DNA of 64,000 bases from Gracilaria domingensis (taxonomy: Eukaryota; Rhodophyta; Florideophyceae; Gracilariales; Gracilariaceae), in contig VCMS01000115.1 of NCBI GenBank assembly GCA_022539475.1, positions 91,436 through 155,435 of the forward strand, written 5' to 3'. Positions 1-64,000 of the stretch are shown piece after piece. The translations under genes and the position numbers were made by a program. Numbering within the stretch: position 1 is the first letter of the stretch; the number at the start of each line of letters is the position of its first letter. The notes beneath the pieces are model-generated. The model ran no database searches and was not told the origin of the DNA. It worked only from the letters and a program-made list of their open reading frames with translations.

Positions 1-260
1 TCTAACTGACTCAGATGCACCGCACCCCTTCTCTCCATTGCGACCCCCTCCACCTCCAATTCTACACCCTTCTCCACCTCATCACCATCCCCTCTCCTCG
101 CCTCACACTTCTTTCCTTCATCGGCCACTTCCTTCTTCTGCGACATCCGACCAGCCGCCGTAATCACGTCCTCTTCCCGCTTTGGTGACGGCGTCTGCGG
201 TACCTCCTCCCCCTCCAACAGCGCCAACAGCTCCTCATCCTTCACGTATCCGTTCGACAT
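1..260 (-). CDS. Partial hydrophilic protein, copy A of a duplicated gene (runs off the window)
   Basis: An open frame starts at the ATG complementary to 258-260 and continues without a stop to the window edge, giving about 86 residues. The protein begins MSNGYVKDEELLALLEG and is rich in Glu, Lys and Gly. I do not recognise a family. A second copy in the opposite orientation starts at 21609 and matches almost residue for residue over this stretch, but that copy has an in-frame stop later on. Copy A could therefore be the intact member; the part that would show this lies outside the window. The two copies may belong to a transposon open reading frame (a first ORF with a coiled coil, judging by copy B) or to a duplicated host gene. 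Confidence 0.5.
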   Translation of the reverse strand, partial: MSNGYVKDEELLALLEGEEVPQTPSPKREEDVITAAGRMSQKKEVADEGKKCEARRGDGDEVEKGVELEVEGVAMERRGAVHLSQL

Positions 261-592
261 CTTCAGAAAAAGAAGTAGTAGTTGGATCGAAGTTTCCGCT
301 GCGATACAGTGCAATCGAGCTAAACTGTGCTGTCCACCCCCACTGTCCAACCACACGGGCTATATCCAGCACCATGATTGTCCCTGTTTCCCTCATCCCA
401 TTTCCCGCCAAAACATCTACTGTACACCTCCGCACCTTCCAATATTTAAGCGCCATCTCTCTGTCCCCTCTTCACATAGTCCCCACCCACCTCGCCTCGA
501 CCGGCGATATTTTTCTCTTCCACCATAACCTCACTCGATGGTTATAGCAAAACAGGAAGATATTTCCAGTGGAGGCAAGCTAGGGACTAGTG
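1..592. repeat. Inverted repeat arm, partner at 21278-21867
   Basis: Reading the reverse complement of 592 to 1 gives the same sequence as 21278 to about 21867, with scattered substitutions and small indels. The shared block covers the start of the gene above and about 330 bp of its upstream region. It begins near CTAGTCCCTAGCTTGCCTCC in copy A. The spacer is about 20.7 kb and holds both DNA transposons and a Ty3-like element, so this is either an inverted duplication or two insertions of one element family. Confidence 0.8.
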
Positions 593-893
593 ATTGTACT
601 TAGAGTAGCTCACCCTCTGTCTCGACTGCGGGCATCTTCTTCTTCCGTCACATCCTTTGTGGGTTGTGACAAAAAAAGAATATGTCACCACTCGACACCG
701 GATGGGTAACAATGGTAGCACGTAGAGTAGTTCATCCTCCCTCTCAGCGTCCACTGGGGATATATTTATGTTCTCTCACATCCTTTCCCGGTTGTCATAC
801 AAGAGAAATACATCTCCAATGGAGACGGAGAATATAGTCGTGATAACACGTAAAGGTAACAATGTAATAAACAATAAATTTATGCTACTATCT
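593..893. other. No gene seen; weak tandem similarity
   Basis: There is no supportable open frame. Two blocks (about 601-669 and 723-800) resemble each other, both running from TAGAGTAG through a TCACATCCTTT motif, which suggests an old ~120-bp tandem duplication. Otherwise I see nothing. Confidence 0.4.
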
Positions 894-1214
894 CTAACCA
901 ACCTTTCGAAAACCAGCTATGACATGAGCTGGGTTACTCGAGCCAAAGATGGCAGATCCTGCAACTGAAATGTTTGCACCGGCCTTCACTACTCCTTTCA
1001 CAGTACTCAGTCCAATACCCCCATCCACCTGTATCCCTATTCTTGGGTACAACTCCCTTGCATGTCGCACCTTGTCAAGAACACCCTCCATAAACGCCTG
1101 TCCTCCAAACCCTGGCTCCACCGTCATCAACAATAACATGTCTACAACTCCTTCGTTCAGAAGTGCTTCTACGACCTTTATAGACGTATTCGGGCGCAAT
1201 CCAACTCCATCCTT
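894..1214 (-). pseudogene. Ribulose-phosphate 3-epimerase, C-terminal half only
   Basis: The translated fragment carries the signature blocks of pentose-5-phosphate 3-epimerase: MTVEPGFGGQ, the metal-site VDGGI and the phosphate-binding GSAIFG. The enzyme interconverts ribulose-5-phosphate and xylulose-5-phosphate. The wording of the motifs (MTVEPGFGGQ, FMEGVLDKVRHARELYP) is closer to the eukaryotic cytosolic enzyme than to the plastid or bacterial form. Only the last ~107 residues are present. An in-frame TAA (1215-1217) lies just upstream and the N-terminal (beta/alpha)8 half is absent before the next gene begins. An AG at 1212-1213 could be a splice acceptor, but no earlier exon is recognisable, so a truncated gene is more likely than a 3' exon. 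Confidence 0.8.
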
Positions 1215-1611
1215 TTAATTATGGCAATCCAAGTGAAGCTATAGAACCCGTTCACGTCATTTATGAAGCCAAAATGGCACCTTTCATCCTGTATTCAAGC
1301 TCCCCGTAACTCGTACTTTACAACTACTTTACAACTCAGGTTCGAAATCAGTTTCATTCATTGCACACTTTCTACTCTTCCACCTACCTTTCATAAAACA
1401 TCATCACACTTTGTGGCTTGTCGTCTCATACAATCCCTATCATTCATTCAGTACAATCACATATCATACATTTCGCTCACTTTCACAAAGTGAACCATGT
1501 TCCCGTTCTGCGCTTCCCAACCGTTTGTACTTAAGTATCACTCTTTACCCCAGCAGTTCTCCGCCCCATCTTCCATTTCTATCGTCACACAAAAACATTC
1601 GAACACTTGCA
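1215..1611. other. Region upstream of the reductase-like gene
   Basis: Nothing recognisable is coded here. The stretch is pyrimidine-rich from about 1260 and contains a short palindrome, TTCACTTTCACAAAGTGAA (1477-1495). It probably holds the promoter and leader of the plus-strand gene at 1612. An in-frame extension of that gene back to 1411 exists but reads as low-complexity leader. Confidence 0.4.
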
Positions 1612-2514
1612 ATGAACTCCCAGTGCGACATGCCTCCCACTCCGCCTCCGAGTCCCAGATACTCTGACGTCCCTCAGGCCTCATCTCCCGCCCGAAGGAC
1701 TCGGGCCGTTATTGTTGGAAGGGGGCGTATAGGTACCATGCTGGCGAACGAAGAAGATACGGTCATTTCCGCACACGAATTCTGCAGCATGGCTGCTACC
1801 TCTCATCTTTCTGATGTACCGATACTAGTTTGTGGAAGAACGAACACCCTGGAGACCGTAATTCAGGCTTGCCCTTATTCGCTCAGAGAGAATCTCGTTT
1901 TCTTCCAGAATAGGGACATCATACCATTGGTTTCGAAGCTCGGTGTGGACACATGTTCAAAAGTTGTCCTATACGTTGGTGTCCCCTCAAGAAACGCAGC
2001 TCCGCAAGATGGTGTCACTCCTCAAAGTCCGGATGGTCTCACTGTCGCAACAGGAAAGTGGGCCTCCAACGTTGCAGACAGGTTTAGGTCTATGGGTCTC
2101 ACTTGCGGGGTTGTCGACGAAGACACATTTCTCGTAAGCTATTATGAGAAGCTCGTGTGGCTATCAGCGTTCAACATCGTCGGGGCCTCAAGAGGTTTCA
2201 TTCCTATGGACGTAGTCGCTACGGAGTGCAGTACGGTTGTGCTCACAATAATGAAAGAGCTGTTGAAGATAGTTTCGCTTAAGACAGGTACTACTTTCAA
2301 CCTGGAAGAGACCGTTGGGCGACTTCTTGCATATGGGAAAACTCTCGTTGGCTTCCCTACTTCTTTCTCCGACTTTCAGTTTAGGAACGCGTACTTCTAC
2401 GACTTTTCCCGCCAAGAAAGAAACATTGTAGGCGGTGACCCCGCTCCTTTTCATACAAACTACGTCAACGTTGTTAAGGAAAAGTTATCCCCCTCCCCAT
2501 TTCCCCAGCTTTGA
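1612..2514 (+). CDS. Ketopantoate-reductase-like NAD(P)-binding protein
   Basis: A 300-residue protein. Residues ~28-45 contain a Rossmann nucleotide-binding turn, AVIVGRGRIGTML, which is a GxGxxG variant of beta-alpha-beta form. The C-terminal half contains a block, YEKLVWLSAFNIVGASRG, resembling the C-terminal domain of the ketopantoate reductase (PanE/ApbA) family, where a Lys and Asn in a W-K-..-N context bind substrate. I chose the ATG at 1612 because the upstream in-frame extension (from 1411) is low-complexity and because MPPTPPPSPRYSD is a plausible disordered N terminus before the Rossmann fold. The usual family length is 290-330 residues, so it is full length. The reaction is not certain: many eukaryotic relatives have no known substrate. 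It lies divergent to the epimerase fragment. No intron is needed. Confidence 0.7.
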   Translation: MNSQCDMPPTPPPSPRYSDVPQASSPARRTRAVIVGRGRIGTMLANEEDTVISAHEFCSMAATSHLSDVPILVCGRTNTLETVIQACPYSLRENLVFFQNRDIIPLVSKLGVDTCSKVVLYVGVPSRNAAPQDGVTPQSPDGLTVATGKWASNVADRFRSMGLTCGVVDEDTFLVSYYEKLVWLSAFNIVGASRGFIPMDVVATECSTVVLTIMKELLKIVSLKTGTTFNLEETVGRLLAYGKTLVGFPTSFSDFQFRNAYFYDFSRQERNIVGGDPAPFHTNYVNVVKEKLSPSPFPQL

Positions 2515-2573
2515 GGTTAGAACACATGACTTTTCGGTGTTGTACACCTTTTAGAGATAGTTAAACATAAAAG

Positions 2574-3692
2574 TTACTTTATCGAAATGACCTGTTCCCT
2601 AACTTCACGTACAATGGACTGTCGAAGTGAAAACCGGACGTTATCCACAATTTCGCAACTTTTATCGCCGGGATAGATAACAAACGCATCCATCTTCTGC
2701 AACAGGTCTCCAATAGCAGAATCCACTTCTTCTCTCCACTGCCACAGTTTGTTGTACACGAAATTGGAATTGAGGTTCACCTTTGGTACCTTCTGACGAA
2801 TTCGTCTGTACGTCTTGCTCCGAGTAGGTGTCCCTTGTGTTCCAGACCGCTCGCCAGAAACACTTGAACGTGCCATTCTTGCGGACAGAAGCACAACGTC
2901 ACCGTCCTGCTGCTCCGCAGTTTCTGGTGCAGTTTGGGGTACAGATGGACCAGCTCCTTGTGAGGATTGCGCATCCGCGTCTGGAAGGGGACCTTTTATG
3001 ATCTCATCTTCCTCCTCTTGCACAGCCGTCCCCTGCTGAACCGTCTGTTTCGACGCAGAAGATCCCCTTGTGTCGACGGTCTGATTCATCGCAGGAGAAG
3101 CCCTTTTCGACGCAGTGGGCTTCGTAACGGAGGTAGACTTTGTTTGACCTGTCCGCTTCGTAGCTGGGGATGCTCTCGTCTTCATAGACCGCTTCGTAAC
3201 AGACGACGGACCTGCCCGTGGAGGTGCTACTGATGCGCTACCTCTCGGTGTTGATGAACTTCGAATTGGCTCCGTGCGGCTTGTCGGCGTCATCACCTCA
3301 CTCATAGCGCTCACCGTTCCTCGCTTGGACGCCGGAATGCTGGCTGCCACCGGTTCCATCATTTTCCCATCCCAAGGAGCGGCCGTCCGGAGATCCTGGA
3401 TATATTGTGGAAGATCCAGGCCCTCCGCCCGGTAAGGGTAGAACGTCTGACCGCTTCGAATGATGAGAATATTATGAACCATCACAAGACCTGGGTCCAA
3501 TTGCTTCCCGAGCAACTCGCGGCGTAGAACACTTCCAATTCCATGCAAAAACGCTTACCCCACTATCACCTTTCCTTCATTCTCAATATCCATCTGCAGA
3601 GAAACCCGCATTCCACCTTGCAATAATCGAGTGCTCCGCCGAGTGCGAGGAGTCACGCTTTGCGTACGCTTTCGAACACGAGTTGGCTTCAT
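2574..3692 (-). pseudogene. Unrecognised basic, disordered protein interrupted by one in-frame TAA
   Basis: The frame starts at the ATG at 3692 (MKPTRVRKRTQSVTPRTRRS..) and reads 45 codons to a TAA at 3555-3557. It then stays open in the same frame for 324 more residues. The N terminus is strongly basic. The middle (~150 residues) is a Ser/Thr/Lys/Pro-rich disordered tract with TKR/SPA-type repeats. The last ~80 residues are more ordered and may be a small helical domain. The TAA overlaps GGTAAGC, which resembles a splice donor, and an acceptor TTCGAAG occurs ~110 nt on, so a short intron is an alternative to a nonsense mutation. No family was recognised. About 75 bp of its upstream region is shared with the methyltransferase-like gene at 11491, which suggests that both belong to the same element. 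Confidence 0.5.
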
Positions 3693-3756
3693 GTTGAACA
3701 GCTATTGCAGTGAAAGGTGTATATCAACAATACGTTCGCTCTGGACGATACAAGAA

Positions 3757-3845
3757 CGGATGCGAGCCTTTTAAATGGCGACTTACGCTGGGCACCCCCG
3801 CTTTCGGCAGCTCCTCCCAGCGCACTGCCAGTCTCGTCCGTGTCC
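3757..3845 (-). promoter_or_regulatory. Upstream module shared by two minus-strand genes
   Basis: This stretch matches 11508-11600 in the same orientation almost base for base. Both lie directly upstream of minus-strand genes (starts at 3692 and 11491). A TTTAAA box is present in both (near 3769 and 11520), and a CGTAAGT donor-like motif follows the GC-rich part. A shared promoter and 5' leader is the simplest reading. Confidence 0.45.
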
Positions 3846-4059
3846 TGTCCGTGGCCGCTCGCACGCTGATTGTACGCTTTAGAGTCGTGGAGTTCGCGCA
3901 ATGATGACTCACGCGAGCAATGGTCGCGCTCTCTAATCATGCTCTTCAAATGCTTTGCATAGTAGTCAAGAGAACACTCATTTACTTCCATGTACAGCCT
4001 ACTCCCGCGAATACACGTGGACAGCGGCGCCAACGTACCGGCGGCCGGGTGTAGCGAAA
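3826..4059. repeat. Long inverted repeat arm X (partner about 12808-13042)
   Basis: The sequence from CCAGTCTCGTCCGTGTCC onward to the palindrome at 4060 is repeated in reverse orientation at 13042 down to 12808, with about 95 percent agreement by eye. Together with the palindrome next to it, the arm forms a terminal-inverted-repeat-like block of roughly 390 bp at each end of a ~9.2-kb unit. Confidence 0.75.
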
Positions 4060-4357
4060 TCACTGCGGGGCGGCGTGTTTTGGGAGGTCCCGGGAAGGCG
4101 CCGAAATGTGGCCAAAACGTGCCGCGGCGGAGGTACTCGTGGTACCTACCCTAACACGACCGGACCCCCCCGCCCGCGGGCATAAAATCGCACATTTTTC
4201 ACAAAATCGTCCAAAACGTGATCGCGGGCGGGGGGGTCCGGTCGTGTTAGGGTAGCTACCCTAACAAGACCGACCCCCTCCGCCCGCGGGCACGTTCTGG
4301 CCACATTTTGGCACCCTCCGGAGACCTTCGAAAGCACTCCTCCCGGCTCTTCTGGCA
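4060..4357. repeat. GC-rich composite palindrome, copy P1
   Basis: The block reads as a large inverted repeat from CACTGC (4060) to GCAGTG (4352-4357). It contains two smaller palindromes built on TTAGGGTA..TACCCTAA, flanked by CGGTCGTG and runs of C/G, with GCCCGCGGGC blocks. The short AT-rich centre is around ATAAAATCGCACATTTTTC. Copies occur at 11784-12100 and 12489-12807. It encodes nothing and resembles a fold-back (MITE-like) terminus. Confidence 0.75.
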
Positions 4358-4875
4358 GTGATTTCGCTGCACACGCCGTGCACACATATCAAACTAGAGA
4401 AAACTAGCGCTTCACACCCACTTGATCCGCGACTTTTAGCACAATACGCGACCTTTGCAATAGCTCCGAATCGCGACGTGGCCGACATCAGAGCGACTAC
4501 CTGGGCAACCCAAGTCTCCGAATCTTCTCCGCTTACCAATACAGTGGAAAACTTTGGCTTTCTACTGGGACCAAATGCTGGAGAAGCGAAGACACGTTGG
4601 ATGATGGGGTATTTGGGTCGTCCCAGCTTAAGTGCCTTAGAAGACGAATCGAAGTGTTCAAGAGTCGGAACGAAACCGCCTTTCACGAGGGCCGAATTCA
4701 CCAGAGTTATCCTTGTCTTTTCTGGGAAGTATGTAATAGAGTGCTCATCCAGTGTTTCTTTCACGAGACTGAGGAAAGAAGGAAGGGCCTGTTCACCAAT
4801 TTGGTCAAGAATCGACCTTGTGTCCGTACTTGAGAACATCTCTCTAACAGCAGTCCATGTTTTTGAACTGGACAT
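4261..4875 (-). CDS. C-terminal segment of the Plavaka-like transposase (second exon or split ORF)
   Basis: An ATG-initiated frame begins 46 nt after the stop of the upstream transposase ORF and encodes 204 residues. The part FSTVLVSGEDSETWVAQVVALM resembles the small C-terminal module of Plavaka/TNP2-like transposases (a 'F-D-x-VLV ... V-A-Q-V' pattern). This makes it the missing C terminus of the protein encoded at 4921-7287. A TTTCAAG acceptor-like site precedes it, so a short intron across the stop is possible. The last ~70 residues run into repeat Y and palindrome P1 and are probably not functional coding sequence. Confidence 0.55.
   Translation of the reverse strand: MSSSKTWTAVREMFSSTDTRSILDQIGEQALPSFLSLVKETLDEHSITYFPEKTRITLVNSALVKGGFVPTLEHFDSSSKALKLGRPKYPIIQRVFASPAFGPSRKPKFSTVLVSGEDSETWVAQVVALMSATSRFGAIAKVAYCAKSRGSSGCEALVFSSLICVHGVCSEITARRAGRSAFEGLRRVPKCGQNVPAGGGGRSC
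4353..4483. repeat. Inverted repeat arm Y (partner about 11655-11790)
   Basis: Read on the minus strand, this block from GTCGGCCACGTCGCGATTCG to GCAGCGAAATCACTGC is repeated on the plus strand at about 11655-11790. It overlaps the 3' end of the transposase gene, so part of that gene's C-terminal coding sequence is also present, degenerate, at the other end of the unit. Confidence 0.7.
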
Positions 4876-4920
4876 ACTTGAAACACAATGTTGAAGAGCT
4901 CGTAAAGTGAACTAAATCCC

Positions 4921-7287
4921 TCACATTGCAAACCGAGGAAGCTGTGTGGAAGTTCCTGGTAAACCTGGATTACGCTGGTAAGGAGTATTGCCATTCCATT
5001 GCTTTCTAACATGTCCGTGCTCAATGGAGCGAATAGTCTCCTCCACAGCCGTTGCTGTTCTTCTGGACGTCTTTTTGTAGTGTCTCTTAAATAGCAGGTG
5101 TGCATGTTCGTATATGCCTGCGTCGTAGTACTTGATACTTCCCAGACGGCGAATATCGTCCACGAGATGATCGAGAAGATGAAACTTCAGAGTTCCCAGT
5201 CTGGAGGGATGAAAATCCGCCAGAGTCTTTGTTGCGGAACGCTTGAAGGCTTCAATCTCCGAACTAAGACACAGGAGACAGCTTTCAGTCCAATACGGGT
5301 CACGATTGTATCTGAATAAGGTCGAGAGCAAGTCCGAATACTGAGAGAAAACGGTTGTGATTGGGGCAACGTCCTGTTCTCCACAGCATATGTCAAAGAA
5401 TGCTCCTATGAAGGGAAAGACCATGTCAAGTGCTTTGTAGTTTTTGGCCTCCAGCATTCCACGGAGACCGTCTTTCGTGAAGATACCATTCAAAGATTTG
5501 CCTTTCTCCTGCGTGGAGAAATCGATATGTAAACCTTTGGCAGGAGAATCGCGTTCTATGGCAGCTAGAATTGCGTTTGCATGGTTGAAAAGTTGGGTGC
5601 GTATCGTTCGAAATGAACGCGATGCAGATGTTCCTATTGTGGTGCACAGGGTGTCTGACTGCAGTCTCTCGATTGTGGCCGTTTTTATCAACTTTGAGAT
5701 GCCGAGATGCAAGTTGTGTAATGGTTTGAATGAGAACAGACTGTATGGTGACAATCCCGGGATCATTCCAAGGCTTACGGAAGTTTCGAGGAACGAAGGA
5801 ATGAGAGATATGGAATTTGAACGCATCAGAGTATCCGCTTGAGATCTCCTCTCCCTCGCACGACGTGGACGTCTTTCCGCCTCGTCTTTTTGTGGATGTT
5901 GCAAGATAGCTGTGTATGTCTTTCGGATGCTTTTCGTGTGCTTTTGAGAACGTCCGTTGAATGAGGTGGGAATAGGACTGCATAAAGATGAGCGAGGGGC
6001 TTTGCATCTATGACACGGGCTTTCCGTTTTGGTGCCATGAAGAATAGACAGAATGTCCTTAGCCTCAGGAATATCCGCACAATAACTTGCAAGCAGAGGA
6101 TGGCACACTCGACTTAGTTTGTCTTCGCCGATGAACTGAAAACCTTTCTGCGTGAGATTTAGAATGGGCTCCAGGACTTGACGAAGAGATTCTTGAAGGA
6201 TTTGCATCCTGGACTCGCGTAGAGACTTGCTAGAAACAAATGGCATTGCGTCTGCTTCAGATGCGGAAACCTCGATCAGTGTGGTAGGGAAGTATGCCAC
6301 TACTGTGAGGTCATCACGGATACACTTACGGCGAAGCTGGTCGGAGAAGTTGAGAAATATGAGGTGAAGAGGATAGGGGGTAACCGATGTTTGCTTTAGA
6401 GTTGTTGAAGACTTATCGGTGTATACCTGCAGAAGACCTACGAAAGATTCACTGTAGCTTATTTCTTGGGAGTACCACACTATTCTACTATCCAAAGAGC
6501 CCATGACCATTTCCTTAAGTTTTGAGGTGGCTTCTCTTGCGAGAGAGCCGGACATGGGGTGAGATATTTTCGTGGAGTGGGTCTGAGGTATAGAGTGGAA
6601 GAATGTGTTTTCGTTGTTAGCCAACTGGAGCTGTTTCACAAGTGTCTGAACGGGGTCTCTCGTGTAGAGGGTGGCGCTGAACTTACATCCTTCTGGCGAG
6701 ACAGTTCTGCGATTGAAACCGTCCTTTGAGGCGTATCGTTCGAAAATGGCGTTCTTCAGATCTGTACAGCGCTTGGAACTTGTTATGGTCTCGTTGAATC
6801 GCTTTTGCGAGAATCGCGGGTCCCGAAGTAGCCCAATTAGCTCGTCTGCCTGACGATGACCAAGGTTGGAAGCTACTGAAGCCAGACAAACCGTGAGATA
6901 ATCCATATGCAAATCACCAAGGGCCTCCTCAGAAGGCACTGGGCGGGAACTGCTTCCGTGTTCTCGCTCTAATGACGCGGGACCCGGGGAAGGAGAAACA
7001 CAATGCGAAGTGTCCGGAATGGGAGGGGCGCACGGAGTGGGGTCGACGATGTCCTCGGACACTGGAGGCTCGGGAAGGCGACAAGGGGCAGTGAACGTTT
7101 CGGAAGATGCGGGCGCGGGCGCGGAAAGCTTGAGACGCTTGCTTCTCCGAATGGCCCGGCTATTTTCGTTTTCCAGCGCTGCTTTCAGACGAAACGGGCA
7201 ATGGTTGACATGCTGTTGAAGAGATAAGACTCCTCGGCGAGTAACGAAGGGGCACCCACGCTTCTTATGTGTACAGTAGTAGACCAT
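4921..7287 (-). CDS. Plavaka/TNP2-like DDE transposase
   Basis: A 788-residue protein from the ATG at 7287; an upstream extension to 7371 uses a non-ATG start. Residues ~5-31 form a Cys/His cluster (CTHKKRGC..QQHVNHC), the DNA-binding finger seen at the N terminus of Plavaka transposases. The central part matches the DDE core of that family: YTDKS followed by YPLHLIFLNF, CADIPEAKDI..CHRC, and a final helical segment (KFHLLDHLVDDIRRLGS). Where other members have Asp in a D-x-x-H context, this one reads FKPLHNLHLG, so one catalytic acid may be replaced. The C-terminal module lies after a stop, at 4261-4875. These elements are cut-and-paste transposons and, in fungi, often travel with DNA-modification genes; compare the gene at 9180-11491. 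Confidence 0.75.
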   Translation of the reverse strand: MVYYCTHKKRGCPFVTRRGVLSLQQHVNHCPFRLKAALENENSRAIRRSKRLKLSAPAPASSETFTAPCRLPEPPVSEDIVDPTPCAPPIPDTSHCVSPSPGPASLEREHGSSSRPVPSEEALGDLHMDYLTVCLASVASNLGHRQADELIGLLRDPRFSQKRFNETITSSKRCTDLKNAIFERYASKDGFNRRTVSPEGCKFSATLYTRDPVQTLVKQLQLANNENTFFHSIPQTHSTKISHPMSGSLAREATSKLKEMVMGSLDSRIVWYSQEISYSESFVGLLQVYTDKSSTTLKQTSVTPYPLHLIFLNFSDQLRRKCIRDDLTVVAYFPTTLIEVSASEADAMPFVSSKSLRESRMQILQESLRQVLEPILNLTQKGFQFIGEDKLSRVCHPLLASYCADIPEAKDILSILHGTKTESPCHRCKAPRSSLCSPIPTSFNGRSQKHTKSIRKTYTAILQHPQKDEAERRPRRARERRSQADTLMRSNSISLIPSFLETSVSLGMIPGLSPYSLFSFKPLHNLHLGISKLIKTATIERLQSDTLCTTIGTSASRSFRTIRTQLFNHANAILAAIERDSPAKGLHIDFSTQEKGKSLNGIFTKDGLRGMLEAKNYKALDMVFPFIGAFFDICCGEQDVAPITTVFSQYSDLLSTLFRYNRDPYWTESCLLCLSSEIEAFKRSATKTLADFHPSRLGTLKFHLLDHLVDDIRRLGSIKYYDAGIYEHAHLLFKRHYKKTSRRTATAVEETIRSIEHGHVRKQWNGNTPYQRNPGLPGTSTQLPRFAM

Positions 7288-7651
7288 GGGAAGAAGAAAT
7301 GAACGAGAAACGACGACAAAGACTGCAAGGGAAGGTCGTCCGAAGGGAGAAGGAGGTCGAGCGACAGTCAAGATCGACGTGTTGCTCAGAACGGATAATA
7401 TATTTTGAGTTTAAATCACGTGCTTTCGTTCAAAAAGGAACGTAGGTACACGTCGACCTCAACACAAGGGTGTACTTCTCGTATTATCTACCACTGGTTA
7501 TAAACCTCTGGTTTCCCAACGTTGTACGCTGTACACTTGTCCAATCTCGCACAGAAAAATAAATCTCTTCCCTCCGCCGCCGCCCCCGCCCGTCCGACGT
7601 CCGATCTTTTGTTACCGTCGTGATCCGTGCCATCCTCGCGTTCTACTCCGC

Positions 7652-7717
7652 TCCGTCGTACGTTTTTCCGCCCTCGCACTCGCTACGAAGTGCGAGGGCG
7701 GAAAAAAGTACGACGGA
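7652..7717. repeat. 29-bp hairpin between the transposase and the tandem array
   Basis: Arms 7652-7680 and 7689-7717 are complementary over 29 bp with one mismatch and an 8-nt loop. The arm sequence runs TCCGTCGTACGTTTTTCCGC onward. It lies upstream of the minus-strand transposase gene. The rest of 7380-7980 shows no gene; a pyrimidine-rich tract is found at 7560-7600. Confidence 0.8.
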
Positions 7718-7979
7718 TTACGAAGTAGCGTGCTGAGAATGGATTCCATTAAGCGGACATGAAGCGTACCTTATTCTCTTTCTCCGACCTCGTCGGACGC
7801 CTCCATAAAGCGGACAGCATCCGTATCTCACGGATGTATTCCGTGCAGTCTTTCCGTGCAGTCTTTTCGTACGTGCTTCCATTTCCTTCTACGTATCTTT
7901 GTTCTAAACTAACCAATCCTCACCACGTCTCTTCGCGCTCTGCGACATGTAAACGGCAGGAAAAAGGCTTTGGGTTACT

Positions 7980-8880
7980 TTTGCGAGTTACTAGGTCCCT
8001 CGACTTTTCTAGCGCAACGTTTCTGTTTTGCTCTTATCAATGGTACGTTCTATCGCATTTCAACTGTATCCAACGGAGCATTGACTAACTTATGGATACT
8101 TTCTGCTTGCGTATACAGGAAAACGACCAATTTCATTTCGTCTCTCAAGATCGATCTCTGGCTGTTCGGGATAGGCGATTCTGGTACTTGGTTGGGACAT
8201 AGGCTGCTCTCTCGTTTATCGCATCTTGCGGTATGTTTGCTGCTTGGGCATTCTTGGTGTCCTTGGTTGTGAGTTCTCGCTTCGACACCTTTTCGCGCTT
8301 TACGATGATGGTGGGCTGGTAATCTAACCGATCCTTTTCCTGCTTCTTCTTCCGTTTGCGAGTTACTAGGTCCCTCGACTTTTCTAGTGCAACGTTTCTG
8401 TTTTGCTCTTATCAATGGTACGTTCTATCGCATTTCAACTGTATCCAACGGAGCATTGACTAACTTATGGATACTTTCTGCTTGCGTATACAGGAAAACG
8501 ACCAATTTCATTTCGTCTCTCAAGATCGATCTCTGGCTGTTCGGGATAGGCGATTCTGGTACTTGGTTAGGACATAGGCTGCTCTTTCGTTTATCGCATC
8601 TTGAGGTATGTTTGCTGCATGGGTATTCTTGGTGTCCTTGGTTGTGAGTTCTCGCTTCGACACCTTTCGCGCTTTACGATGATGGTGGGCTGGTAATCTA
8701 ACTGATCCCTTTCCTTCTTCTTTTTCATTTTGCGAGTTACTAGGTCCCTCGACTTTTCTAGCGCAACGTTTCTGTTTTGCTTTATCAATGGTACGTTCCA
8801 TCGCATTTCAAATGTATCCAACGGATCATTGACTAACTTATGGATACTTTCCGCTTGCGTATACAGGTAAATGACTTTTG
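7980..8880. repeat. Tandem array, ~375-bp unit, 2.4 copies
   Basis: Units start at TTGCGAGTTACTAGG at 7980, 8355 and 8731; the third is truncated near 8880. The copies differ by a few substitutions and small indels. Each unit contains the same 76-nt stretch that looks like a spliceosomal intron on the plus strand: GTACGT donor, TTGACTAACTT branch-like motif and TATACAG acceptor (8043-8118, 8418-8493, 8791-8866). Open frames in both directions are short and are by-products of the repetition. Confidence 0.85.
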
Positions 8881-8912
8881 ATGCGTACGTAGCTCACGAG
8901 TTGCAGGTGCAG

Positions 8913-9056
8913 GTTCCTCAAGTAGGGAACCATGCATCTGGGCATGGTTCCCTACATGAGGAACGGAGAGGATGAGGCGCTTCGAGTGCGTATTTGTTCT
9001 ACCGATACCGCACTATGGTGGAGGTGCAGTCTGCGGCATCTGCCGCAGATTGCGCC
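8913..9056. repeat. Two adjacent hairpins
   Basis: The first has arms 8913-8935 and 8942-8964 (23 bp, one mismatch, 6-nt loop). The second has arms 9023-9038 and 9041-9056 (16 bp with two transition differences and a 2-nt loop). They lie between the tandem array and the 3' end of the methyltransferase-like gene. Nothing else is seen in 8881-9179. Confidence 0.7.
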
Positions 9057-9179
9057 TACACTCGCTCCATCATGGGGAAATGGTACATGTAATATAGCGA
9101 AGTAGTGGTTAGCAAAAGCGGTCGATATAAGAATAGATACGAATAAAACGGTATGATTTCATAATGGGCATCATCTGTA

Positions 9180-11491
9180 CTAGCACCAGTATTCCATGCG
9201 TTGCAGGGTATCATTCCGCAGAAGGTATCGTGTAATGTGCACCTTAATGGAAACTGAACCTAGACTTCGCAAAATACCGTTCAGGTAGCCCTCGACTAAA
9301 GAACTAGCATGAGTGGAAAACCCACCAGTATTTACTGCACGGCGATTCTGGACGACCCAAGCAATTATCTCCAAATTTTGAAATAATTGATCTCGATATT
9401 TTTTCAAAAAATTTACTGGACGACCCTTGCCAATTTCTGGACGACCCTCGCCAAAAACTAGCATCTGCAAGAGACAGACGTTCCATGTCAACCACTCCCC
9501 CGCTCTCGGTTTTGGCACCCGGTCAATTACATTCCTGTTAGCCGGGAAAGTAGAAGGAATGAAATTGTTCTCCTCAAATGGAGTAAGACTGGCTTCCTCG
9601 GATGGTTGCAATCCACGCTTCACCCCATGAACGGCGTACTCCGTTACGGGCTGTATCCCAAACTCCCGTGGATTCCCTCCAACATTACTTCGATCCCGGA
9701 TGAACACCAGTGGATTCCCATCCACTTCAAACGAAGGCATGAGTTCTGGCTTACCCTCGCTTCCAGCTTCATCTTTCGTACTCGCCGTTTCGGAAAGTAT
9801 CCTGTGCCAGACATGAAACTGTGCCATGGCACAGAATATAATGAAGTGCCCACCTGACCGAAGCGCGGAACTTATTAAGTCAGCCGTACTGATCATGTCA
9901 TCCTCACTGAAGACATCGTGAGCACTATTCCGTTTGCTCCTCTTCCTTCAAGTGTTAAAGGGAGGGTCATTTAGGACAAGCTGTGCCTCAACCCATAAAA
10001 TCTCACTCTGATTCACAAATGTTTCGTGTGTGTGCCTCAGGTCCTTCATGTCACATTTGTACGCTACAAAATGTGACTTTCTCATCCCCTTCCACACCTT
10101 GTCCATATTCATTCGAAGGAGACTGGATATCCCCTTCATGGGCGGCTCAATACCAGTCTTTTGGATGTTGTACCCGGCAACCCGAGATTCATGCTCCGCA
10201 CGATTCACCGGCTTCTCGAAGTCGTCGCTATTGGAGCTCACGAGATCTATATACTCTCGACGAGGTGGGGCTTGGGCAGACTTGGTCGAAGAAGGTTCGG
10301 CATTACCGGAAGTTTTAGGGGTTTTCGTCAGTTCAATATCAGGTTTCGCGTGAATGCCGACATGGAACCCTGCCGCATGACGCATATCCTGTATCGGTTT
10401 CCATAGCAACTCCGAAAAGTTCTGAAATCGTGCAGGCAACTCACCGGAGTCAGAACCAGATACGGTATCCATCCGTATCCCCGAAAACTCTATCCAGTTC
10501 CTCATCTGTTCAACCCGTAAGCTATAAAGGCTATTGTGGGTGCATATGGTTTCGAGGTCTGTCAAAAATTCCTTAGCCAGTATTCGGAGGTTTGTATCGC
10601 ATTCATCACTCAAGGTCTCCACCAATCCACTAGTACTGCTCTGTGGCACATCTTTTGTGTTGAATCGAGTACTCTGGCTCGGCGGGGCACAACCAGACTC
10701 CCGTGTCTCTAGCGCTGTATACTTCAACGTCTGCATATTCATGTAAATGTATGGTTTCGCCATGTGCTGAACGTTCGTGTATCTACGATGAGCCGCAAAA
10801 CAACTCCATGCCCATACGACCTCACTGATAGCGAATCCCAGTCGATCACAGTTGTCTTTAGAGAACGACGTAAAAGTGGGTATGTACACAGATGGTGCAC
10901 TTTTCGTTTCTTTTTCGGTTGTTTCTTCTTCATCATTTTGATGTTGTCGTTCTCTCCCATTATGTGGCCGAGATATGATAAGTATATAACGACCTCAAAT
11001 GGGTTCACAGCTGTTGGTGGGATGAACACTGTCGTCTTCAGAACCTGCTTTCTCCTGGTCATGAAATAACCAACCAGGCATCGCACCGGTAGGTATATAC
11101 CCATATCCATAGAGAGAAAGAAAAAATCGCGGAGTTTCTGGTCCTCATCTCCGTCCTTCTTGTCAAGAAGCTTCGTTACAAGATATCGTTGTTCCACAGG
11201 TTTGTTATTCACAACACTCTTTCGTAGCTGTTGCAGTGTCAAGTTCTGCAGGTTCTTGGAGTTAGTGGCCTCCTCAAACATTTTCCTTGCCTCCGGAATA
11301 TCCTCATAGTTCTCGGCGCAGAACTCTATTAGCCCTCTAAACCCTACGTCCCGTGGCCGATCAGGGCCTCCATCGCTGTTTGCCAAAGCATCGCGAAGAA
11401 CCAAGAAAAGTCTGACATATGCATGGAACGCCGGAGGCGGAGCACTAATGTCGATAGGATGTAGCTCCTCTCCATCATCGGTGGAATCCAT
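9180..11491 (-). pseudogene. Transposon-borne protein with a DPPF methyltransferase motif, broken by a frame change and a TGA
   Basis: Three frames line up on the minus strand. The first starts at the ATG at 11491 (MDSTDDGEELHPIDISAPPP..) and runs ~200 residues without a recognised domain. Around 10900-10990 the coding sense moves to another frame, which stays open through ~310 residues to NDPPFNT and a TGA at 9948-9950. The same frame then reads on for ~255 more residues, beginning RKRSKRNS. NDPPFNT is motif IV of class I amino-methyltransferases (DPPY/DPPF). The following ISSALRSGGHFIIFCAMAQF fits the strand and helix after motif IV in N6-adenine/N4-cytosine methylases. No clear motif I (SAM-binding) was found, so activity is doubtful and the family call is tentative. 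The TGA is one C-to-T step from CGA, as expected for decay of a methylated repeat. Confidence 0.5.
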
Positions 11492-11507
11492 CGCTTCAGC
11501 GCAAACA

Positions 11508-11655
11508 ACGGAGGCGAGCCTTTAAATGGCGACTTACGCTGGGCACCCCCGCTTTCGGCAGCTCTTCCCAGCCTACTGCCAGTCTCGTCCGTGTCCGTGT
11601 CCGCTCCCTTCTGAGGTCAGTGTCCGTGCCGCTTCGAGCGGGTGCGATAGCGTCG
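11508..11655 (-). promoter_or_regulatory. Upstream module of the methyltransferase-like gene
   Basis: The segment 11508-11600 is the second copy of the module at 3757-3845, including TTTAAA. The next ~55 bp (GTGTCCGCTCCCTTCTG..) is not shared and joins it to repeat arm Y. Confidence 0.4.
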
Positions 11656-11783
11656 CGTGTCGGCCACGTCGCGATTCGGAGCTATTGCAAAGGTCACGTA
11701 TTGTGCTAATAGTCGCGGACCAAGTGGGTGTTAAGCGCTAGTTTTCTCCAGTTTGATATATGTGCACGGCGCGTGCAGCGAAA

Positions 11784-12100
11784 TCACTGCCGGAAGTGCC
11801 GGGAGAAGTGTTTTGGGAGGTCTCCGGAGGGTGCTAGAATGTGGCCAGAACGTGCCCGCGGGCGCGGGGGTCGGTCATGTTAGAGTAGGTACCCTAACAC
11901 GAACGGACCCCCTGCCCGCGCGGGCACGTTTTGGGCGATTTTTTGAAAAATGTGCGATTTTATGCCCGCGGGCGGGGGGGCCCGGTCGTGTTAGGGTACC
12001 TACCCTAAAACGACCGACCCCTCCGCCCGCGGGCACGTTCTGTCCACATTCTGGCACCCTCCGGAGACCTCCCAAAACACTCCTCTCGGCACTTCCGGCA
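11784..12100. repeat. Composite palindrome, copy P2, with arms Y' and Z
   Basis: This is the second copy of the GC-rich palindrome. Its outer arms TGCCGGAAGTGCC (11788-) and GGCACTTCCGGCA (-12100) are complementary. Inside are the same TTAGGGTA/TACCCTAA palindromes and a centre GATTTTTTGAAAAATG. On its left lies Y' (shared with 4353-4483). On its right lies Z (about 12085-12180), which recurs inverted at 12405-12490. Confidence 0.75.
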
Positions 12101-12488
12101 TCCACCGCGTCACCTCGGTGCACCATCCCGTCTTCTCCATCCCTCAAACGCTCCCTAATTCCCACGGGCACCACACCTACCCTCTAGTAAAGATTAGTTT
12201 ACTGAAAGTTACAAGTTGTTTCATAGCTTACCACTAGACTACGAAAGACTGCTATCGATGGCGCTCTTAAGTATTGCTGCGCCCGGGGGCGGCCGCCGGG
12301 CCATCGCCGTTGCATCCAGTATATCAGGCCCGTCGTGGAACACGGCGCAGACATCAGAGAGTCCCCCACATCATTAACACTCGACACCATCCTCTTTTCT
12401 AGAGTAGATGTGGTGCGCGTGGAAATTAGGGAGTGTCTGGAGGGTAGAAAAGACGGGATGGTGCACTGAGGTGACGCAGTGGGTACAG
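12101..12488. repeat. Short inverted-repeat unit Z..Z'
   Basis: The block 12085-12180 (with GCGTCACCTCGGTGCACCAT) and the block 12405-12490 are inverted copies. The ~220 bp between them has no gene; it contains a GC-rich stretch (CCCGGGGGCGGCCGCCGGG). The size and structure fit a fold-back or MITE-like insertion. Confidence 0.6.
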
Positions 12489-12807
12489 GGAGTGCCGGGG
12501 GGTGTGTTTTGGGAGGTCTCCGGAAGGCGCCAGAATGTGGCGCGAACGTGCCTGCGGGCGGGGGGGGGGGGGGGGGTCGGTCGTGTTAGGGTAGGTACCC
12601 TAACACGACCGGACCCCCCCGCCCGCGGGCACGTTTTGGGCAATTTTTTGAAAAATGTGCGATTTTATGCCTGCGGGCGGGGGGGGGGGGTCCGGTCGTG
12701 TTAGGGTACCTACCCTAACACGACCGACCCCCCCCCCGCCCGCGGGCACGTTCTGGCCACATTCCGGCGCCTTCCCGGGACCACCCAAAACACGCCGCCC
12801 CGCAGTG
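12489..12807. repeat. Composite palindrome, copy P3
   Basis: Third copy, with the longest G/C runs (a 17-G run near 12560-12577). It is flanked by Z' on the left and X' on the right, and its sequence is otherwise as in P1 and P2. The runs and the palindromy make this region prone to assembly error. Confidence 0.75.
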
Positions 12808-13040
12808 ATTTCGCTACACCCGGCCGCCGGTACGTTGGCGCCGCTGTCCACGTGTATTGGCAGGAGTAGGCTGTACATGAAAGTGAATGAGTGTACTCTT
12901 GATTACTATGCAAAGCATTTGAAGAGCACGATTAGAGAGCGCGACCATTGCTCGCGTGAGTCATCATTGCGCGAACTCCACGACTCTAAAGCGTACAATC
13001 AGCGTGCGAGCGGCCACAGACAGGACACGGACGAAACTGG

Positions 13041-13268
13041 CCCGAGTCTACGGATTTGCTGGTTAGATACCACATGTACATGGTACCAGAGGGCTACGCA
13101 CTACCTGATGCTGTTCATCGGGTGCGGGATTTCCGACCCACGTTTGTCACTTGTGACGAGGAGGAGGAGGCGGAGGATGAACTGTTGTCCGATAAGGAGG
13201 GTGGGGCGGTTGACATGGAAGAAGACCAAGTGGTCGTGGAGATTGGTGTGGAAGCGGAGGCCGGTTGA
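13041..13268 (+). pseudogene. C-terminal gene fragment with acidic tail
   Basis: A 3' coding remnant of about 75 codons starts exactly where the inverted repeat X' ends, as if the unit had inserted into, or captured, a gene. It reads ESTDLLVRYHMYMVPEGYAL.. and ends in an acidic tail (DEEEEAEDELL). I do not recognise the family. No start codon fits, so it is a fragment. Confidence 0.35.
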
Positions 13269-13604
13269 ACTGAAGTGCTCGAGAGTAGTAGTGATGACGA
13301 TTTGCCAATAATGAGGCTGCGAGCGCCTCGAAGTGGATGAGAATGAGATGATTAGTAAATTATGAGTGTCTTGCGAGTATTAAGAGTAGTATACTATTGC
13401 AAGGCTATACATATGAACATAGAAAAGGTGCGGCAGGCTGGTAATTGAACAAATGTCATACTTCTTTGGTCCAGTTTCGTCTAATTGCAACATGCCACAT
13501 GCTCGGTATCGTTAACATCATTGGTGACACCATTCAATCCGCAATTGAACATGTAGCGTCCTAACACTTCTGAAACTGCACTTAAGGTTGCTTTTAAAAG
13601 AAGT
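13269..13604. other. No gene seen
   Basis: AT-rich spacer. There is an imperfect inverted repeat around 13366-13404 (CTTGCGAGTA..TATACTATTGCAAG) and another pairing CATACTTCTTT (13455-) with AAAGAAGTATG (13597-). Neither is assigned a role. Confidence 0.3.
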
Positions 13605-14015
13605 ATGAAACTGAGAAGTATATGCAGTTCCTGTCTATGCGGTACTTGTGGCAGTATGGTGACTGTATCAGGAAAAATGCCAGAGGAACAGAGAGACTTG
13701 GCGGAAATTTCACCCAATACCTTGTCTAAGTTCATATATGCCAATGGTTACGGTATATTAAGTTCCGTTGATGGAACGTTGAGAAGAGAAGGAGAGTCAA
13801 TTCCAGAAGAAGTTGTGAAGTGTATGAAGTTCATTGACGAACTTGTTGGTTTCGGACTTGTCACAGGGGGTGATGTGGGCGACGTGGAGGGGAAAATGGA
13901 AGGACTCGGAGACTATAAGTTTGGCGTCTCGGCGAATCATGGAGCTTTCCTCCGTTTCTCTGACGAGAGGGAAATTAAGGCTGCATTCAATGATCACACC
14001 CTTGACCACTGTTAG
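13605..14015 (+). CDS. Hypothetical small protein (136 residues)
   Basis: An ATG-initiated frame encoding MKLRSICSSCLCGTCGSMVT.. with a Cys-rich N terminus (CSSCLCGTC), followed by a mixed, globular-looking composition. No family is recognised. Nothing upstream identifies a promoter. It may be a genuine small gene or a transposon remnant, and codon composition alone cannot decide. Confidence 0.4.
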   Translation: MKLRSICSSCLCGTCGSMVTVSGKMPEEQRDLAEISPNTLSKFIYANGYGILSSVDGTLRREGESIPEEVVKCMKFIDELVGFGLVTGGDVGDVEGKMEGLGDYKFGVSANHGAFLRFSDEREIKAAFNDHTLDHC

Positions 14016-14221
14016 GATTTCTTTAATTCTGGTCATGTTTTTATTTGAATTTGTTATATTACTACGCTTTTAGTTAGTCATTTAATGTTTTGATGCTTTC
14101 TTTGAATTCCCCGTGATCTAGCGATCCGATTTGATACCCTAATGATCCTCAGAGTCTTTGTTTGACATTAGCTGTCATAATGTTACCAAGACATGTCACG
14201 TGTGATGTCTGCCTCGTCAGT

Positions 14222-14450
14222 TGACGTCATGACTGACTTCATAGTTTCGGTGCCTTGCTGGAACTTCTACAAATGGACACGTTTCAGGAACTTCTAGAAG
14301 CTTCTAGACGACTCCACTGTCGATTTCTACGCACAGTTTCTACACTAATTCCGACGCAAGGGCCAGTACTCATAGACACATTAGTTTGAGGGATATTCTA
14401 GAAATCTGCGTTAGCGACCTTATTTTCGAAGGTCCGATTCTCCATATAAA
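14222..14450 (+). promoter_or_regulatory. Promoter-like region with CRE, heat-shock-element-like motif and TATA
   Basis: TGACGTCA (14222-14229) is a perfect CRE/bZIP site. TTCTAGAAGCTTCTAGA (14292-14308) is an uninterrupted TTCnnGAAnnTTCnnGA array, the heat-shock-factor pattern. CATATAAACC places a TATA box at 14445-14450. All precede the zinc-finger gene, whose 5' exon would start about 30 bp after the TATA box. Confidence 0.5.
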
Positions 14451-14541
14451 CCCTGGTCGACTGCCCGAACTCTCCTCGGCAGTCACCATCGTTCACGTTC
14501 TCAACCTCAGACCCAGTGTTCTAACATTGGTAGCCATCGCA

Positions 14542-15307
14542 AGTAAGTATTGCGCTCATTTGAAACTGAGTGACCATCCAGCCCTAGTGGATTTTGCTAT
14601 ACAAAATTCCCTAGGTTTGGATGAGCAACAGACGTCCAGCTCTTTACTGACTGTTGATTTCTGACCCAATTTGGGTGTTTCCAGTGAGCTCAATACGCCG
14701 ATCCCAAGTACCGCCGTCATCGCCGTCGTTCTATACGAACACGGAAATATCCACCGAACCGCCGTCATCGCCGCCACCGCCGCCACCCCCTGTCAACACC
14801 ACCGAAACCCCTGTTTCCGCTGCCGTGTCCACCTTGGAACCGAGTACACCACCTTCATACACACCGTCACCACCGTCGTCACCAGCTCGTCAACAACCCG
14901 ATCCTGTTGACAGCAATCCGATTTCAAGGAACCGATCGGTTACCGAGGCTACCGAGGGTACTCCACGTCATCTGCTCCGCATAGACGACGCGGCTAATAT
15001 CCATATCCTTCGCGTGGCCACCGATCGAATCAAGCGACGGCGTGTACGTAACCTTCGACGTCGCTTGAAGACCCCCAAGTGTGACGACTGTGAACTCCGT
15101 TTCAATAGCCGAGTGCAACTTCGCGAACATTTGTCTGGTAGCCGACACCGCAACAAGCTCCAGAACAAGCGCTCCCCACCGGGCTGCTACGAATGTGGTA
15201 TACTCTCGTTCAATAATTGGAAGCATTACGAGGATCACCGAGGTGGACGCAAGCACCAAGCAGCTGTCAACAAGGAAAACCGACGTCAACAGCGTTATTT
15301 CAAGTAA
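14542..15307 (+). CDS. Two-zinc-finger protein; start codon assembled by splicing
   Basis: The 217-codon open frame has no ATG. A strong intron lies across its upstream edge: donor AA|GTAAGTAT at 14543, a CTGAC branch motif near 14661, and acceptor TGTTTCCAG ending at 14684. Joining A(14542) to TG(14685-14686) gives ATG and starts MSSIRRSQVPP. The intron is 142 nt. The protein (208 residues) has a Pro/Ser/Thr-rich disordered N-terminal half (PPPPPPP), a basic stretch (IKRRRVRNLRRRLK) and two C2H2 fingers. The first has CX2C-X12-H-X5-H spacing (CDDCELRF..HLSGSRH) and the second CYECGILSF..HRGGRKH. X5 between the histidines is typical of U1C/JAZ-type fingers that bind double-stranded RNA or splice-site RNA. 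Function is not known. Confidence 0.65.
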
Positions 15308-15535
15308 ATTATAACGCAAACACCTTGTGTTGACAAAAGTTTCCAAGAATCGGTTGTTCTACCCTTTAAGCTCCCGTTTGTGGTTGTGTTCCAGTTTCCG
15401 CTACGTTCGTATTACTTAGCATTGTCAAGGGAGAAGTCGCCGTACAGGGCTTACTATCTTCCCAGTGGCTTGACGCTTTGTAATTGAACTGAAGAAACCT
15501 TAATTGAACCACTCCGGCTGCAATTGCAACTTACA
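15308..15535. other. Spacer after the zinc-finger gene
   Basis: No gene is seen. The sequence is likely 3' UTR and flank. Confidence 0.3.
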
Positions 15536-15539
15536 GCGA

Positions 15540-15605
15540 AGGGAATCGAACCTAGAACCTCTGAAATTGCACCGGCGCCGCCTACCCACTAGGCCAGGCG
15601 CGCGG
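15540..15605 (-). ncRNA. tRNA-like sequence with A and B boxes (possible SINE head)
   Basis: On the minus strand, TGGCCTAGTGGGTAGG (15581-15596) fits an RNA polymerase III A box. GGTTCGATTCC (15542-15552) is a perfect B box, and the spacing between them is about 28 nt. The stem partners expected in a working tRNA (acceptor and T stems) do not pair well, so this is a tRNA pseudogene or the head of a tRNA-derived SINE. It lies just upstream of the Ty3-like gag gene, in opposite orientation. Confidence 0.45.
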
Positions 15606-15754
15606 CACTGCTTGTCTGCAACCTGCAAATTGCAATTTTTTAAAAGTGGCAGCGCGAGGCTTGATTTGCACTTTTCGAAAAATTAGACAATATATTTTGG
15701 CAACCCCCCGATTTGAGCCAATTTCAAAGGTTCTCCGTTCGCGCAGCTTATACC

Positions 15755-16627
15755 ATGACGACCCCTCAAGGCATCCCAGGCACACCCCCACAGGTGCGTG
15801 CAGGCCAAATAATCCAAAGCATGGCTCGCGCGCTTGATGAAACACGGGCTCAGATGGAATTGTTGAAGCAAGAAGCGCAAACGAAGATATCCGCTCTCGA
15901 GACCTCACTCAGTGTCCTAGCCAATAAGGACAGCCCAGCCACGAATCCAAAGATCAACAAGCCCCCAACGTTCACTGGAAAGCAAAACATTGACAGTTGG
16001 ATCACTCATATTCGCAATTATCTTGATGGAACCCCCGACGACAAAGCATTAACGATCGCGCTTAGTTACATCAGTGGAGCTGCTCATGAGTGGTATCTCG
16101 CCCAGCAAAGAAATGGACTGGAGCTGCAAACCCTTGAGGAACTCTTTGAACATCTTCAGAAACGATTTACTATTGTCAACAAAGAGAAACTTGCTCGGGA
16201 CAAACTAAGCAAGTGGAAGCAGTACAAAGATGTTCAACAGTTCAATGAAGACTTCCTCAAGATTGTGCTTGAAATCCCCAACATCAGTATGGAAGAGCAA
16301 ATCGACAGATATACCAGAGGCTTGAAAAGTTACATCTGGAAAGAGCTTTGCACCAATGAGTACAAATCTTTGACTAATGCAATGAAAGACGCTGAGCGGG
16401 CGGAATCTGCTTTCCGAAGGGGTGGACAGGCGCGATTTGGCAGACAACCTGGCGGCTCTGGATCATCTCAAGGACCGGTACCCATGGATATTGGAAATAT
16501 GAAGCTGAAGAAGTTAACCAAGGAAGAGCGCGAGAACTGTCGAAAGTTGGGACTCTGTTTCCGCTGTCGACAACCTGGACACATGGCACGCGATAAACAG
16601 TGCCCAAAAAACTCCCAGAGGAACTGA
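15755..16627 (+). CDS. Gag of a Ty3-like LTR retrotransposon
   Basis: A 290-residue protein from the ATG at 15755. An N-terminal coiled segment is followed by a retrotransposon Gag domain (roughly residues 70-225; PPTFTGKQNIDSWITHIRNY, later RFTIVNKEKLARDKLSKW). A single CCHC zinc knuckle, CFRCRQPGHMARDKQC, lies near the C terminus and binds genomic RNA. The knuckle ends five codons before the stop and overlaps the protease frame by 28 nt. The element is truncated: no reverse transcriptase or integrase follows. I could not identify flanking LTRs. Confidence 0.85.
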   Translation: MTTPQGIPGTPPQVRAGQIIQSMARALDETRAQMELLKQEAQTKISALETSLSVLANKDSPATNPKINKPPTFTGKQNIDSWITHIRNYLDGTPDDKALTIALSYISGAAHEWYLAQQRNGLELQTLEELFEHLQKRFTIVNKEKLARDKLSKWKQYKDVQQFNEDFLKIVLEIPNISMEEQIDRYTRGLKSYIWKELCTNEYKSLTNAMKDAERAESAFRRGGQARFGRQPGGSGSSQGPVPMDIGNMKLKKLTKEERENCRKLGLCFRCRQPGHMARDKQCPKNSQRN

Positions 16628-17247
16628 CTCCACGGTCATCTGAAGAACTCACGTCAGTTCCACCGGACCACCATTGCACCCCACTGAATTCCATCGAAAC
16701 GCAACCATTGACTAAGCCAGCAAACCCCGTACCCATTGAATCTGCAGATAAACATCGTACCCAAGAAAAAATATTGAGCAATGGAAGACATAAACTTCTT
16801 ACCTCACGCTTAGCGTCACCATTTGAAACCCCCTCTGTTGGACTACTCCTTGCATATGTATTCATCAATGGCAGAAAATGTACAGCTCTGTTCGATAACG
16901 GTTCCGAAATCAGTTATTTGTTCAAAGCCATCTGCAAAAGCATGAAGATCCCAACCATTGACACTAGTTATGAAGCCGAAATGGCCAACGGTTCCATTAC
17001 TGTGCTCCAGGAAACCCGAGAAGATGGAGTAGATATCCAGATTGAAGAACTACGAGAAAAGAGACGCTTTGCAATATGTGCATTATACGGATATGACGTC
17101 ATTTTAGGAAAAGACTGGCTATACGAATATAACCCCTATATCAACCACCGAACCAATGAAATATCTTTTGTTCACAATTCCAGAACCATTTTCATCAAAG
17201 CAAACATTAGGACACCAAACCGATCGGGGTCGGGGGGGCGAGGATGA
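16600..17247 (+). CDS. Retropepsin-like protease of the same element, in the -1 frame
   Basis: The frame opens inside the end of gag with no ATG, which suits expression by frameshifting. A heptamer AAAAAAC (16606-16612) lies in the gag reading phase A AAA AAC, the standard slippery-site form. The protease domain (about residues 75-190) has LFDNGSEISYL in the active-site position, where most relatives have D-S/T-G, so the second residue is unusual. It ends with YDVILGKDWLYEYNPYI, characteristic of Ty3-type protease/linker. The stop at 17247 follows a GC-rich non-family tail, so the polyprotein is cut short here. Confidence 0.75.
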   Translation: MPKKLPEELTPRSSEELTSVPPDHHCTPLNSIETQPLTKPANPVPIESADKHRTQEKILSNGRHKLLTSRLASPFETPSVGLLLAYVFINGRKCTALFDNGSEISYLFKAICKSMKIPTIDTSYEAEMANGSITVLQETREDGVDIQIEELREKRRFAICALYGYDVILGKDWLYEYNPYINHRTNEISFVHNSRTIFIKANIRTPNRSGSGGRG

Positions 17248-17440
17248 AGGACATGGTAGGCTCTTAAATACGCGAATGGTATGTGTACCGTTTCGTTTCG
17301 AATTGGCGCCATTTATGATTCAACCGAAACAATAAGTCAGGTCAAGGCGTGAAGAAGATACTAACTTTCTTCGTATACACTAACACGGGCATGTTGGAGT
17401 GCTTATGATCTCATTAGAAGGTACATAAAATCAGGGACAA
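17248..17440. other. Short leader before the TNP2-like gene
   Basis: About 190 bp with CTCTTAAATACGC (near 17260) as a TATA-like box. It probably contains the promoter of the downstream transposase. Confidence 0.3.
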
Positions 17441-20400
17441 ATGAGAAGGAGTCTGAACACGGATGAGGTGCAACAACCCGGGTTGTCAAAAAAACATCGC
17501 TCCTCACACCGGCCGTCATCTTCGTCCCAGAACACTCTATCCTCTAAATCGATGTATGAGAACTCTTGGGAAAATGACATGAGAACAGACCACGCTCCAA
17601 ATCAAACAACCGGCGCAAGGCACAGAAAAACCTTCGATGATCATTGCATCTCTTCAGAACACAGCCAGTCAGAACACGCTGATAGTGACTTAATTTCATC
17701 GGCGCCGCTCCGTTGCTTCGCACAACATGCTCCACTACCTCAGGGAAGCAGTAGTTCTTTTAGACTGCCACGCGCCTCCGCTCAATTTCAACAGCTCAGA
17801 TTGACTCACAATTCCCGTGTACAGCTCAGAAGAGCTCGACTGAATGATCAACAGCAGACTCAGGATCCGAATGATGAAATTGGTTCAAACAGGCGGAACA
17901 ATATAGTGCACAACTCGGAGCATGTTTCGCCCGACAATCTATTGGCCCCAAAAGGTTCATCTCTTCCTTTGCAAGTCGCAGTTGACCATGAGAGCAGCTG
18001 CCCCCAAGCGTCTTATACCGATTTCAACCCTTATCCGAATCCCAATGACGAATTCACAGAATTCGTATCACGTGATGAATGCCATGCTGCAGCCACATCG
18101 CCTGCAAGTAACGAGGCCGAGAGTGTACACACTTCGAAAACGAGAAGTAACTACTCATCATCAGCACTGCGTAACACAGACGAATATTCATCAACACCAG
18201 AGCATGTTCTTGAGCATGACTTCTACAATGATGGCAAGAAAAGAGAACTTTGCAGATTGATGGATGTACTAAACATTGTCGAATACAGTGGAATGTCAAA
18301 GAACCAGTCTCGAGCCCTACTCCAAACAAACATTTTGCAATCTCGGTATAGCTATGATGCTTTGATTCGACATGCTCTCTCGAAGCCTACTGTTAGCAAA
18401 CATTTTGGTGCGATGTGTGCTGAGGAACACGTAGCAGTGTACACAACACATGAAACAGAGCAGGGATGTTGTCCTTCTGAAATATGTGATCGAAACATCT
18501 CCAAGAATCGTAAGTTCTGGTACCGTAAACCGTCCGAGATGTTGAAATCCCTATGTGCTCAAAAAGACTCCTTTCCGGCTCTAATAGACGGTTGTGCGGA
18601 AGCGAAGGCCAGCATGCAGTCAGGTGGTGTAGAAGAGGGTGCATATATCAAAGACTACTACAGTGGCACATATTTCCGGGAGAGGTTCGGGAAGAGGGTA
18701 CTCCATTGGAAGCCTGAGGAAGAGTTGTATATCTTTTTGACGTTCTCTTCCGATGGATTTGAGGTCTTCAAAGGACGGAAGACCACCAAATCTTCATGGC
18801 CAATGATATTTGTTGTTCTCAACTTCGACTGCAGCCTTCGCTTTCAGGCATCGAACACATTGATAACAGCATTTGCGCCAGGGTCACATGACCCAACATT
18901 GTTCGACAGCTTCTTGCAACCAGTTGTTGCGGATCTTAGAGAACTCGAAAACGGTATCAGCGTGCACTGCGCTGATGGCAAGCGGAGGATTTTGTATGCG
19001 TTTGTACTGTTTATCACAGCAGACTGGCCTGCAGCCAGTAAACTCATTGGCATGAAAGGTCACAACGCGCAGCATCCTTGTCGAAGGTGCAAGAAAGAGG
19101 CGAAAAGGGTTGGAAACTATTTGCGTTTACTGCCGCAGCTGGGAACAAATGATAGAAAGCAAGCCATGACAGGAGAGCTTTTAGGGGAGCGAAGCGCATG
19201 GATTACATCCGAATGCCCGCGCCAAAGAACACATCAAGAGGTGGCGGATGTTTGGAGGAGGCTTAAGTCAAGGATATCACTGCTTAGTGGTGTCGAACTA
19301 GAGAGGTTGAAGAAAAGCACTGGTGTGAAGAGATGTCCAGAGGTATCAAAACTCTCTATCGATGTGGTCAAAGGAACGCCATATGACCCGATGCACCAAT
19401 GGCTCCTCGGATGGGTGAAGCACGTGACATCGCTTTGTATTGGATCCCACGAACAATGTATCGGAAGAAACTCACCATTTGTGTTGCGCCGCTCTACAAT
19501 TCATCACATCAACCAATCGTTAACAAGAGGATACCAGGGGTTTCCTGCAGAGTGGGGAAGACCACCGGAGTCTTTCGATTACATTTCAGGTTTTAAGGCA
19601 GAGGACTACAAGAATATTGCCTTGTACTATGGACCGGTCTTGTTCCGAGCACTGGGGATTGATGTTCGCATTAGCAAACTGTGGTATGCAACTTGCAGGA
19701 TAACGCATATTCTTTTCGATACTAGCCCTTCGGTGTCGCATATCAAGGAATTAAGAAGTCTCCTGCAGATCGCTCACTCCCTCTTCGTTGACATTTTCTA
19801 CGTGAATGAGGAATATGCGTTTTGCATAACGCCAACGACCCACGCTGTTCTCCACTTCCCTGAAATATTACAAGAATGTGGCCCTCTTCGAAATGTTTCT
19901 CAATTCATAGTCGAGCGGGTGGCAGGGCGACTTGGGGACATGATGACATCTACTAATAGGCCTGAGGCCAATCTGTTTCACAAGACGCACACACTCTTTG
20001 CTCTTCGTTTGTTCAATGGCGGCTTCGATAAGAAAATTAACAAGCCTGAACAACATTCGAATATTGAGCGTGTTGATGTTGGCAGACACTGGAATACTGA
20101 AGGCTGTAATGACAAAGCACTCGAGCTGCAGGATAGCAATCAGAAAGAGTTCTCTGCGGAGAGTAACGAGCTCTCTTCGGATTCTGGAGGGGTTGCTGAG
20201 GCAGCAGTGCGGAGTATGACAGGCAGGAGTTATTTGGTTCAGGGTTCTGGGCGACTCCGTCAAGCTCTGGACTACGCGCATGGTGTCCTCTCCGTAACGA
20301 GCTATGAAATTCGCATCGCAAGCCTCCGACTGTTTCCTAAAGCGCTGATATCAGACGGTGATGTTGAGGTCCATTTGGAAGCACGGTCAGAGTATCGACG

Positions 20401-20842
20401 GCGACTCGCACAGGATACACAGCGCGCGCGTCAGCGATACTGGATAGCTGGAGTGTTTCAAGCGCAGGAGGGTGCACCAGAATTTTCGAACAGCTGTGAG
20501 GTTGAAAAAGAAGTATTCTATGGCTGCATTGATGAAATTTGGAGGGCCAAAGTGTCTTTTCGCCGACCCGGGGAGCAGATTATCTACACAAGAATGATGA
20601 ACATGGTGCGGGTGGATTGGGTTTATGGGATGAAAACAGATCGAATAACTAGAGTGCCCTCCGTAGATCTATCATCGGGACCGAGACGTGGCAGTCTTCG
20701 TGATACGAAGCGCACTGTCGAAGACATCAACTCGATTTCTCACTCAATTGCGTTCTTGGATCATGGTGATAGAAGGCATTTCTTGGATCCGCGGATGCCA
20801 GAATTTGGTAGTTCGGTACGGCTCGGTGGTGTCATTGGGTAG
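17441..20842 (+). CDS. TNP2-like (CACTA/KDZ-related) DDE transposase, 1133 residues
   Basis: A single uninterrupted frame from an ATG. Residues 1 to ~270 are low-complexity (Ser/Asn/Gln/His-rich). The catalytic core follows: LTFSSDGFEVFKGRKTT then WPMIFVVLNFD (first Asp), ITADWPAASKLIGMKGHNAQ with HPCRRC (second Asp and Cys pair), then GTPYDPMHQWLLGWVKH (D-x-M-H, the third conserved acid) and WGRPPESFDYISGFKAEDYKN, typical of TNP2 transposases. All key acids are present, so the protein may be active, unlike the Plavaka-like copy at 4921-7287. Its C-terminal ~250 residues are variable. I could not define TIRs: CACTA-like ends were looked for and none paired convincingly. The protein would act in the nucleus, cutting and re-inserting its element. 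Confidence 0.85.
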   Translation: MRRSLNTDEVQQPGLSKKHRSSHRPSSSSQNTLSSKSMYENSWENDMRTDHAPNQTTGARHRKTFDDHCISSEHSQSEHADSDLISSAPLRCFAQHAPLPQGSSSSFRLPRASAQFQQLRLTHNSRVQLRRARLNDQQQTQDPNDEIGSNRRNNIVHNSEHVSPDNLLAPKGSSLPLQVAVDHESSCPQASYTDFNPYPNPNDEFTEFVSRDECHAAATSPASNEAESVHTSKTRSNYSSSALRNTDEYSSTPEHVLEHDFYNDGKKRELCRLMDVLNIVEYSGMSKNQSRALLQTNILQSRYSYDALIRHALSKPTVSKHFGAMCAEEHVAVYTTHETEQGCCPSEICDRNISKNRKFWYRKPSEMLKSLCAQKDSFPALIDGCAEAKASMQSGGVEEGAYIKDYYSGTYFRERFGKRVLHWKPEEELYIFLTFSSDGFEVFKGRKTTKSSWPMIFVVLNFDCSLRFQASNTLITAFAPGSHDPTLFDSFLQPVVADLRELENGISVHCADGKRRILYAFVLFITADWPAASKLIGMKGHNAQHPCRRCKKEAKRVGNYLRLLPQLGTNDRKQAMTGELLGERSAWITSECPRQRTHQEVADVWRRLKSRISLLSGVELERLKKSTGVKRCPEVSKLSIDVVKGTPYDPMHQWLLGWVKHVTSLCIGSHEQCIGRNSPFVLRRSTIHHINQSLTRGYQGFPAEWGRPPESFDYISGFKAEDYKNIALYYGPVLFRALGIDVRISKLWYATCRITHILFDTSPSVSHIKELRSLLQIAHSLFVDIFYVNEEYAFCITPTTHAVLHFPEILQECGPLRNVSQFIVERVAGRLGDMMTSTNRPEANLFHKTHTLFALRLFNGGFDKKINKPEQHSNIERVDVGRHWNTEGCNDKALELQDSNQKEFSAESNELSSDSGGVAEAAVRSMTGRSYLVQGSGRLRQALDYAHGVLSVTSYEIRIASLRLFPKALISDGDVEVHLEARSEYRRRLAQDTQRARQRYWIAGVFQAQEGAPEFSNSCEVEKEVFYGCIDEIWRAKVSFRRPGEQIIYTRMMNMVRVDWVYGMKTDRITRVPSVDLSSGPRRGSLRDTKRTVEDINSISHSIAFLDHGDRRHFLDPRMPEFGSSVRLGGVIG

Positions 20843-21277
20843 ACGGTGACTTGAATTAGACCACGTTTTGGCGTGACGATGAAACACATGTGACGAAGAC
20901 TCGTCACCCATAGCGTGTCAAAAACGGTGACATTACCTTAATCACTTATTATAGTAATTAATAAAAATTGTTTTAAACAAAGTATTTCAAGTGCGCACTA
21001 GATTCTGATAAAAATCCAGTGTTTTTTAATGTGCCCCTATTGTTCAAAGTTTTAGCAAAATTATCCACCGTGTATCAACTGCTACATCATCTGCTACATC
21101 CATGGGGCAGAACCCGTACATCATCTTGCACATCTTTAAGCATATCACCCGCCCATCTACCGCGTGTCAAACGGGTATCTACTGAATATCCAAACAGGTC
21201 CTTGGAACAGTCTTAATAGCATAATCACCCGTACATCACTCGAATATCCGTCGCATATCCACATGCCTCTCTGGGTA
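20843..21277. other. 3' flank of the transposase gene
   Basis: No gene is seen. Short related blocks occur (GACGGTGACTTG.. and AACGGTGACATT.., with a GTGACGAAGACTCGTCAC hairpin at 20890-20907). These may be subterminal repeats of the element. Confidence 0.3.
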
Positions 21278-21867
21278 GTCCCTAGCTTGCCTCCACTGGC
21301 AATATCTTCCTGTTTTGCTATAACCATCGAAAGAGGTTATGGTGGAAGAGAAAAATATCGCCGGTCGAGGCGAGGTGGGTAGGGATTATGTGAGCGCGAA
21401 AGAGGAGACAGAGGGGTTGCGCTTAAGTAGTGGAAGGTGCGGAGGTGTACAGTAGATGTTTTGGCGGGAAATGGGATGAGGGAAACAGGGACAATCATGG
21501 TGCTGCATATAGCCCGTGTGGTTGGACAGTGGGGGTGGACAGCACAGTTTAGCTCGATTGCACTATATCGCAGCGGAAACTTCGATCCAACTACTACTTC
21601 TTCTGAAGATGTCGAACGGATACGTGAAGGATGAGGAGCTGTTGGCGCTGTTGGAGGGGAAGGAGGTACCGCCGACGCCGTCACCAAAGCGGGAAGAGAA
21701 CGCGATTACGGCGGCTGGTCGGATGTCGCAGAAGAAGGAAGTGGCCGATGAAGGAAAGAAGTGTGAGGCGAGGAGAGGGGATGGTGATGAGGTGGAGAAG
21801 GGTGTAAAATTGGAGGTGGAGGGGGTTGCAATGGAGAGAAGTGGTGCGGTGCATCTGAGTCAGTTAG
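21278..21867. repeat. Inverted repeat arm, partner at 1-592
   Basis: Second copy of the repeat described at 1-592, in plus orientation. It spans the leader and first ~86 codons of the gene at 21609. Beyond 21867 the partner lies outside the window, so the true repeat may be longer. Confidence 0.8.
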
Positions 21868-22643
21868 AGGTTGGGGACCAGATAGAGAGTGGGGGCGGAG
21901 AGGGTGACAAGGAGATGCGGTTTGTGGGGGAGATGAAGGCGAGGGTGGGGATGTTGGGGTTGGTGATGAAGGAGTAACTGGACGATGGAATTGTGGAGAT
22001 TGTAACGGAAATGGGCGGTGTGGTGCTGAGTGGGGGTGGTAGTGGTGTTTCGGTTGAGGCGATTTCGAGCCTGCGGAATTCGTTGTCGGTATTGGGAGTG
22101 GAGATGAGAAATCATGTGTATGGGATAGTGGAGTGTGCGGGAAGGGAGATTGGAGAGTTGCGGGAGGATAATAGGGTTCTGAACGAGAGGTTGGACGTGC
22201 TGGAGAAGGAGGTGAAGGAGCTGGGCAAGAGGCAAAGATTGGTGGAAGAGGAGACGGTGAAAGGAGGTGTGGAGGGAAAGACGGAGAAGGGAAGTGTGGG
22301 AAGGGTGGCGGTGCAGAAGGGGTCCCCTGTGACACCGAAGACAAAGGGTGGTGGGGTTGGGGATGGGAAGAGCCGTCTGAAGAAGAGGCGTAAGGAGATG
22401 AAGAAGGTGGTGGAGGAGGTGCCGCGGGAGGGAGTCGGAGCTCCGGTGGTGACTGGGTTTAAAAGTGCGGCGGAGGTAGCGTGGACTGCGAAGGGGATTC
22501 TGAGGGGACAGGAGGAGAGAAGGATGGGAGGGATTTGAAGCCGTTTTGGGGCGAGGCGGGTATACGAGAAGGGGGAGAGTTGTCCACATGACTTCTACAA
22601 AATGACGTTTGCGGAGACGGAGAGAGAGAATGCGAACGCGTGA
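21609..22643 (+). pseudogene. Coiled-coil basic protein, copy B, with in-frame stop and frameshift
   Basis: From the ATG at 21609 (MSNGYVKDEELLALL) the frame runs 122 codons to a TAA at 21975-21977. It then continues in the same frame to 22538. The second half has a heptad-like segment (EIGELREDNRVLNERLDVLE) followed by a Lys-rich tail. After 22538 another frame carries a plausible C terminus (RVYEKGESCPHDFYKMTFAE..) to a TGA at 22643. This is one gene broken twice. The coiled coil plus basic tail would suit a nucleic-acid-binding ORF1 of a retroelement, but no diagnostic domain is present. The strong G/A bias of the plus strand makes long Pro-rich antisense frames that are not genes. Confidence 0.5.
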
Positions 22644-22906
22644 TGGGTGAGAAATGGGCAAAGAGCGGGGGTGGTGTGGACTGGGAAGAAGTGATGGGAT
22701 GATTGAGGTGGGATGAGTTGCGTTTGGCATTGCAACATGGGAGAAAATGGAAACGCAAACTAGCACGACTGCAGTTTTGAGAGAGGGTCGCGGAAAAGAG
22801 TGAATGGGGTAGTGCGGCGAAGTAGAACCTCTACAAAAACTAGGGGACCCAAGAACTAAACTGCGCGAAATGGAATTTAATATTCCAAAATTTCTTAATT
22901 TTTTGA
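22644..22906. other. Spacer before the chromodomain gene
   Basis: No gene is seen. An AT-rich tract (TTTCTTAATTTTTTGAGTGCCAG, about 22887-22909) looks like a polypyrimidine tract and acceptor for a missing first exon of the next gene. Confidence 0.3.
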
Positions 22907-24562
22907 GTGCCAGACTCTGCCACCCCATCGCGCGCCCCGAATAGCCCCAAAACTAGCTTAGTTTCCAAAGCGGACAGACTATATTCCACTTTGCAGAACA
23001 CAGACGAACCGGAAACGCCGGACACCTCTACGCCTACTGCAGAACCAGCCGCTGAAGCGGAAGCGCGCACTTCACTGTCAGTATTGCCGCATCCCAAACG
23101 CGGACTTGCTGATTTGCCGGCTGAGCCGGAGCCTCACCATTCGGTCTCTGCTGCCGCTCACGTACGCACGCGGATACTGGCCGCCCCGGGGATACTTACC
23201 ACGGCCCCCGACGCTCCAACTGAGGAGGGGGAGGAGGAGGCTAATCGCTCGCTGTCGTTGTCGCCGTCGTCGACGGAATCGCCGTTGCAGCCCTCAATGT
23301 CGCACGCAAATCGTGGTGAACGCGCGAGGATGACCGCCGCACAGCCGAACAATCGGAAAGACGCGAGCAACCCGCAGTTATCGCGGAAGCCTGAGGAGGA
23401 ACGCACCACTTTGGTGGAGCACAAAGCCGGACAGCCGGAAGAACACCAGGATGTAGCTGCTGCAGAAGTCGCCGCTTTGCCCGCGGATGGTACTGTACTG
23501 CCGTCACAGACAGAAGGACAGAAGCCTGCCCCAGCTGTGCAGCGTGAGACCGGCACGCCGGAAAAGAATGTCGCAACCACAGCAAAAGCCGCGTCAAATG
23601 CGGAACATTCCCGCTCGCCGCAGCCGGAGCCCGACAGCGGTAGCGCACCTGTGCTGAAGAGAGCCAAGAGTACGGAAGAAAAATAAGTCCAAAGAGACCG
23701 TGCTGTTACGGCAGACCCGACTTCGGGAGATCTCAGTGAAGCATCGAGTGGTGAAGCCGTTGAAAAAACGGAGGAAACCGCCGATATGGCGAGCCGATAC
23801 GCCACAGTAAGTGGGAAGCAGCAGAACGCTGCACACGCGCGCACATTGCGCCAAGTGTCTGGCTTCGCCGGCGATCCGCCTTCAGTGGAGGACAACAGCA
23901 CACGAGCCGGGCATGTGCCTGCTGTAAGGCTTGCGGCCGCCGAAAACGAAAATTCCGAACTCGAATCGGCGTCTCAAAGCCGTGCAACGGCGCAGGCCCC
24001 ATCACGAGCAGTGAGCGGCGAAACGCCGCCACGGCGCGCACAACAGCACCACTCGCTGGCGCACCGCAAGTCGGACCGTTCACCTTCACGACGGGAGATC
24101 CCGCCGGAACGCCGGAAGCTCGCTGTTCGAGAAGACCAAAGTAGGGTCACAGCCCGACAACACGGGGTGGAAAGCCAGAAATCTGGAAGCCTGAACGTCA
24201 GGAACACACAATCCTCACCAGGACTACCTGGCGTGCAGAATGTACTGCCGTCAGGGCGGAAGCCGTTTGGTAGCGACGCCCATGACGAGAAAGCAACCAA
24301 GGACAGCCCAGAAGAGGGCACAATAACCGAACCGCACACTGAGCGGCGTGTCCTCGACAGGGAGTACGTTATGGACCGTCTGATTAGTCACGCTTACGCT
24401 TCTGATGGAGAGCTATTGCATCGAGTCCGTTGGTACGGCTGTCCTTCTTCGAAGGATACACATGAGGCTATCGAGCATCTTCCTGGCTCTAAAGTCCTAC
24501 AGTACCGCCGTCGCACACGAACACCGATACCGGCTACGCTGGACAGAGCCCAAATGGGTTGA
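22907..24562 (+). pseudogene. Long disordered protein with a C-terminal chromodomain, interrupted by one TAA
   Basis: Two open frames (22907-23686 and 23786-24562) are in the same phase. Only the TAA at 23684-23686 separates them, and the codons between are open. Together they give ~550 residues. The first ~480 are disordered (Pro, Glu, Ala, Ser). The C terminus (24358-24516) reads as a chromodomain: DREYVMDRLISHAYASDGEL, then VRWYGCPSSKDTHEAIEHLP with the V-x-W-x-G-x-P-x-x-x-D/T-x-E pattern of methyl-lysine readers. Such domains occur at the end of Ty3-type chromovirus integrases and in heterochromatin proteins. No integrase residues are seen upstream, so it is not obviously a chromovirus. 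There is no ATG near the start, so a first exon is missing or decayed. Confidence 0.6.
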
Positions 24563-25079
24563 CCACCCACAACTAGTGAGTTATGTCGTCGCGGACGGAA
24601 TATGTCGCTTCACGCGGATGGAATTGCATCACGCAAAACGTGCCGCTTCACGCGGATGCAACGATGTTGATACTAACAAGCCGCCCTAGGCGGACGCTAC
24701 TGAAAGGCAGCAAGATGCCGCTCTTTGCGGACAGTCTCTGTCTGAACAGACAAGCCGTGAAACGCGGAAGCCACTTACAGTGGACAAGAAGATGAAGAAG
24801 AAAGAAGCCTAAGAAGAAGGAGAAGAAGCCAGAACACTGGAAGGAAGAATAAGAAGTTTTTTCGCTACAGCGGCTTCTGCGGAAAGTTACCCCTCTCTCG
24901 TGGGCCATTCGCAACAGCCTCTACTGAGGTATTGCCCGCTGAGAAGGGGGAGATCAAGAAGAAAAATTCATGAGCCAAGCCTAATCAGGCTGAAGCTTAC
25001 CTCTAACTATGGAGCTCTGCTCCTCATCGGGGTTTACTAATCGCTCCAACGCCCCACCGGGAGCCCCGTAAAGGGGAAG
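24563..25079. other. No gene seen
   Basis: Purine-rich stretch (AAGAAGATGAAGAAG near 24785) and two near-identical boxes, GTCGCTTCACGCGGATG and GCCGCTTCACGCGGATG, at 24603-24659. No coding sequence is supported. Confidence 0.3.
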
Positions 25080-25951
25080 CTAAGCACCCGAAGGCCCACA
25101 ACCTGTGAAGATACCACCGCCGGGGGCACCGGAGAAGTGCTGCGCCGCGATGGCTTGCAGATCCGACTCGTCGGCTACCGTATCAGGAACGGCCACGCCC
25201 ACGCCTCGAAGGAAGTCGCGGATGACCGCCGCTCGCAGTGTGAGCGTAGTATTGCCGTCTCCGGGGGAAGCCTCGACCTGAGCCCAGGGAGAAGTTGAAA
25301 CAGGAGCCGCTGGCGCCGGTGGCTCGACGACAACTACCTCGTCGTCGTCTGCCATCGATTCCGTCCCTGGTTCGTTCTCCCTGCCCTCTGGGCTTCCCTC
25401 ATCCATGGGGCTTTCTCCCTCGGCAGGGTCCTGGCCGTCGTCATCGACGTAGACGAACCCTCGTGGGTGCCCTTCGGGAATTTATCGGTCCTCTTGGCGA
25501 CGCTTAGCCGCTTCGGGGGGTCCAATCACCTCCTAAACTCATGGGTCGAAGTAGACGAAGTCCCCGGCGTTAACGTTACGCCCGGGAGAGCGATCGTTTT
25601 GCCGTCGGACTCCGCCGGATACCTGACTCGCAAGCACTTCATCCCATTCGATCTGGTCAATGAGGTCCACCAATGCAGTGGCTTCTTGCGCATTGCGAAC
25701 TGAGCCGAGTACTTCGGAAAGGTCCAGGTTTCGGATAGACTGCCGGATGAGGTCCGGAATAGGCCAGAGACGGAACGCATCGTGTGCCTCCATGAGGAGG
25801 AACGCCGCTACACGGACGGTCCATTCAGTGGCTAGGAGGCTCCACAAGCCGCGAGGCGGATCGTTAAAGAAGTATGACCCTATGTACGTAAAACAGGGCG
25901 GGAGCTCGACATGGCACCCTCGCGGGACCAGTCATTTTGTCTGTAGGTCTA
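25080..25951 (-). pseudogene. Decayed acidic protein (possible retroelement gag), several frame breaks
   Basis: The upstream frame (25951 to 25539) encodes ..YIGSYFFNDPPRGLWSLLAT.. then DLSEVLGSVRNAQEATALVDLIDQIEWDEVL and ends in GDFVYFDP plus TGA. A short middle frame follows. A third frame (25406 to 25080) begins MDEGSPEGRENEPGTESMAD and ends ..FSGAPGGGIFTGCGPSGA. All three have acidic, gag-like composition and one direction, which fits one gene with two frame breaks. I do not recognise the family. It lies just downstream of the minus-strand copia remains and may belong to a different element. Confidence 0.35.
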
Positions 25952-25974
25952 CTGAAAACCCTTTTAGTCTTCCC

Positions 25975-26925
25975 TTAACGAGTTTTTCCTGGGATATACT
26001 GGCTTGTCATATTTGTATGTCTCGTGCAGGTATGCTGATTTGATATCGAAGTGTTCGAGTGGGTAACTATGTGTCGCGTGTATCGCGAGCAGTATGTGGT
26101 GCAGTCTGCCGTGTATGTGGTGCGATGTTTGGGATTGAAATGGATACCGGGTTTCATCAGGTCACCTCGGAGGTTACAACGAGCTCTTCTTTGGGTGATG
26201 GTACCCTCGGCCAATCTTTTATATCGGTAAAGCATCATAAATGGGATTACTGCTTCTTTTGGTGGCGTGAACTCTTTGGGAAGCCATTTAATGCTGTGGT
26301 GCTGTTCAAGATTTTGGAGCTCTTGGTCGTGTGCTTGTTCCCATAGTTGGGCATGGGGGTACTTGCGGGCTTGTTGGAGGTCTCGTGGAGGTAGTATGTT
26401 GACGGTGATTTTGTTCGGCATGGGTTGTTTGATGGCTTCTCTGGCTTGGAAGGCGTGGGCTGTGGTTACTGTGGGATCCTTTTGTTTGTGGTAAGGATGG
26501 AAGTCATGTGCCCTCATTTCTTGGTAACGTTGATTTCGAGGATTGGGGAATGTGACATGTGTTAGAGAGTTGGCATACATGTAGCGTGCCGGCGCTGCGC
26601 TGATCTCCATCTTTGATTTGGGGGCATAGACTGGGATGGTTCCGATTTGGCCGAATGTGAAGAGGTGTGTTATGCTCGAGGTTATACCGTACCACACATG
26701 GTAGGGGGATGTATTCGTGCTCTGGTGGTACAGTAGATTGTACGTGAAGATGGTATCGCGGGCGGCGTTTTCCCAGTATGTGGCTGGTAGCTTGGCTGCG
26801 TTGAGCAGTGCTCTGACTGATTCCATGAGTGTCCAGTTTATACGTACTGCGATTGAATTTTCTTGCGGTTGATGCGGAGTGCGTAGGGGCTGGCACAAGT
26901 TGTAGGCTTCATATAATGACTTCAT
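25975..26925 (-). pseudogene. Integrase C-terminal part and start of reverse transcriptase, Copia 3
   Basis: The first ~120 residues match the end of a copia integrase (RINWTLMESVRALLNAAKLP, then YWENAARDTIFTYNLL). Near residue 210 the text IPFMMLYRYKRLAEGTITQ, with RRARCNLRGDLMKPGI, corresponds to the opening of a copia reverse transcriptase (K-x-K-A-R-x-V-x-R-G-D pattern), after which the similarity fades. No YVDD motif is present. Confidence 0.6.
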
Positions 26926-26971
26926 CCGGTTTGAAGTGTATTCTTTGGCGTTATCTGCGTAAATGGTGGAG

Positions 26972-27105
26972 CGGATGCTTCATTCTATGGACTATGTGGT
27001 TGAGTGTTCGTTGGACAGAAGTGGGTATGTCTCTGCGGCGGATGCTTCATTCTATGGACTATGTGGTAGAGTGTTCGTTGGACAGAAGTAGGTATGTCTC
27101 TGCGG
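26972..27105. repeat. 67-bp tandem duplication
   Basis: CGGATGCTTCATTCTATGGA begins both 26972 and 27039. The two copies differ at only two positions. The duplication breaks the integrase frame of Copia 3. Confidence 0.9.
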
Positions 27106-27332
27106 TCTTTGATAAAGTGGGCAAATTCAAACCGACTGGCTGCGCATATGAGAATCAGGATATGATTATTGCTATGCTTGGAAGTGAGTTTCACCGGTCC
27201 GCAAGTGTCGGAGCTAATGTATGCTCCTATTGGATAATTGTGAATCTTCTTGCGATGTTGAGCGGGATAGAGTTTGGAGTTGTGGCATGCATTGCACGTT
27301 AGCCGTGTGTCTGGTGGGAGTTCCGTGGGCAT
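26985..27332 (-). pseudogene. Integrase core fragment of Copia 3
   Basis: Encodes a CNACHNSK motif (second half of the integrase zinc-binding HHCC) followed by the first part of the catalytic core, IGAYISSDTCGPVK with the first catalytic Asp and HILILICAASRFEFAHFIK. It is cut by a 67-bp tandem duplication (26972-27105) that breaks the frame. Confidence 0.6.
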
Positions 27333-28003
27333 AATTGGTATAAGCCTGTGGCGAGCTGTGAGCGCGAGCTTGGTTGGGTGTGCATGGTTGAGGCAGAGAT
27401 GCCACTCGTGTGCTTTGCGGTGCGTAGGCTTGAGTTGTAGTGTGGTTGTGGGATTGTGGGGCTGTTTTAAAGCGGGCGTTTGCGCTTTGAGGGCGTTTCT
27501 TGAGTTAACGGGGAGCTTGGGAGTGTCTTTGGTGGGACGTATTGACTGGGGGGGTGCTTGCGCAGCTGATGTGGTTTTGGGATTGGTCTGTTTGGATTTA
27601 CGAGGTATTGTGCGTGCCGTGTATGCATTGTTTTGGTCTACTAGATAGCCGTCTTGTTCTCATTGGTTATTACGCCATTGAGCGGTGGCCATAAGTTGCT
27701 TTTTCGGTTGATTGTTGTTGAATATATATCCCCGGTTGGCTGTGAATATAACCTGGCCTTATCGTTTGGCCATATCGTGTACCGAATGGAGATTGTGCTT
27801 GATGCTTTTGTTAGCCACTGCGTACGTTCGTAGAGTGTGTTTACTTCTGCTGGGGCGGATTCGAAATATTCCATGGTTGGAACACTTGCTCCGCTGGTTG
27901 GAAGCGGTCGTAGTGAATGTGCTGCGTTGGAGTGGTGACATTGATCTGTTGCGTTGTGTCAGGTGGCTTGGGTTTGCTCTACTGTCGAAGAGGAACTTAC
28001 TAA

Positions 28004-28066
28004 GCATCCGAGGCCGATACCGAAACTACTGGTAGTACCAGTAGTTTCGGTATCGGCCTCGGATGC
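28004..28066. repeat. Perfect 63-nt palindrome (31-bp arms, 1-nt centre)
   Basis: Arms 28004-28034 and 28036-28066 are exactly complementary around G28035. The left arm begins GCATCCGAGGCCGATACCGA. Neither flank continues the symmetry. Confidence 0.95.
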
Positions 28067-28379
28067 TGCATCAGGAGGTAGCGGTGGAGGGGATAGTTGG
28101 GGCAGGTGGTAGGCGTGGGGATGCTGTGCTTGGTATGGTGGTGGTGGTAGTGGTACCCATTGTGCATAGTTGGCTCTGTGTGGCTGTTGCTTTTTTGGGT
28201 GTCCGGGGTGACGGCATTCGTTGTCTGAATGTTGCGGCTGCCGGAGTCCTAGTGACATGTGGAACTGGCATGGTTTGCCTGTGAAGAGGGGGCGATTTCG
28301 TTGCTGATAGTACGGTGGTCCGTAGGGCCGATACGGTTGGGTGCGTCAGTATTCCCCGGTGTATTGCTGCATTGTTGGT

Positions 28380-29027
28380 TTAGTCCCCGGTGATATTCTG
28401 AGGCACGGATGTGGATGACGATGCTGCTGTTTTCTGGTTAAAGGCGTGTAATCTCTTGAATTGCCTCGTGAATTCTTGGATTGTCTTAGGTTTGTTTGCT
28501 AAGAAGTGAAACACTATGTTGGAGTGGACAGGGTTGTTGCTGAGTCCTTCGATAAGGAAATCTACTGTGGTCCTTTCATCTTCGATCTTTGGGTATTTGG
28601 CTGCCAGCCTTTTCTTGCGTATATCTCTGTGCTCCTTGATATAGTCTGCGACTTTAGTGTCTTCTTTGAAGATGACACATTCGGCTTCTGTTTTGAGAAA
28701 CTGGTAGTCCTCCTCTGTGGATTGATTGCCGTGACGGAAAATGCGTTGAACAAGCTCGTGCGGCGTGCGGTCGTCTTCAGGTTGGAAGACCTGTCCTAGT
28801 ATTTTGGGAGGTACTGTGGTCACAATAGCTGTTGTGATTGTTGTTTTCTTCATTTTGTAAGCTATGAGAGCTGCGGGATCTACAGGCTCGGGCGGGTTGG
28901 TACTGAAGTGTTCCTCGGCGTCTAGGGTGATGGCATGGTTTCGCATGGTGTAAAACCAGTATGAGTAGTTTCCTGGGTTGAGTATAGGGAGGGAGGGTTG
29001 GACTGTGGGGGTTGTGGAGGGATTCAT
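28380..29027 (-). CDS. Gag-like protein of Copia 3
   Basis: The longest intact piece of the element: 215 residues from an ATG (MNPSTTPTVQPSLPILNPGN..). The pattern NYSYWFYTMRNHAI, later EDYQFLKTEAECVIFKEDTK and FTRQFKRLHAFNQ, matches the UBN2-type gag of copia elements (N-Y-x-x-W-x-x-x-M opening). It ends by a stop before the zinc knuckle region, which is only vaguely visible in the next frame (27959-28258). It would form the virus-like particle shell. Confidence 0.65.
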   Translation of the reverse strand: MNPSTTPTVQPSLPILNPGNYSYWFYTMRNHAITLDAEEHFSTNPPEPVDPAALIAYKMKKTTITTAIVTTVPPKILGQVFQPEDDRTPHELVQRIFRHGNQSTEEDYQFLKTEAECVIFKEDTKVADYIKEHRDIRKKRLAAKYPKIEDERTTVDFLIEGLSNNPVHSNIVFHFLANKPKTIQEFTRQFKRLHAFNQKTAASSSTSVPQNITGD

Positions 29028-29245
29028 GGTGTGTGTGTTTTGTGTTGTGTCGGTGGGGAGATAGTCGCCTTCTGCGGTTGTGATGGCATTGTGGTAGAGT
29101 TCCGTGGTGATATGGCATATGTCGTTGTTGTACTTCCGTCTTAAACGACGGGAAAGTCTGCTGTATGCGTCCGTGGTGGTGGGGTGATGTCTATGTGGTT
29201 TATGTTGGGATAAAGGTGATGTGGTCGTGGGTTTCGGTTTGCGTG

Positions 29246-29257
29246 TGGCCCATAACC
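29246..29257 (-). other. Half-tRNA primer-binding-site-like motif of Copia 3
   Basis: The minus strand reads CTCTCACA then GGTTATGGGCCACAC. A CA terminus followed by GGTTATGGGCC matches the layout in the other copia families here, and is complementary to the anticodon arm of initiator tRNA-Met over about 11 nt. The stretch 29028-29245 (leader) and 29258-29548 (putative LTR) shows nothing else. Confidence 0.5.
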
Positions 29258-29548
29258 TGTGAGAGGAAGACTCTGCCCGGACGTACTTTACTTGCGAGCT
29301 CTCACTTCTGGTGTGCTTATCTATTGAGTGCTACTGTAATGCTGATTGACCAAAACAACGCTTGTGACAGACCCGTTTCAAAAGATAGCTTATCATTTGG
29401 GATGGGTCTGCCACATCTTCCACGTGTAAGGTACATGTGCAAAGTGGAAGTCATTCTGACCCTGAAGTACATCGGCTACTGTTTTAAGATAGGATTAGGT
29501 CTCAACGGTTAGGAATGCCCTAAAATCCTATTTATTTTGGATTGACGT

Positions 29549-31653
29549 CAGGGAGATGCGGGAAAAGCCAATTTTTGCGAACTTTGAAGTGAAAGCTTTC
29601 TAGTGTTATATAATGGATACGTTCATTTATTTTAGGGGTGTGTCAAATGGGCATTGCTGTAACAGTACAAAAATGTACTACAATAAAGTAGTTCTGCACG
29701 TTTAGGTCATTGGTTCACATTGTAAGCTTGGTAAGAATCTTGTGTCATCCCGAGCTTTCAAGTCTCAAATTTTGCGTTTTCTTCGAGATGGTTTCTGGGA
29801 AACTTCAGGTCGCCACGAAAAGAGAGATAGATAGTCTAGACAGAAATATTAATGTATAACGCTGAAGAAGAAAACATATACTAGCAATATAGCGGAAACC
29901 TTATCTAAAATATATTCAAATAAAAGTTTTTATGGCATAACAGAAAGTGATATTTCTGCTAAATTGGGCCATTTGTGCTGATTTACACTAGCCTAAAAAC
30001 TTTTTGTGGTTAAACATTTTCACGTTCTTTGTACACCTCAACACACTACCTCAAGATCTTCAACGTTACAACTAAACTAAGCCTATTACTGTAGCGGCGA
30101 ATCAATTTATGTGATAATGTGTTTTAGGTTTTTTTCAACATGTTAAAATTCTCAACGTGTTCCCATAGTATAGACTTTCACTCTACCTGGGAGATGCGGG
30201 AAAAGAGAGAGTGATAAAAGTAATTCCATTTCCTGCCAAGTAAGAAAGTTCGTCGGAAAACACCGAAGTACACTTAAGATATTATAGCGTACAGTGCACA
30301 CTGCCTTCAATAACTCTACTCCAATCCACCTGTTTGTAAGGTTTTTAGCGTACTGTACAGCTAATGACTGCAATAAATGTGTGCTACATTAATTTTGCAC
30401 ACTTTTTTAGGAGCAGAAAACTGGTATCAATGTGGCCCACAAAAAATTGGGTACCATATTATTTAATGTTCTAACTTCGATAATGTGGACCACATTAACT
30501 AAAACCGGCGAAAATAATGTGGGTCTCTGGCTGTTTAAATTTAATTGAAAAACTACATAGGGAGAGATTGAGCTTGAAGACAAACATGGATGTTACTCAT
30601 ATAGCACAATCGTTCTACAGAAACAGTTGCTTTAGCATCTAATCATAAAACGAAACAGAAAGAATGTCTTTCAGAGTCACTGCAATATCATATTTGACAA
30701 TATTCTAAAATTAGTTAGAAGCTTAACCAGTCCAAGAACCTGTTCTAATGTGGACCACATTAAATCCGTTACTGCATTAGTTTTGAACCCAAATTAATTC
30801 AATTCACTGGGTGTAGCTTAGACTTGAATCGTCAACTTGTTCCTGACCTTCTCATTGTTCTATGATTCAACTTAAGTTGTTATAGCGTAACTACTATGCG
30901 GCGAAAACATCACGCTTCATAGTGATCTGAACACGATTTTCACGCAGCATGTACTTTTTACGGACATAAACATAAAACGATTAAACTTTATCTTAAGCAG
31001 TTGCCTATTAAAAAGTGTACGCCACATTTAGAGGCGGAAAAAAGTGGTTTTTAGGCGAAAAGGAAGATATGAAGCGATATTTTTATGGCGTGCATTTTCA
31101 GTACTTTCTCGGTTCTAAAAACTTGAAGGTGTATTTAACATAAAGAGACCCTTTGGCATCAACGTATGACAAACATTTTGGTCAGAAGGTTTCTAAACTT
31201 ATTTTTTAGGGGGAATAGCGTTTTGGAAAACTTCATGAATTTGTAATGTTGAATATTGCATTCCTGCGTGTTGAAATAACACTTTTTTCCACGAACAACG
31301 TAAGACGTACGGAGCATTTCACCGTAAGCCGTTTATGGCCCTAACGTAAAATGTTATACATCCTGAATCAGGACGTATCCAGGTGCGTTTACTTTGCATC
31401 ACAGCAATGTGTTACAATCATTTATTTTAACAAAACGGTTTAAACTCATTTTCGCCCGTCTCCCTGTAAGTTTGTGATGCAACATGTATCGCGTTGCCTC
31501 ATGTTGCAAACGTGGACACCGTGACGCAGTTAATTGCTTCAGACGGGTAGCGAGCTCAGTATATGCCCCATGTTCATGAAGTATCACATTTTAAAACCTC
31601 GGACTTGAAAACTTCACTACTTTGCACAAAGTGCATTTTCCCGCATCTCCCTG
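29549..31653. mobile_element. Non-coding 2.1-kb element with 18-bp terminal inverted repeats
   Basis: CAGGGAGATGCGGGAAAA at 29549-29566 is matched exactly in reverse at 31636-31653. The interior is AT-rich and has no frame over about 70 codons. A third copy of the terminal motif (CTGGGAGATGCGGGAAAAG, about 30187-30205) lies inside in the same orientation as the left end, suggesting a nested or rearranged copy. TAATGTGGACCACATTA occurs twice (30481-30497 and 30746-30762) with a related TGTGGCCCACA at 30431, possible transposase-binding sites. No clear target duplication was seen: the flanks ATTGACGT and GGAGTAGC do not match. A DNA transposon of the non-autonomous sort is likely; a hAT-like CAGGG start is only suggestive. 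Confidence 0.65.
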
Positions 31654-31984
31654 GGAGTAGCGCAACTCTATCAAGTATCTAAAACCCGAAACGTTTGGGT
31701 AACGACCCAAACTTCGTCCAAAACTCAAAGAAGTTTAGACAGCAATTTGGATCGCTTTCTAGATTTCAAAACCAATCATGTCTCACCACGTTGTCTTCCT
31801 GTCTGATTACGCAACTCGCGCCAATTCGGAACCGAAACACTTGCGTGCAACATATCTTGACAAACGTATGCCCTACACAATACTCTTTCGAAACTATAAC
31901 ATTTCGTTCCTGCAAAGCCAAGTTCCAACATCGTTGCTGCAACGCTAAGGCCCAATGCCGTTCTTACAACTCCAAAGGTTGAAC

Positions 31985-33000
31985 ATGGATACCACCAGAG
32001 GGCCCAATTTCACTCCCAATGAAGATCTCGCACGGTCTCAGTCATGGATTTCTGCTTCTCAATCCACTATGGAGCAAAACGCAGGAACGTTTTTGCAAGC
32101 TGTAGCAAAGCTTTATGCTAACAACCCGAATTATTTCGTCTTCGCGTTCACAACAGCTTAAGCTCATGGTGGACTACCGTAGCTAGAACATCACAGAAGT
32201 ATTTGGCAGCGGAAAAGCTCTATCGTGCCAACATCCTCTCTGGCGAAACTGAGGAAGACACCGTCAAAAATATTATGAACTTGTACCAAAACAACAACAA
32301 GTTTCAGTACAAAGGAGAACAATGTACACCGGTTGTCACTCATTTTATTTCTGCTATTCGTCTTCTCTCTTCTTGTCCAAAGTTTCCTGTACAAGTCGGT
32401 GGGAGCTCTCAAAACGCAGTGTGATACAAACCAGGAGGTAATCAAGCGTCCGAGATGATAACATCCTGTGAAAAAACTTTCAAGCACATATCTCAAAGTC
32501 CAGTCCTTCCAGTTCGCGCCCAGCAGGGACGAAAAAGCGCAACGCTGAAGAAGAAATAGAACGAAGTCTTTCGAAAGCAGCCAGAAGTATGGATGCTATG
32601 TTTGCATGCATTCGCGATTCAGCCGAGAACAAGAAAATGACGGCTTCTATAGCGTTACAGCTAAAGATTCTGCACCGAATGTGTTTAACGCTAACAGAAA
32701 CGTAGAAAAGGTTGGAAGATTTGATGGAGAAGGCAGCCATATTGGGCGCTTTCAAGGAGAGCATGAACGAAGATGTAGAATTCAATCGAGAGAGCATTTC
32801 GCACCGAGTAGGAAATACGTCATCCTACGAATTCACCGATGGAAGCGCAGACAGCATACCCGCGCAGCAAGACGAAGGCCCTGATGTAACGCAGGCAGAG
32901 TCTCAGGTCGTTTCAGCAGTCACTACAGGAGGAAAAACGCTCGTGCGTCTACGGCGCCGCAGGCGCCGTAGATGCCTTTTTATGACACACGGACGCGTCG
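31985..33000 (+). pseudogene. Harbinger-associated Myb/SANT-like protein, broken
   Basis: The ATG at 31985 begins MDTTRGPNFTPNEDLARSQS, then WISASQSTMEQNAGTFLQAV. This is the opening of the trihelix/SANT-like proteins that accompany PIF/Harbinger nucleases (pattern F-T-x-x-E-D-x-x-L..W). The frame stops at 32161. Later pieces in other frames fit the same protein: KLYRANILSG..NNNKFQYKGEQC (the conserved 'F-x-Y-x-x-C' helix) at 32203-32424, and a charged helical part at 32712-33000. Introns could account for some shifts, but several stops suggest decay. In complete elements this partner helps the nuclease reach the nucleus and bind the ends. Confidence 0.55.
32945..32975. terminator. GC-rich hairpin between convergent genes
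   Basis: Arms 32945-32958 and 32962-32975 pair over 14 positions (one G.T) with a 3-nt loop; the core is CTACGGCGCC. It sits between the plus-strand Myb-like gene and the minus-strand nuclease gene. The position suggests a 3'-end or insulating role, but this is not demonstrated, and the type is a best fit. Confidence 0.4.
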
Positions 33001-33004
33001 CAGA

Positions 33005-34189
33005 TCAAGATTGGAACCCTTTAAGAGCCCATAAATGTTTTGTAAGAGCTTTTTTTGGTTGTTGGTGTTGCTGCGCATTTGTGACAAGATCAAACTGCTC
33101 TAATGAAAACGTCAAACCACCCGGTTCCGAAGTGTTAATGTCGCCCCCCATGTGCTCGTCGACTACTATTTCTAATGTTGCTTCCTGAGAAAACCCCTCA
33201 ATGATACTGACAGGTTCGCCGTTGTCATCAGTCTCGCCTCGTAGTTCTTCACGAACGTCCATATCAACCAACATATTATGCAGAATTACGCACACCTGGC
33301 TGACAAGAACGATCCTCTCGTCACTCCAGTCGAAGATCTCGTCTCTCAGTATTTTAAAGCGGCCCTGTACACAACCGAAGAACCGTTCGATATCTTTGCG
33401 TCTTTCTTCTTGCGGTTTGGTCATCGTTGTCTCCTACGCATTCACTGGGTCATGGTTCGGACCTGCGAAAATTGCCCAAGGAGGGTAGATACCGTCCACC
33501 AAGTAACAAAAGAGAGAGTGTCGGACAGAGCTGTTGACTTCATAGCCTTCTGGCAGAGTAATCCTCCGGTAGTTAGACAGAATATCGATGAATAGTGGGC
33601 TGTTACCCACTACCGTGAGGTCTTTGTTGGTGCCGCACCGCCCCGCAAACCAGTTCCAGCAGTACAAGTTGTGATGGGAAAGAGCCTCACAACTTATTGA
33701 GGCAAGCTTGCCATCCTTCGGGTTATGATACTGTCCTTTGAAGGACTTTGGGCAGTTATTCCAATGGAGACGCATGCAATCAATGCAACCTATACACCTG
33801 GGAAAGCCAACCTCTTTGTAGTGCTTTTGAAGAGACCGCAGCTCATGCGGTGTAAGTTCGCGGTTGAGGTATGTAGGGCCAAACCTGTCGAAAATATTCT
33901 GAAGCACCATTTGGAAGTAGTACCGCTGACTTTCGGAAGACATCTTGACCATGTCGTCCATTTGATGAAATGAAAATCGGGTTGCCCACTTGCGTAACGC
34001 GCCGAGTATCTTCTGGTGCGAAGAATAGCCCAAGACACCAACCCCATTTACGCGTTGCTGCAATCGCGGTTCATGTTGTAAAATTTCGTTGTGAAGTACC
34101 CAGTACAGCGCAATAGGTATGCGAAGTATGCGGCCAAATCGAAACGATGGATACACAGGGTTTGTGTCCAGATAGTTCGAAAACCAATC
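33005..34189 (-). pseudogene. PIF/Harbinger-type DDE nuclease with one or two in-frame stops
   Basis: The frame is open from 34189, just after a TGA at 34190-34192, where the text DWFSNYLDTNPVYPSFRFGR matches the N-terminal region of Harbinger nucleases. The catalytic core follows: GCIDCMRLHWNNCPKSFKGQ (first Asp) and NWFAGRCGTNKDLTVVGNSP (second Asp). A TAG at 33434-33436 splits off the rest, which begins TMTKPQEERRKDIERFFGCV and holds the third acid in RRKDIERFFG. Both stops lie in phase, so single substitutions could account for them. The family cuts DNA at 3-bp target sites in the nucleus. TIRs were not identified with confidence. The convergent Myb-like gene makes this a normal two-gene Harbinger arrangement. 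Confidence 0.75.
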
Positions 34190-34539
34190 TCAGAGTCCTT
34201 GACGGACCGTTGCGCTGAACGATTGAAGCCCAGCGTACTGCGTATTAAAATTTATTGAAATGGGCATTAGAGCTGTGAGAGCTGCGACACTACGTGCAGC
34301 ACTTTGTTCTTCAGTGTCACCGAATGCGACAAACTCTTCATCAGAAGAGCTCTCGTTCATTGTGGAGGGAGTAGGAGCACAGGAGGTGCTGGAAAAGAAC
34401 CAGAACTGTGTGCATGATCTCCGAATATGGGCGCGACGTTTTGGCTATCTACGCATTGATAGTGTTGCGCACGCATGACTAAATGAAACTTTGGACAAAC
34501 GGGCCATTTGGGACTTTTCTTTGGGTGTCTCGATAGAGA

Positions 34540-35379
34540 TTATCTCATACCAAGACACTGAATGCTTATAAATCCAAAGAAGGGTTCTCCTAATGTCCAG
34601 ATTCGTTCTGCTTCATCGTTTCGACTTGCTCCCTCAATACGTCGCGCACACTTTTGATTTTTCTTTTTAGCAACAGGGTTCACTTTCTGCGTGAGCTTCT
34701 CGATGACTTCCTGTTTTGCGGGAGGAATCGAACCCGACTCCGCTTTAGATGGGTCTCTAGCGTTGTTAATTGCTAGAGCATAAACCATATCTGCCAAAGC
34801 TTCGAGAGGATCCGGTACGAAAAGAGCGCGAATCGCATTCTCTTTTGATTTGACGGACAAGTTCGAGTTCATGATGTTGGTGGTTTGTTGCAGAAGCTTA
34901 GAAGGCTGCGTTGATGTCTTAGACCATTCCATGACTTCTACGGCCAAGCAGTTGTAGTTCCAGGTTCTCCGAGGAACGAACGATGATGAATGAGGCTCTT
35001 CTACCTCCAATCTCTGTACCTCTGGTTGCACCATTCTCTTTTCTCGCTTCTCTTGATCCTTGGACTGTTCAAAAATCAACGCTATTACGGCATTATCAGA
35101 ATTAGTTGCCTCGCTGCGGCGAGCACGCTTACTGCCACGTTGTGACTCACTGTCTTGGTCCTCATTTTTTCGTTTTGAGCATTGTTTTCTTCGTAACGTA
35201 TGTTCTTGAATCATTTCCTCAGCGTTTATGAGACGTTTTTCGTTCGCATTGAGCTCCTCTTTTTCCTTTCGAACCTTTTCAGCTTCTTCATCAATCTTCA
35301 TTATTAAATCATCTATCAATGTTTCCTTTTCACCATGCACTTCAGCAATTCCACTGGCCTGTAGTGTAGTACGCCCGAC
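34540..35379 (-). CDS. Unrecognised charged coiled-coil protein
   Basis: An open frame of about 280 codons without an early ATG; a TAG precedes it. The first ~75 residues are a strong coiled coil (EEAEKVRKEKEELNANEKRL), then a basic nuclear-signal-like cluster (RGSKRARRSE). The C-terminal half contains WNYNCLAVEVMEWSKTSTQP and SKENAIRALFVPDPLEALAD, which look like an ordered helical domain. I do not know the family. The position next to the Harbinger nuclease, on the same strand, suggests an accessory or neighbouring-element gene. The 5' exon is missing or the start is non-ATG. Confidence 0.4.
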   Translation of the reverse strand, partial: VGRTTLQASGIAEVHGEKETLIDDLIMKIDEEAEKVRKEKEELNANEKRLINAEEMIQEHTLRRKQCSKRKNEDQDSESQRGSKRARRSEATNSDNAVIALIFEQSKDQEKREKRMVQPEVQRLEVEEPHSSSFVPRRTWNYNCLAVEVMEWSKTSTQPSKLLQQTTNIMNSNLSVKSKENAIRALFVPDPLEALADMVYALAINNARDPSKAESGSIPPAKQEVIEKLTQKVNPVAKKKNQKCARRIEGASRNDEAERIWTLGEPFFGFISIQCLGMR

Positions 35380-36746
35380 CAGTGGAAGCTATACATCACC
35401 AAATGGTGACGTCAGGGATCCCAAGACAGATGTGCATGGTGTGTGGAGCAACGGCTTTTTGCTATCGGATGCACCATGTCGCTCATAATGAGATGGTACC
35501 GATGGCCGGTGACGTGGCCAAGTTATGAAAACTCCCTTTAATTTTGGCCAATTGTCGGAGGGTTTTAATGGAGCCTTGATAGGTGCATACTCTATAGGAA
35601 GTGCATAGTAAGTGGAATAGCTGGCCACGTGTGGAGGTTGGCTTGCAGATAGTTGTGCCACGCCCGTTGGGAATTACTCCACCGCCTGACAGAGGGTTTT
35701 CCACGTGCAGAACCCTCGGGAGGTATGCATCGTAGAGATAGTAGTAGTAGTATATATGCTGGGGGTGATCTCACCCTGGAGCCTCCAAGTAAATGGATAA
35801 CTGAGTCGACACTCAAGTCGAATCCTGTTCAGGATTGGGCTATAGTAGCTTGCTGCCTACGTAGGTCTACGACTCCATAAGGAGAGTAACCACGACTGGT
35901 ATCGGCACGACTACCCCTCAGGGTCACTTAAGAAGCACCTGTCTTGCCATCTTTGGATATTTAATTGTTTTCACCGCCGTGTCGGTTGTTTCCTGTTTTG
36001 TTCTTTTTCCTGTCGTCGTCACTCTATTGAGTCTCGTTGTTGATACTTGTTCACCTGGTTCAGGTATAGCTTCCGAGCCAGTATTGGGTTTATTCCTGGA
36101 GCCTGGGAGTGCGTCGCTCTGCTGTCGGACCTGTTCCCGCCAGTTGGCACGGTGCGTAGCTCTGCTGCGGTGGTTTCTACTGTGAGCTTTCCCCAGTTCG
36201 CACGGTCCCCGTTTTCCCCATTTGTCCAGGTTCAGATCACACTCCATCTCTGGACTTACACCGTTCTTTGCATCCCACCTCTGCAGGTATAGCCAGTCAC
36301 CGTCTTCGGTCTTACACCCGGCTTTTAACTCGACTTGAGTACGGACAGAGGGTTCTATCGCTGAATCTATCCCTCATAGGGAGTAGGACTCGGACATTCT
36401 AGTGGAGATTCCCCTTTGCGTTCATCGCAGGGCTTTGCTCTACATTTTGGTCTCCGGACTTAGAACGGTGTAGGAACGTAACTGGGTTTGTTCTTTACAT
36501 TGGAATCTGGACACTTGGAATTCTCTTTTTGGGAGATTGACAGTTATAGCCCCCTTCTTCGGGTTGTGATTAGATTTCTCCCATTCTCCTTTTCTTGAAG
36601 TTCGAAAGTCTCTTGACTTCCCACGTAATCACCGCAGACTCCGGTTGGCTACATGCAGTATGTCACACCAGGCCCCGTCCAGGAAAGAAAGATAGGTTAC
36701 ATCGAACGCCCCTGCTCTTTCGCGTGGTGCGCGTTCAAGGACATCA
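35380..36746 (+). other. Leader/LTR-like region before the second Ty3-like element
   Basis: No gene. A TATA-like TATATATG is at 35750-35757, followed by the palindrome GGGTGATCTCACCC. The length and position suit a 5' LTR plus leader of the element that starts at about 36747, but no second LTR copy is in the window to prove it. Confidence 0.35.
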
Positions 36747-39700
36747 GTGGCCGAACCGAGAAGTAATAGTGGAAACTCCGAGAAACCAGACGCTCCAATT
36801 TATGGACAGGAGGTTGTAGAATTTCCTTCACAGGCTGCACCGCAACCAGAGGGGGAAGACCCAGTCGTAGAGATACCCTCAACCGCGCCGCCGGAAAAGC
36901 TTGACTCTCAGGAGTACAGTAACCTTGGCGCCCGCCTTAGCATTGCTAATGCAGCCCATATATCCCTCATCGAGTCAGTCGAGGAGCTCCGCCGACAGGT
37001 TTATAAACTCATAGATAAAGATATCTCGGGAGAACTTCGTACCCTGAGACAGGAGATGAATTCCTTCATGGGGTGCTTTGGTTCCCCAAGGACATATGTA
37101 GAGGAGTCTCGCCTCGCTAGAGAGGAAACCCAAACTGCTATGGAACGTATCCATGCACGCTTCGATATCCTCGAAGCCACCATTAGGATGGATGAGGAGA
37201 CAGAAGTCGCAGAGCGGAATCGTTCGGATGCCGAAAGTTCCATTCATCGTTCCAGTAAGAGGAGCCGTCGTAAGTCCATGAACGAATCCTGTAGTTAATC
37301 GGATATGTCTGACTCCGACACCGGAAGTAGTTCGGACAGTTCGTCGTCGTCTTCGTCGTCCGATTCCTCGGATGATAGCCGCTGCCGGCGTTCCCGTTCG
37401 TCAAAGTCACGGTCGAAAGCTACTTTTACATCTCAAGGGGCTATCCGCACTCGGAAGGAGCGAAAGAAGCATCATAGCTTGAAGGAGTGGAAGCGATCCA
37501 ATTGGCTGTATCGAAAGTTTCTTTCATATCAATATTATCGACTTCATGATACCTCCGAAGTTCAGACCTCGAGAGGAACTGGAAAGGTTAGGGATATTAT
37601 CAGAAAACTCGGGGTTACTCTCAACAAGAAATAGTTTACCGTAGAAAACCTCATTCTGGTTCTAGACTTTCTCTAAAGGTTAGTGCAAAAAGCCGATATA
37701 CTCGGAATGAGTGAGAGACAGGCGTATGTAGCCCTCCCGTATTACCTCAAAGGTCTGGCAGAAGATCAATTCAATCCCGTCCGCGGATCTTCAAGAGCTC
37801 CGGAAGGAGCAGGTACGTGTTGGCCCGAAGCGGTACACTATCTCTTACGGTCATAAGCTACATCAGCTCTGAAGGATACGAAACAACGTCCAAGAGAAAC
37901 GGAAACCGCTCATTCAACGCGCCTGAATAAGGCTTTCCACCGCTGTGGCAGTGTTCATCATTCTGAAGAGAGATGCTCCATGTTCGTGGATGCTTTGGAT
38001 CCCCAGATACGGGCTCTTGTAGCCCGATATCGAGAGGATAGTAGAAAGATGACGTACCTTGAATTGTGACAATAGGCCCAAGTCGAAGGGCAAACGCTGT
38101 GAGCTCGGCCTCTTTCTAGATCAAAGCCTCGTAAGGTACTGTTCGCGGATGAATCTGACTATTTATCCGCCCAATAGGATGACAACGACTCCAATTTGGA
38201 CCATGATAAGATCAACCTCGTGGGTACCAACCCCGACTCAATGGGTACTTTGGAACTACCGTCCACGTCAGCTCCGTCATCGGAGACCGATCCCGCATTT
38301 TATGCGCAGGGATAGCGGGTTCCCGCAGCACCTATTCACTATGGAGGTCGTGGGATGAGATCCCGTCGCCCAGGATAGAGAGAAAACACCGCGCAGGGTC
38401 GTGTGGATGGAGGTCCGCAGGACCAATCAACCTCAGTTATCTGCTACGAGTGTTACCAATTTGGGCATATCTCGACGCAGTGTACGCTCCCAGCACGGGA
38501 ACTGTTGGGAATCATCGCTCAGTTGGAGTCCTTCTCGCCGGAGGATCAGGTTCGTGTGCCGAGAACTTCCTATGAAGGCGCGAAGCACGCAATGACTATC
38601 CACTTCAGTAGAGGATCAAAGGTTGGTCAACCCACTGGCACGGCAGCCCAGAACATGGTGAGAAATTCCAGCCGGCGAACGGCCATCAGCATGATACTCA
38701 GGGTGAGAACCGCCCCCAAAAGGTGGGTCTTGCTCCGAAAAACTAGACTTAGGAGTCTCCCTTGAGGGAGGGGCGTCTTCTAAGCTAAAGTTGAAGACGA
38801 CCGAGGCGCCTGCGCTTCACTCCCCGGCTGTTAGAATCCTGACAAGTAAGATGGCTGCGCAGACGTGGATTCGGAACACTGTGGTGTTCTTCGTCGCCCG
38901 TGGGTACGGTCTCGAAATTTCCGTGCTCAGGATATAATCCTCGTAATGGCCAAGAGGAATTACAAGGTATATGCTGACCTTGGCCTGTCCACTCAATTCA
39001 TGTTTAGGCAATTAGCTGTCCTAGATACATGAGCTGCTCGTAACTTGATCAACGAGATGTTAATTCCGCCTGTTCTTCGGGGAACAATCCGTGTCTGCCC
39101 TGCTCTAAACCTCGCCGATGCCAACAATAATCCGTTGAGAACGGCAGGTTACATTATACTCCTTGTACGATTAGGAACTTGTTTGGTACAACTTTACTTT
39201 GTCGTCTGTGACTCACTGGCTGCCCCAATTATTCTCTGTTGTGATTTCTGCGACCGCTTCGTGAAAGGTACCCGCCCGCGGAAACGTCAAGTGGAAATGG
39301 AAGACGGATCAGTCCTGCCGATTGTTCGGAAGCCGCTGCGAGCCGCAACGCGGAAGCATGTGCCGCTACCGGCCGCGCAACAAGCCTCCAACGATGGCAT
39401 GGTGTGGACCAAACTACACGTCTCGAAGTCCGTGCAGTTGCCACCAGAGTCCCAGGTATGGATCCATGTCAGCATCAAACAATGGGGCCTTTGCACAGTA
39501 CAACCGTTGCGGACTTTATTGAACAGCGCCAAATCGCTCTTGCCAATGAAGTGGAAACTATCCAACCAGATCAACCCTTCAAGGCTATGGTCGCCAACTT
39601 TGAAAAGTCCATTCAGTGGCTGGTAAAGAACCAAGTGATTGGCACAGTTCTGCCACGCCGACTGCTGTCGTCCCAACGAAGATCCCTATTGCAAAGGTTC

Positions 39701-40085
39701 TCAGGGTGTGAAACCCTAAGGAGAGGGAGGAGAGCGATGAATCGCAAGTTAGTGAAGCCGTGGACAGGGACGAAACGCAAAAGGACTCGCGTCAAAACAA
39801 CCCGAAACCTTTGGAGGTTAGGCCCGTACCGCCTGACAGTGATTTGAAGGAAGGTGTTGAGAAATTGATGAAGCTCGACTTGGATCATGTACTGGAATCC
39901 CAATCAAGAGCGGTTATGTGAGATGCTGCAGGAATTCACTGCCATGTGGAACGGCACTCTGGGAACGATAGGAGTAACTCAGAACTGTATCGCCTTGGTT
40001 CTGAATACTCGGCCTCTTGCACAACACCCCTATCGGGCCGCACCGAAAGCTTGGGACGAAGAAAAATCTCCCTACGAACAGTAGT
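36747..40085 (+). mobile_element. Decayed Ty3-like LTR retrotransposon, truncated in RT
   Basis: Pieces in order: an N-terminal gag segment with a coiled coil (36747-37298; IESVEELRRQVYKLI); a Ser/Asp/Arg-rich stretch (37305-37634); a capsid-like part in broken frames (37700-38060); a CCHC knuckle CYECYQFGHISTQC (38443-38484); and a retropepsin region (~38950-39330). The retropepsin active-site D-T-G is interrupted by a TGA at 39030-39032, which replaces the Gly codon. The opening of reverse transcriptase follows (39887-40084; LQEFTAMWNGTLGTIGVT then RPLAQHPYRAAPKAW, ahead of the catalytic blocks). It stops at 40085, so the polymerase and integrase are missing. Frame breaks are frequent. Confidence 0.65.
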
Positions 40086-40387
40086 TTTAGGCAATTTTGG
40101 CGCAAATAATGGCCAAAAGGTACTCCGAAAAATTGAACTGTATGCAAAAGATGGCCAGCTGTTGGGCACTTGGCACAAATGTAAAATTTGAAAATCAATT
40201 AATGGGCCCAAATGAAGCCCGAAAATGAATTGCAAATTACAGAGGATCTGATTCAACCCATAACATGGCTTAGAAATAGGCTCCGTACACAATTCTGGCT
40301 GTGTACAACTGAAGGGCCTGTCGGGAGCTCATTATGGCCTAACTGCGGCCATCAATTTCGTTTATCGCGTTCTCTCCTGCACGGACT
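40086..40387. other. No gene seen
   Basis: Spacer between the truncated retrotransposon and the RCC1-like remains; only short frames. Confidence 0.3.
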
Positions 40388-42640
40388 ATGAAGGTTCATT
40401 CAGGATGGAACTTTTGTGTAGCTGTAGCGGACGACAGACGTTCCATCTTCACGTGTGGCAGTGGAAAAGATGGTCAGCTCAGACATGAATATTTTCCAGA
40501 ACGCTCCTACTCAACACGAGTAGCTCTACAAGGTTCGGCGTTTGCGTAGCGGTTGGATATTCTCATGTTGCGGTTCTCCTCGAGAATGAACAAAATTCGT
40601 GGCGGGTGCTTACATGGGGTGCTGATAGACTTGCATCCACTCGTCAGGATCTGCTACGCAGCGTTCCAAGAACGCCAGAAACTGATGTTGTGTTTATGTC
40701 AGCAGGAAAGCATTTCACAATCTTCTTGACAGAGGAAGGACTTGTATACGCAACAGGTGATGTAAATGAGGGTCAGTTAGGTGTTGAGGACAGGCAGGGT
40801 CGGAATAATGCTTGCAAAACACCGTCGCTTTTGGGTCACCGTATTGTGAACGTTGCGGCCTCAAACTCATTCGCTTTGGTTTTGTCGAGTGAAGGTGTGT
40901 TATTTGTATGTGGAAGTGGTATTGTTAAGCCCAGAATGTTAAGGGAGGAAATTCTTTCTTTCTCGTCGTCCTACCCGAATTCTTTTGTCATTCAAATGCA
41001 AGCGTTCGGATCAACAGCCATGATTGCGGCACGGACATCATTTCCGTCTAATGCACCATTGCGTCCTTTTCGGGCTTTCTTCAAACAGTTCTGCGAAGGT
41101 CAAGTACTGGACGGATTAAGGAAGACACGGGTGCACTACGGTTGTACATGTTCGGTAGGAACTTAAAGCCAATGAAATCGATGCTCTCTCAGAGTCTACG
41201 GTCCTGTTTTGGCAACCGCTTCGAATCTGATACGGTATAGGCTTGAGCATCACCATTATCTGGACTTGTACATGTATGAGAAGCACTCTGTCCTTAGGAG
41301 TGTGAAGCTAATTTGCTGCGATGCTGTCGACGAGGAAGCAGCTTTGGCACCTCTGCAAGAAATGTCAGCGCTTCTGAGACGGTACGAATCCTATGCGTTC
41401 GAAAGAATAATAGCAGAGATTATGAGCACAAGACTCCTTCGCCGTACCGCCCAGAATAAGGATTACTGGGACGTTTACAATGATACTCCAGAGTTAAATG
41501 ATCAACGTGGATTTCGGACTATATTTATACGTATAATGACTCGGGGAAAGTTCAAATACATATGAAGTTCGCCTACAGCGACGAGGCTACGATTCATCTC
41601 CATTTGGATCCCCTCTTTGTCTCTGTGCAATCGTTAGCTTCCTGCTAATTTCTTCAGTCACGCATTGGTGAAGGTAGTAACTCCATTCCTTCGCAGTGGG
41701 ACGTTTTTGTTTGGGGTGGCATTATAAGTGAAAAAGCTAGAAGCGTGTTGGAAAGTTGGTTTAGAGGTCCTGCTTTAATCATGCCTAGAGATGAAGATGA
41801 CAACCTAGCAGTGGCCGCGTATACCGACCTTGCTCGAGCGTCCATGATTCTCCAAATGAATGTGCTCATGACATTCGCAGAGCAGAAACTCGTGCATCAT
41901 ACAAGTTTCTCGATAGCCTTTAAGAACTGGTGGAATGGACTTCAAGTTACGGAAAAGGCAGGACGTAAACATGCACATCACAAGCGTCTATCTGAGGCGG
42001 ACTCAGTGTGCGCTAGAATTAGACTGAGGCATGAAACACTGAGGGTTCAGAAACTTGAGAAGTCTTCTTCGGCTGTGGATATGTTGTTTGATTAAGCACA
42101 ATCAGCGAGAAGAGCCCTGAATACGTTCAGCAGATCCAGAGTTTATTGAGACTAGCTCATGAATACCTTTGAAGCGGCCAAGAACCTTCAAGACGCTTGT
42201 GAACTGGAAGGTTATCTCATTGGAGAAAGAGACATGAGGCTGAACGGACGAAATTGGCTGCCGTGCGATACTTCCAAAACTTACGCATTCCAAACATATC
42301 GCACAGGAGGTCTGTACCCTTTTCGAACACACATGCAGCGGTGATATTTGGGACAGTGTTTTGTACATGGAAGAAGATGGATTTGGAGTTTCTCTATGTG
42401 GCGGGAGAGTTTTGAGCAGTATTTGTACGAGTGAGTATGTGAAGACTACAATGAGGCAGCACAGAACGAAAGCTACGAGCACCAGGAGACATAATTTGAA
42501 GACGTATGAGGTTGACGCATCTTCATCTTGTGTTCGCAACCCAATGCATATTCGATTTATGCAAAGGCTTGTGGGAGTATCGTCATCGGAGGATCCTGGG
42601 CTTCCGTAGGAGACTGACGCCATGTACTAGAGGGTGAGAG
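40388..42640 (+). pseudogene. Decayed RCC1-repeat protein gene
   Basis: From the ATG at 40388 the text MKVHSGWNFCVAVADDRRSI, then FTCGSGKDGQL, is an RCC1-type beta-propeller blade. After a frame change near 40548 further blades follow (WRVLTWGADRLAS; HFTIFLTEEGLVYATGDVNE GQLG; NSFALVLSSEGVLFVCGSG). Downstream frames (41209-41565, 41745-42095, 42159-42344) are helical and continue one direction. YTDLARASMILQMNVLMTFA and KNLQDACELEGYL resemble the helices after a BTB domain, so an RCC1-BTB-like protein is possible; no clear BTB core was found. At least four frame breaks. RCC1-BTB proteins act as adaptors, but no function survives here. Confidence 0.5.
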
Positions 42641-44268
42641 TGAAACAATAGTTTCGCGACTGGAGGTTGCCCGAAGAGGAAAGACTGCGCCGAAGGTTTG
42701 CAGCACTTCAGAGACCCTACAAGACGTTAGAGCTTTCTACACCTGATATCGCACGCGATTTTGGACGAGCTCGTAAATATCGAGAGCTATCTAGGCTATG
42801 ATGCAAAATGACACCCAACAGGAGCAATGTGGTGCATATGTTCTGCAACTGCTACTGAGGGAGCGAAGTCGTTTATTTGCATTGACTAGAGCACCTCGGT
42901 TGTTCTATCCAAACATTATTTTGTTAGCGTATTAAAGTTGCGAGAGAGCTATTCTGGACCAAAGGCGTGAGGTTTTCAAGCTAAACCTACTCGTTCCGAA
43001 CATGTCCAGTACCAACACGATTCCAAAGCGAGAGATGGTACATCATTCATCCCGATGTTGGACTGCATGCTTGTTCCAACTTCGTATGGAATGAAGTCTA
43101 CGTGTACTGTTAGTGCACCTTGTAAGGTTATCGACGATTACAGGTACCTGGTCCACATTCTATCAACACCTTGCATATCTTTCTTTGATCCGTTCTTTTC
43201 GTGAATTCTCAGCGCCAAATGCAATGATAAATAGAATATGGACCATATCTGGTTCGAGATGGGACGTGCTTCGGTATGTTGTATGATTCTTTTGACAGTT
43301 GACTTTCTTTGTTTCAGACCCCACTCTCGGCAAAGCGATTCACTTAGCAACAAGTTTTATAAACAAGAGTTGATTGCGAACTGATGTCCGGCTGTCAGTG
43401 GCTTGTAGTTCATCTACAAGAATATTTTCGACCAGCTCGAAATTCCATCGGATGCTATGTACAAAAAGGTGAAGATTAAGTTTACAAACTTATCCATATC
43501 AATAAAAAAACAGCGGGCTGCTACAAAACATACCGCTTCTCCCCACGTTTTGACACACAGCCTCATGGTTCTCTCTAGTGTAAAAAATACCCTGATGAGA
43601 ACAAACAAGAAGTGAGAACAGGGACGGTGGAAAGGTTTGCACACAATCTTTTCACAAAACCCCACGTGACGTACAAGATTATTCGGTACCCATCGCACAA
43701 TTCCAAGTAGTTGTCTCTTGAGAGCCCTGACACTCGTCGGCCGCCTTCTCTAAACTTCTGCCTTCAACGCTCGTCAAAACCCATGTTTTGGTAGATGAAC
43801 TGACCTGAAGTCTAAAAACAGTACTGTACCTTCGAAGCATCAATCATAGGGAAACACTGAACAACGGATCCTTCGGTTTCCACAATATTGAATATATGGC
43901 ATAACGAGGAAGTCGATTGCGTCAAGTCTCCTTCCTAAGTCTTCACGCATCTCATCAACTGGGACACGTAAGAGCCCCACAATACACGAGCTTGCATGCT
44001 CCTATCTACGTGCCGCTCACAGAATTCCATTTTGTTCAGAGCTTTAGACTTCGTACATTCGAAGCGACAGGTGAGGCGAAGACGAATCACAGCAGAGCAG
44101 AACCCGTTTTACGCTCACCATGAAAACAAGCTGTACAAGTTAAGGACAGGATCTATGAGTCTAGCTAGAGTGAAAGATGTCAACAAGGTAAAAAGGTATG
44201 ATCAGTAACAGTTTCGAAAACAAGAGTCAATGCCTGCAACTGCCCAAACTGAATGGTTTGGGTACTCA
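42641..44268. other. Long stretch without a supportable gene
   Basis: Only short frames on both strands. The stretch may continue decayed sequence of the RCC1-like gene at its left side (to about 43000). I see no repeats linking it to the rest of the window. Confidence 0.3.
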
Positions 44269-44862
44269 TCAGATGGAGTCTTCCTTGCTCTGTCCACGAT
44301 ATCCACCGCGACCCCTGTGAATTCTTACCCGCCCCCGGCCACGGCGATGACCACGTCTGTGATAATCGGGTATTACATTCACAAGCTGCTCGTCAATACC
44401 CATCATCATTGCTGATCGCTTTGTAATGGGTGGAATCTCTGACAACATGGCAACTCGAAAAGCCCACTCTGCCGCAGTCTTTATCATTTCTTCCGGGGAC
44501 TTACCGAGAACTTCGGCTTTCGCGTGATAAAAACCTAAGTACGCCCGATAGTCATTCACTTTGAAGTAGGATGGAATTTTCTTAACGGCACCTTCAACGG
44601 CACACTACATAGCAACCATCATATCCTTCGGGAGCTCCGGAATTTCCTGGATCGAAAGACCAGCCGTTTTCATCTTGAAGTAATCCTTCTCAAAAGGTGC
44701 CAGTAGCACCACTGCACTTCCTCCATTTTCAGCATGAGATGTCCTTGCAATTCGCTGTATGTATTGCGAACGATCGGCCGGCACACCAACTTGAATTACG
44801 CTTGACACAGAGCAAATTGAAGATTTGGCGTTACCTAGAAGATCAACACCAACCAACAACAC
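44269..44862 (-). pseudogene. DEAD-box RNA helicase, C-terminal part, truncated and with an in-frame TAG
   Basis: The fragment begins in the second RecA-like domain. SVIQVGVPADRSQYIQRIAR is motif V/VI of DEAD-box helicases, followed by GGSAVVLLAPFEKDYFK. After a TAG at 44602-44604 the same frame continues with a helical region (NDYRAYLGFYHAKAEVLGKS, then MGIDEQLVNVIPDYHRRG) found after the core in plant RH25/26/31-type helicases, ending in RG-rich sequence. The upstream half of the gene is gone: at about 44840 the sequence changes to LTR-element leader. The TAG is one C-to-T change from CAG. The protein would have unwound RNA, probably in an organelle or nucleolus, but the family position is a guess. 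Confidence 0.7.
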
Positions 44863-45328
44863 GGTCGACACACCCGACGCAACGACGAAGAGAAGGAGAG
44901 GGGAAAACAGCGAAGCGGGTGAACGGCGGTGAGGGAGAGCGGCGATAGACGAACGATAACGGCAGAGCTCAGCGCGGCTGGGCCCATAACCTGATGGAGG
45001 TTATAGCTGGAAAGGGAAGGTTGAGAGAAAGGATGGGAGGAATGAAAGGAAGTTCGCCAGCTCTGGCTCGGAATTTACTTGGAGGCGCTCGAGTCATCGC
45101 TTATATAGAACTACTTTGCACAACTCCAACTCCAAGCAATACCTAAACCACTAGCTAGAGACACTCAATACTACCAATCATCTTCTAACATAACATGGTA
45201 ACACTCCCACACTATCATGGCAGCTTACAACAACAAAGCACAACAGTGCACAACAGTGCACAACAAGTTACGTGCCTACACATAACCATGACCATGCACA
45301 GATTCACATAGTGCAAACACACTGTAAT
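44840..45328 (-). mobile_element. LTR1-family fragment (leader, PBS, end of LTR)
   Basis: Minus orientation. Leader sequence 44840-44977 joins the helicase fragment; the primer-binding site is at 44978-44991 and the LTR end covers 44992-45328. There the LTR is interrupted by the LTR of Copia 2. Same family as 48851-49628. Confidence 0.7.
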
Positions 45329-46071
45329 TGACGCAACGTGCGCAGGTTAAACAAAGGGAAGTGAGAAAAATGTGAACAAGATGGGTAAAACAAAAAAAGG
45401 GGGTAAGCCACCTTCGACCGAGTTTAGTGAACGGGGACGATCGCAACCTTCTAGTACTAACCGCGCACCGCCGCCGTCGCTGCATGCGACATAACTTATG
45501 CTGTTGAACAGCACACGCTGTCAAAGTGTACACCTTGACAACGAAAGCGCGCGCAAATCACAATACGAATTCAAAATCACTAAATCAAACTGCGCCAAAT
45601 CCAATGCCAACTCCATGATCCATTAGTAGCCCCAGAAAATCAACATTTTCAATCCGACGCATCAAACCCCCTCGCGCAGCTCAGAATCGCACATTCGCTC
45701 CAAAACCCTTCGCAATAGCCTAGAATCGCACATCTTGCAAAAACCGCCCAGTATAGCCTGTATTCGCACATTCTCAGCTACTGCATAAGTGGCCAACACT
45801 AGCAGACTCCAGCCAATCACAGCGCACCACTTGTGCCATCCGCCACTTCTGGCCCATACAGCCAGAACCACTTGTCCAAACTAAGTTACATACACGTATT
45901 TGCAGTAGCCAATCATATTGCAGTATCACTTTGGGTTTGCGGGGAGGTGCATAAGCGCTTCTCGCGCGAGGGTGCCCAAAAGTGCCCATGCTCCCCTGCA
46001 ACTTTGTATTCCAAGTACTTGGAGCACCCTTGAGGGACTGACAGGCACTCGACCATGACCTAACATCAACA
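45329..46071 (-). repeat. LTR-B, 3' LTR of Copia 2
   Basis: 743 bp from TGTTGATGTTAGG (46071) to TTGCGTCA (45329), with TG..CA ends. It shares blocks with LTR1 (GGGGAGCATGGGC and GATTGGCTACTGCAAAT), so the two families have related promoters. It is inserted in an LTR1 copy. Confidence 0.8.
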
Positions 46072-46087
46072 CTCCTCCTCGAGTTCC
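46044..46087 (-). other. Hairpin enclosing the polypurine tract/LTR-B junction
   Basis: On the minus strand GGAACTCGA (46087-46079) pairs with TCGAGTGCC (46052-46044) at 8 of 9 positions. The loop holds GGAGGAG, the junction and the first ~19 nt of U3. See the matching structures at 53309-53356, 50419-50471 and 50770-50827. Confidence 0.65.
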
Positions 46088-47450
46088 TGGCCAAGTCCAA
46101 TCCTTTCCATGATTGCCTGGGCACCTAACGGACCGAGGGGCTTGGTAAGAATGTCTGCGTCGTTCAACTCACTCGACACATACTTCACATCTATCACACA
46201 ATCCTTTACCAAGTCCCTAATGAAATGCAGCTTCACGTCAATGTGCTTAGCCCTACCCGACGGGCACCGTTCACCTGCACTCTAATCGATCGCAACTTGG
46301 TTGTCCGAGTGGAGAGAAACTGCACCATTGATGCCCATATCAAGTTCGGACAGCACGCGTTTCATCCACACAATCTCCTGCGCTGCCATGGTCAGAGCAT
46401 AGTATTCAGCCTCTGCAGTAGACAAAGCAACTGAAGCTTGCTTCTTCGCACCGAAGAACACCACGGCAGAACCGAACTTGATCATATACCCGGACATGGA
46501 CTTGCGATCCGACTTGTCACCAGCAAAGTCTGAATCAACATACGCCTCCATGTCCAAGGAGCCGGCGCGGTAGTTCAATCCATGATGCCGAGTACCCTGT
46601 AGGTAGCGCAGCACTCGTTTCGCAGCTCTATGACAGTATGGTACGATTGATGCGCTCGGCTATGGCGTTGTGTTCTGGAGTGTACGGAGGTGAGAAAGAA
46701 GTATCCTCGAATTCATTGTCTGGATTGTCTTGCAACGCAATGTATTCCTTAGCGTCATCCGAGTGCAGTTTCTTCACCACCACTCCTCCAAGCTGCTTGA
46801 GCTTCTGCGCGACAGCATCATACACATCATTGAGTTCGCTACGATGTTTCATGAATCCAATGAGGACATATCGTGAGTGGTCATCCACGAATGCCGACGC
46901 ATACTTGAACCTTTGTGGGAACGACAGAGTGAGTGGTCCGATGATATCAGTGTGCACTTTGTCACCAACTGACGATTCACGAACAAATGAACCAGGAAAC
47001 GGTAGTTTGTGTGCTTTTCCGAGACGGCATGGCCGACATACCTCCTCCATTTCAGCCAGGCGAGGCACACCATCGGCATGTTTGTGAACAACCTGCAAGT
47101 CTCTCGGGTTCATGTGCGCTAGTCTTCGGTGCCACAGTTGTGCTAGAGCAGTCATCGAGGCCTTCAGTGCGCATTCCAAATCGACTTGGTTGGAGATAAG
47201 AACGCGGTCATGAGTGAAATGCACTATCGGTTCCGGCAAAGTGTACAGTCCGGAACGTTTATCGCGCTTTCCTGACCCAATGTGCAGACCATTGTCATGA
47301 ATCAGACGAACATCTGAAGAACGAAAACGAGATTCAATCTGTTTGTCGGCTAAGCACCCCACTGAAACCAAATTGTACTCCATGGAGGGAACCAACAACG
47401 CATCGGTCAGACGTAGATTCACATTCTCGAAAGGCAAAATCACATCTCCG
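46072..47450 (-). mobile_element. Copia 2 internal region with reverse transcriptase deleted
   Basis: 47443-46628 encodes a GAG-pre-integrase and integrase: zinc-binding WHRRLAHMNP..CRPCRLGK, catalytic KVHTDIIGPL and KLHSDDAKEYI, then EHNAIAERINRTI with the acidic residue. The text then jumps to RNase H (46614-46085: YVDSDFAGDKSDRKSMSGYM, then STAEAEYYALTMAAQEIVWM). The whole reverse transcriptase (~1.5-2 kb) is missing at about 46625. An in-frame TAG (46282-46284) follows NQVAID and the same frame continues to LGQELEEE at the LTR edge. At 47450 the region is cut by an LTR-B in the opposite orientation, so gag and protease are absent. Confidence 0.75.
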
Positions 47451-48191
47451 TTGATGTTGGGTCATGGTCGAGTGCCTGTCAGTCCCTCAAGGGTGCTCCA
47501 AGTACTTGGAATACAAAGTTGCAGGGGAGCATGGGCACTTTTGGGCACCCTCGCGCGAAAAGCGCATATGCGCCTCCCCGCAAACCCAACGTGATACTGC
47601 AATATGATTGGCTACTGCAAATACGTGTATGCAACGTAGTTTGGACAAGTGGTTCTGGCTGTATGGGCCAGGAGTGGCGGGTGGCACAAGTGGTGCGCTG
47701 TGATTGGCTGGAAACTGCTAGTGCTGGCCACTTATGCAGTAGCTGAGAATGTGCGAATACAGGCTATACTGGGCGGTTTTTGCAAGATGTGCGATTCTAG
47801 GCTATTGCGAAGGGTTTTGGAGCGAATGTGCGATTCTGAGCTGCGCGAGGGGGTTTGATGCGTCGGATTGAAAATGTTGATTTTCTGGGGCTACTAATGG
47901 ATCATGGAGTTGGCATTGGATTTGGCGCAGTTTGATTTAGTGGTTTTGAATTCGTATTGTGATTTGCGCGCGCTTTCGTTGTCAAGGTGTACACTTTGAC
48001 AGCGTGTGCTGTTATGTCGCATGCAGCGACGGCGGCGGTGCGCGGTTAGTACTAGAAGGTTGCGATCGTCCCCATTCACTAAACTCGGTCGAAGGTGGAC
48101 TACCCACTTTTTTTGTTTTACCCATCTTGTTCACATTTTTCTCACTTCCCTTTGTCTAACCTGCGCACGCTGCGTTAGGTTATGGGCCCAG
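47451..48191 (+). repeat. LTR-B in plus orientation with primer-binding site
   Basis: Starts at TTGATGTTGGGTCATGG (lacking the first TG) and ends near 48177, followed by GGTTATGGGCCCAG (48178-48191). Its first part is an inverted copy of 45329-46071. A Copia 2 remnant is thus sandwiched between head-to-head LTRs. Confidence 0.75.
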
Positions 48192-48850
48192 AGCGTCGAC
48201 TCTTCGCAGACGTCACGCTCTTCTACTAATTTCTCTTTTGGATGCTACGAAGTTTTCTTATCTGCGACAGGTACGCGTTGCGAGCGAGCGAGCGAGCGAG
48301 CGAGCAGAAGGACCGCGCTGATTTCCCGCAAGCGAATAGCAGGGGCTAACTGGTGAACGCATATCTTTGGCTACTAACCTCTCTGGGACGTCTCGTAGGG
48401 ATTGTAAAGCCCCTCGCTCTGAAGTACGCAGAGCAGGGTAGGTCAAGAAGAACTCGTGCCTCACTTGGAGAGAGTAACCAGGGACCAGAGGTTCGGACCT
48501 CTAGGGTAACCGGATATTTAGATCCTGCCAGTGGACCCGCTGCTTCTTCTTCTTCTTCTTGTTTCCGGGTTGAGCTCTGTCTCACCCGTGAGTATACTCC
48601 AGGCGTCGAGTACCCGAACTCCGCCTGTGATCGCGTACGGGACGCGTCCCGACGAGCGTTGTAGACCTGGTTACACGGTCTCCGCTGGCGCCCTCGCTGT
48701 TGAGTGTTGAGAATACTCCACTCCAGCCTGTGCCCTTTTTGTGTAACATAAGCATTGAGTCCCTCACTCTGCTTGTATTGTTGTTTGTCAAAGATACTTT
48801 TGTGTTTTCCTCTTTGGTTTTCTACTTGGTTTCCTGGATCTGGTTGTATT
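48192..48850 (+). other. LTR-B-family leader region
   Basis: Non-coding leader after the PBS. Contains a GAGC microsatellite (~48278-48304) and a CTT repeat (~48542-48560). It shares the motif GGCATATCTTTGGTCACTAAC-type with the LTR1 leader (near 48358 and 61107). Confidence 0.5.
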
Positions 48851-49628
48851 TGTTGGATGTTGACCCTGTGCTGTCACTGAAAACCAAAAGTGCTGGGGAG
48901 CATGGGCTGTTTTGGAGGGTGCCGTTGGAAAAGCGCATATGCGCCTCTGCGCAAACTCAACGTGAAACGGGCTTGTGATTGGCTACTGCAAATGGTCATA
49001 TGCATTGTGGTTGGTACAAGTGTTGTGGCGCTAGTGGGTTGTTTCCGGGGTACACGTGTGTAGCTAGTACACTGGGCATACTGTACATGATGCACAGAGT
49101 ACACACGTATGTACGTGGACATGTAGGACAGCTTGATGTAACTTTGGCACTATGGTGAAGAGTAGATGCGCTGTCAAGAGGATTACAGTGTGGTGTTGTT
49201 GGTGACGTAGGACTTGGAGTGAGTTTGTGGGGAAGTGTTGTTGGTGAGCTTGTACGTAACTGTTATGGTGTGGTGTAGGGATTACAGTGTGTTGGCACTA
49301 TGTGAATCTGTGCATGGTCATGGTTATGTGTAGGCACGTAACTTGTTGTCCACTGTTGTGCACTGTTGTGCTTTGTTGTTGTAAGCTGCCATGATAGTGT
49401 GGGAGTGTTACCATGTTATGTTAGGAGACGATTGGTAGTTTTGAGTGTCTCTAGCTAGTGGTTTAGGTATTGCTTGGAGTTGAAGGTTTGCGATGGTTGC
49501 GCAAAGTAGTTCTATATAAGCGGTGACTCGAGCACCTCCAAGTAAATTCCGAGCCAGAGCTGGCGAACTTCCCTTCATTCCCCCCATCCTTTCTCTCAAC
49601 CTTCCCTTTCCAGCTATAACCTCCATCA
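48851..49628 (+). repeat. LTR1, copy b (778 bp)
   Basis: Runs TGTTGGATGTTGACCC to CTCCATCA. Contains the palindrome GCGCATATGCGC (48933-48944), an inverted CCAAT box (ATTGG at 48978) and a TATA box TATATAAG (49513-49520), i.e. a standard U3 promoter. Other copies: 51143-51928, 52564-53338 (minus), 58637-59289 (minus), 59442-60182, 62994-63771. Confidence 0.85.
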
Positions 49629-50418
49629 GGTTATGGGCCCAGCCCCGCTGACCTCTGCCGTTATCGTTCCTCTATCGCCGCTCTCCCTCACCGCCGTTCA
49701 CCCGCTTCGCTGTTTTGCATTCTCGTTCTCTTCGTCGTTGGATCGGGTGTGTTGACCGTGTTGTTGGTTGGTGTTGATCTTCTCCTTTCGGTCTTGCGTT
49801 CCTCCCTAAGGGCGTTGTGGTGGTAGTGGTTCGACGTTGATTCTGTATCGTGATTGTGTTTGGGCGCTCGTTGTTGCCCGTGTTGTCGATCGCTATCCGT
49901 TTCGTTTGGTCTCCCTCTGTCGTTATTGTTGGGATCCCCGCGTCGTGTTGCGGGTTCTAATCCGAGAGGTTGAGGACCATTTGTTGTTGAAGTCTGTGCA
50001 CTGCGTGTGTGCTCAGCGTTTGGGGTTGTCATCTGAGGTCCAGCGACAAGCGGTTGATCCGAGCAATCGGGGACGTTAGTCTGGCGGCTTGAACCAAAGC
50101 GGACGTGCTGTCTAGCGGGCTCCCACCGGTCCTTCGGGGCGGATAACGGTGTCGGTCGGAAGACCTGGTAGTACCGCGAGTGCTGAAGTGGACGGGGTGC
50201 CGTGACGCACTGTTGGACTTGGGTGGCTCACCTTTGTTGTTGTTGACCTGACTTTGTGTCGGGTTCTTGATCTGTGGTGAAGGCAAACCGAAACGAGCTT
50301 TTGATCCGTACTGCTGCGGTGGTGCGGGGAGGCGACGTGTCGTAGGCTGACCTCCTTTTCAGGATCAGGCCGCTTGTGAACTTGATTGTTTGCTTGCTGG
50401 AAGCGTACCTCGGTTTTT
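49629..50418 (+). other. Primer-binding site and leader of the LTR1-family element
   Basis: GGTTATGGGCCCAG (49629-49642) directly follows the LTR and is complementary to the anticodon arm of initiator tRNA-Met. The leader that follows is GC-poor in repeats, has no gene, and is shared with 51943-52563, 57900-58622 (inverted) and 60197-61020. Confidence 0.75.
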
Positions 50419-51142
50419 CAGTGAGAGAGGGAGGGTGTCAGAGTAACATCTTCAGACTTAGGCTCTCACTGCCTGTTTTTGATATCTGTTTGAACCGGAA
50501 GCTGTTGCCTTCGTTGCCATACGAAGGATGAGTAAGAATTTCAGAGCATGTGACAAAAGGAGGGCGTTTCCAGAACATCCGAATCGTATAGAACAGAACT
50601 ATGATCTTGGTATACTGGTAGAACGGTACACCGGTGGACTTGGACACACACTAAGTGCACTTGATGTTTGGTTGTCACCGTTGGCCATCGTAAGGTTTAA
50701 GTGCAGTGACCCTGGTTCCCTGACTGCCCGACTTGTTACTTAGCATGTACTTGGCCAGGAGCGCTGGTTGCTTGAAGTCAGTAACAGAGGGAGGGTGTTG
50801 GAAGTCATGCTGTCACTGACATCAAGCAGTTGAGATGTGTGGAGTCTAGAACGGTACCTTGGTATGTCAAACCGAGATTGATGTTGTTCTGTTTGGTATA
50901 CTATGTTGCTGTGTGGTATACTCAGTATGGGTTGAACGTTTACGGCTACATTGGAATGCTGTCGTTCAGCTGGGATGACCACAAGGTACAACGATGACAG
51001 GCTGTACAGTGGTCATGGAGTACAGGTTGCAAGGATATGAATGTGAACACATGGTACAGGTTGCAGCACGGTCAGTGTTGTGAAGTTTACACCACGTTTC
51101 GATGGTGCTACATGCACATGTGTGTGTATGGATGAATGGAAC
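50419..51142 (+). other. Two junction hairpins and stacked LTR 5' ends
   Basis: Hairpin 1: CAGTGAGAG 50419-50427 with CTCTCACTG 50463-50471, loop with AGGGAGGG then TGTCAGAG. Hairpin 2: 50770-50787 with 50810-50827, 16 of 18 paired, loop AGGGAGGG then TGTTGGAAG. Each has a polypurine tract followed by TGT, as at an internal/U3 boundary. About 350 bp after the second hairpin the ordinary LTR1 start appears (51143). Also contains the CCTTCG..CGAAGG hairpin. Confidence 0.6.
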
Positions 51143-52563
51143 TGTTGAATGTTGACCCTGTGCTGTCACTGAAAACCAAAAGTGCTGGGGAGCATGGGCT
51201 GTTTTGCAGGGTGCCGTTGGAAAAGCGCATATGCGCCTCTGCGCAAACTCAACGTGAAACGGGCTTGTGATTGGCTACTGCAAATGGTCGTATGCATTGT
51301 GGTTCGTACAAGTGTTGTGGCGCTAATGGGTTCTTTCCGGGGTACACGTGTGTAGCTAGTACACTGGGCATACTGTACATGATGCACAGGGTACACACGT
51401 ATGTACGTGGACATGTAGGACAGCTTCATGTGACTTTGGCACTATGGTGAAGAGTAGATGCGCTGTCAAGAGGTTTACACTGTGGTATTGTTGGTGACGT
51501 AGGACTTGGAGTGAGTTTGTGGTGACGTGTTGGTTGGTGAGCTTGTACGTAACTGTTATGGTGTGGTGTACGGACTACAGTGTGTTGGCACTATGTGAAT
51601 CTGTGCATGGTCATGGTTATGTGTAGGCACGTAACTTGAAGTGCACGGCTGTGCACCGTTGTGCGTTGTTGTGCTTTGTTGTTGTAAGCTGTCATGATAG
51701 TGTGGCAGTGTTACCATGTTATGTTAGAAGATGATTGGTAGTATTGAGTGTCTCTAGCTAGTGGTTTAGGTATTGCTTGGAGTTGGAGTTGTGCGATGGT
51801 TGCGCAAAGTAGTTCTATATAAGCGGTGACTCGAGCACCTCCAAGTAAATTCCGAGCCAGAGCTGGCGAACTTCCCTTCATTCCCCTATCCTTTCTTCAA
51901 CCTTCCCTTTCAGCTTCAACCTCTATCAGGTTATGGGCCCAGCCCCGCTGACCTCTGCCGTTATCGTTCCCTCTCGTCGCTGATTCTCGCCGCTCTCCCT
52001 CACCGCCGTTCATCCGCTTCGCTGTTTTCCCTTTCGTTCCCTTCTCCGTTGCGTCGGGTGTGTTGACCGTATCGTTGGTCGGTGTTGACTTTCTTCTTTC
52101 GGTCGTTCGTTCCTCCCTGAGGGCGTTTTGTTGGTGGTGGTTCGACGTTGACTTTCTATCGTGATTGTGTTTGGGCGCTCGTTGTTGCCCGTGTTGTCGA
52201 TCGCTATCCGCTTCGTTTGGTCTCCCTCTGTTATTATTGTTGGGATCCCCACGTCGTCTTTGTGGGTTCTGATCCGAGAGGTTGAGGACATTGTGTTGTT
52301 GAAGTCTGTGCACTTGTGTGTTGTGCTCAGCATTCGTTTCTGTTGAAGTCCGTGCACTGCGTGTGTGCTCGGCAGGTGTGGTGATCACTTGAGTTTCGGT
52401 GCGACGAGCGGTTGATCCGAGCAATCGGGGACGTTAGTCTGGCGGCTTGAACCAAAGCATTTGTTCCGTCTTGCGAGTTTCCCACCGGTCCTTAGGGGCA
52501 GATAACGGTGTCGGTCGAAAGACCTGGTATTCTTCGCGGGGGCATTTGTGGACGGGGTGCGGT
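51143..52563 (+). mobile_element. LTR1 copy c, PBS and truncated leader
   Basis: LTR 51143-51928 (starts TGTTGAATG, ends CTCTATCA), PBS 51929-51942, leader to about 52563. There it is abutted by the 3' LTR of Copia 1 in the opposite direction. No coding sequence; the long minus-strand frame at 51897-52424 is an accident of the leader. Confidence 0.7.
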
Positions 52564-53308
52564 TGATAGAGGTTGAAGCTGAAAGGGAAGGTTGAAGAAA
52601 GGATAGGGGAATGAAAGGAAGTTCGCCAGCTCTGGCTCGGAATTTACTTGGAGGCGCTCCAGTCACCGCTTATATAGAACTACTTTGCGCAACCATCGCA
52701 CAACTCCAACTCCAAGCAATACCTAAACCACTAGCTAGAGACACTCAATACTACCAATCATCTTCTAACATAACATGGTAACACTCCCACACTATCATGG
52801 CAGCTTACAACAACAAAGCACAACAGTGCACAACCGTGCACAACAACTTACGTGCCTACACTTAACCATGACCATGCACAGATTCACCTAGTGCCAACAC
52901 ACTGTAATCCCTACACGACACCATAACAGTTACGTACAAGCTCACCAACAACATTTCACCACAAACTCACTCCGAGTCCTACGTCACCAACAACACCACA
53001 CTGTAATCCTCTTGACACCACATCAACTCTTCACCATAGTGCCCAAGTTACACCAAGCTGTCCTACAAGTCCACGTACATACGTGTGTACTCTGTGCATC
53101 ATGTACAGTATGCCCAGTGTACTAGCTACACACGTGTACCCTGGAAACAACCCATAAGCGCCACAACACTTGTACCAACCACATTGCATATGACCATTTG
53201 CAGTAGCCAATCACAAGCCCGTTTCACGTTGAGTTTGCGCAGAGGCGCATATGCGCTTTTCCAACGGCACCCTCCAAAACAGCCCATGCTCCCCAGCACT
53301 TTTGGTTC

Positions 53309-53356
53309 TCAGTGACAGCACAGGGTCAACATCCAACACCCCCTCTCTGTCACTGA
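53309..53356 (-). other. Hairpin enclosing the polypurine tract/3' LTR junction of Copia 1
   Basis: On the minus strand TCAGTGACAG (53356-53347) is perfectly complementary to CTGTCACTGA (53318-53309). The 28-nt loop contains AGAGGGGG, the TGTTGG start of the LTR and the next ~14 nt. The stem's first arm lies three bases after the stop codon of the RT ORF; its second arm is inside U3. Confidence 0.75.
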
Positions 53357-53358
53357 CT

Positions 53359-55602
53359 TCAAACTTCTATGTGAATCACACCACCGGCTTCGCGGAACCT
53401 CTCGTGCTTCACTCGCGCAAGCGGCTTATTCAGCATGTCGGCAACCATGGAATCCGTCGGGCAGTAGAACAACACAATCGACTTGGCCTGCAGAGCTTCT
53501 CGAGTGAAGTGGAACCGAATTTCAATATGCTTGGTTCGCCTGTTCACCACTCCATTTCGAGCAAGGTCAATGCTGCCCTGGTTGTCAACATACATGGGAG
53601 TTAGTTCAACCAGCAGCTTTACAGACCCGTCTGCTTCCATGCCAATCACACTGCCAATGCCGTTCCAAAGTCGCCTAAGCCAGATCGCCTCCTTGGTGCC
53701 AGAGCACAAGCTCACGTACTCAGCCTCTGCACTCGACAGAGCAACTACCTCCTGTTGACGAGACGACCACGACACAGCACCACCGCACATCATGAACAAG
53801 TATCCACTAGTGGACTTGCGGTTGGCAACATCGCCAGCCCAGTCAGAGTCCACATAGCCGTGCAGTTGCAAATCGGTGCTGGAGCCATACGTAAACCAGA
53901 ACGTGGTAGTGCCATTGAGGTAGCGAAGAACACGCTTGACCGCCTTCCAGTGAGTGTTTCCCGGCTTCTCAACATACTTGGCCAGCTTAGCCACAGCATA
54001 TGAGATGTCCGGACGAGTTCCCACAGACAGATACATGAGGCAGCCAATCGCCTGACGATACGGTACATGCGTGAGCACTTCCTCCTCAACAGACAAGTCC
54101 ACACCGCACTCCATAAGAGTGTCAACGGGTTTCGACAGCTGCATGCCAAATCGCTCCACGACCTTGTTCGTGTACGCTGACTGAGTCAAGTACAGCTCTC
54201 GCTTGGTTCTGTCTCGATGGATTTCAAATCCAAGAACCATGCGAGCTTCTTTGAGGTCCTTCATGCGGAAACGACTTGACAGCTCTGCCTTCACACGTTC
54301 CACGGTTTTCATGCTCGGACTCGCAATCAGCAAGTCGTCAACATACAGAGCAATGATAACCAAGAAACTTAGTATGATCCCGGTGTAGACACACTCGTCT
54401 GCCTCATTCGGCTTGAGGTGCATTTCACCAACAAGGAAGGCGTATATCTTGGCGTGCCACTGTCTTGGTGCTTGTCTAAGCCCATAGATTGCTTTCTTCA
54501 GTCGGCACACCAAGTCCTCCTTTCCCTGCTGTGTGAATTCCATTGGCTGCTCCATGTACACTGTCTCGTCAAGGTCACCGTTCAGAAAGGCAGTCTTCAC
54601 ATCCATCTGGTGCAAGTGGAAGTCTCGTACGGCAGTCACTGACAGGATCATTCTGATGGATGTGAACTTCACCACAGGTGCATATGTCTCTGAGAAGTCC
54701 ACACCCTCGATCTGCAGGAAGCCTCTTGCAACTACACGAGCCTTGTAACGCACGGTGGGTTCACCAGATGACGATGCCTCATACTTCTGCACATATACCC
54801 ACTTGGACGAAATCACGTTGCTGTCTGCTGGCCTTGGCACTAGATCCCATGTGTCATGCTCCATCAATGACTCGTACTCACTCTTCATCGCCTTCTTCCA
54901 AGCTTCGGAATCAGGACGTGACACTGCGTCACCGTACGACGAAGGAGTATCATCACTGGCTGTAAGGAAAGCACTGGCACCACGCCACCACGAGGATGGC
55001 GTCTTTCTCTGACGTGTGGATCTACGAAGGGGCTGCGTCTCTGTCACTTCCGGCTCATCTTGTGGAACTGGTGTGGTGTGTTCATCCGTACTGGCATTCG
55101 TGGTACTCTCATGAGAAGCTGGTGCAGAAGGATCATCTTCAGAATGATCGGCGGATGTGTCGGAGGTTGACGCTTCAGCAGATACAGACTTGTCGACCAA
55201 GTCGATATCCGCATAGTCCTCGTCTTCAGAGTGCTCGTCACTTTCAGTTGCAGAGCACTCGTCAAACCTCACATCTCGTGACACAATCACCTTCTTCTTC
55301 TGGCTGTCCCACAACTTGTACCCGTAGGAGCCTGAAGTGTACCCAATGAAGATGGCCTCCACTGCACGCTCTTCCAACTTCTTCAACTTGTGATCAACCA
55401 CCTTGTACCAGCAACGGCTACCAAACACACGCAGAGTGCTCAGATCAGGCTTCTGTCCATGCCACAGCTCAAACGGCGTCACCTCACTCGGAAGCGCTTT
55501 GCAGGTCACTCTGTTGCGCACATACACAGAAACATTCAGAGCCTCAGCCCAAAAGCTTTTTGGCACATTTTTGTGATGCAACATTGACCTGACCAAGTCC
55601 AT
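53359..55602 (-). CDS. Copia 1 reverse transcriptase and RNase H
   Basis: Up to 747 residues. The first ~100 complete the integrase (VRNRVTCKALPSEVTPFELW). An acidic linker (SDEHSEDEDYADIDL) follows. The reverse transcriptase starts near residue 240 (WDLVPRPADSNVISSKWVY) and includes the catalytic YVDD (residues 420-423) and the KARVVARG block. RNase H lies in the C-terminal ~150 residues, with DWAGDVANRKSTSGYLF and SSAEAEYVSL. All catalytic motifs are present. The frame has no own start: the first ATG is inside the integrase, so in an active copy this would be translated as part of one polyprotein with the upstream ORF. Confidence 0.9.
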   Translation of the reverse strand: MDLVRSMLHHKNVPKSFWAEALNVSVYVRNRVTCKALPSEVTPFELWHGQKPDLSTLRVFGSRCWYKVVDHKLKKLEERAVEAIFIGYTSGSYGYKLWDSQKKKVIVSRDVRFDECSATESDEHSEDEDYADIDLVDKSVSAEASTSDTSADHSEDDPSAPASHESTTNASTDEHTTPVPQDEPEVTETQPLRRSTRQRKTPSSWWRGASAFLTASDDTPSSYGDAVSRPDSEAWKKAMKSEYESLMEHDTWDLVPRPADSNVISSKWVYVQKYEASSSGEPTVRYKARVVARGFLQIEGVDFSETYAPVVKFTSIRMILSVTAVRDFHLHQMDVKTAFLNGDLDETVYMEQPMEFTQQGKEDLVCRLKKAIYGLRQAPRQWHAKIYAFLVGEMHLKPNEADECVYTGIILSFLVIIALYVDDLLIASPSMKTVERVKAELSSRFRMKDLKEARMVLGFEIHRDRTKRELYLTQSAYTNKVVERFGMQLSKPVDTLMECGVDLSVEEEVLTHVPYRQAIGCLMYLSVGTRPDISYAVAKLAKYVEKPGNTHWKAVKRVLRYLNGTTTFWFTYGSSTDLQLHGYVDSDWAGDVANRKSTSGYLFMMCGGAVSWSSRQQEVVALSSAEAEYVSLCSGTKEAIWLRRLWNGIGSVIGMEADGSVKLLVELTPMYVDNQGSIDLARNGVVNRRTKHIEIRFHFTREALQAKSIVLFYCPTDSMVADMLNKPLARVKHERFREAGGVIHIEV

Positions 55603-57392
55603 GAGTGTGCGGTTGAACCTCTCGGCAAGCCCGTTCTGCTTGGATTATAAGGCACAGTTCGCTGATGCTCAATACCGTACTGCTCAAGCTTTTCGGAGAA
55701 CCGATTGGACAAGTACTCACCACCATTGTCAGTGCGTAATGCACGCAACACACTCTTGCGAGCGGTGATGGTTAACACTTTCCTGCCCATCTGGTTCTCC
55801 ACAAACCTGAGCCACTTGATGAACATCCGGAACACCTCATCCTTCGTCTTGAGCATGTACAAGAAGCAGTAGCGGCTGTGGTCATCGATGAATGTGACAA
55901 AGTAGTGCGAGCCTCCCAAGGACTTCACGTTCACTGGACCCGATATATCAGAGTGTACCAGGTCCAGTACGTGTTCAGCTCGTTCCCCCCCTTGCTTGGG
56001 AGTCGGAGCACGGGTTGCTTTGCCCACTACACAAGAGCCACACACATCCACCTTCTGAGCCACATCCACATTCAGACCTGACACAGCACCGTTTCGAGCC
56101 ATCTGCTTGATGCCTTGCACATTCACATGAGCCATTCGAGCATGCCAAAGAGACAAGTCTGACACAAGCGCACTGTCCGTATCCGTGAACTGATCTGCAG
56201 CAGTGCAAAGGTAGTACAGGTCTTTGACGCGGCGCCCAACGGCAACCACTTTTGACCCCTTGTACACACATACCTTTTCTTCGTCAAACACTACCGTGCA
56301 GCCCAGATCACAAATCTGTGACACAGACAACAAGTGGTACCGTAAGTTGGGCACGTGTACCACCTGCTTTAGCTTGCACTTACGCTTGAACCCTTCAACT
56401 GTCAGATCGAGCTCCACGCTTCCGTGACCAACAGACTGCAACTTGGAATCATTGCCGATACTCACACCCGACGACACCTTTGTCTCGTACGTTTGGAACA
56501 TTGAGTCATCATAAGGCATGTGTGCAGTAGCTCCAGAGTCAACAATCCAGTCACTGTTAGTGGCCTTGTCGGCACCATTCGCAATGAGGCATACAAAGTC
56601 AGAATCGCTGCCGCCCGTACCTTGCTCATCGTTGAGCGCGGTATGTACACTTGGGTGAGCAGCATCGATCTGATCCTTGTTAGCCCCATCACGTTGCTTT
56701 TTGAAACAGTTCTTCTGGATATGACCCTTTATGCCACAATAGTAACACACAACCGACTTCAATGACTTCCTACGAAACTGGCGTCCCAAGAGTGCAGCAT
56801 CAACACCGGACTCCTCCTTGGCACGATCACTCATACGCTGCTCTTCTTGCAATAGACGGCTCTTCACAAACTCCATAGTGAGTTGGCGATCTCCGATCGT
56901 GGTGTCAATTGCAACAATGAGGTGCTCAGAACGATCCGGAAGTCCACATAGAGCAGCCATAGCAATGTCCTCTTCTTCAACGTTGACGTCCATACTCTTG
57001 AGGTCGGAGGCCAAGTGCCGAACACGATTGATGAATTGCAACATCTTCTCGTCCTCGCGCATTTTGACAGAGTAGAAAGCACGTCTGGCGTTGATTCGGT
57101 TAAGAAGAGTCTTACGTTGAAACACATTGCAAATGGCCTTCCATGCGTCAGCAGCAGTCTCGATGTCTCGAATGTGATCCAAGTGCTCGTCGGCAAGCGT
57201 GAGTCCAATGATAGCTCTAGCCCTTTCGTCGCGGATTTGCCACTTTACCAGTTCCTCTTCATCCGTGGGTGCAGAAGTGGTGAGATGGTTCTTGAGGTCT
57301 TTCAGTGCAAGTACATACTGAATCTTCTGCTTCCAAGTATGGAAGTTATCATCACCCAACTTCTCGATCTTGAGCCCACTAAACGAGTCCAT
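55536..57392 (-). CDS. Copia 1 gag, protease and integrase (frame-shifted at its end)
   Basis: From the ATG at 57392 the 618-residue product has a UBN2-type gag (residues 1-200; KLGDDNFHTWKQKIQYVLAL), one CCHC knuckle (216-229, CYYCGIKGHIQKNC) and the aspartic protease motif DSGA (285-288). The integrase zinc finger is at 416-453 (WHARMAH..CGSCVVGK), with the catalytic core's first Asp at 481 (VHSD) and second at 554 (RTDNGGEY). The third acid would come about 35 residues later, but the frame changes at 55634-55642 before it, giving a nonsense tail. One missing base would account for it. The leader just upstream has a long AAC/CAA microsatellite (57466-57535). Confidence 0.9.
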   Translation of the reverse strand: MDSFSGLKIEKLGDDNFHTWKQKIQYVLALKDLKNHLTTSAPTDEEELVKWQIRDERARAIIGLTLADEHLDHIRDIETAADAWKAICNVFQRKTLLNRINARRAFYSVKMREDEKMLQFINRVRHLASDLKSMDVNVEEEDIAMAALCGLPDRSEHLIVAIDTTIGDRQLTMEFVKSRLLQEEQRMSDRAKEESGVDAALLGRQFRRKSLKSVVCYYCGIKGHIQKNCFKKQRDGANKDQIDAAHPSVHTALNDEQGTGGSDSDFVCLIANGADKATNSDWIVDSGATAHMPYDDSMFQTYETKVSSGVSIGNDSKLQSVGHGSVELDLTVEGFKRKCKLKQVVHVPNLRYHLLSVSQICDLGCTVVFDEEKVCVYKGSKVVAVGRRVKDLYYLCTAADQFTDTDSALVSDLSLWHARMAHVNVQGIKQMARNGAVSGLNVDVAQKVDVCGSCVVGKATRAPTPKQGGERAEHVLDLVHSDISGPVNVKSLGGSHYFVTFIDDHSRYCFLYMLKTKDEVFRMFIKWLRFVENQMGRKVLTITARKSVLRALRTDNGGEYLSNRFSEKLEQYGIEHQRTVPYNPSRTGLPRGSTAHSWTWSGQCCITKMCQKAFGLRL

Positions 57393-58636
57393 GATGTAAG
57401 AGAGGAACTGCAGCGAACCAGATAATGCGGTGGCAGACAGGCGGCAATAGCAAACGACAGCGGTAAACAACAACAGCAAACAACAACAACAAACAACAAC
57501 AAACAACAATAACAACAAACAACAACAACAATAAAGATGAATAGTCGGGTGCAAAAGGAACTAAGATTCCTGGTACCCTAGGGAGTCGGACCCCTGACCC
57601 CCGGAGACTCTCCGGGTAAGAAACGACTTCTGCAGTCTACCTCCTCCTGCGTTCTAGGAGAAGGTGCGTCGCTCTCGACGAGACTTCCAGAGGATGGTTA
57701 ATGACCGAAGATATGCCTTCACCAAGTAAAACCCTCTCTGGTCTCTTGCAAGAACTTGCGCGACCCTGAAACTGCAGGTACTATGACAAACCGAGGTACG
57801 CTTCTAGCAAGCAAACAATGAAGTTCACAAGCGGCCTGATCCTAAAAAGGAGGTCAGCCTACGACACGTCGCCTCCCCGCACCACCGAAGCAGTACGGAT
57901 CAAAAGCTCGTTTCAGTTTGCCTTCGCCACAGATCAAGAACCCAACACAAAGTCAGGTCAGCAACAATAAAGGTGGACCACCTCCTGTCCAGTGCAGTAC
58001 GTCACGGCACCCCGTCCACAAATGCCCCCGCGAAGAATACCAGGTCTTTCGACCGACACCGTTATCTGCCCCTAAGGACCGGTGGGAAACTCGCAAGACG
58101 GAACAAATGCTTTGGTTCAAGCCGCCAGACTAACGTCCCCGATTGCTCGGATCAACCGCTCGTCGCACCGAAACTCAAGTGATCACCACACCTGCCGAGC
58201 ACACACGCAGTGCACGGACTTCAACAGAAACGAATGCTGAGCACAACACACAAGTGCACAGACTTCAACAACACAAGGTCCTCAACCTCTCGGATCAGAA
58301 CCCACAAAGACGACGTGGGGATCCCAACAATAATAACAGAGGGAGACCAAACGAAGCGGATAGCGATCGACAACACGGGCAACAACGAGCGCCCAAACAC
58401 AATCACGATAGAAAGTCAACGTCGAACCACCACCAACAAAACGCCCTCAGGGAGGAACGAACGACCGAAAGAAGAAAGTCAACACCGACCAACGATACGG
58501 TCAACACACCCGACGCAACGGAGAAGGGAACGAAAGGGAAAACAGCGAAGCGGATGAACGGCGGTGAGGGAGAGCGGCGAGAATCAGCGGCGAGAGGGAA
58601 CGATAACGGCAGAGGTCAGCGGGGCTGGGCCCATAA
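57393..58636 (-). other. Copia 1 leader and primer-binding site
   Basis: The PBS (58636-58623, GGTTATGGGCCCAG on the minus strand) follows the 5' LTR. The ~1.2-kb leader is non-coding and ends in the AAC/CAA repeat before gag. The plus-strand frame at 58143-58670 lies antisense to it and is not considered a gene. Confidence 0.75.
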
Positions 58637-59289
58637 CCTGATAGAGGTTGAAGCTGAAAGGGAAGGTTGAAGAAAGGATAGGGGAATGAAGGGAAGTTCG
58701 CCAGCTCTGGCTCGGAATTTACTTGGAGGTGCTCGAGTCACCGCTTATATAGAACTACTTTGCGCAACCATCGCACAACTCCAACTCCAAGCAATACCTA
58801 AACCACTAGCTAGAGACACTCAATACTACCAATCATCTTCTAACATAACATGGTAACACTGCCACACTATCATGACAGCTTACAACAACAAAGCACAACA
58901 ACGCACAACAGTGCACAACCGTGCACATCAAGTTACGTGCCTACACATAACCATGACCATGCACAGATTCACATAGTGCCAACACACTGTAATCCGTACA
59001 CGCCACCATAACAGTTACGTACAAGCTCACCAACAACACGTCACCACAAACTCACTCCAAGTCCTACGTCACCAACAATACCACAGTGTAAACCTCTTGA
59101 CAGCGCATCTACTCTTCACCATAGTGCCAAAGTCACATGAAGCTGTCCTACATGTCCACGTACATACGTGTGTACCCTGTGCATCATGTACAGTATGCCC
59201 AGTGTACTAGCTACACACGTGTACCCCGGAAACAACCCATTAGCGCCACAACACTTGTACCAACCACAATGCATATGACCATTTGCAGT

Positions 59290-60196
59290 AGCTGGAAGTC
59301 AGCTGTCACGCATCAAGCAGCTGAGATTTGGAGTCAGAATGGTACCTTGTAGTGAAACCGAGATGATGTTGTTCTGTTTCGATACTAGCTGCTGTTGGTA
59401 TACTCAGTATGGTTGAACGTTTACGGCTACATTGGAATCTGTGTTGGATGTTGACCCTGTGCTGTCACTGAAACCAAAGTGCTGGGAGCATGGCTGTTTG
59501 GAGGTGCCGTTGGAAAAGCGCATATGCGCCTCTGCGCAAATCAACGTGAAACGGGCTTCTGATTGGCTACTGCAAATGGTCATATGCATTGTGGTTGTAC
59601 AAGTGTTGTGGCGCTAATGGGTTGTTCCGGGTACACGTGTGTAGCTAGTACACTGGGCATACTGTACATGATGCACAGGGTACACACGTATGTACGTGGA
59701 CATGTAGGACAGCTTGGTGACTTGGCACTATGGTGAAGAGTTGATGCGTGTCAAGAGGTTACAGTGTGGTGTTGTTGTGACGTAGGACTTGAGTGAGTTT
59801 GTGGTGAGTGTGTGGTGAGCTGTACGTAACTGTTATGGTGCGTGTAGGATTACAGTGTGTGGCACTATGTGAATCTGTGCATGGCATGGTTATGTGTAGG
59901 CACGTAACTTGTTGTGCACTGTTGTGAGTGTTGTGCTTTGTTGTTGTAAGCTGCATGATAGTTGGAGTGTTACCATGTTATGTTGAGATGATTGGTAGTA
60001 TTGAGTGTCTCTGCTAGTGGTTAGGATTGCTTGGAGTTGGAGTTGTGCGATGGTGCGAAGTAGTTCTATATAAGGGTGACTCGAGCACCTCCAAGTAAAT
60101 TCGAGCCAGAGCTGGCGAACTTCCCTTGCATCCCCCCATCCTTCCTCATGTCAACTTTCTGATCCAGCTATAACCTCTAACAGGTTATGGGCCCAG
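59290..60196 (+). mobile_element. 5' LTR of a non-autonomous copia relative, with PBS
   Basis: LTR sequence begins within an upstream extension (TGGAAGTCAGCTG.., 59290), then LTR1 proper from 59442 to 60182, then PBS 60183-60196. Compared with other copies it has lost single bases at many homopolymers. This is the left end of the element that contains the hairpin array. Confidence 0.7.
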
Positions 60197-61310
60197 CCCC
60201 GCTGACCTCTGCCGTTGTCGTTCGTCTTGAGGTTTCCCTTTCCGCCGCTCTCCCTCACCGCCGCCGTGTTGTTGAACGCCGTTGTTGATGTTTTCGATGT
60301 TTTTGCGTCGTGTTTCTTGTCGTTGACTGTTTGGTGGTGTTGTATTTCCCTTTTGGTTTGCGTTCCTCCCTGAGGGCGTTGTGGTGGTAGTGGTTCGACG
60401 TTGTTCTACTTTCGTGATTCTGTTTGGTTTCTCGTTCATTTTCGTTTTCGTCGATCGCTATCCGCTTTGTTGGTTTCTCGCCTCTGTTTTCGTTGTTGTG
60501 ATCCCCGTGTCGTGTTTGCGGGTTCTGATCCGAGGGGTTGAGTACCGTTGTCGTTGAAGTCTGTGCACTTGTGTGTTGTGCTCAGCATTCGTTTTTTCGT
60601 TGAAGTCCGGGCACTGCCTGTGTGCTCGGCATTTGTGGTGATCACTTGGGTTTCGGTGCGACGAGCGGTTGATCCGAGCAATCGGGGACGTTAGTCTGGC
60701 GGCTTGAACCAATTCGGACGCGCTGTCGAGCGGGCTCCCACCGGTCCTTCGGGGCAGATAACGGTGTCGGTCGGAAGACCTGGTAGTACCGCGAGTGCTG
60801 AAGTTGACGGGGTGCCGTGACGTACTGCATCGAACAGGGGTGGTTCACCTTTGTTGTGTGTGACCTGACTGTGTGTTGGGTTCTTGATCTGTTGGGAAGA
60901 CAAACTGAAACGAGCTTTTGATCCGTACTGCTGCGGTGGTGCGGGGAGGCGACGTGTCGTAGGCTGACCTCCTTTTCAGGATCAGGCCGCTTGTGAACTT
61001 GATTGTTTGCTTGCTGGAAGCGTACCTCGGTTTGTCATAGTACCTGCAGTATCAGGGTCGCGCAAGTTCTTGCAAGAGACCAGAGAGGGTTTAACTTGGT
61101 GAAGGCATATCTTTGGTCACTAACCATCCTCTGGACGTCTCGTAGAGAGCGACGCGCCTTCTCCTGGAACGCAGGAGGAGGTAGACAGAAGAAAGTCGTT
61201 TCCTACCCGGAGGGTCTCCGGGGGTCAGGGGTCCGACTCCCTAGGGTACCAGGAATCTTAGTTCCTTATGCACCCGATCGCTTGCAGTTTGTTGTTGTTA
61301 TGCTCGCTAC
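60197..61310 (+). other. Leader of the non-autonomous element
   Basis: Shares its sequence with the Copia 1 leader (inverted at 57540-58622) up to about 61280 (GGGTACCAGGAATCTTAGTTCC), including a GTT repeat instead of the long AAC/GTT tract. After that it diverges: where Copia 1 has gag, this element has the hairpin array. Confidence 0.65.
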
Positions 61311-62143
61311 AGTTCAGGAGGTGGAGTGTTTCCTGCCTGAGACTGTGTGTGTGAGATTCGTTTATGACACTTCCTGGGTGTTTGTTGTTGAACATGTCTG
61401 AGCTCTTCTTTGTATCAACTTTGGAAAGTTGCGATGTTACTTGTCCGTTGTTATCGTGACTTCCTTACGCAGGCTCAGAAGGTTGTCGTTATGTATGCCC
61501 GGGATGTGTGCTGTGCTCTTCGCTTTACTTCTGTTGTACCGGAAGGTTGCTATTTGGTTGCATGTCCGGTGTGTATGGAAGAGCTGTTTGACTCAGGAGG
61601 TTGAGTGTTTCATGCCTGAGTGTTTGTTTCATTACTTGTGATGTTTGTTTCGCTCTTTGTTTCAGTTTGTTGTCACTGGAAGTTTGCTATGTGTTTGCAT
61701 TTCCGGTGTGAATGAAAGAGCTAATTGACTCAGGAGGTTGAGTGTTTCATGCCTGAGTGTGTAGGACATCATTTTGTATGGACGGGGCCTGGAAGGTTGT
61801 CATTTTCCATGTCCAGGTTGCTTGTGTCGCAATTCTCTTATGTGTTATTCGCGGAAGGTTGCTGTGATTTTGCATGTCCGCTGTTTGAAGAGATTTGTTG
61901 AGCTGGAAGGTTGCTCTCTTTTGCATGTCCAGCTGTTAAGAAAGTGATATTGAACCGGAAGGTTGCTACTTGTTACATGTCCGGTGTTCAGAAAAATCGG
62001 TCTTGAACCAGAAGGTTGCGTGCGTTTGCATGTCTGGTTGAAGTACTGTGATTAATGGTGCTCCAAGAGGTTGTTATGTGTTACATGCTCGGAGCAACAT
62101 TTGTCTTCGGTGTCTAGAATGTGGTCACTTGTGGACGTCTAGA
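61311..62143 (+). ncRNA. Array of twelve hairpins with a conserved core and covarying stems
   Basis: Twelve hairpins were found by eye, arms at: 61311-18/61336-44, 61538-43/61565-70, 61591-97/61615-21, 61674-81/61701-08, 61728-34/61752-58, 61788-93/61812-17, 61851-55/61877-81, 61901-07/61928-34, 61954-59/61980-85, 62006-12/62033-39, 62059-64/62091-96 and 62113-18/62138-43. Stems are 5-8 bp. The inner core is about AGGTTG(C)..loop..(G)CATG. The last seven start at intervals of 50-63 nt (mostly 52-54). No protein is encoded. This occupies the place of gag-pol in the element. It is most likely transcribed as RNA; no function is known. The 'ncRNA' type is an inference. Confidence 0.65.
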
Positions 62144-62197
62144 TCCCTTTTGTGAAGGACTCTGAGGTACATTTTGTTTCTGAGAGAAGTTCAAAGC

Positions 62198-62606
62198 CAG
62201 TGAGAGAGGGAGGGTGTCAGAGTAACATCCTCAGACTTAGGCTCTCACTGTCTGTTGTTGATATCTGTTTGAACCGGAAGCTGTTGCCTTCGTTGCCATA
62301 CGAAGGATGAGTAAGAAGTTCAGAGCATGTGACAAAAGGAGGGTGTTTCCAGAACATCCGAATCGTATAGAACAGAACTATGGTCTTGGTATACTGGTAG
62401 AACGGTACACCCGTGGACTTGGTCACACAATAACTACACTTGATGTGTAGTTGTCACCGTTGGCCATCATAAGGTTTAAGTGCAGTGACGCTGGTTTCCT
62501 GACTGCCCGACTTGTTACTTAGCATGTACTTGGCCAGGAGCGCTGGTTGCTTGAAGTCAGTAACAGAGGGAGGGTGTTGGAAGTCATGCTGTCACTGACA
62601 TCAAGC
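62198..62606 (+). other. Two further hairpins enclosing polypurine tract/TGT junctions
   Basis: CAGTGAGAG 62198-62206 with CTCTCACTG 62242-62250, loop with AGGGAGGG and TGTCAGAG. Then 62549-62566 with 62589-62606 (16 of 18 pairs), loop with AGGGAGGG and TGTTGGAAG. Same as those at 50419-50471 and 50770-50827. Confidence 0.65.
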
Positions 62607-63063
62607 AGCTGAGATGTGTGGAGTCTAGAATGGTACCTTGGTATGTGAAACCGAGATTGATGTTGTTCTGTTTGGTATACTATGCTGCTGTGTGGTATAC
62701 TCAGTATGGGTTGAACGTTTACGGCTACATTGGAATGCTGTGTTGGATGTTGACCCTGTGCTGTCACTGAAAACCAAAAGTGCTGGGGAGCATGGGCTGT
62801 TTTGGAGGGTCAGTAACAGAGGGAGGGTGTTGGAAGTCATGCTGTCACTGACATCAAGCAGCTGAGATGTGTGGAGTCTAGAATGGTACCTTGGTATGTG
62901 AAACCGAGATTGATGTTGTTCTGTTTGGTATACTATGCTGCTGTGTGGTATACTCAGTATGGGTTGAACGTTTACGGCTACATTGGAATGCTGTGTTGGA
63001 TGTTGACCCTGTGCTGTCACTGAAAACCAAAAGTGCTGGGGAGCATGGGCTGTTTTGGAGGGT
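62558..63063. repeat. 253-bp tandem duplication across the LTR start
   Basis: CAGTAACAGAGGGAGGGTGT begins both 62558 and 62811; each copy runs through the LTR1 start to GTTTTGGAGGGT. The copies are nearly identical, so the duplication is recent or reflects an assembly duplication. Confidence 0.9.
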
Positions 63064-63771
63064 GCCGTTGGAAAAGCGCATATGCGCCTCTGCGCAAAGT
63101 GAACGTGAAACGGGCTTCTGATTGGCTACTGCAAATGGTCATATGCATTGTGGTTCGTACAAGTGTTGTGGCGCTAATGGGTTGTGTCCGGGGTACACGT
63201 GTGTAGCTAGTACACTGGGCATACTGTACATGATGCACAGGGTACACACGTATGTACGTGGACATGTAGGACAGCTTGGTGTAACTTGGGCACTATGGTG
63301 AAGAGTTGATGCGGTGTCAAGAGGATTACAGTGTGGTGTTGTTAGTGACGTAGGACTTGAAGTGAGTTTGTGGTGAGTTGCTGTTGGTGAGCGTGTACGT
63401 AACTGTTATGGTGTCGTGTAGGGATTTTAGTGTGTCGGCACTATGTGAATCTGTGCATGGACATGGTTATGTGTAGGCACGTAACTTGTTGTGCACTGTT
63501 GTGGAGTGTTGTGCTTTGTTGTTGTAAGCTGCCATGATAGTGTGGGAGTGTTACCATGTCATGTTAGAAGATGATTGGTAGTATTGAGTGTCTCTAGCTA
63601 GTGGTTTAGGTATTGCTTGGAGTTAGAGTTGTGCGATGGTTGCGCAAAGTAGTTCTATATAAGCGGTGACTCGAGCACCTCCAAGTAAATTCCGAGCTAG
63701 AGCTGGCGAACTTCCTTTCATTCCCCCCTTCCTTTCTCTCAACCTTCCCTTTGCAGCTATAACCTCTAACA
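62994..63771 (+). repeat. LTR1, copy g (3' LTR of the non-autonomous element)
   Basis: TGTTGGATGTTGACCC to CTCTAACA. It ends without the usual primer-binding site, consistent with a 3' LTR. It is followed at once by an LTR segment in reverse orientation. Confidence 0.75.
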
Positions 63772-64000
63772 GTAGCCAATCAGAAGCCCGTTCCACGTTC
63801 AGTTTGCGCAGAGGCGCATATGCGCTTTTCCAACGGCACCCTCCAAAACAGCCCATGCTCCCCAGCACTTTTGGTTTTCAGTGACAGCACAGGGTCAACA
63901 TCCAACAGCCGTGACGTACTGCACTGGACAGGAGGTGGTCCACCTTTATTGTTGCTGACCTGACTTTGTGTTGGGTTCTTGATCTGTGGCGAAGGCAAAC
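63772..64000 (-). repeat. Inverted LTR1 start and leader-like sequence to the window edge
   Basis: 63772-63907 is the first ~136 bp of LTR1 in minus orientation, ending at its TGTTGG (63907). From 63908 the sequence matches the plus-strand leader (CCGTGACGTACTGCACTGGA.., compare 57985-58012 inverted). The order is not that of a normal element, so a rearrangement or misassembly is likely. Confidence 0.6.

Follow-up and report, generated by a model that had tools for sequence, protein, structure and literature searches.

The array element and its setting

The element that carries the array lies at 59293-63771 on the plus strand of the window (the whole stretch of DNA analysed, 64,000 nt), within the 5′ LTR of a gag-pol Copia element, and the same 5-bp target-site duplication, GTAGC, can be read directly on both sides of it. 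Its parts, together with the element that it interrupts, are as follows:

52564-59292, minus strand: related gag-pol Copia, candidate helper family; its 5′ LTR is interrupted by the array element
59288-59292: left target-site duplication GTAGC, read directly
59293-60182, plus strand: 5′ LTR of the array element, from LTR comparison; begins TGGAAG
60183-61299, plus strand: primer-binding site (GGTTATGGGCCCAG...), then the leader, which is homologous to that of the minus-strand gag-pol Copia
62144-62564, plus strand: tail without a long ORF, with two more purine tracts like the polypurine tract (PPT), at ~62202-62214 and ~62334-62343
62565-62574, plus strand: PPT, AGAGGGAGGG; precedes the LTR start TGTTGG at 62575
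62828-63771, plus strand: 3′ LTR, from LTR comparison
63772-63776: right target-site duplication GTAGC, following the 3′ LTR

In this copy the 5′ LTR is without the initial TGT that is present in other copies; its first ~160 nt are of the LTR type of the array family and the remainder is of the type of the gag-pol Copia. The sequence that follows it, beginning at 60183, is one that we take to be a tRNA-primer site. LTR plus leader, over 1.8 kb, are 87% identical between the array element and the gag-pol Copia (59566-61299 against 59292-57524), and the similarity of the leader stops at 61299, from where the hairpin array stands in the place of gag-pol and is followed by the tail and the PPT. 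The longest ORF of the internal region has 132 aa (61003-61401) and is located mostly upstream of the array. No gag or pol match was found between the LTRs, which bears out the original prediction of a non-autonomous, Copia-related LTR element devoid of gag-pol. Just upstream of the 3′ LTR stands an exact tandem copy (62556-62810) of 62809-63063, a segment made of the PPT and the first part of the LTR. The 5′ and 3′ LTRs of this copy differ by 25 mismatches and 46 gap openings, though other copies have identical pairs; perhaps this divergence reflects an assembly error.

The gag-pol Copia has on the minus strand an ORF (55536-57554) with gag, zinc knuckle, pre-integrase and integrase domains, the zinc knuckle in the Gag ORF being recognized at E 0.0002, and another (53359-55602) with reverse transcriptase. 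Its 3′ junction pattern is found at 126 places in the genome. It gave no match to the covariance model of the hairpins (see below) at E values up to 1, so that a mere duplication of part of that helper does not account for the array; the RNAs of the two elements, in the window, would have the leader in common and not the hairpin motif. It is plausible, as had been suggested, that the array element borrows the proteins of this family (Copia 1).

Other features of the window deserve mention. The PPT of the array element is inside a hairpin that spans the boundary between the internal region and the LTR (z -4.1), such that, in 62550-62610, the PPT and the start of the 3′ LTR are placed in its loop; a matching inverted repeat, TCAGTGACAG/CTGTCACTGA, is seen by eye in the gag-pol Copia (minus strand, ~53310-53360). 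Purine tracts of the tail, at 62183-62260 and 62310-62380, resemble the PPT, and AGGG-TGT...ACA-T is common to them and the array motif; the folds of the two tracts are not unusual (z -1.5 and -1.1). Descent of the array from a PPT-like purine-tract hairpin is possible. A third, more distant LTR-like stretch (47440-48850) has the same PBS-like sequence at ~48178 and, over a short piece (48341-48398), similarity to the leader of the array element. Domains of Plavaka and Transposase_21 were recognized in ORFs at 4921-7371 and 17441-20842, in what is probably the genome of a red alga.

Organization of the hairpin array

The hairpins, all on the plus strand, are laid out as follows:

61312-61342: hairpin h1, inner stem GGA/TCC
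61419-61450: degenerate hairpin h3, covariance model 12.8 bits, E 0.46
61473-61504: degenerate hairpin h4, from the alignment among copies
61515-61584: 7-bp enclosing helix GCTCTTC/GAAGAGC around h5 (61515-61521 with 61578-61584)
61537-61571: hairpin h5, A-type, unit 1
61591-61621: hairpin h6, B-type, inner stem TGA/TCA
61652-61721: 7-bp enclosing helix GCTCTTT/AAAGAGC around h7 (61652-61658 with 61715-61721)
61674-61708: hairpin h7, A-type, last unit; loop variant AGTT/TT
61728-61758: hairpin h8, B-type, identical to h6
61787-61818: hairpin h9, from the covariance model
61849-61883: hairpin h10, from the covariance model
61901-61934: hairpin h11, from the covariance model
61953-61986: hairpin h12, from the covariance model
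62006-62039: hairpin h13, from the covariance model
62061-62094: hairpin h14, inner stem TGT/ACA

The members have a common layout, in which an outer stem is followed by an internal loop of 4 nt opposite 2 nt, a 3-bp inner stem and an apical loop. They are 31-35 nt long, and the 11 clear ones align over 35 columns, mismatches allowed. The internal loop is AGGT opposite TG in 10 of the 11, the exception being h7 (AGTT/TT). The inner stem varies (TGC/GCA, TGA/TCA, GGA/TCC, TGT/ACA) and is reduced to just two pairs in h9 and h12. The enclosing helices of h5 and h7 differ by one paired change, C-G around h5 and T-A around h7. Starts of the last five hairpins follow one another at 52-55 nt, and the earlier part is built from a 137-nt tandem unit of two hairpins.

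The original prediction placed twelve hairpins at 61311-62143. The array and its location are real; the count is 11 clear members plus two degenerate ones, and the array proper covers 61312-62094. An item listed among the twelve, TCTAGA/TCTAGA at ~62113-62143, is without the core, is unmatched by the model and has to be removed from the set. A conserved core, described as AGGTTG..CATG, is present inasmuch as the AGGT/TG loop is nearly fixed, but it is a two-sided loop and the inner stem varies; likewise, the period of about 53 nt given for the later hairpins holds for the last five, and gives way to the 137-nt unit earlier. A CRISPR array, dismissed from the start, is indeed not what is found: there is no constant repeat, the stems vary, the near-constant part consists of the internal loop and a few positions, and the genome is eukaryotic. 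A coding array was also rejected, as the ORFs across the region are short and none of the spacings (52, 53, 55 and 137) is divisible by three.

The array exceeds chance expectation

Strict hairpins were defined by an outer stem of at least five Watson-Crick pairs, the 4-nt/2-nt internal loop and a 3-bp inner stem. The interval 61311-62143 contains seven such hairpins, whereas 1000 dinucleotide shuffles average 0.05, with two as the highest count, and even when the best of 64 loop geometries was taken, none of 100 shuffles had more than two hairpins. The possibility that hairpins would arise as often in shuffled sequence can thus be set aside, the observed number being far beyond chance. The rest of the window, both strands included, has 16 hairpins of the same geometry, none with the AGGT/TG loop. 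A covariance model made from the 11 hairpins recovers them all at E values no higher than 1.4e-07, a match by construction; its other matches in the window at E up to 1 are two elsewhere (0.095 and 0.38) and one at 61419-61450 (0.46). In the genome, a pattern search returned 260 matches, versus 0 for the reversed pattern. Strict AGGT/TG hairpins number 316 inside arrays (from 51 sources, that is 50 loci plus the window end, overlapping loci being counted twice) and 0 in 272,606 nt-strand outside arrays, where parts of Copia elements (LTR, leader, gag and pol) are among the sequence counted. The core pattern was also found in at least 120 stretches of viral contigs; among the 80 listed, each has one match and there is no array.

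No Rfam family matched anywhere in the window at the gathering score, and at E up to 5 the region 60100-62700 gave one weak match to a miRNA family (E 4.5), outside the array. A retrozyme was accordingly rejected. More generally, a source of small RNAs or a self-cleaving, retrozyme-like ribozyme element, an idea that hairpins in a gene-less LTR element would suit, has this Rfam result against it, and the hairpins, at 31-35 nt, are short for Dicer; we find such a reading scarcely credible.

Pairing is kept among the hairpins of one array

In the 10 distinct rows formed by the hairpins of the window, 94 of 100 cells pair (94.0%), and both sides have changed in nine of the 10 pairs. The claim that the stems differ and yet stay complementary is therefore upheld. 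Covariation scores 0.722, compared with 0.269 in column shuffles, of which 0 in 500 score as high; because the members are related by duplication this last figure is not a probability, and the argument rests instead on the slid control and on the contrast between loop and stem. In the slid structures, with the partner moved by 1-3 columns, the score falls to 0.033-0.141. Over the 11 hairpins, identity is 94% in the internal loop, 49% in the outer stem and 50% in the apical loop. Given that 94% of the cells pair, what is conserved is the sequence of the loop and, in the stems, the ability to pair.

RNAalifold, with no structure supplied, returns the identical fold. Folded singly, four of the 10 distinct hairpins (h5, h6, h10 and h11) have exactly the common fold as their minimum; in the other six the outer helix forms and the inside differs. 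The fold common to the hairpins is well supported. Folding energy does not choose the strand, since the departure from shuffles, 20 per strand, is larger for the minus strand (z -6.1) than for the plus (z -2.5). We take the plus strand as the one that probably acts, because the LTR, the primer-binding site and the PPT set the direction of transcription.

The same figures bear on two other readings. An array for DNA binding, or of cruciforms, with an insulator- or enhancer-like role, could draw on the spacing of the last five hairpins, as 52-55 nt is near five helical turns. The arms should then be conserved, however; instead they vary, and it is the pairing and the asymmetric loop that are kept, making this reading highly improbable. 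A dimerization or kissing-loop array, by which the RNA of the element would be co-packaged with itself or with the helper RNA, has a precedent in Ty1, in which, in passages of the relevant study, hairpin-loop kissing is modelled to start dimerization and packaging (PMC5454406). Here the apical loops vary in length and sequence, with the 50% identity over aligned columns already given, and no common palindrome was seen by eye; we consider a kissing-loop array improbable.

Copies of the array element in the genome

The genome searched comprises 77.9 Mb in 680 contigs. Contig 680 encodes a RuBisCO large subunit with 98% identity to those of several Gracilaria species and up to 96% to Gelidium; if this contig comes from the same organism, the host is probably a Gracilaria-like red alga. 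A search with the whole array gave at least 79 matches among the 40 of 61 candidates that were scored. The pattern of the last hairpin and that of the tail, allowing up to 3 mismatches, are each found at 51 places; more diverged copies are missed, since the patterns are limited to 3 mismatches. The last hairpin is present at 50 of the 51 tail places and lies within 300 nt at 49 of them; at the 50th, on contig C167, it is some 9.6 kb off. An array is missing from the remaining tail place, which starts at 50419 of the window and whose deletion junction is unique in the genome; the surrounding stretch, 48851-50966, is an internally deleted relative without the array, in which leader and tail are joined at ~50417-50420. 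Conversely, one array place, on C161, is without the tail, and in locus L064, on C65, the array is without its last hairpin. As far as two patterns can tell, the array thus appears near-universal in the family. Copies differ in the number of A/B pairs per array, from two to four.

The element is about 4.5 kb long (59293-63771 in the window; about 4.5 kb in L037). The LTRs have TG..CA ends. Most copies have their own LTR type of about 988 nt, and in the window copy and L025-L028 the first 160 nt of the LTR are of the family type and the remainder matches the gag-pol Copia. A search with the core of the family's own LTR gave 115 candidates, of which 40 were scored, about as expected for ~51 elements with two LTRs each. 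The sequence GGTTATGGGCC stands after the 5′ LTR in all 14 copies read at this site, and GAGGGAGGG before the 3′ LTR in all 13 read there. Between leader and tail, 20 copies and that of the window gave no match to the gag or pol of the window's Copia (blastn, E 1e-10); a rearranged copy, L033, has a piece of gag between its tail and the next LTR.

There are signs that the array family has been mobile recently. Of 12 copies in which both LTRs were compared, seven have pairs that are 99.5-100% identical (L022, L026, L029, L036, L037, L038 and L039), and in L030, cut by a contig end, the pair is 100% identical over 579 nt. The figure is 95% in L025 and 91% in the window copy, and in L023 and L034 the pairs align in pieces only. 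In L029, L030 and L039 the array elements stand head to tail with LTRs in common, as if by LTR recombination, and since L029 and L039 are head to tail with another element, their LTR pairs may stem from more than one insertion. The 5-bp target duplication is present in five of the 12 (L022, L023, L036, L037 and the window copy), absent in L025, L026 and L034, and unreadable in L029, L030 and L039 (tandem or cut) and in L038 (masked).

Compensation and constraint among copies

Changes in the arms that are compensated among copies occur at a few sites. For A2, a hairpin that is absent from the window copy, CCGG/CCGG, CCGG/CTGG and CCAG/CTGG all exist, so that a single pair is seen as G-C, as G-U and as A-U. 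An extra base (TCCTGGT) is present in other A2 copies, and L062 has a mismatch. In h4, a C-G pair is T-A in 3 of 46 rows. In h3, a G-C pair is replaced by A-T in one row of 44 and is broken in six, five of them C-C and one G-G. Among one-sided changes shared by at least three copies, 11 give G-U, 10 give A-C and 15 give other mismatches, some of the rows (A2) being mis-registered. When rows common to at least two loci are considered (62 of 177 distinct rows), 463 cells are Watson-Crick, 59 G-U, 27 A-C and 71 other, mis-registered rows included. The refuting condition set at the outset, arms of other copies that change with loss of pairing, thus gets a mixed answer, with compensatory changes at A2 and h4 on one side and, on the other, 25 one-sided variants that are unpaired versus 11 that are G-U.

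Constraint on the hairpins among young copies has the expected direction and is not significant: over the h9-h14 region of 46 copies, the sites at which at least four copies carry a variant number 11 among 203 in hairpins and 18 among 200 elsewhere (Fisher p 0.18). The G-U and A-C counts do not single out one strand. What may be a structure kept by selection on RNA, rather than at the DNA level, shows itself in the covariation between hairpins of one array and, among copies, at A2.

These data also bear on an origin at the DNA level, in which tandem duplication, combined with correction of one palindrome arm by the other through template switching during replication or reverse transcription, would produce paired arms with no selection on RNA. 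The 137-nt and 52-55-nt tandem units, and the varying number of units among copies, are as such a process would have them, and the constraint that falls short of significance within the family, the nearly equal G-U and A-C events (11 and 10) and the folding of the minus strand fit as well. Correction between arms should, however, make the loop complementary, and instead the asymmetric AGGT/TG is kept in 10 of 11 hairpins as the stems diverge. Moreover, a G-U intermediate survives at A2, and G-U cells outnumber A-C cells, 59 to 27, in rows common to at least two loci (mis-registered rows included). On balance we regard an origin at the DNA level as unlikely.

A possible role in packaging

A near-fixed loop that bears guanosines, helices that are free to change and the presence of many such units in a row are to be expected where a protein docks on many repeated sites. 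Tentatively, we propose that the array is a multivalent RNA docking site, most likely for the CCHC zinc knuckle of a helper Gag, by which an RNA without genes is packaged. The array, in the place of gag-pol, would be transcribed from the LTR, and 11-15 small hairpins would form one after another in the transcript. Most of these would display a purine-bearing 4×2 internal loop, AGGU opposite UG, between short helices, the sequence of which could change freely while pairing holds. One RNA-binding protein could then dock at many loops; if this protein is the zinc knuckle of a Gag that the related gag-pol Copia provides in trans, the gene-less RNA may thereby be gathered efficiently into particles. 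Transcription, action as RNA, binding of a protein, Gag as the ligand and packaging are steps that we infer. In the papers cited, retroviral zinc knuckles bind exposed guanosines (PMC7599994), a purine loop is critical for the packaging of MMTV (PMC8096270) and multiple packaging signals are said to promote the assembly of RNA viruses (PMC6281560).

The gag-pol Copia of the window is without the hairpin, so that its own RNA must enter particles by other means. The two elements have a 1.1-kb leader in common that could be enough for packaging, which counts against the array as a packaging signal. A more specific form of the docking proposal, to which we give a little less credence, is that the array is a clustered super packaging signal, with one motif shown 11-15 times, that replaces gag-pol, is absent from the helper and serves to out-compete it for Gag.

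The main rival is that the leader does the packaging and the array docks a host protein, such as a factor for nuclear export, stability, localization or translation. This draws on the same structural evidence (covariation, fixed loop, RNAalifold result), and the absence of the hairpin from the window's gag-pol Copia is in its favour, as is the longest internal ORF, of 132 aa and mostly upstream of the array. No known motif was recognized, however, the Rfam search of the window having returned nothing at the gathering score, and docking of a host protein seems to us somewhat unlikely. The zinc knuckle of Gag remains our preferred ligand. In a wider context, one short RNA and a single protein domain would suffice for a direct test of how gene-less elements win the particles of a helper.

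Comparison with known systems

By its LTRs, primer-binding site, PPT, lack of gag-pol and length of ~4.5 kb, the element is, as judged from its sequence, a non-autonomous Copia element of the LARD type; passages of one study set the limit at over 4 kb for LARDs and under 4 kb for TRIMs (PMC4558846). LARDs (large retrotransposon derivatives, for example Sukkula of grasses) are likewise longer than 4 kb, have no coding capacity and are thought to be mobilized in trans. A conserved RNA structure has already been claimed for LARDs and TRIMs, in passages of PMC7215508. Unlike LARDs as described in such passages, the present family repeats a single hairpin motif in tandem, its internal loop being nearly fixed. 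In the open-licence literature, searched by title and the start of the abstract, there was no tandem hairpin array in a non-autonomous LTR element. The ta-TRIM of Echinococcus also has a non-coding interior, thought to hold a packaging signal, PSI, that is kept as structure; it differs in being shorter than 4 kb, and in passages of its description PSI is called difficult to identify and no hairpin is mentioned (PMC4558846). For LARDs and TRIMs the packaging region is said to be hard to identify, and here a candidate structure can be named down to its loop, a motif that is repeated about 12 times, at some 51 places, in a genome that also has a gag-pol relative with a zinc knuckle.

The TIPIRT domain of Ty1 is likewise an RNA structure of an LTR retrotransposon, needed for packaging and for the helper-driven mobility of mini-elements; in passages of its description it is composed of a pseudoknot and kissing loops at the 5′ end, and is not a hairpin array (PMC5454406). 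The internal loops of HIV-1 SL1 and the purine loop of MMTV resemble the present motif, in passages of the respective papers, in that short helices flank a loop presumably offered to nucleocapsid or Gag (PMC7599994; PMC8096270). Retroviral packaging hairpins are situated in the 5′ region of a coding genome, whereas here about a dozen near-identical copies, putative binding sites, come after the leader in an element without genes. In the dispersed packaging signals of MS2 and STNV, one motif is shared and the stems are free. As in the array element, several stem-loops are present, which in passages on these viruses promote assembly (PMC6281560). In MS2 and STNV, however, the signals are dispersed in coding genomes, whereas in the array element they would be clustered in tandem.
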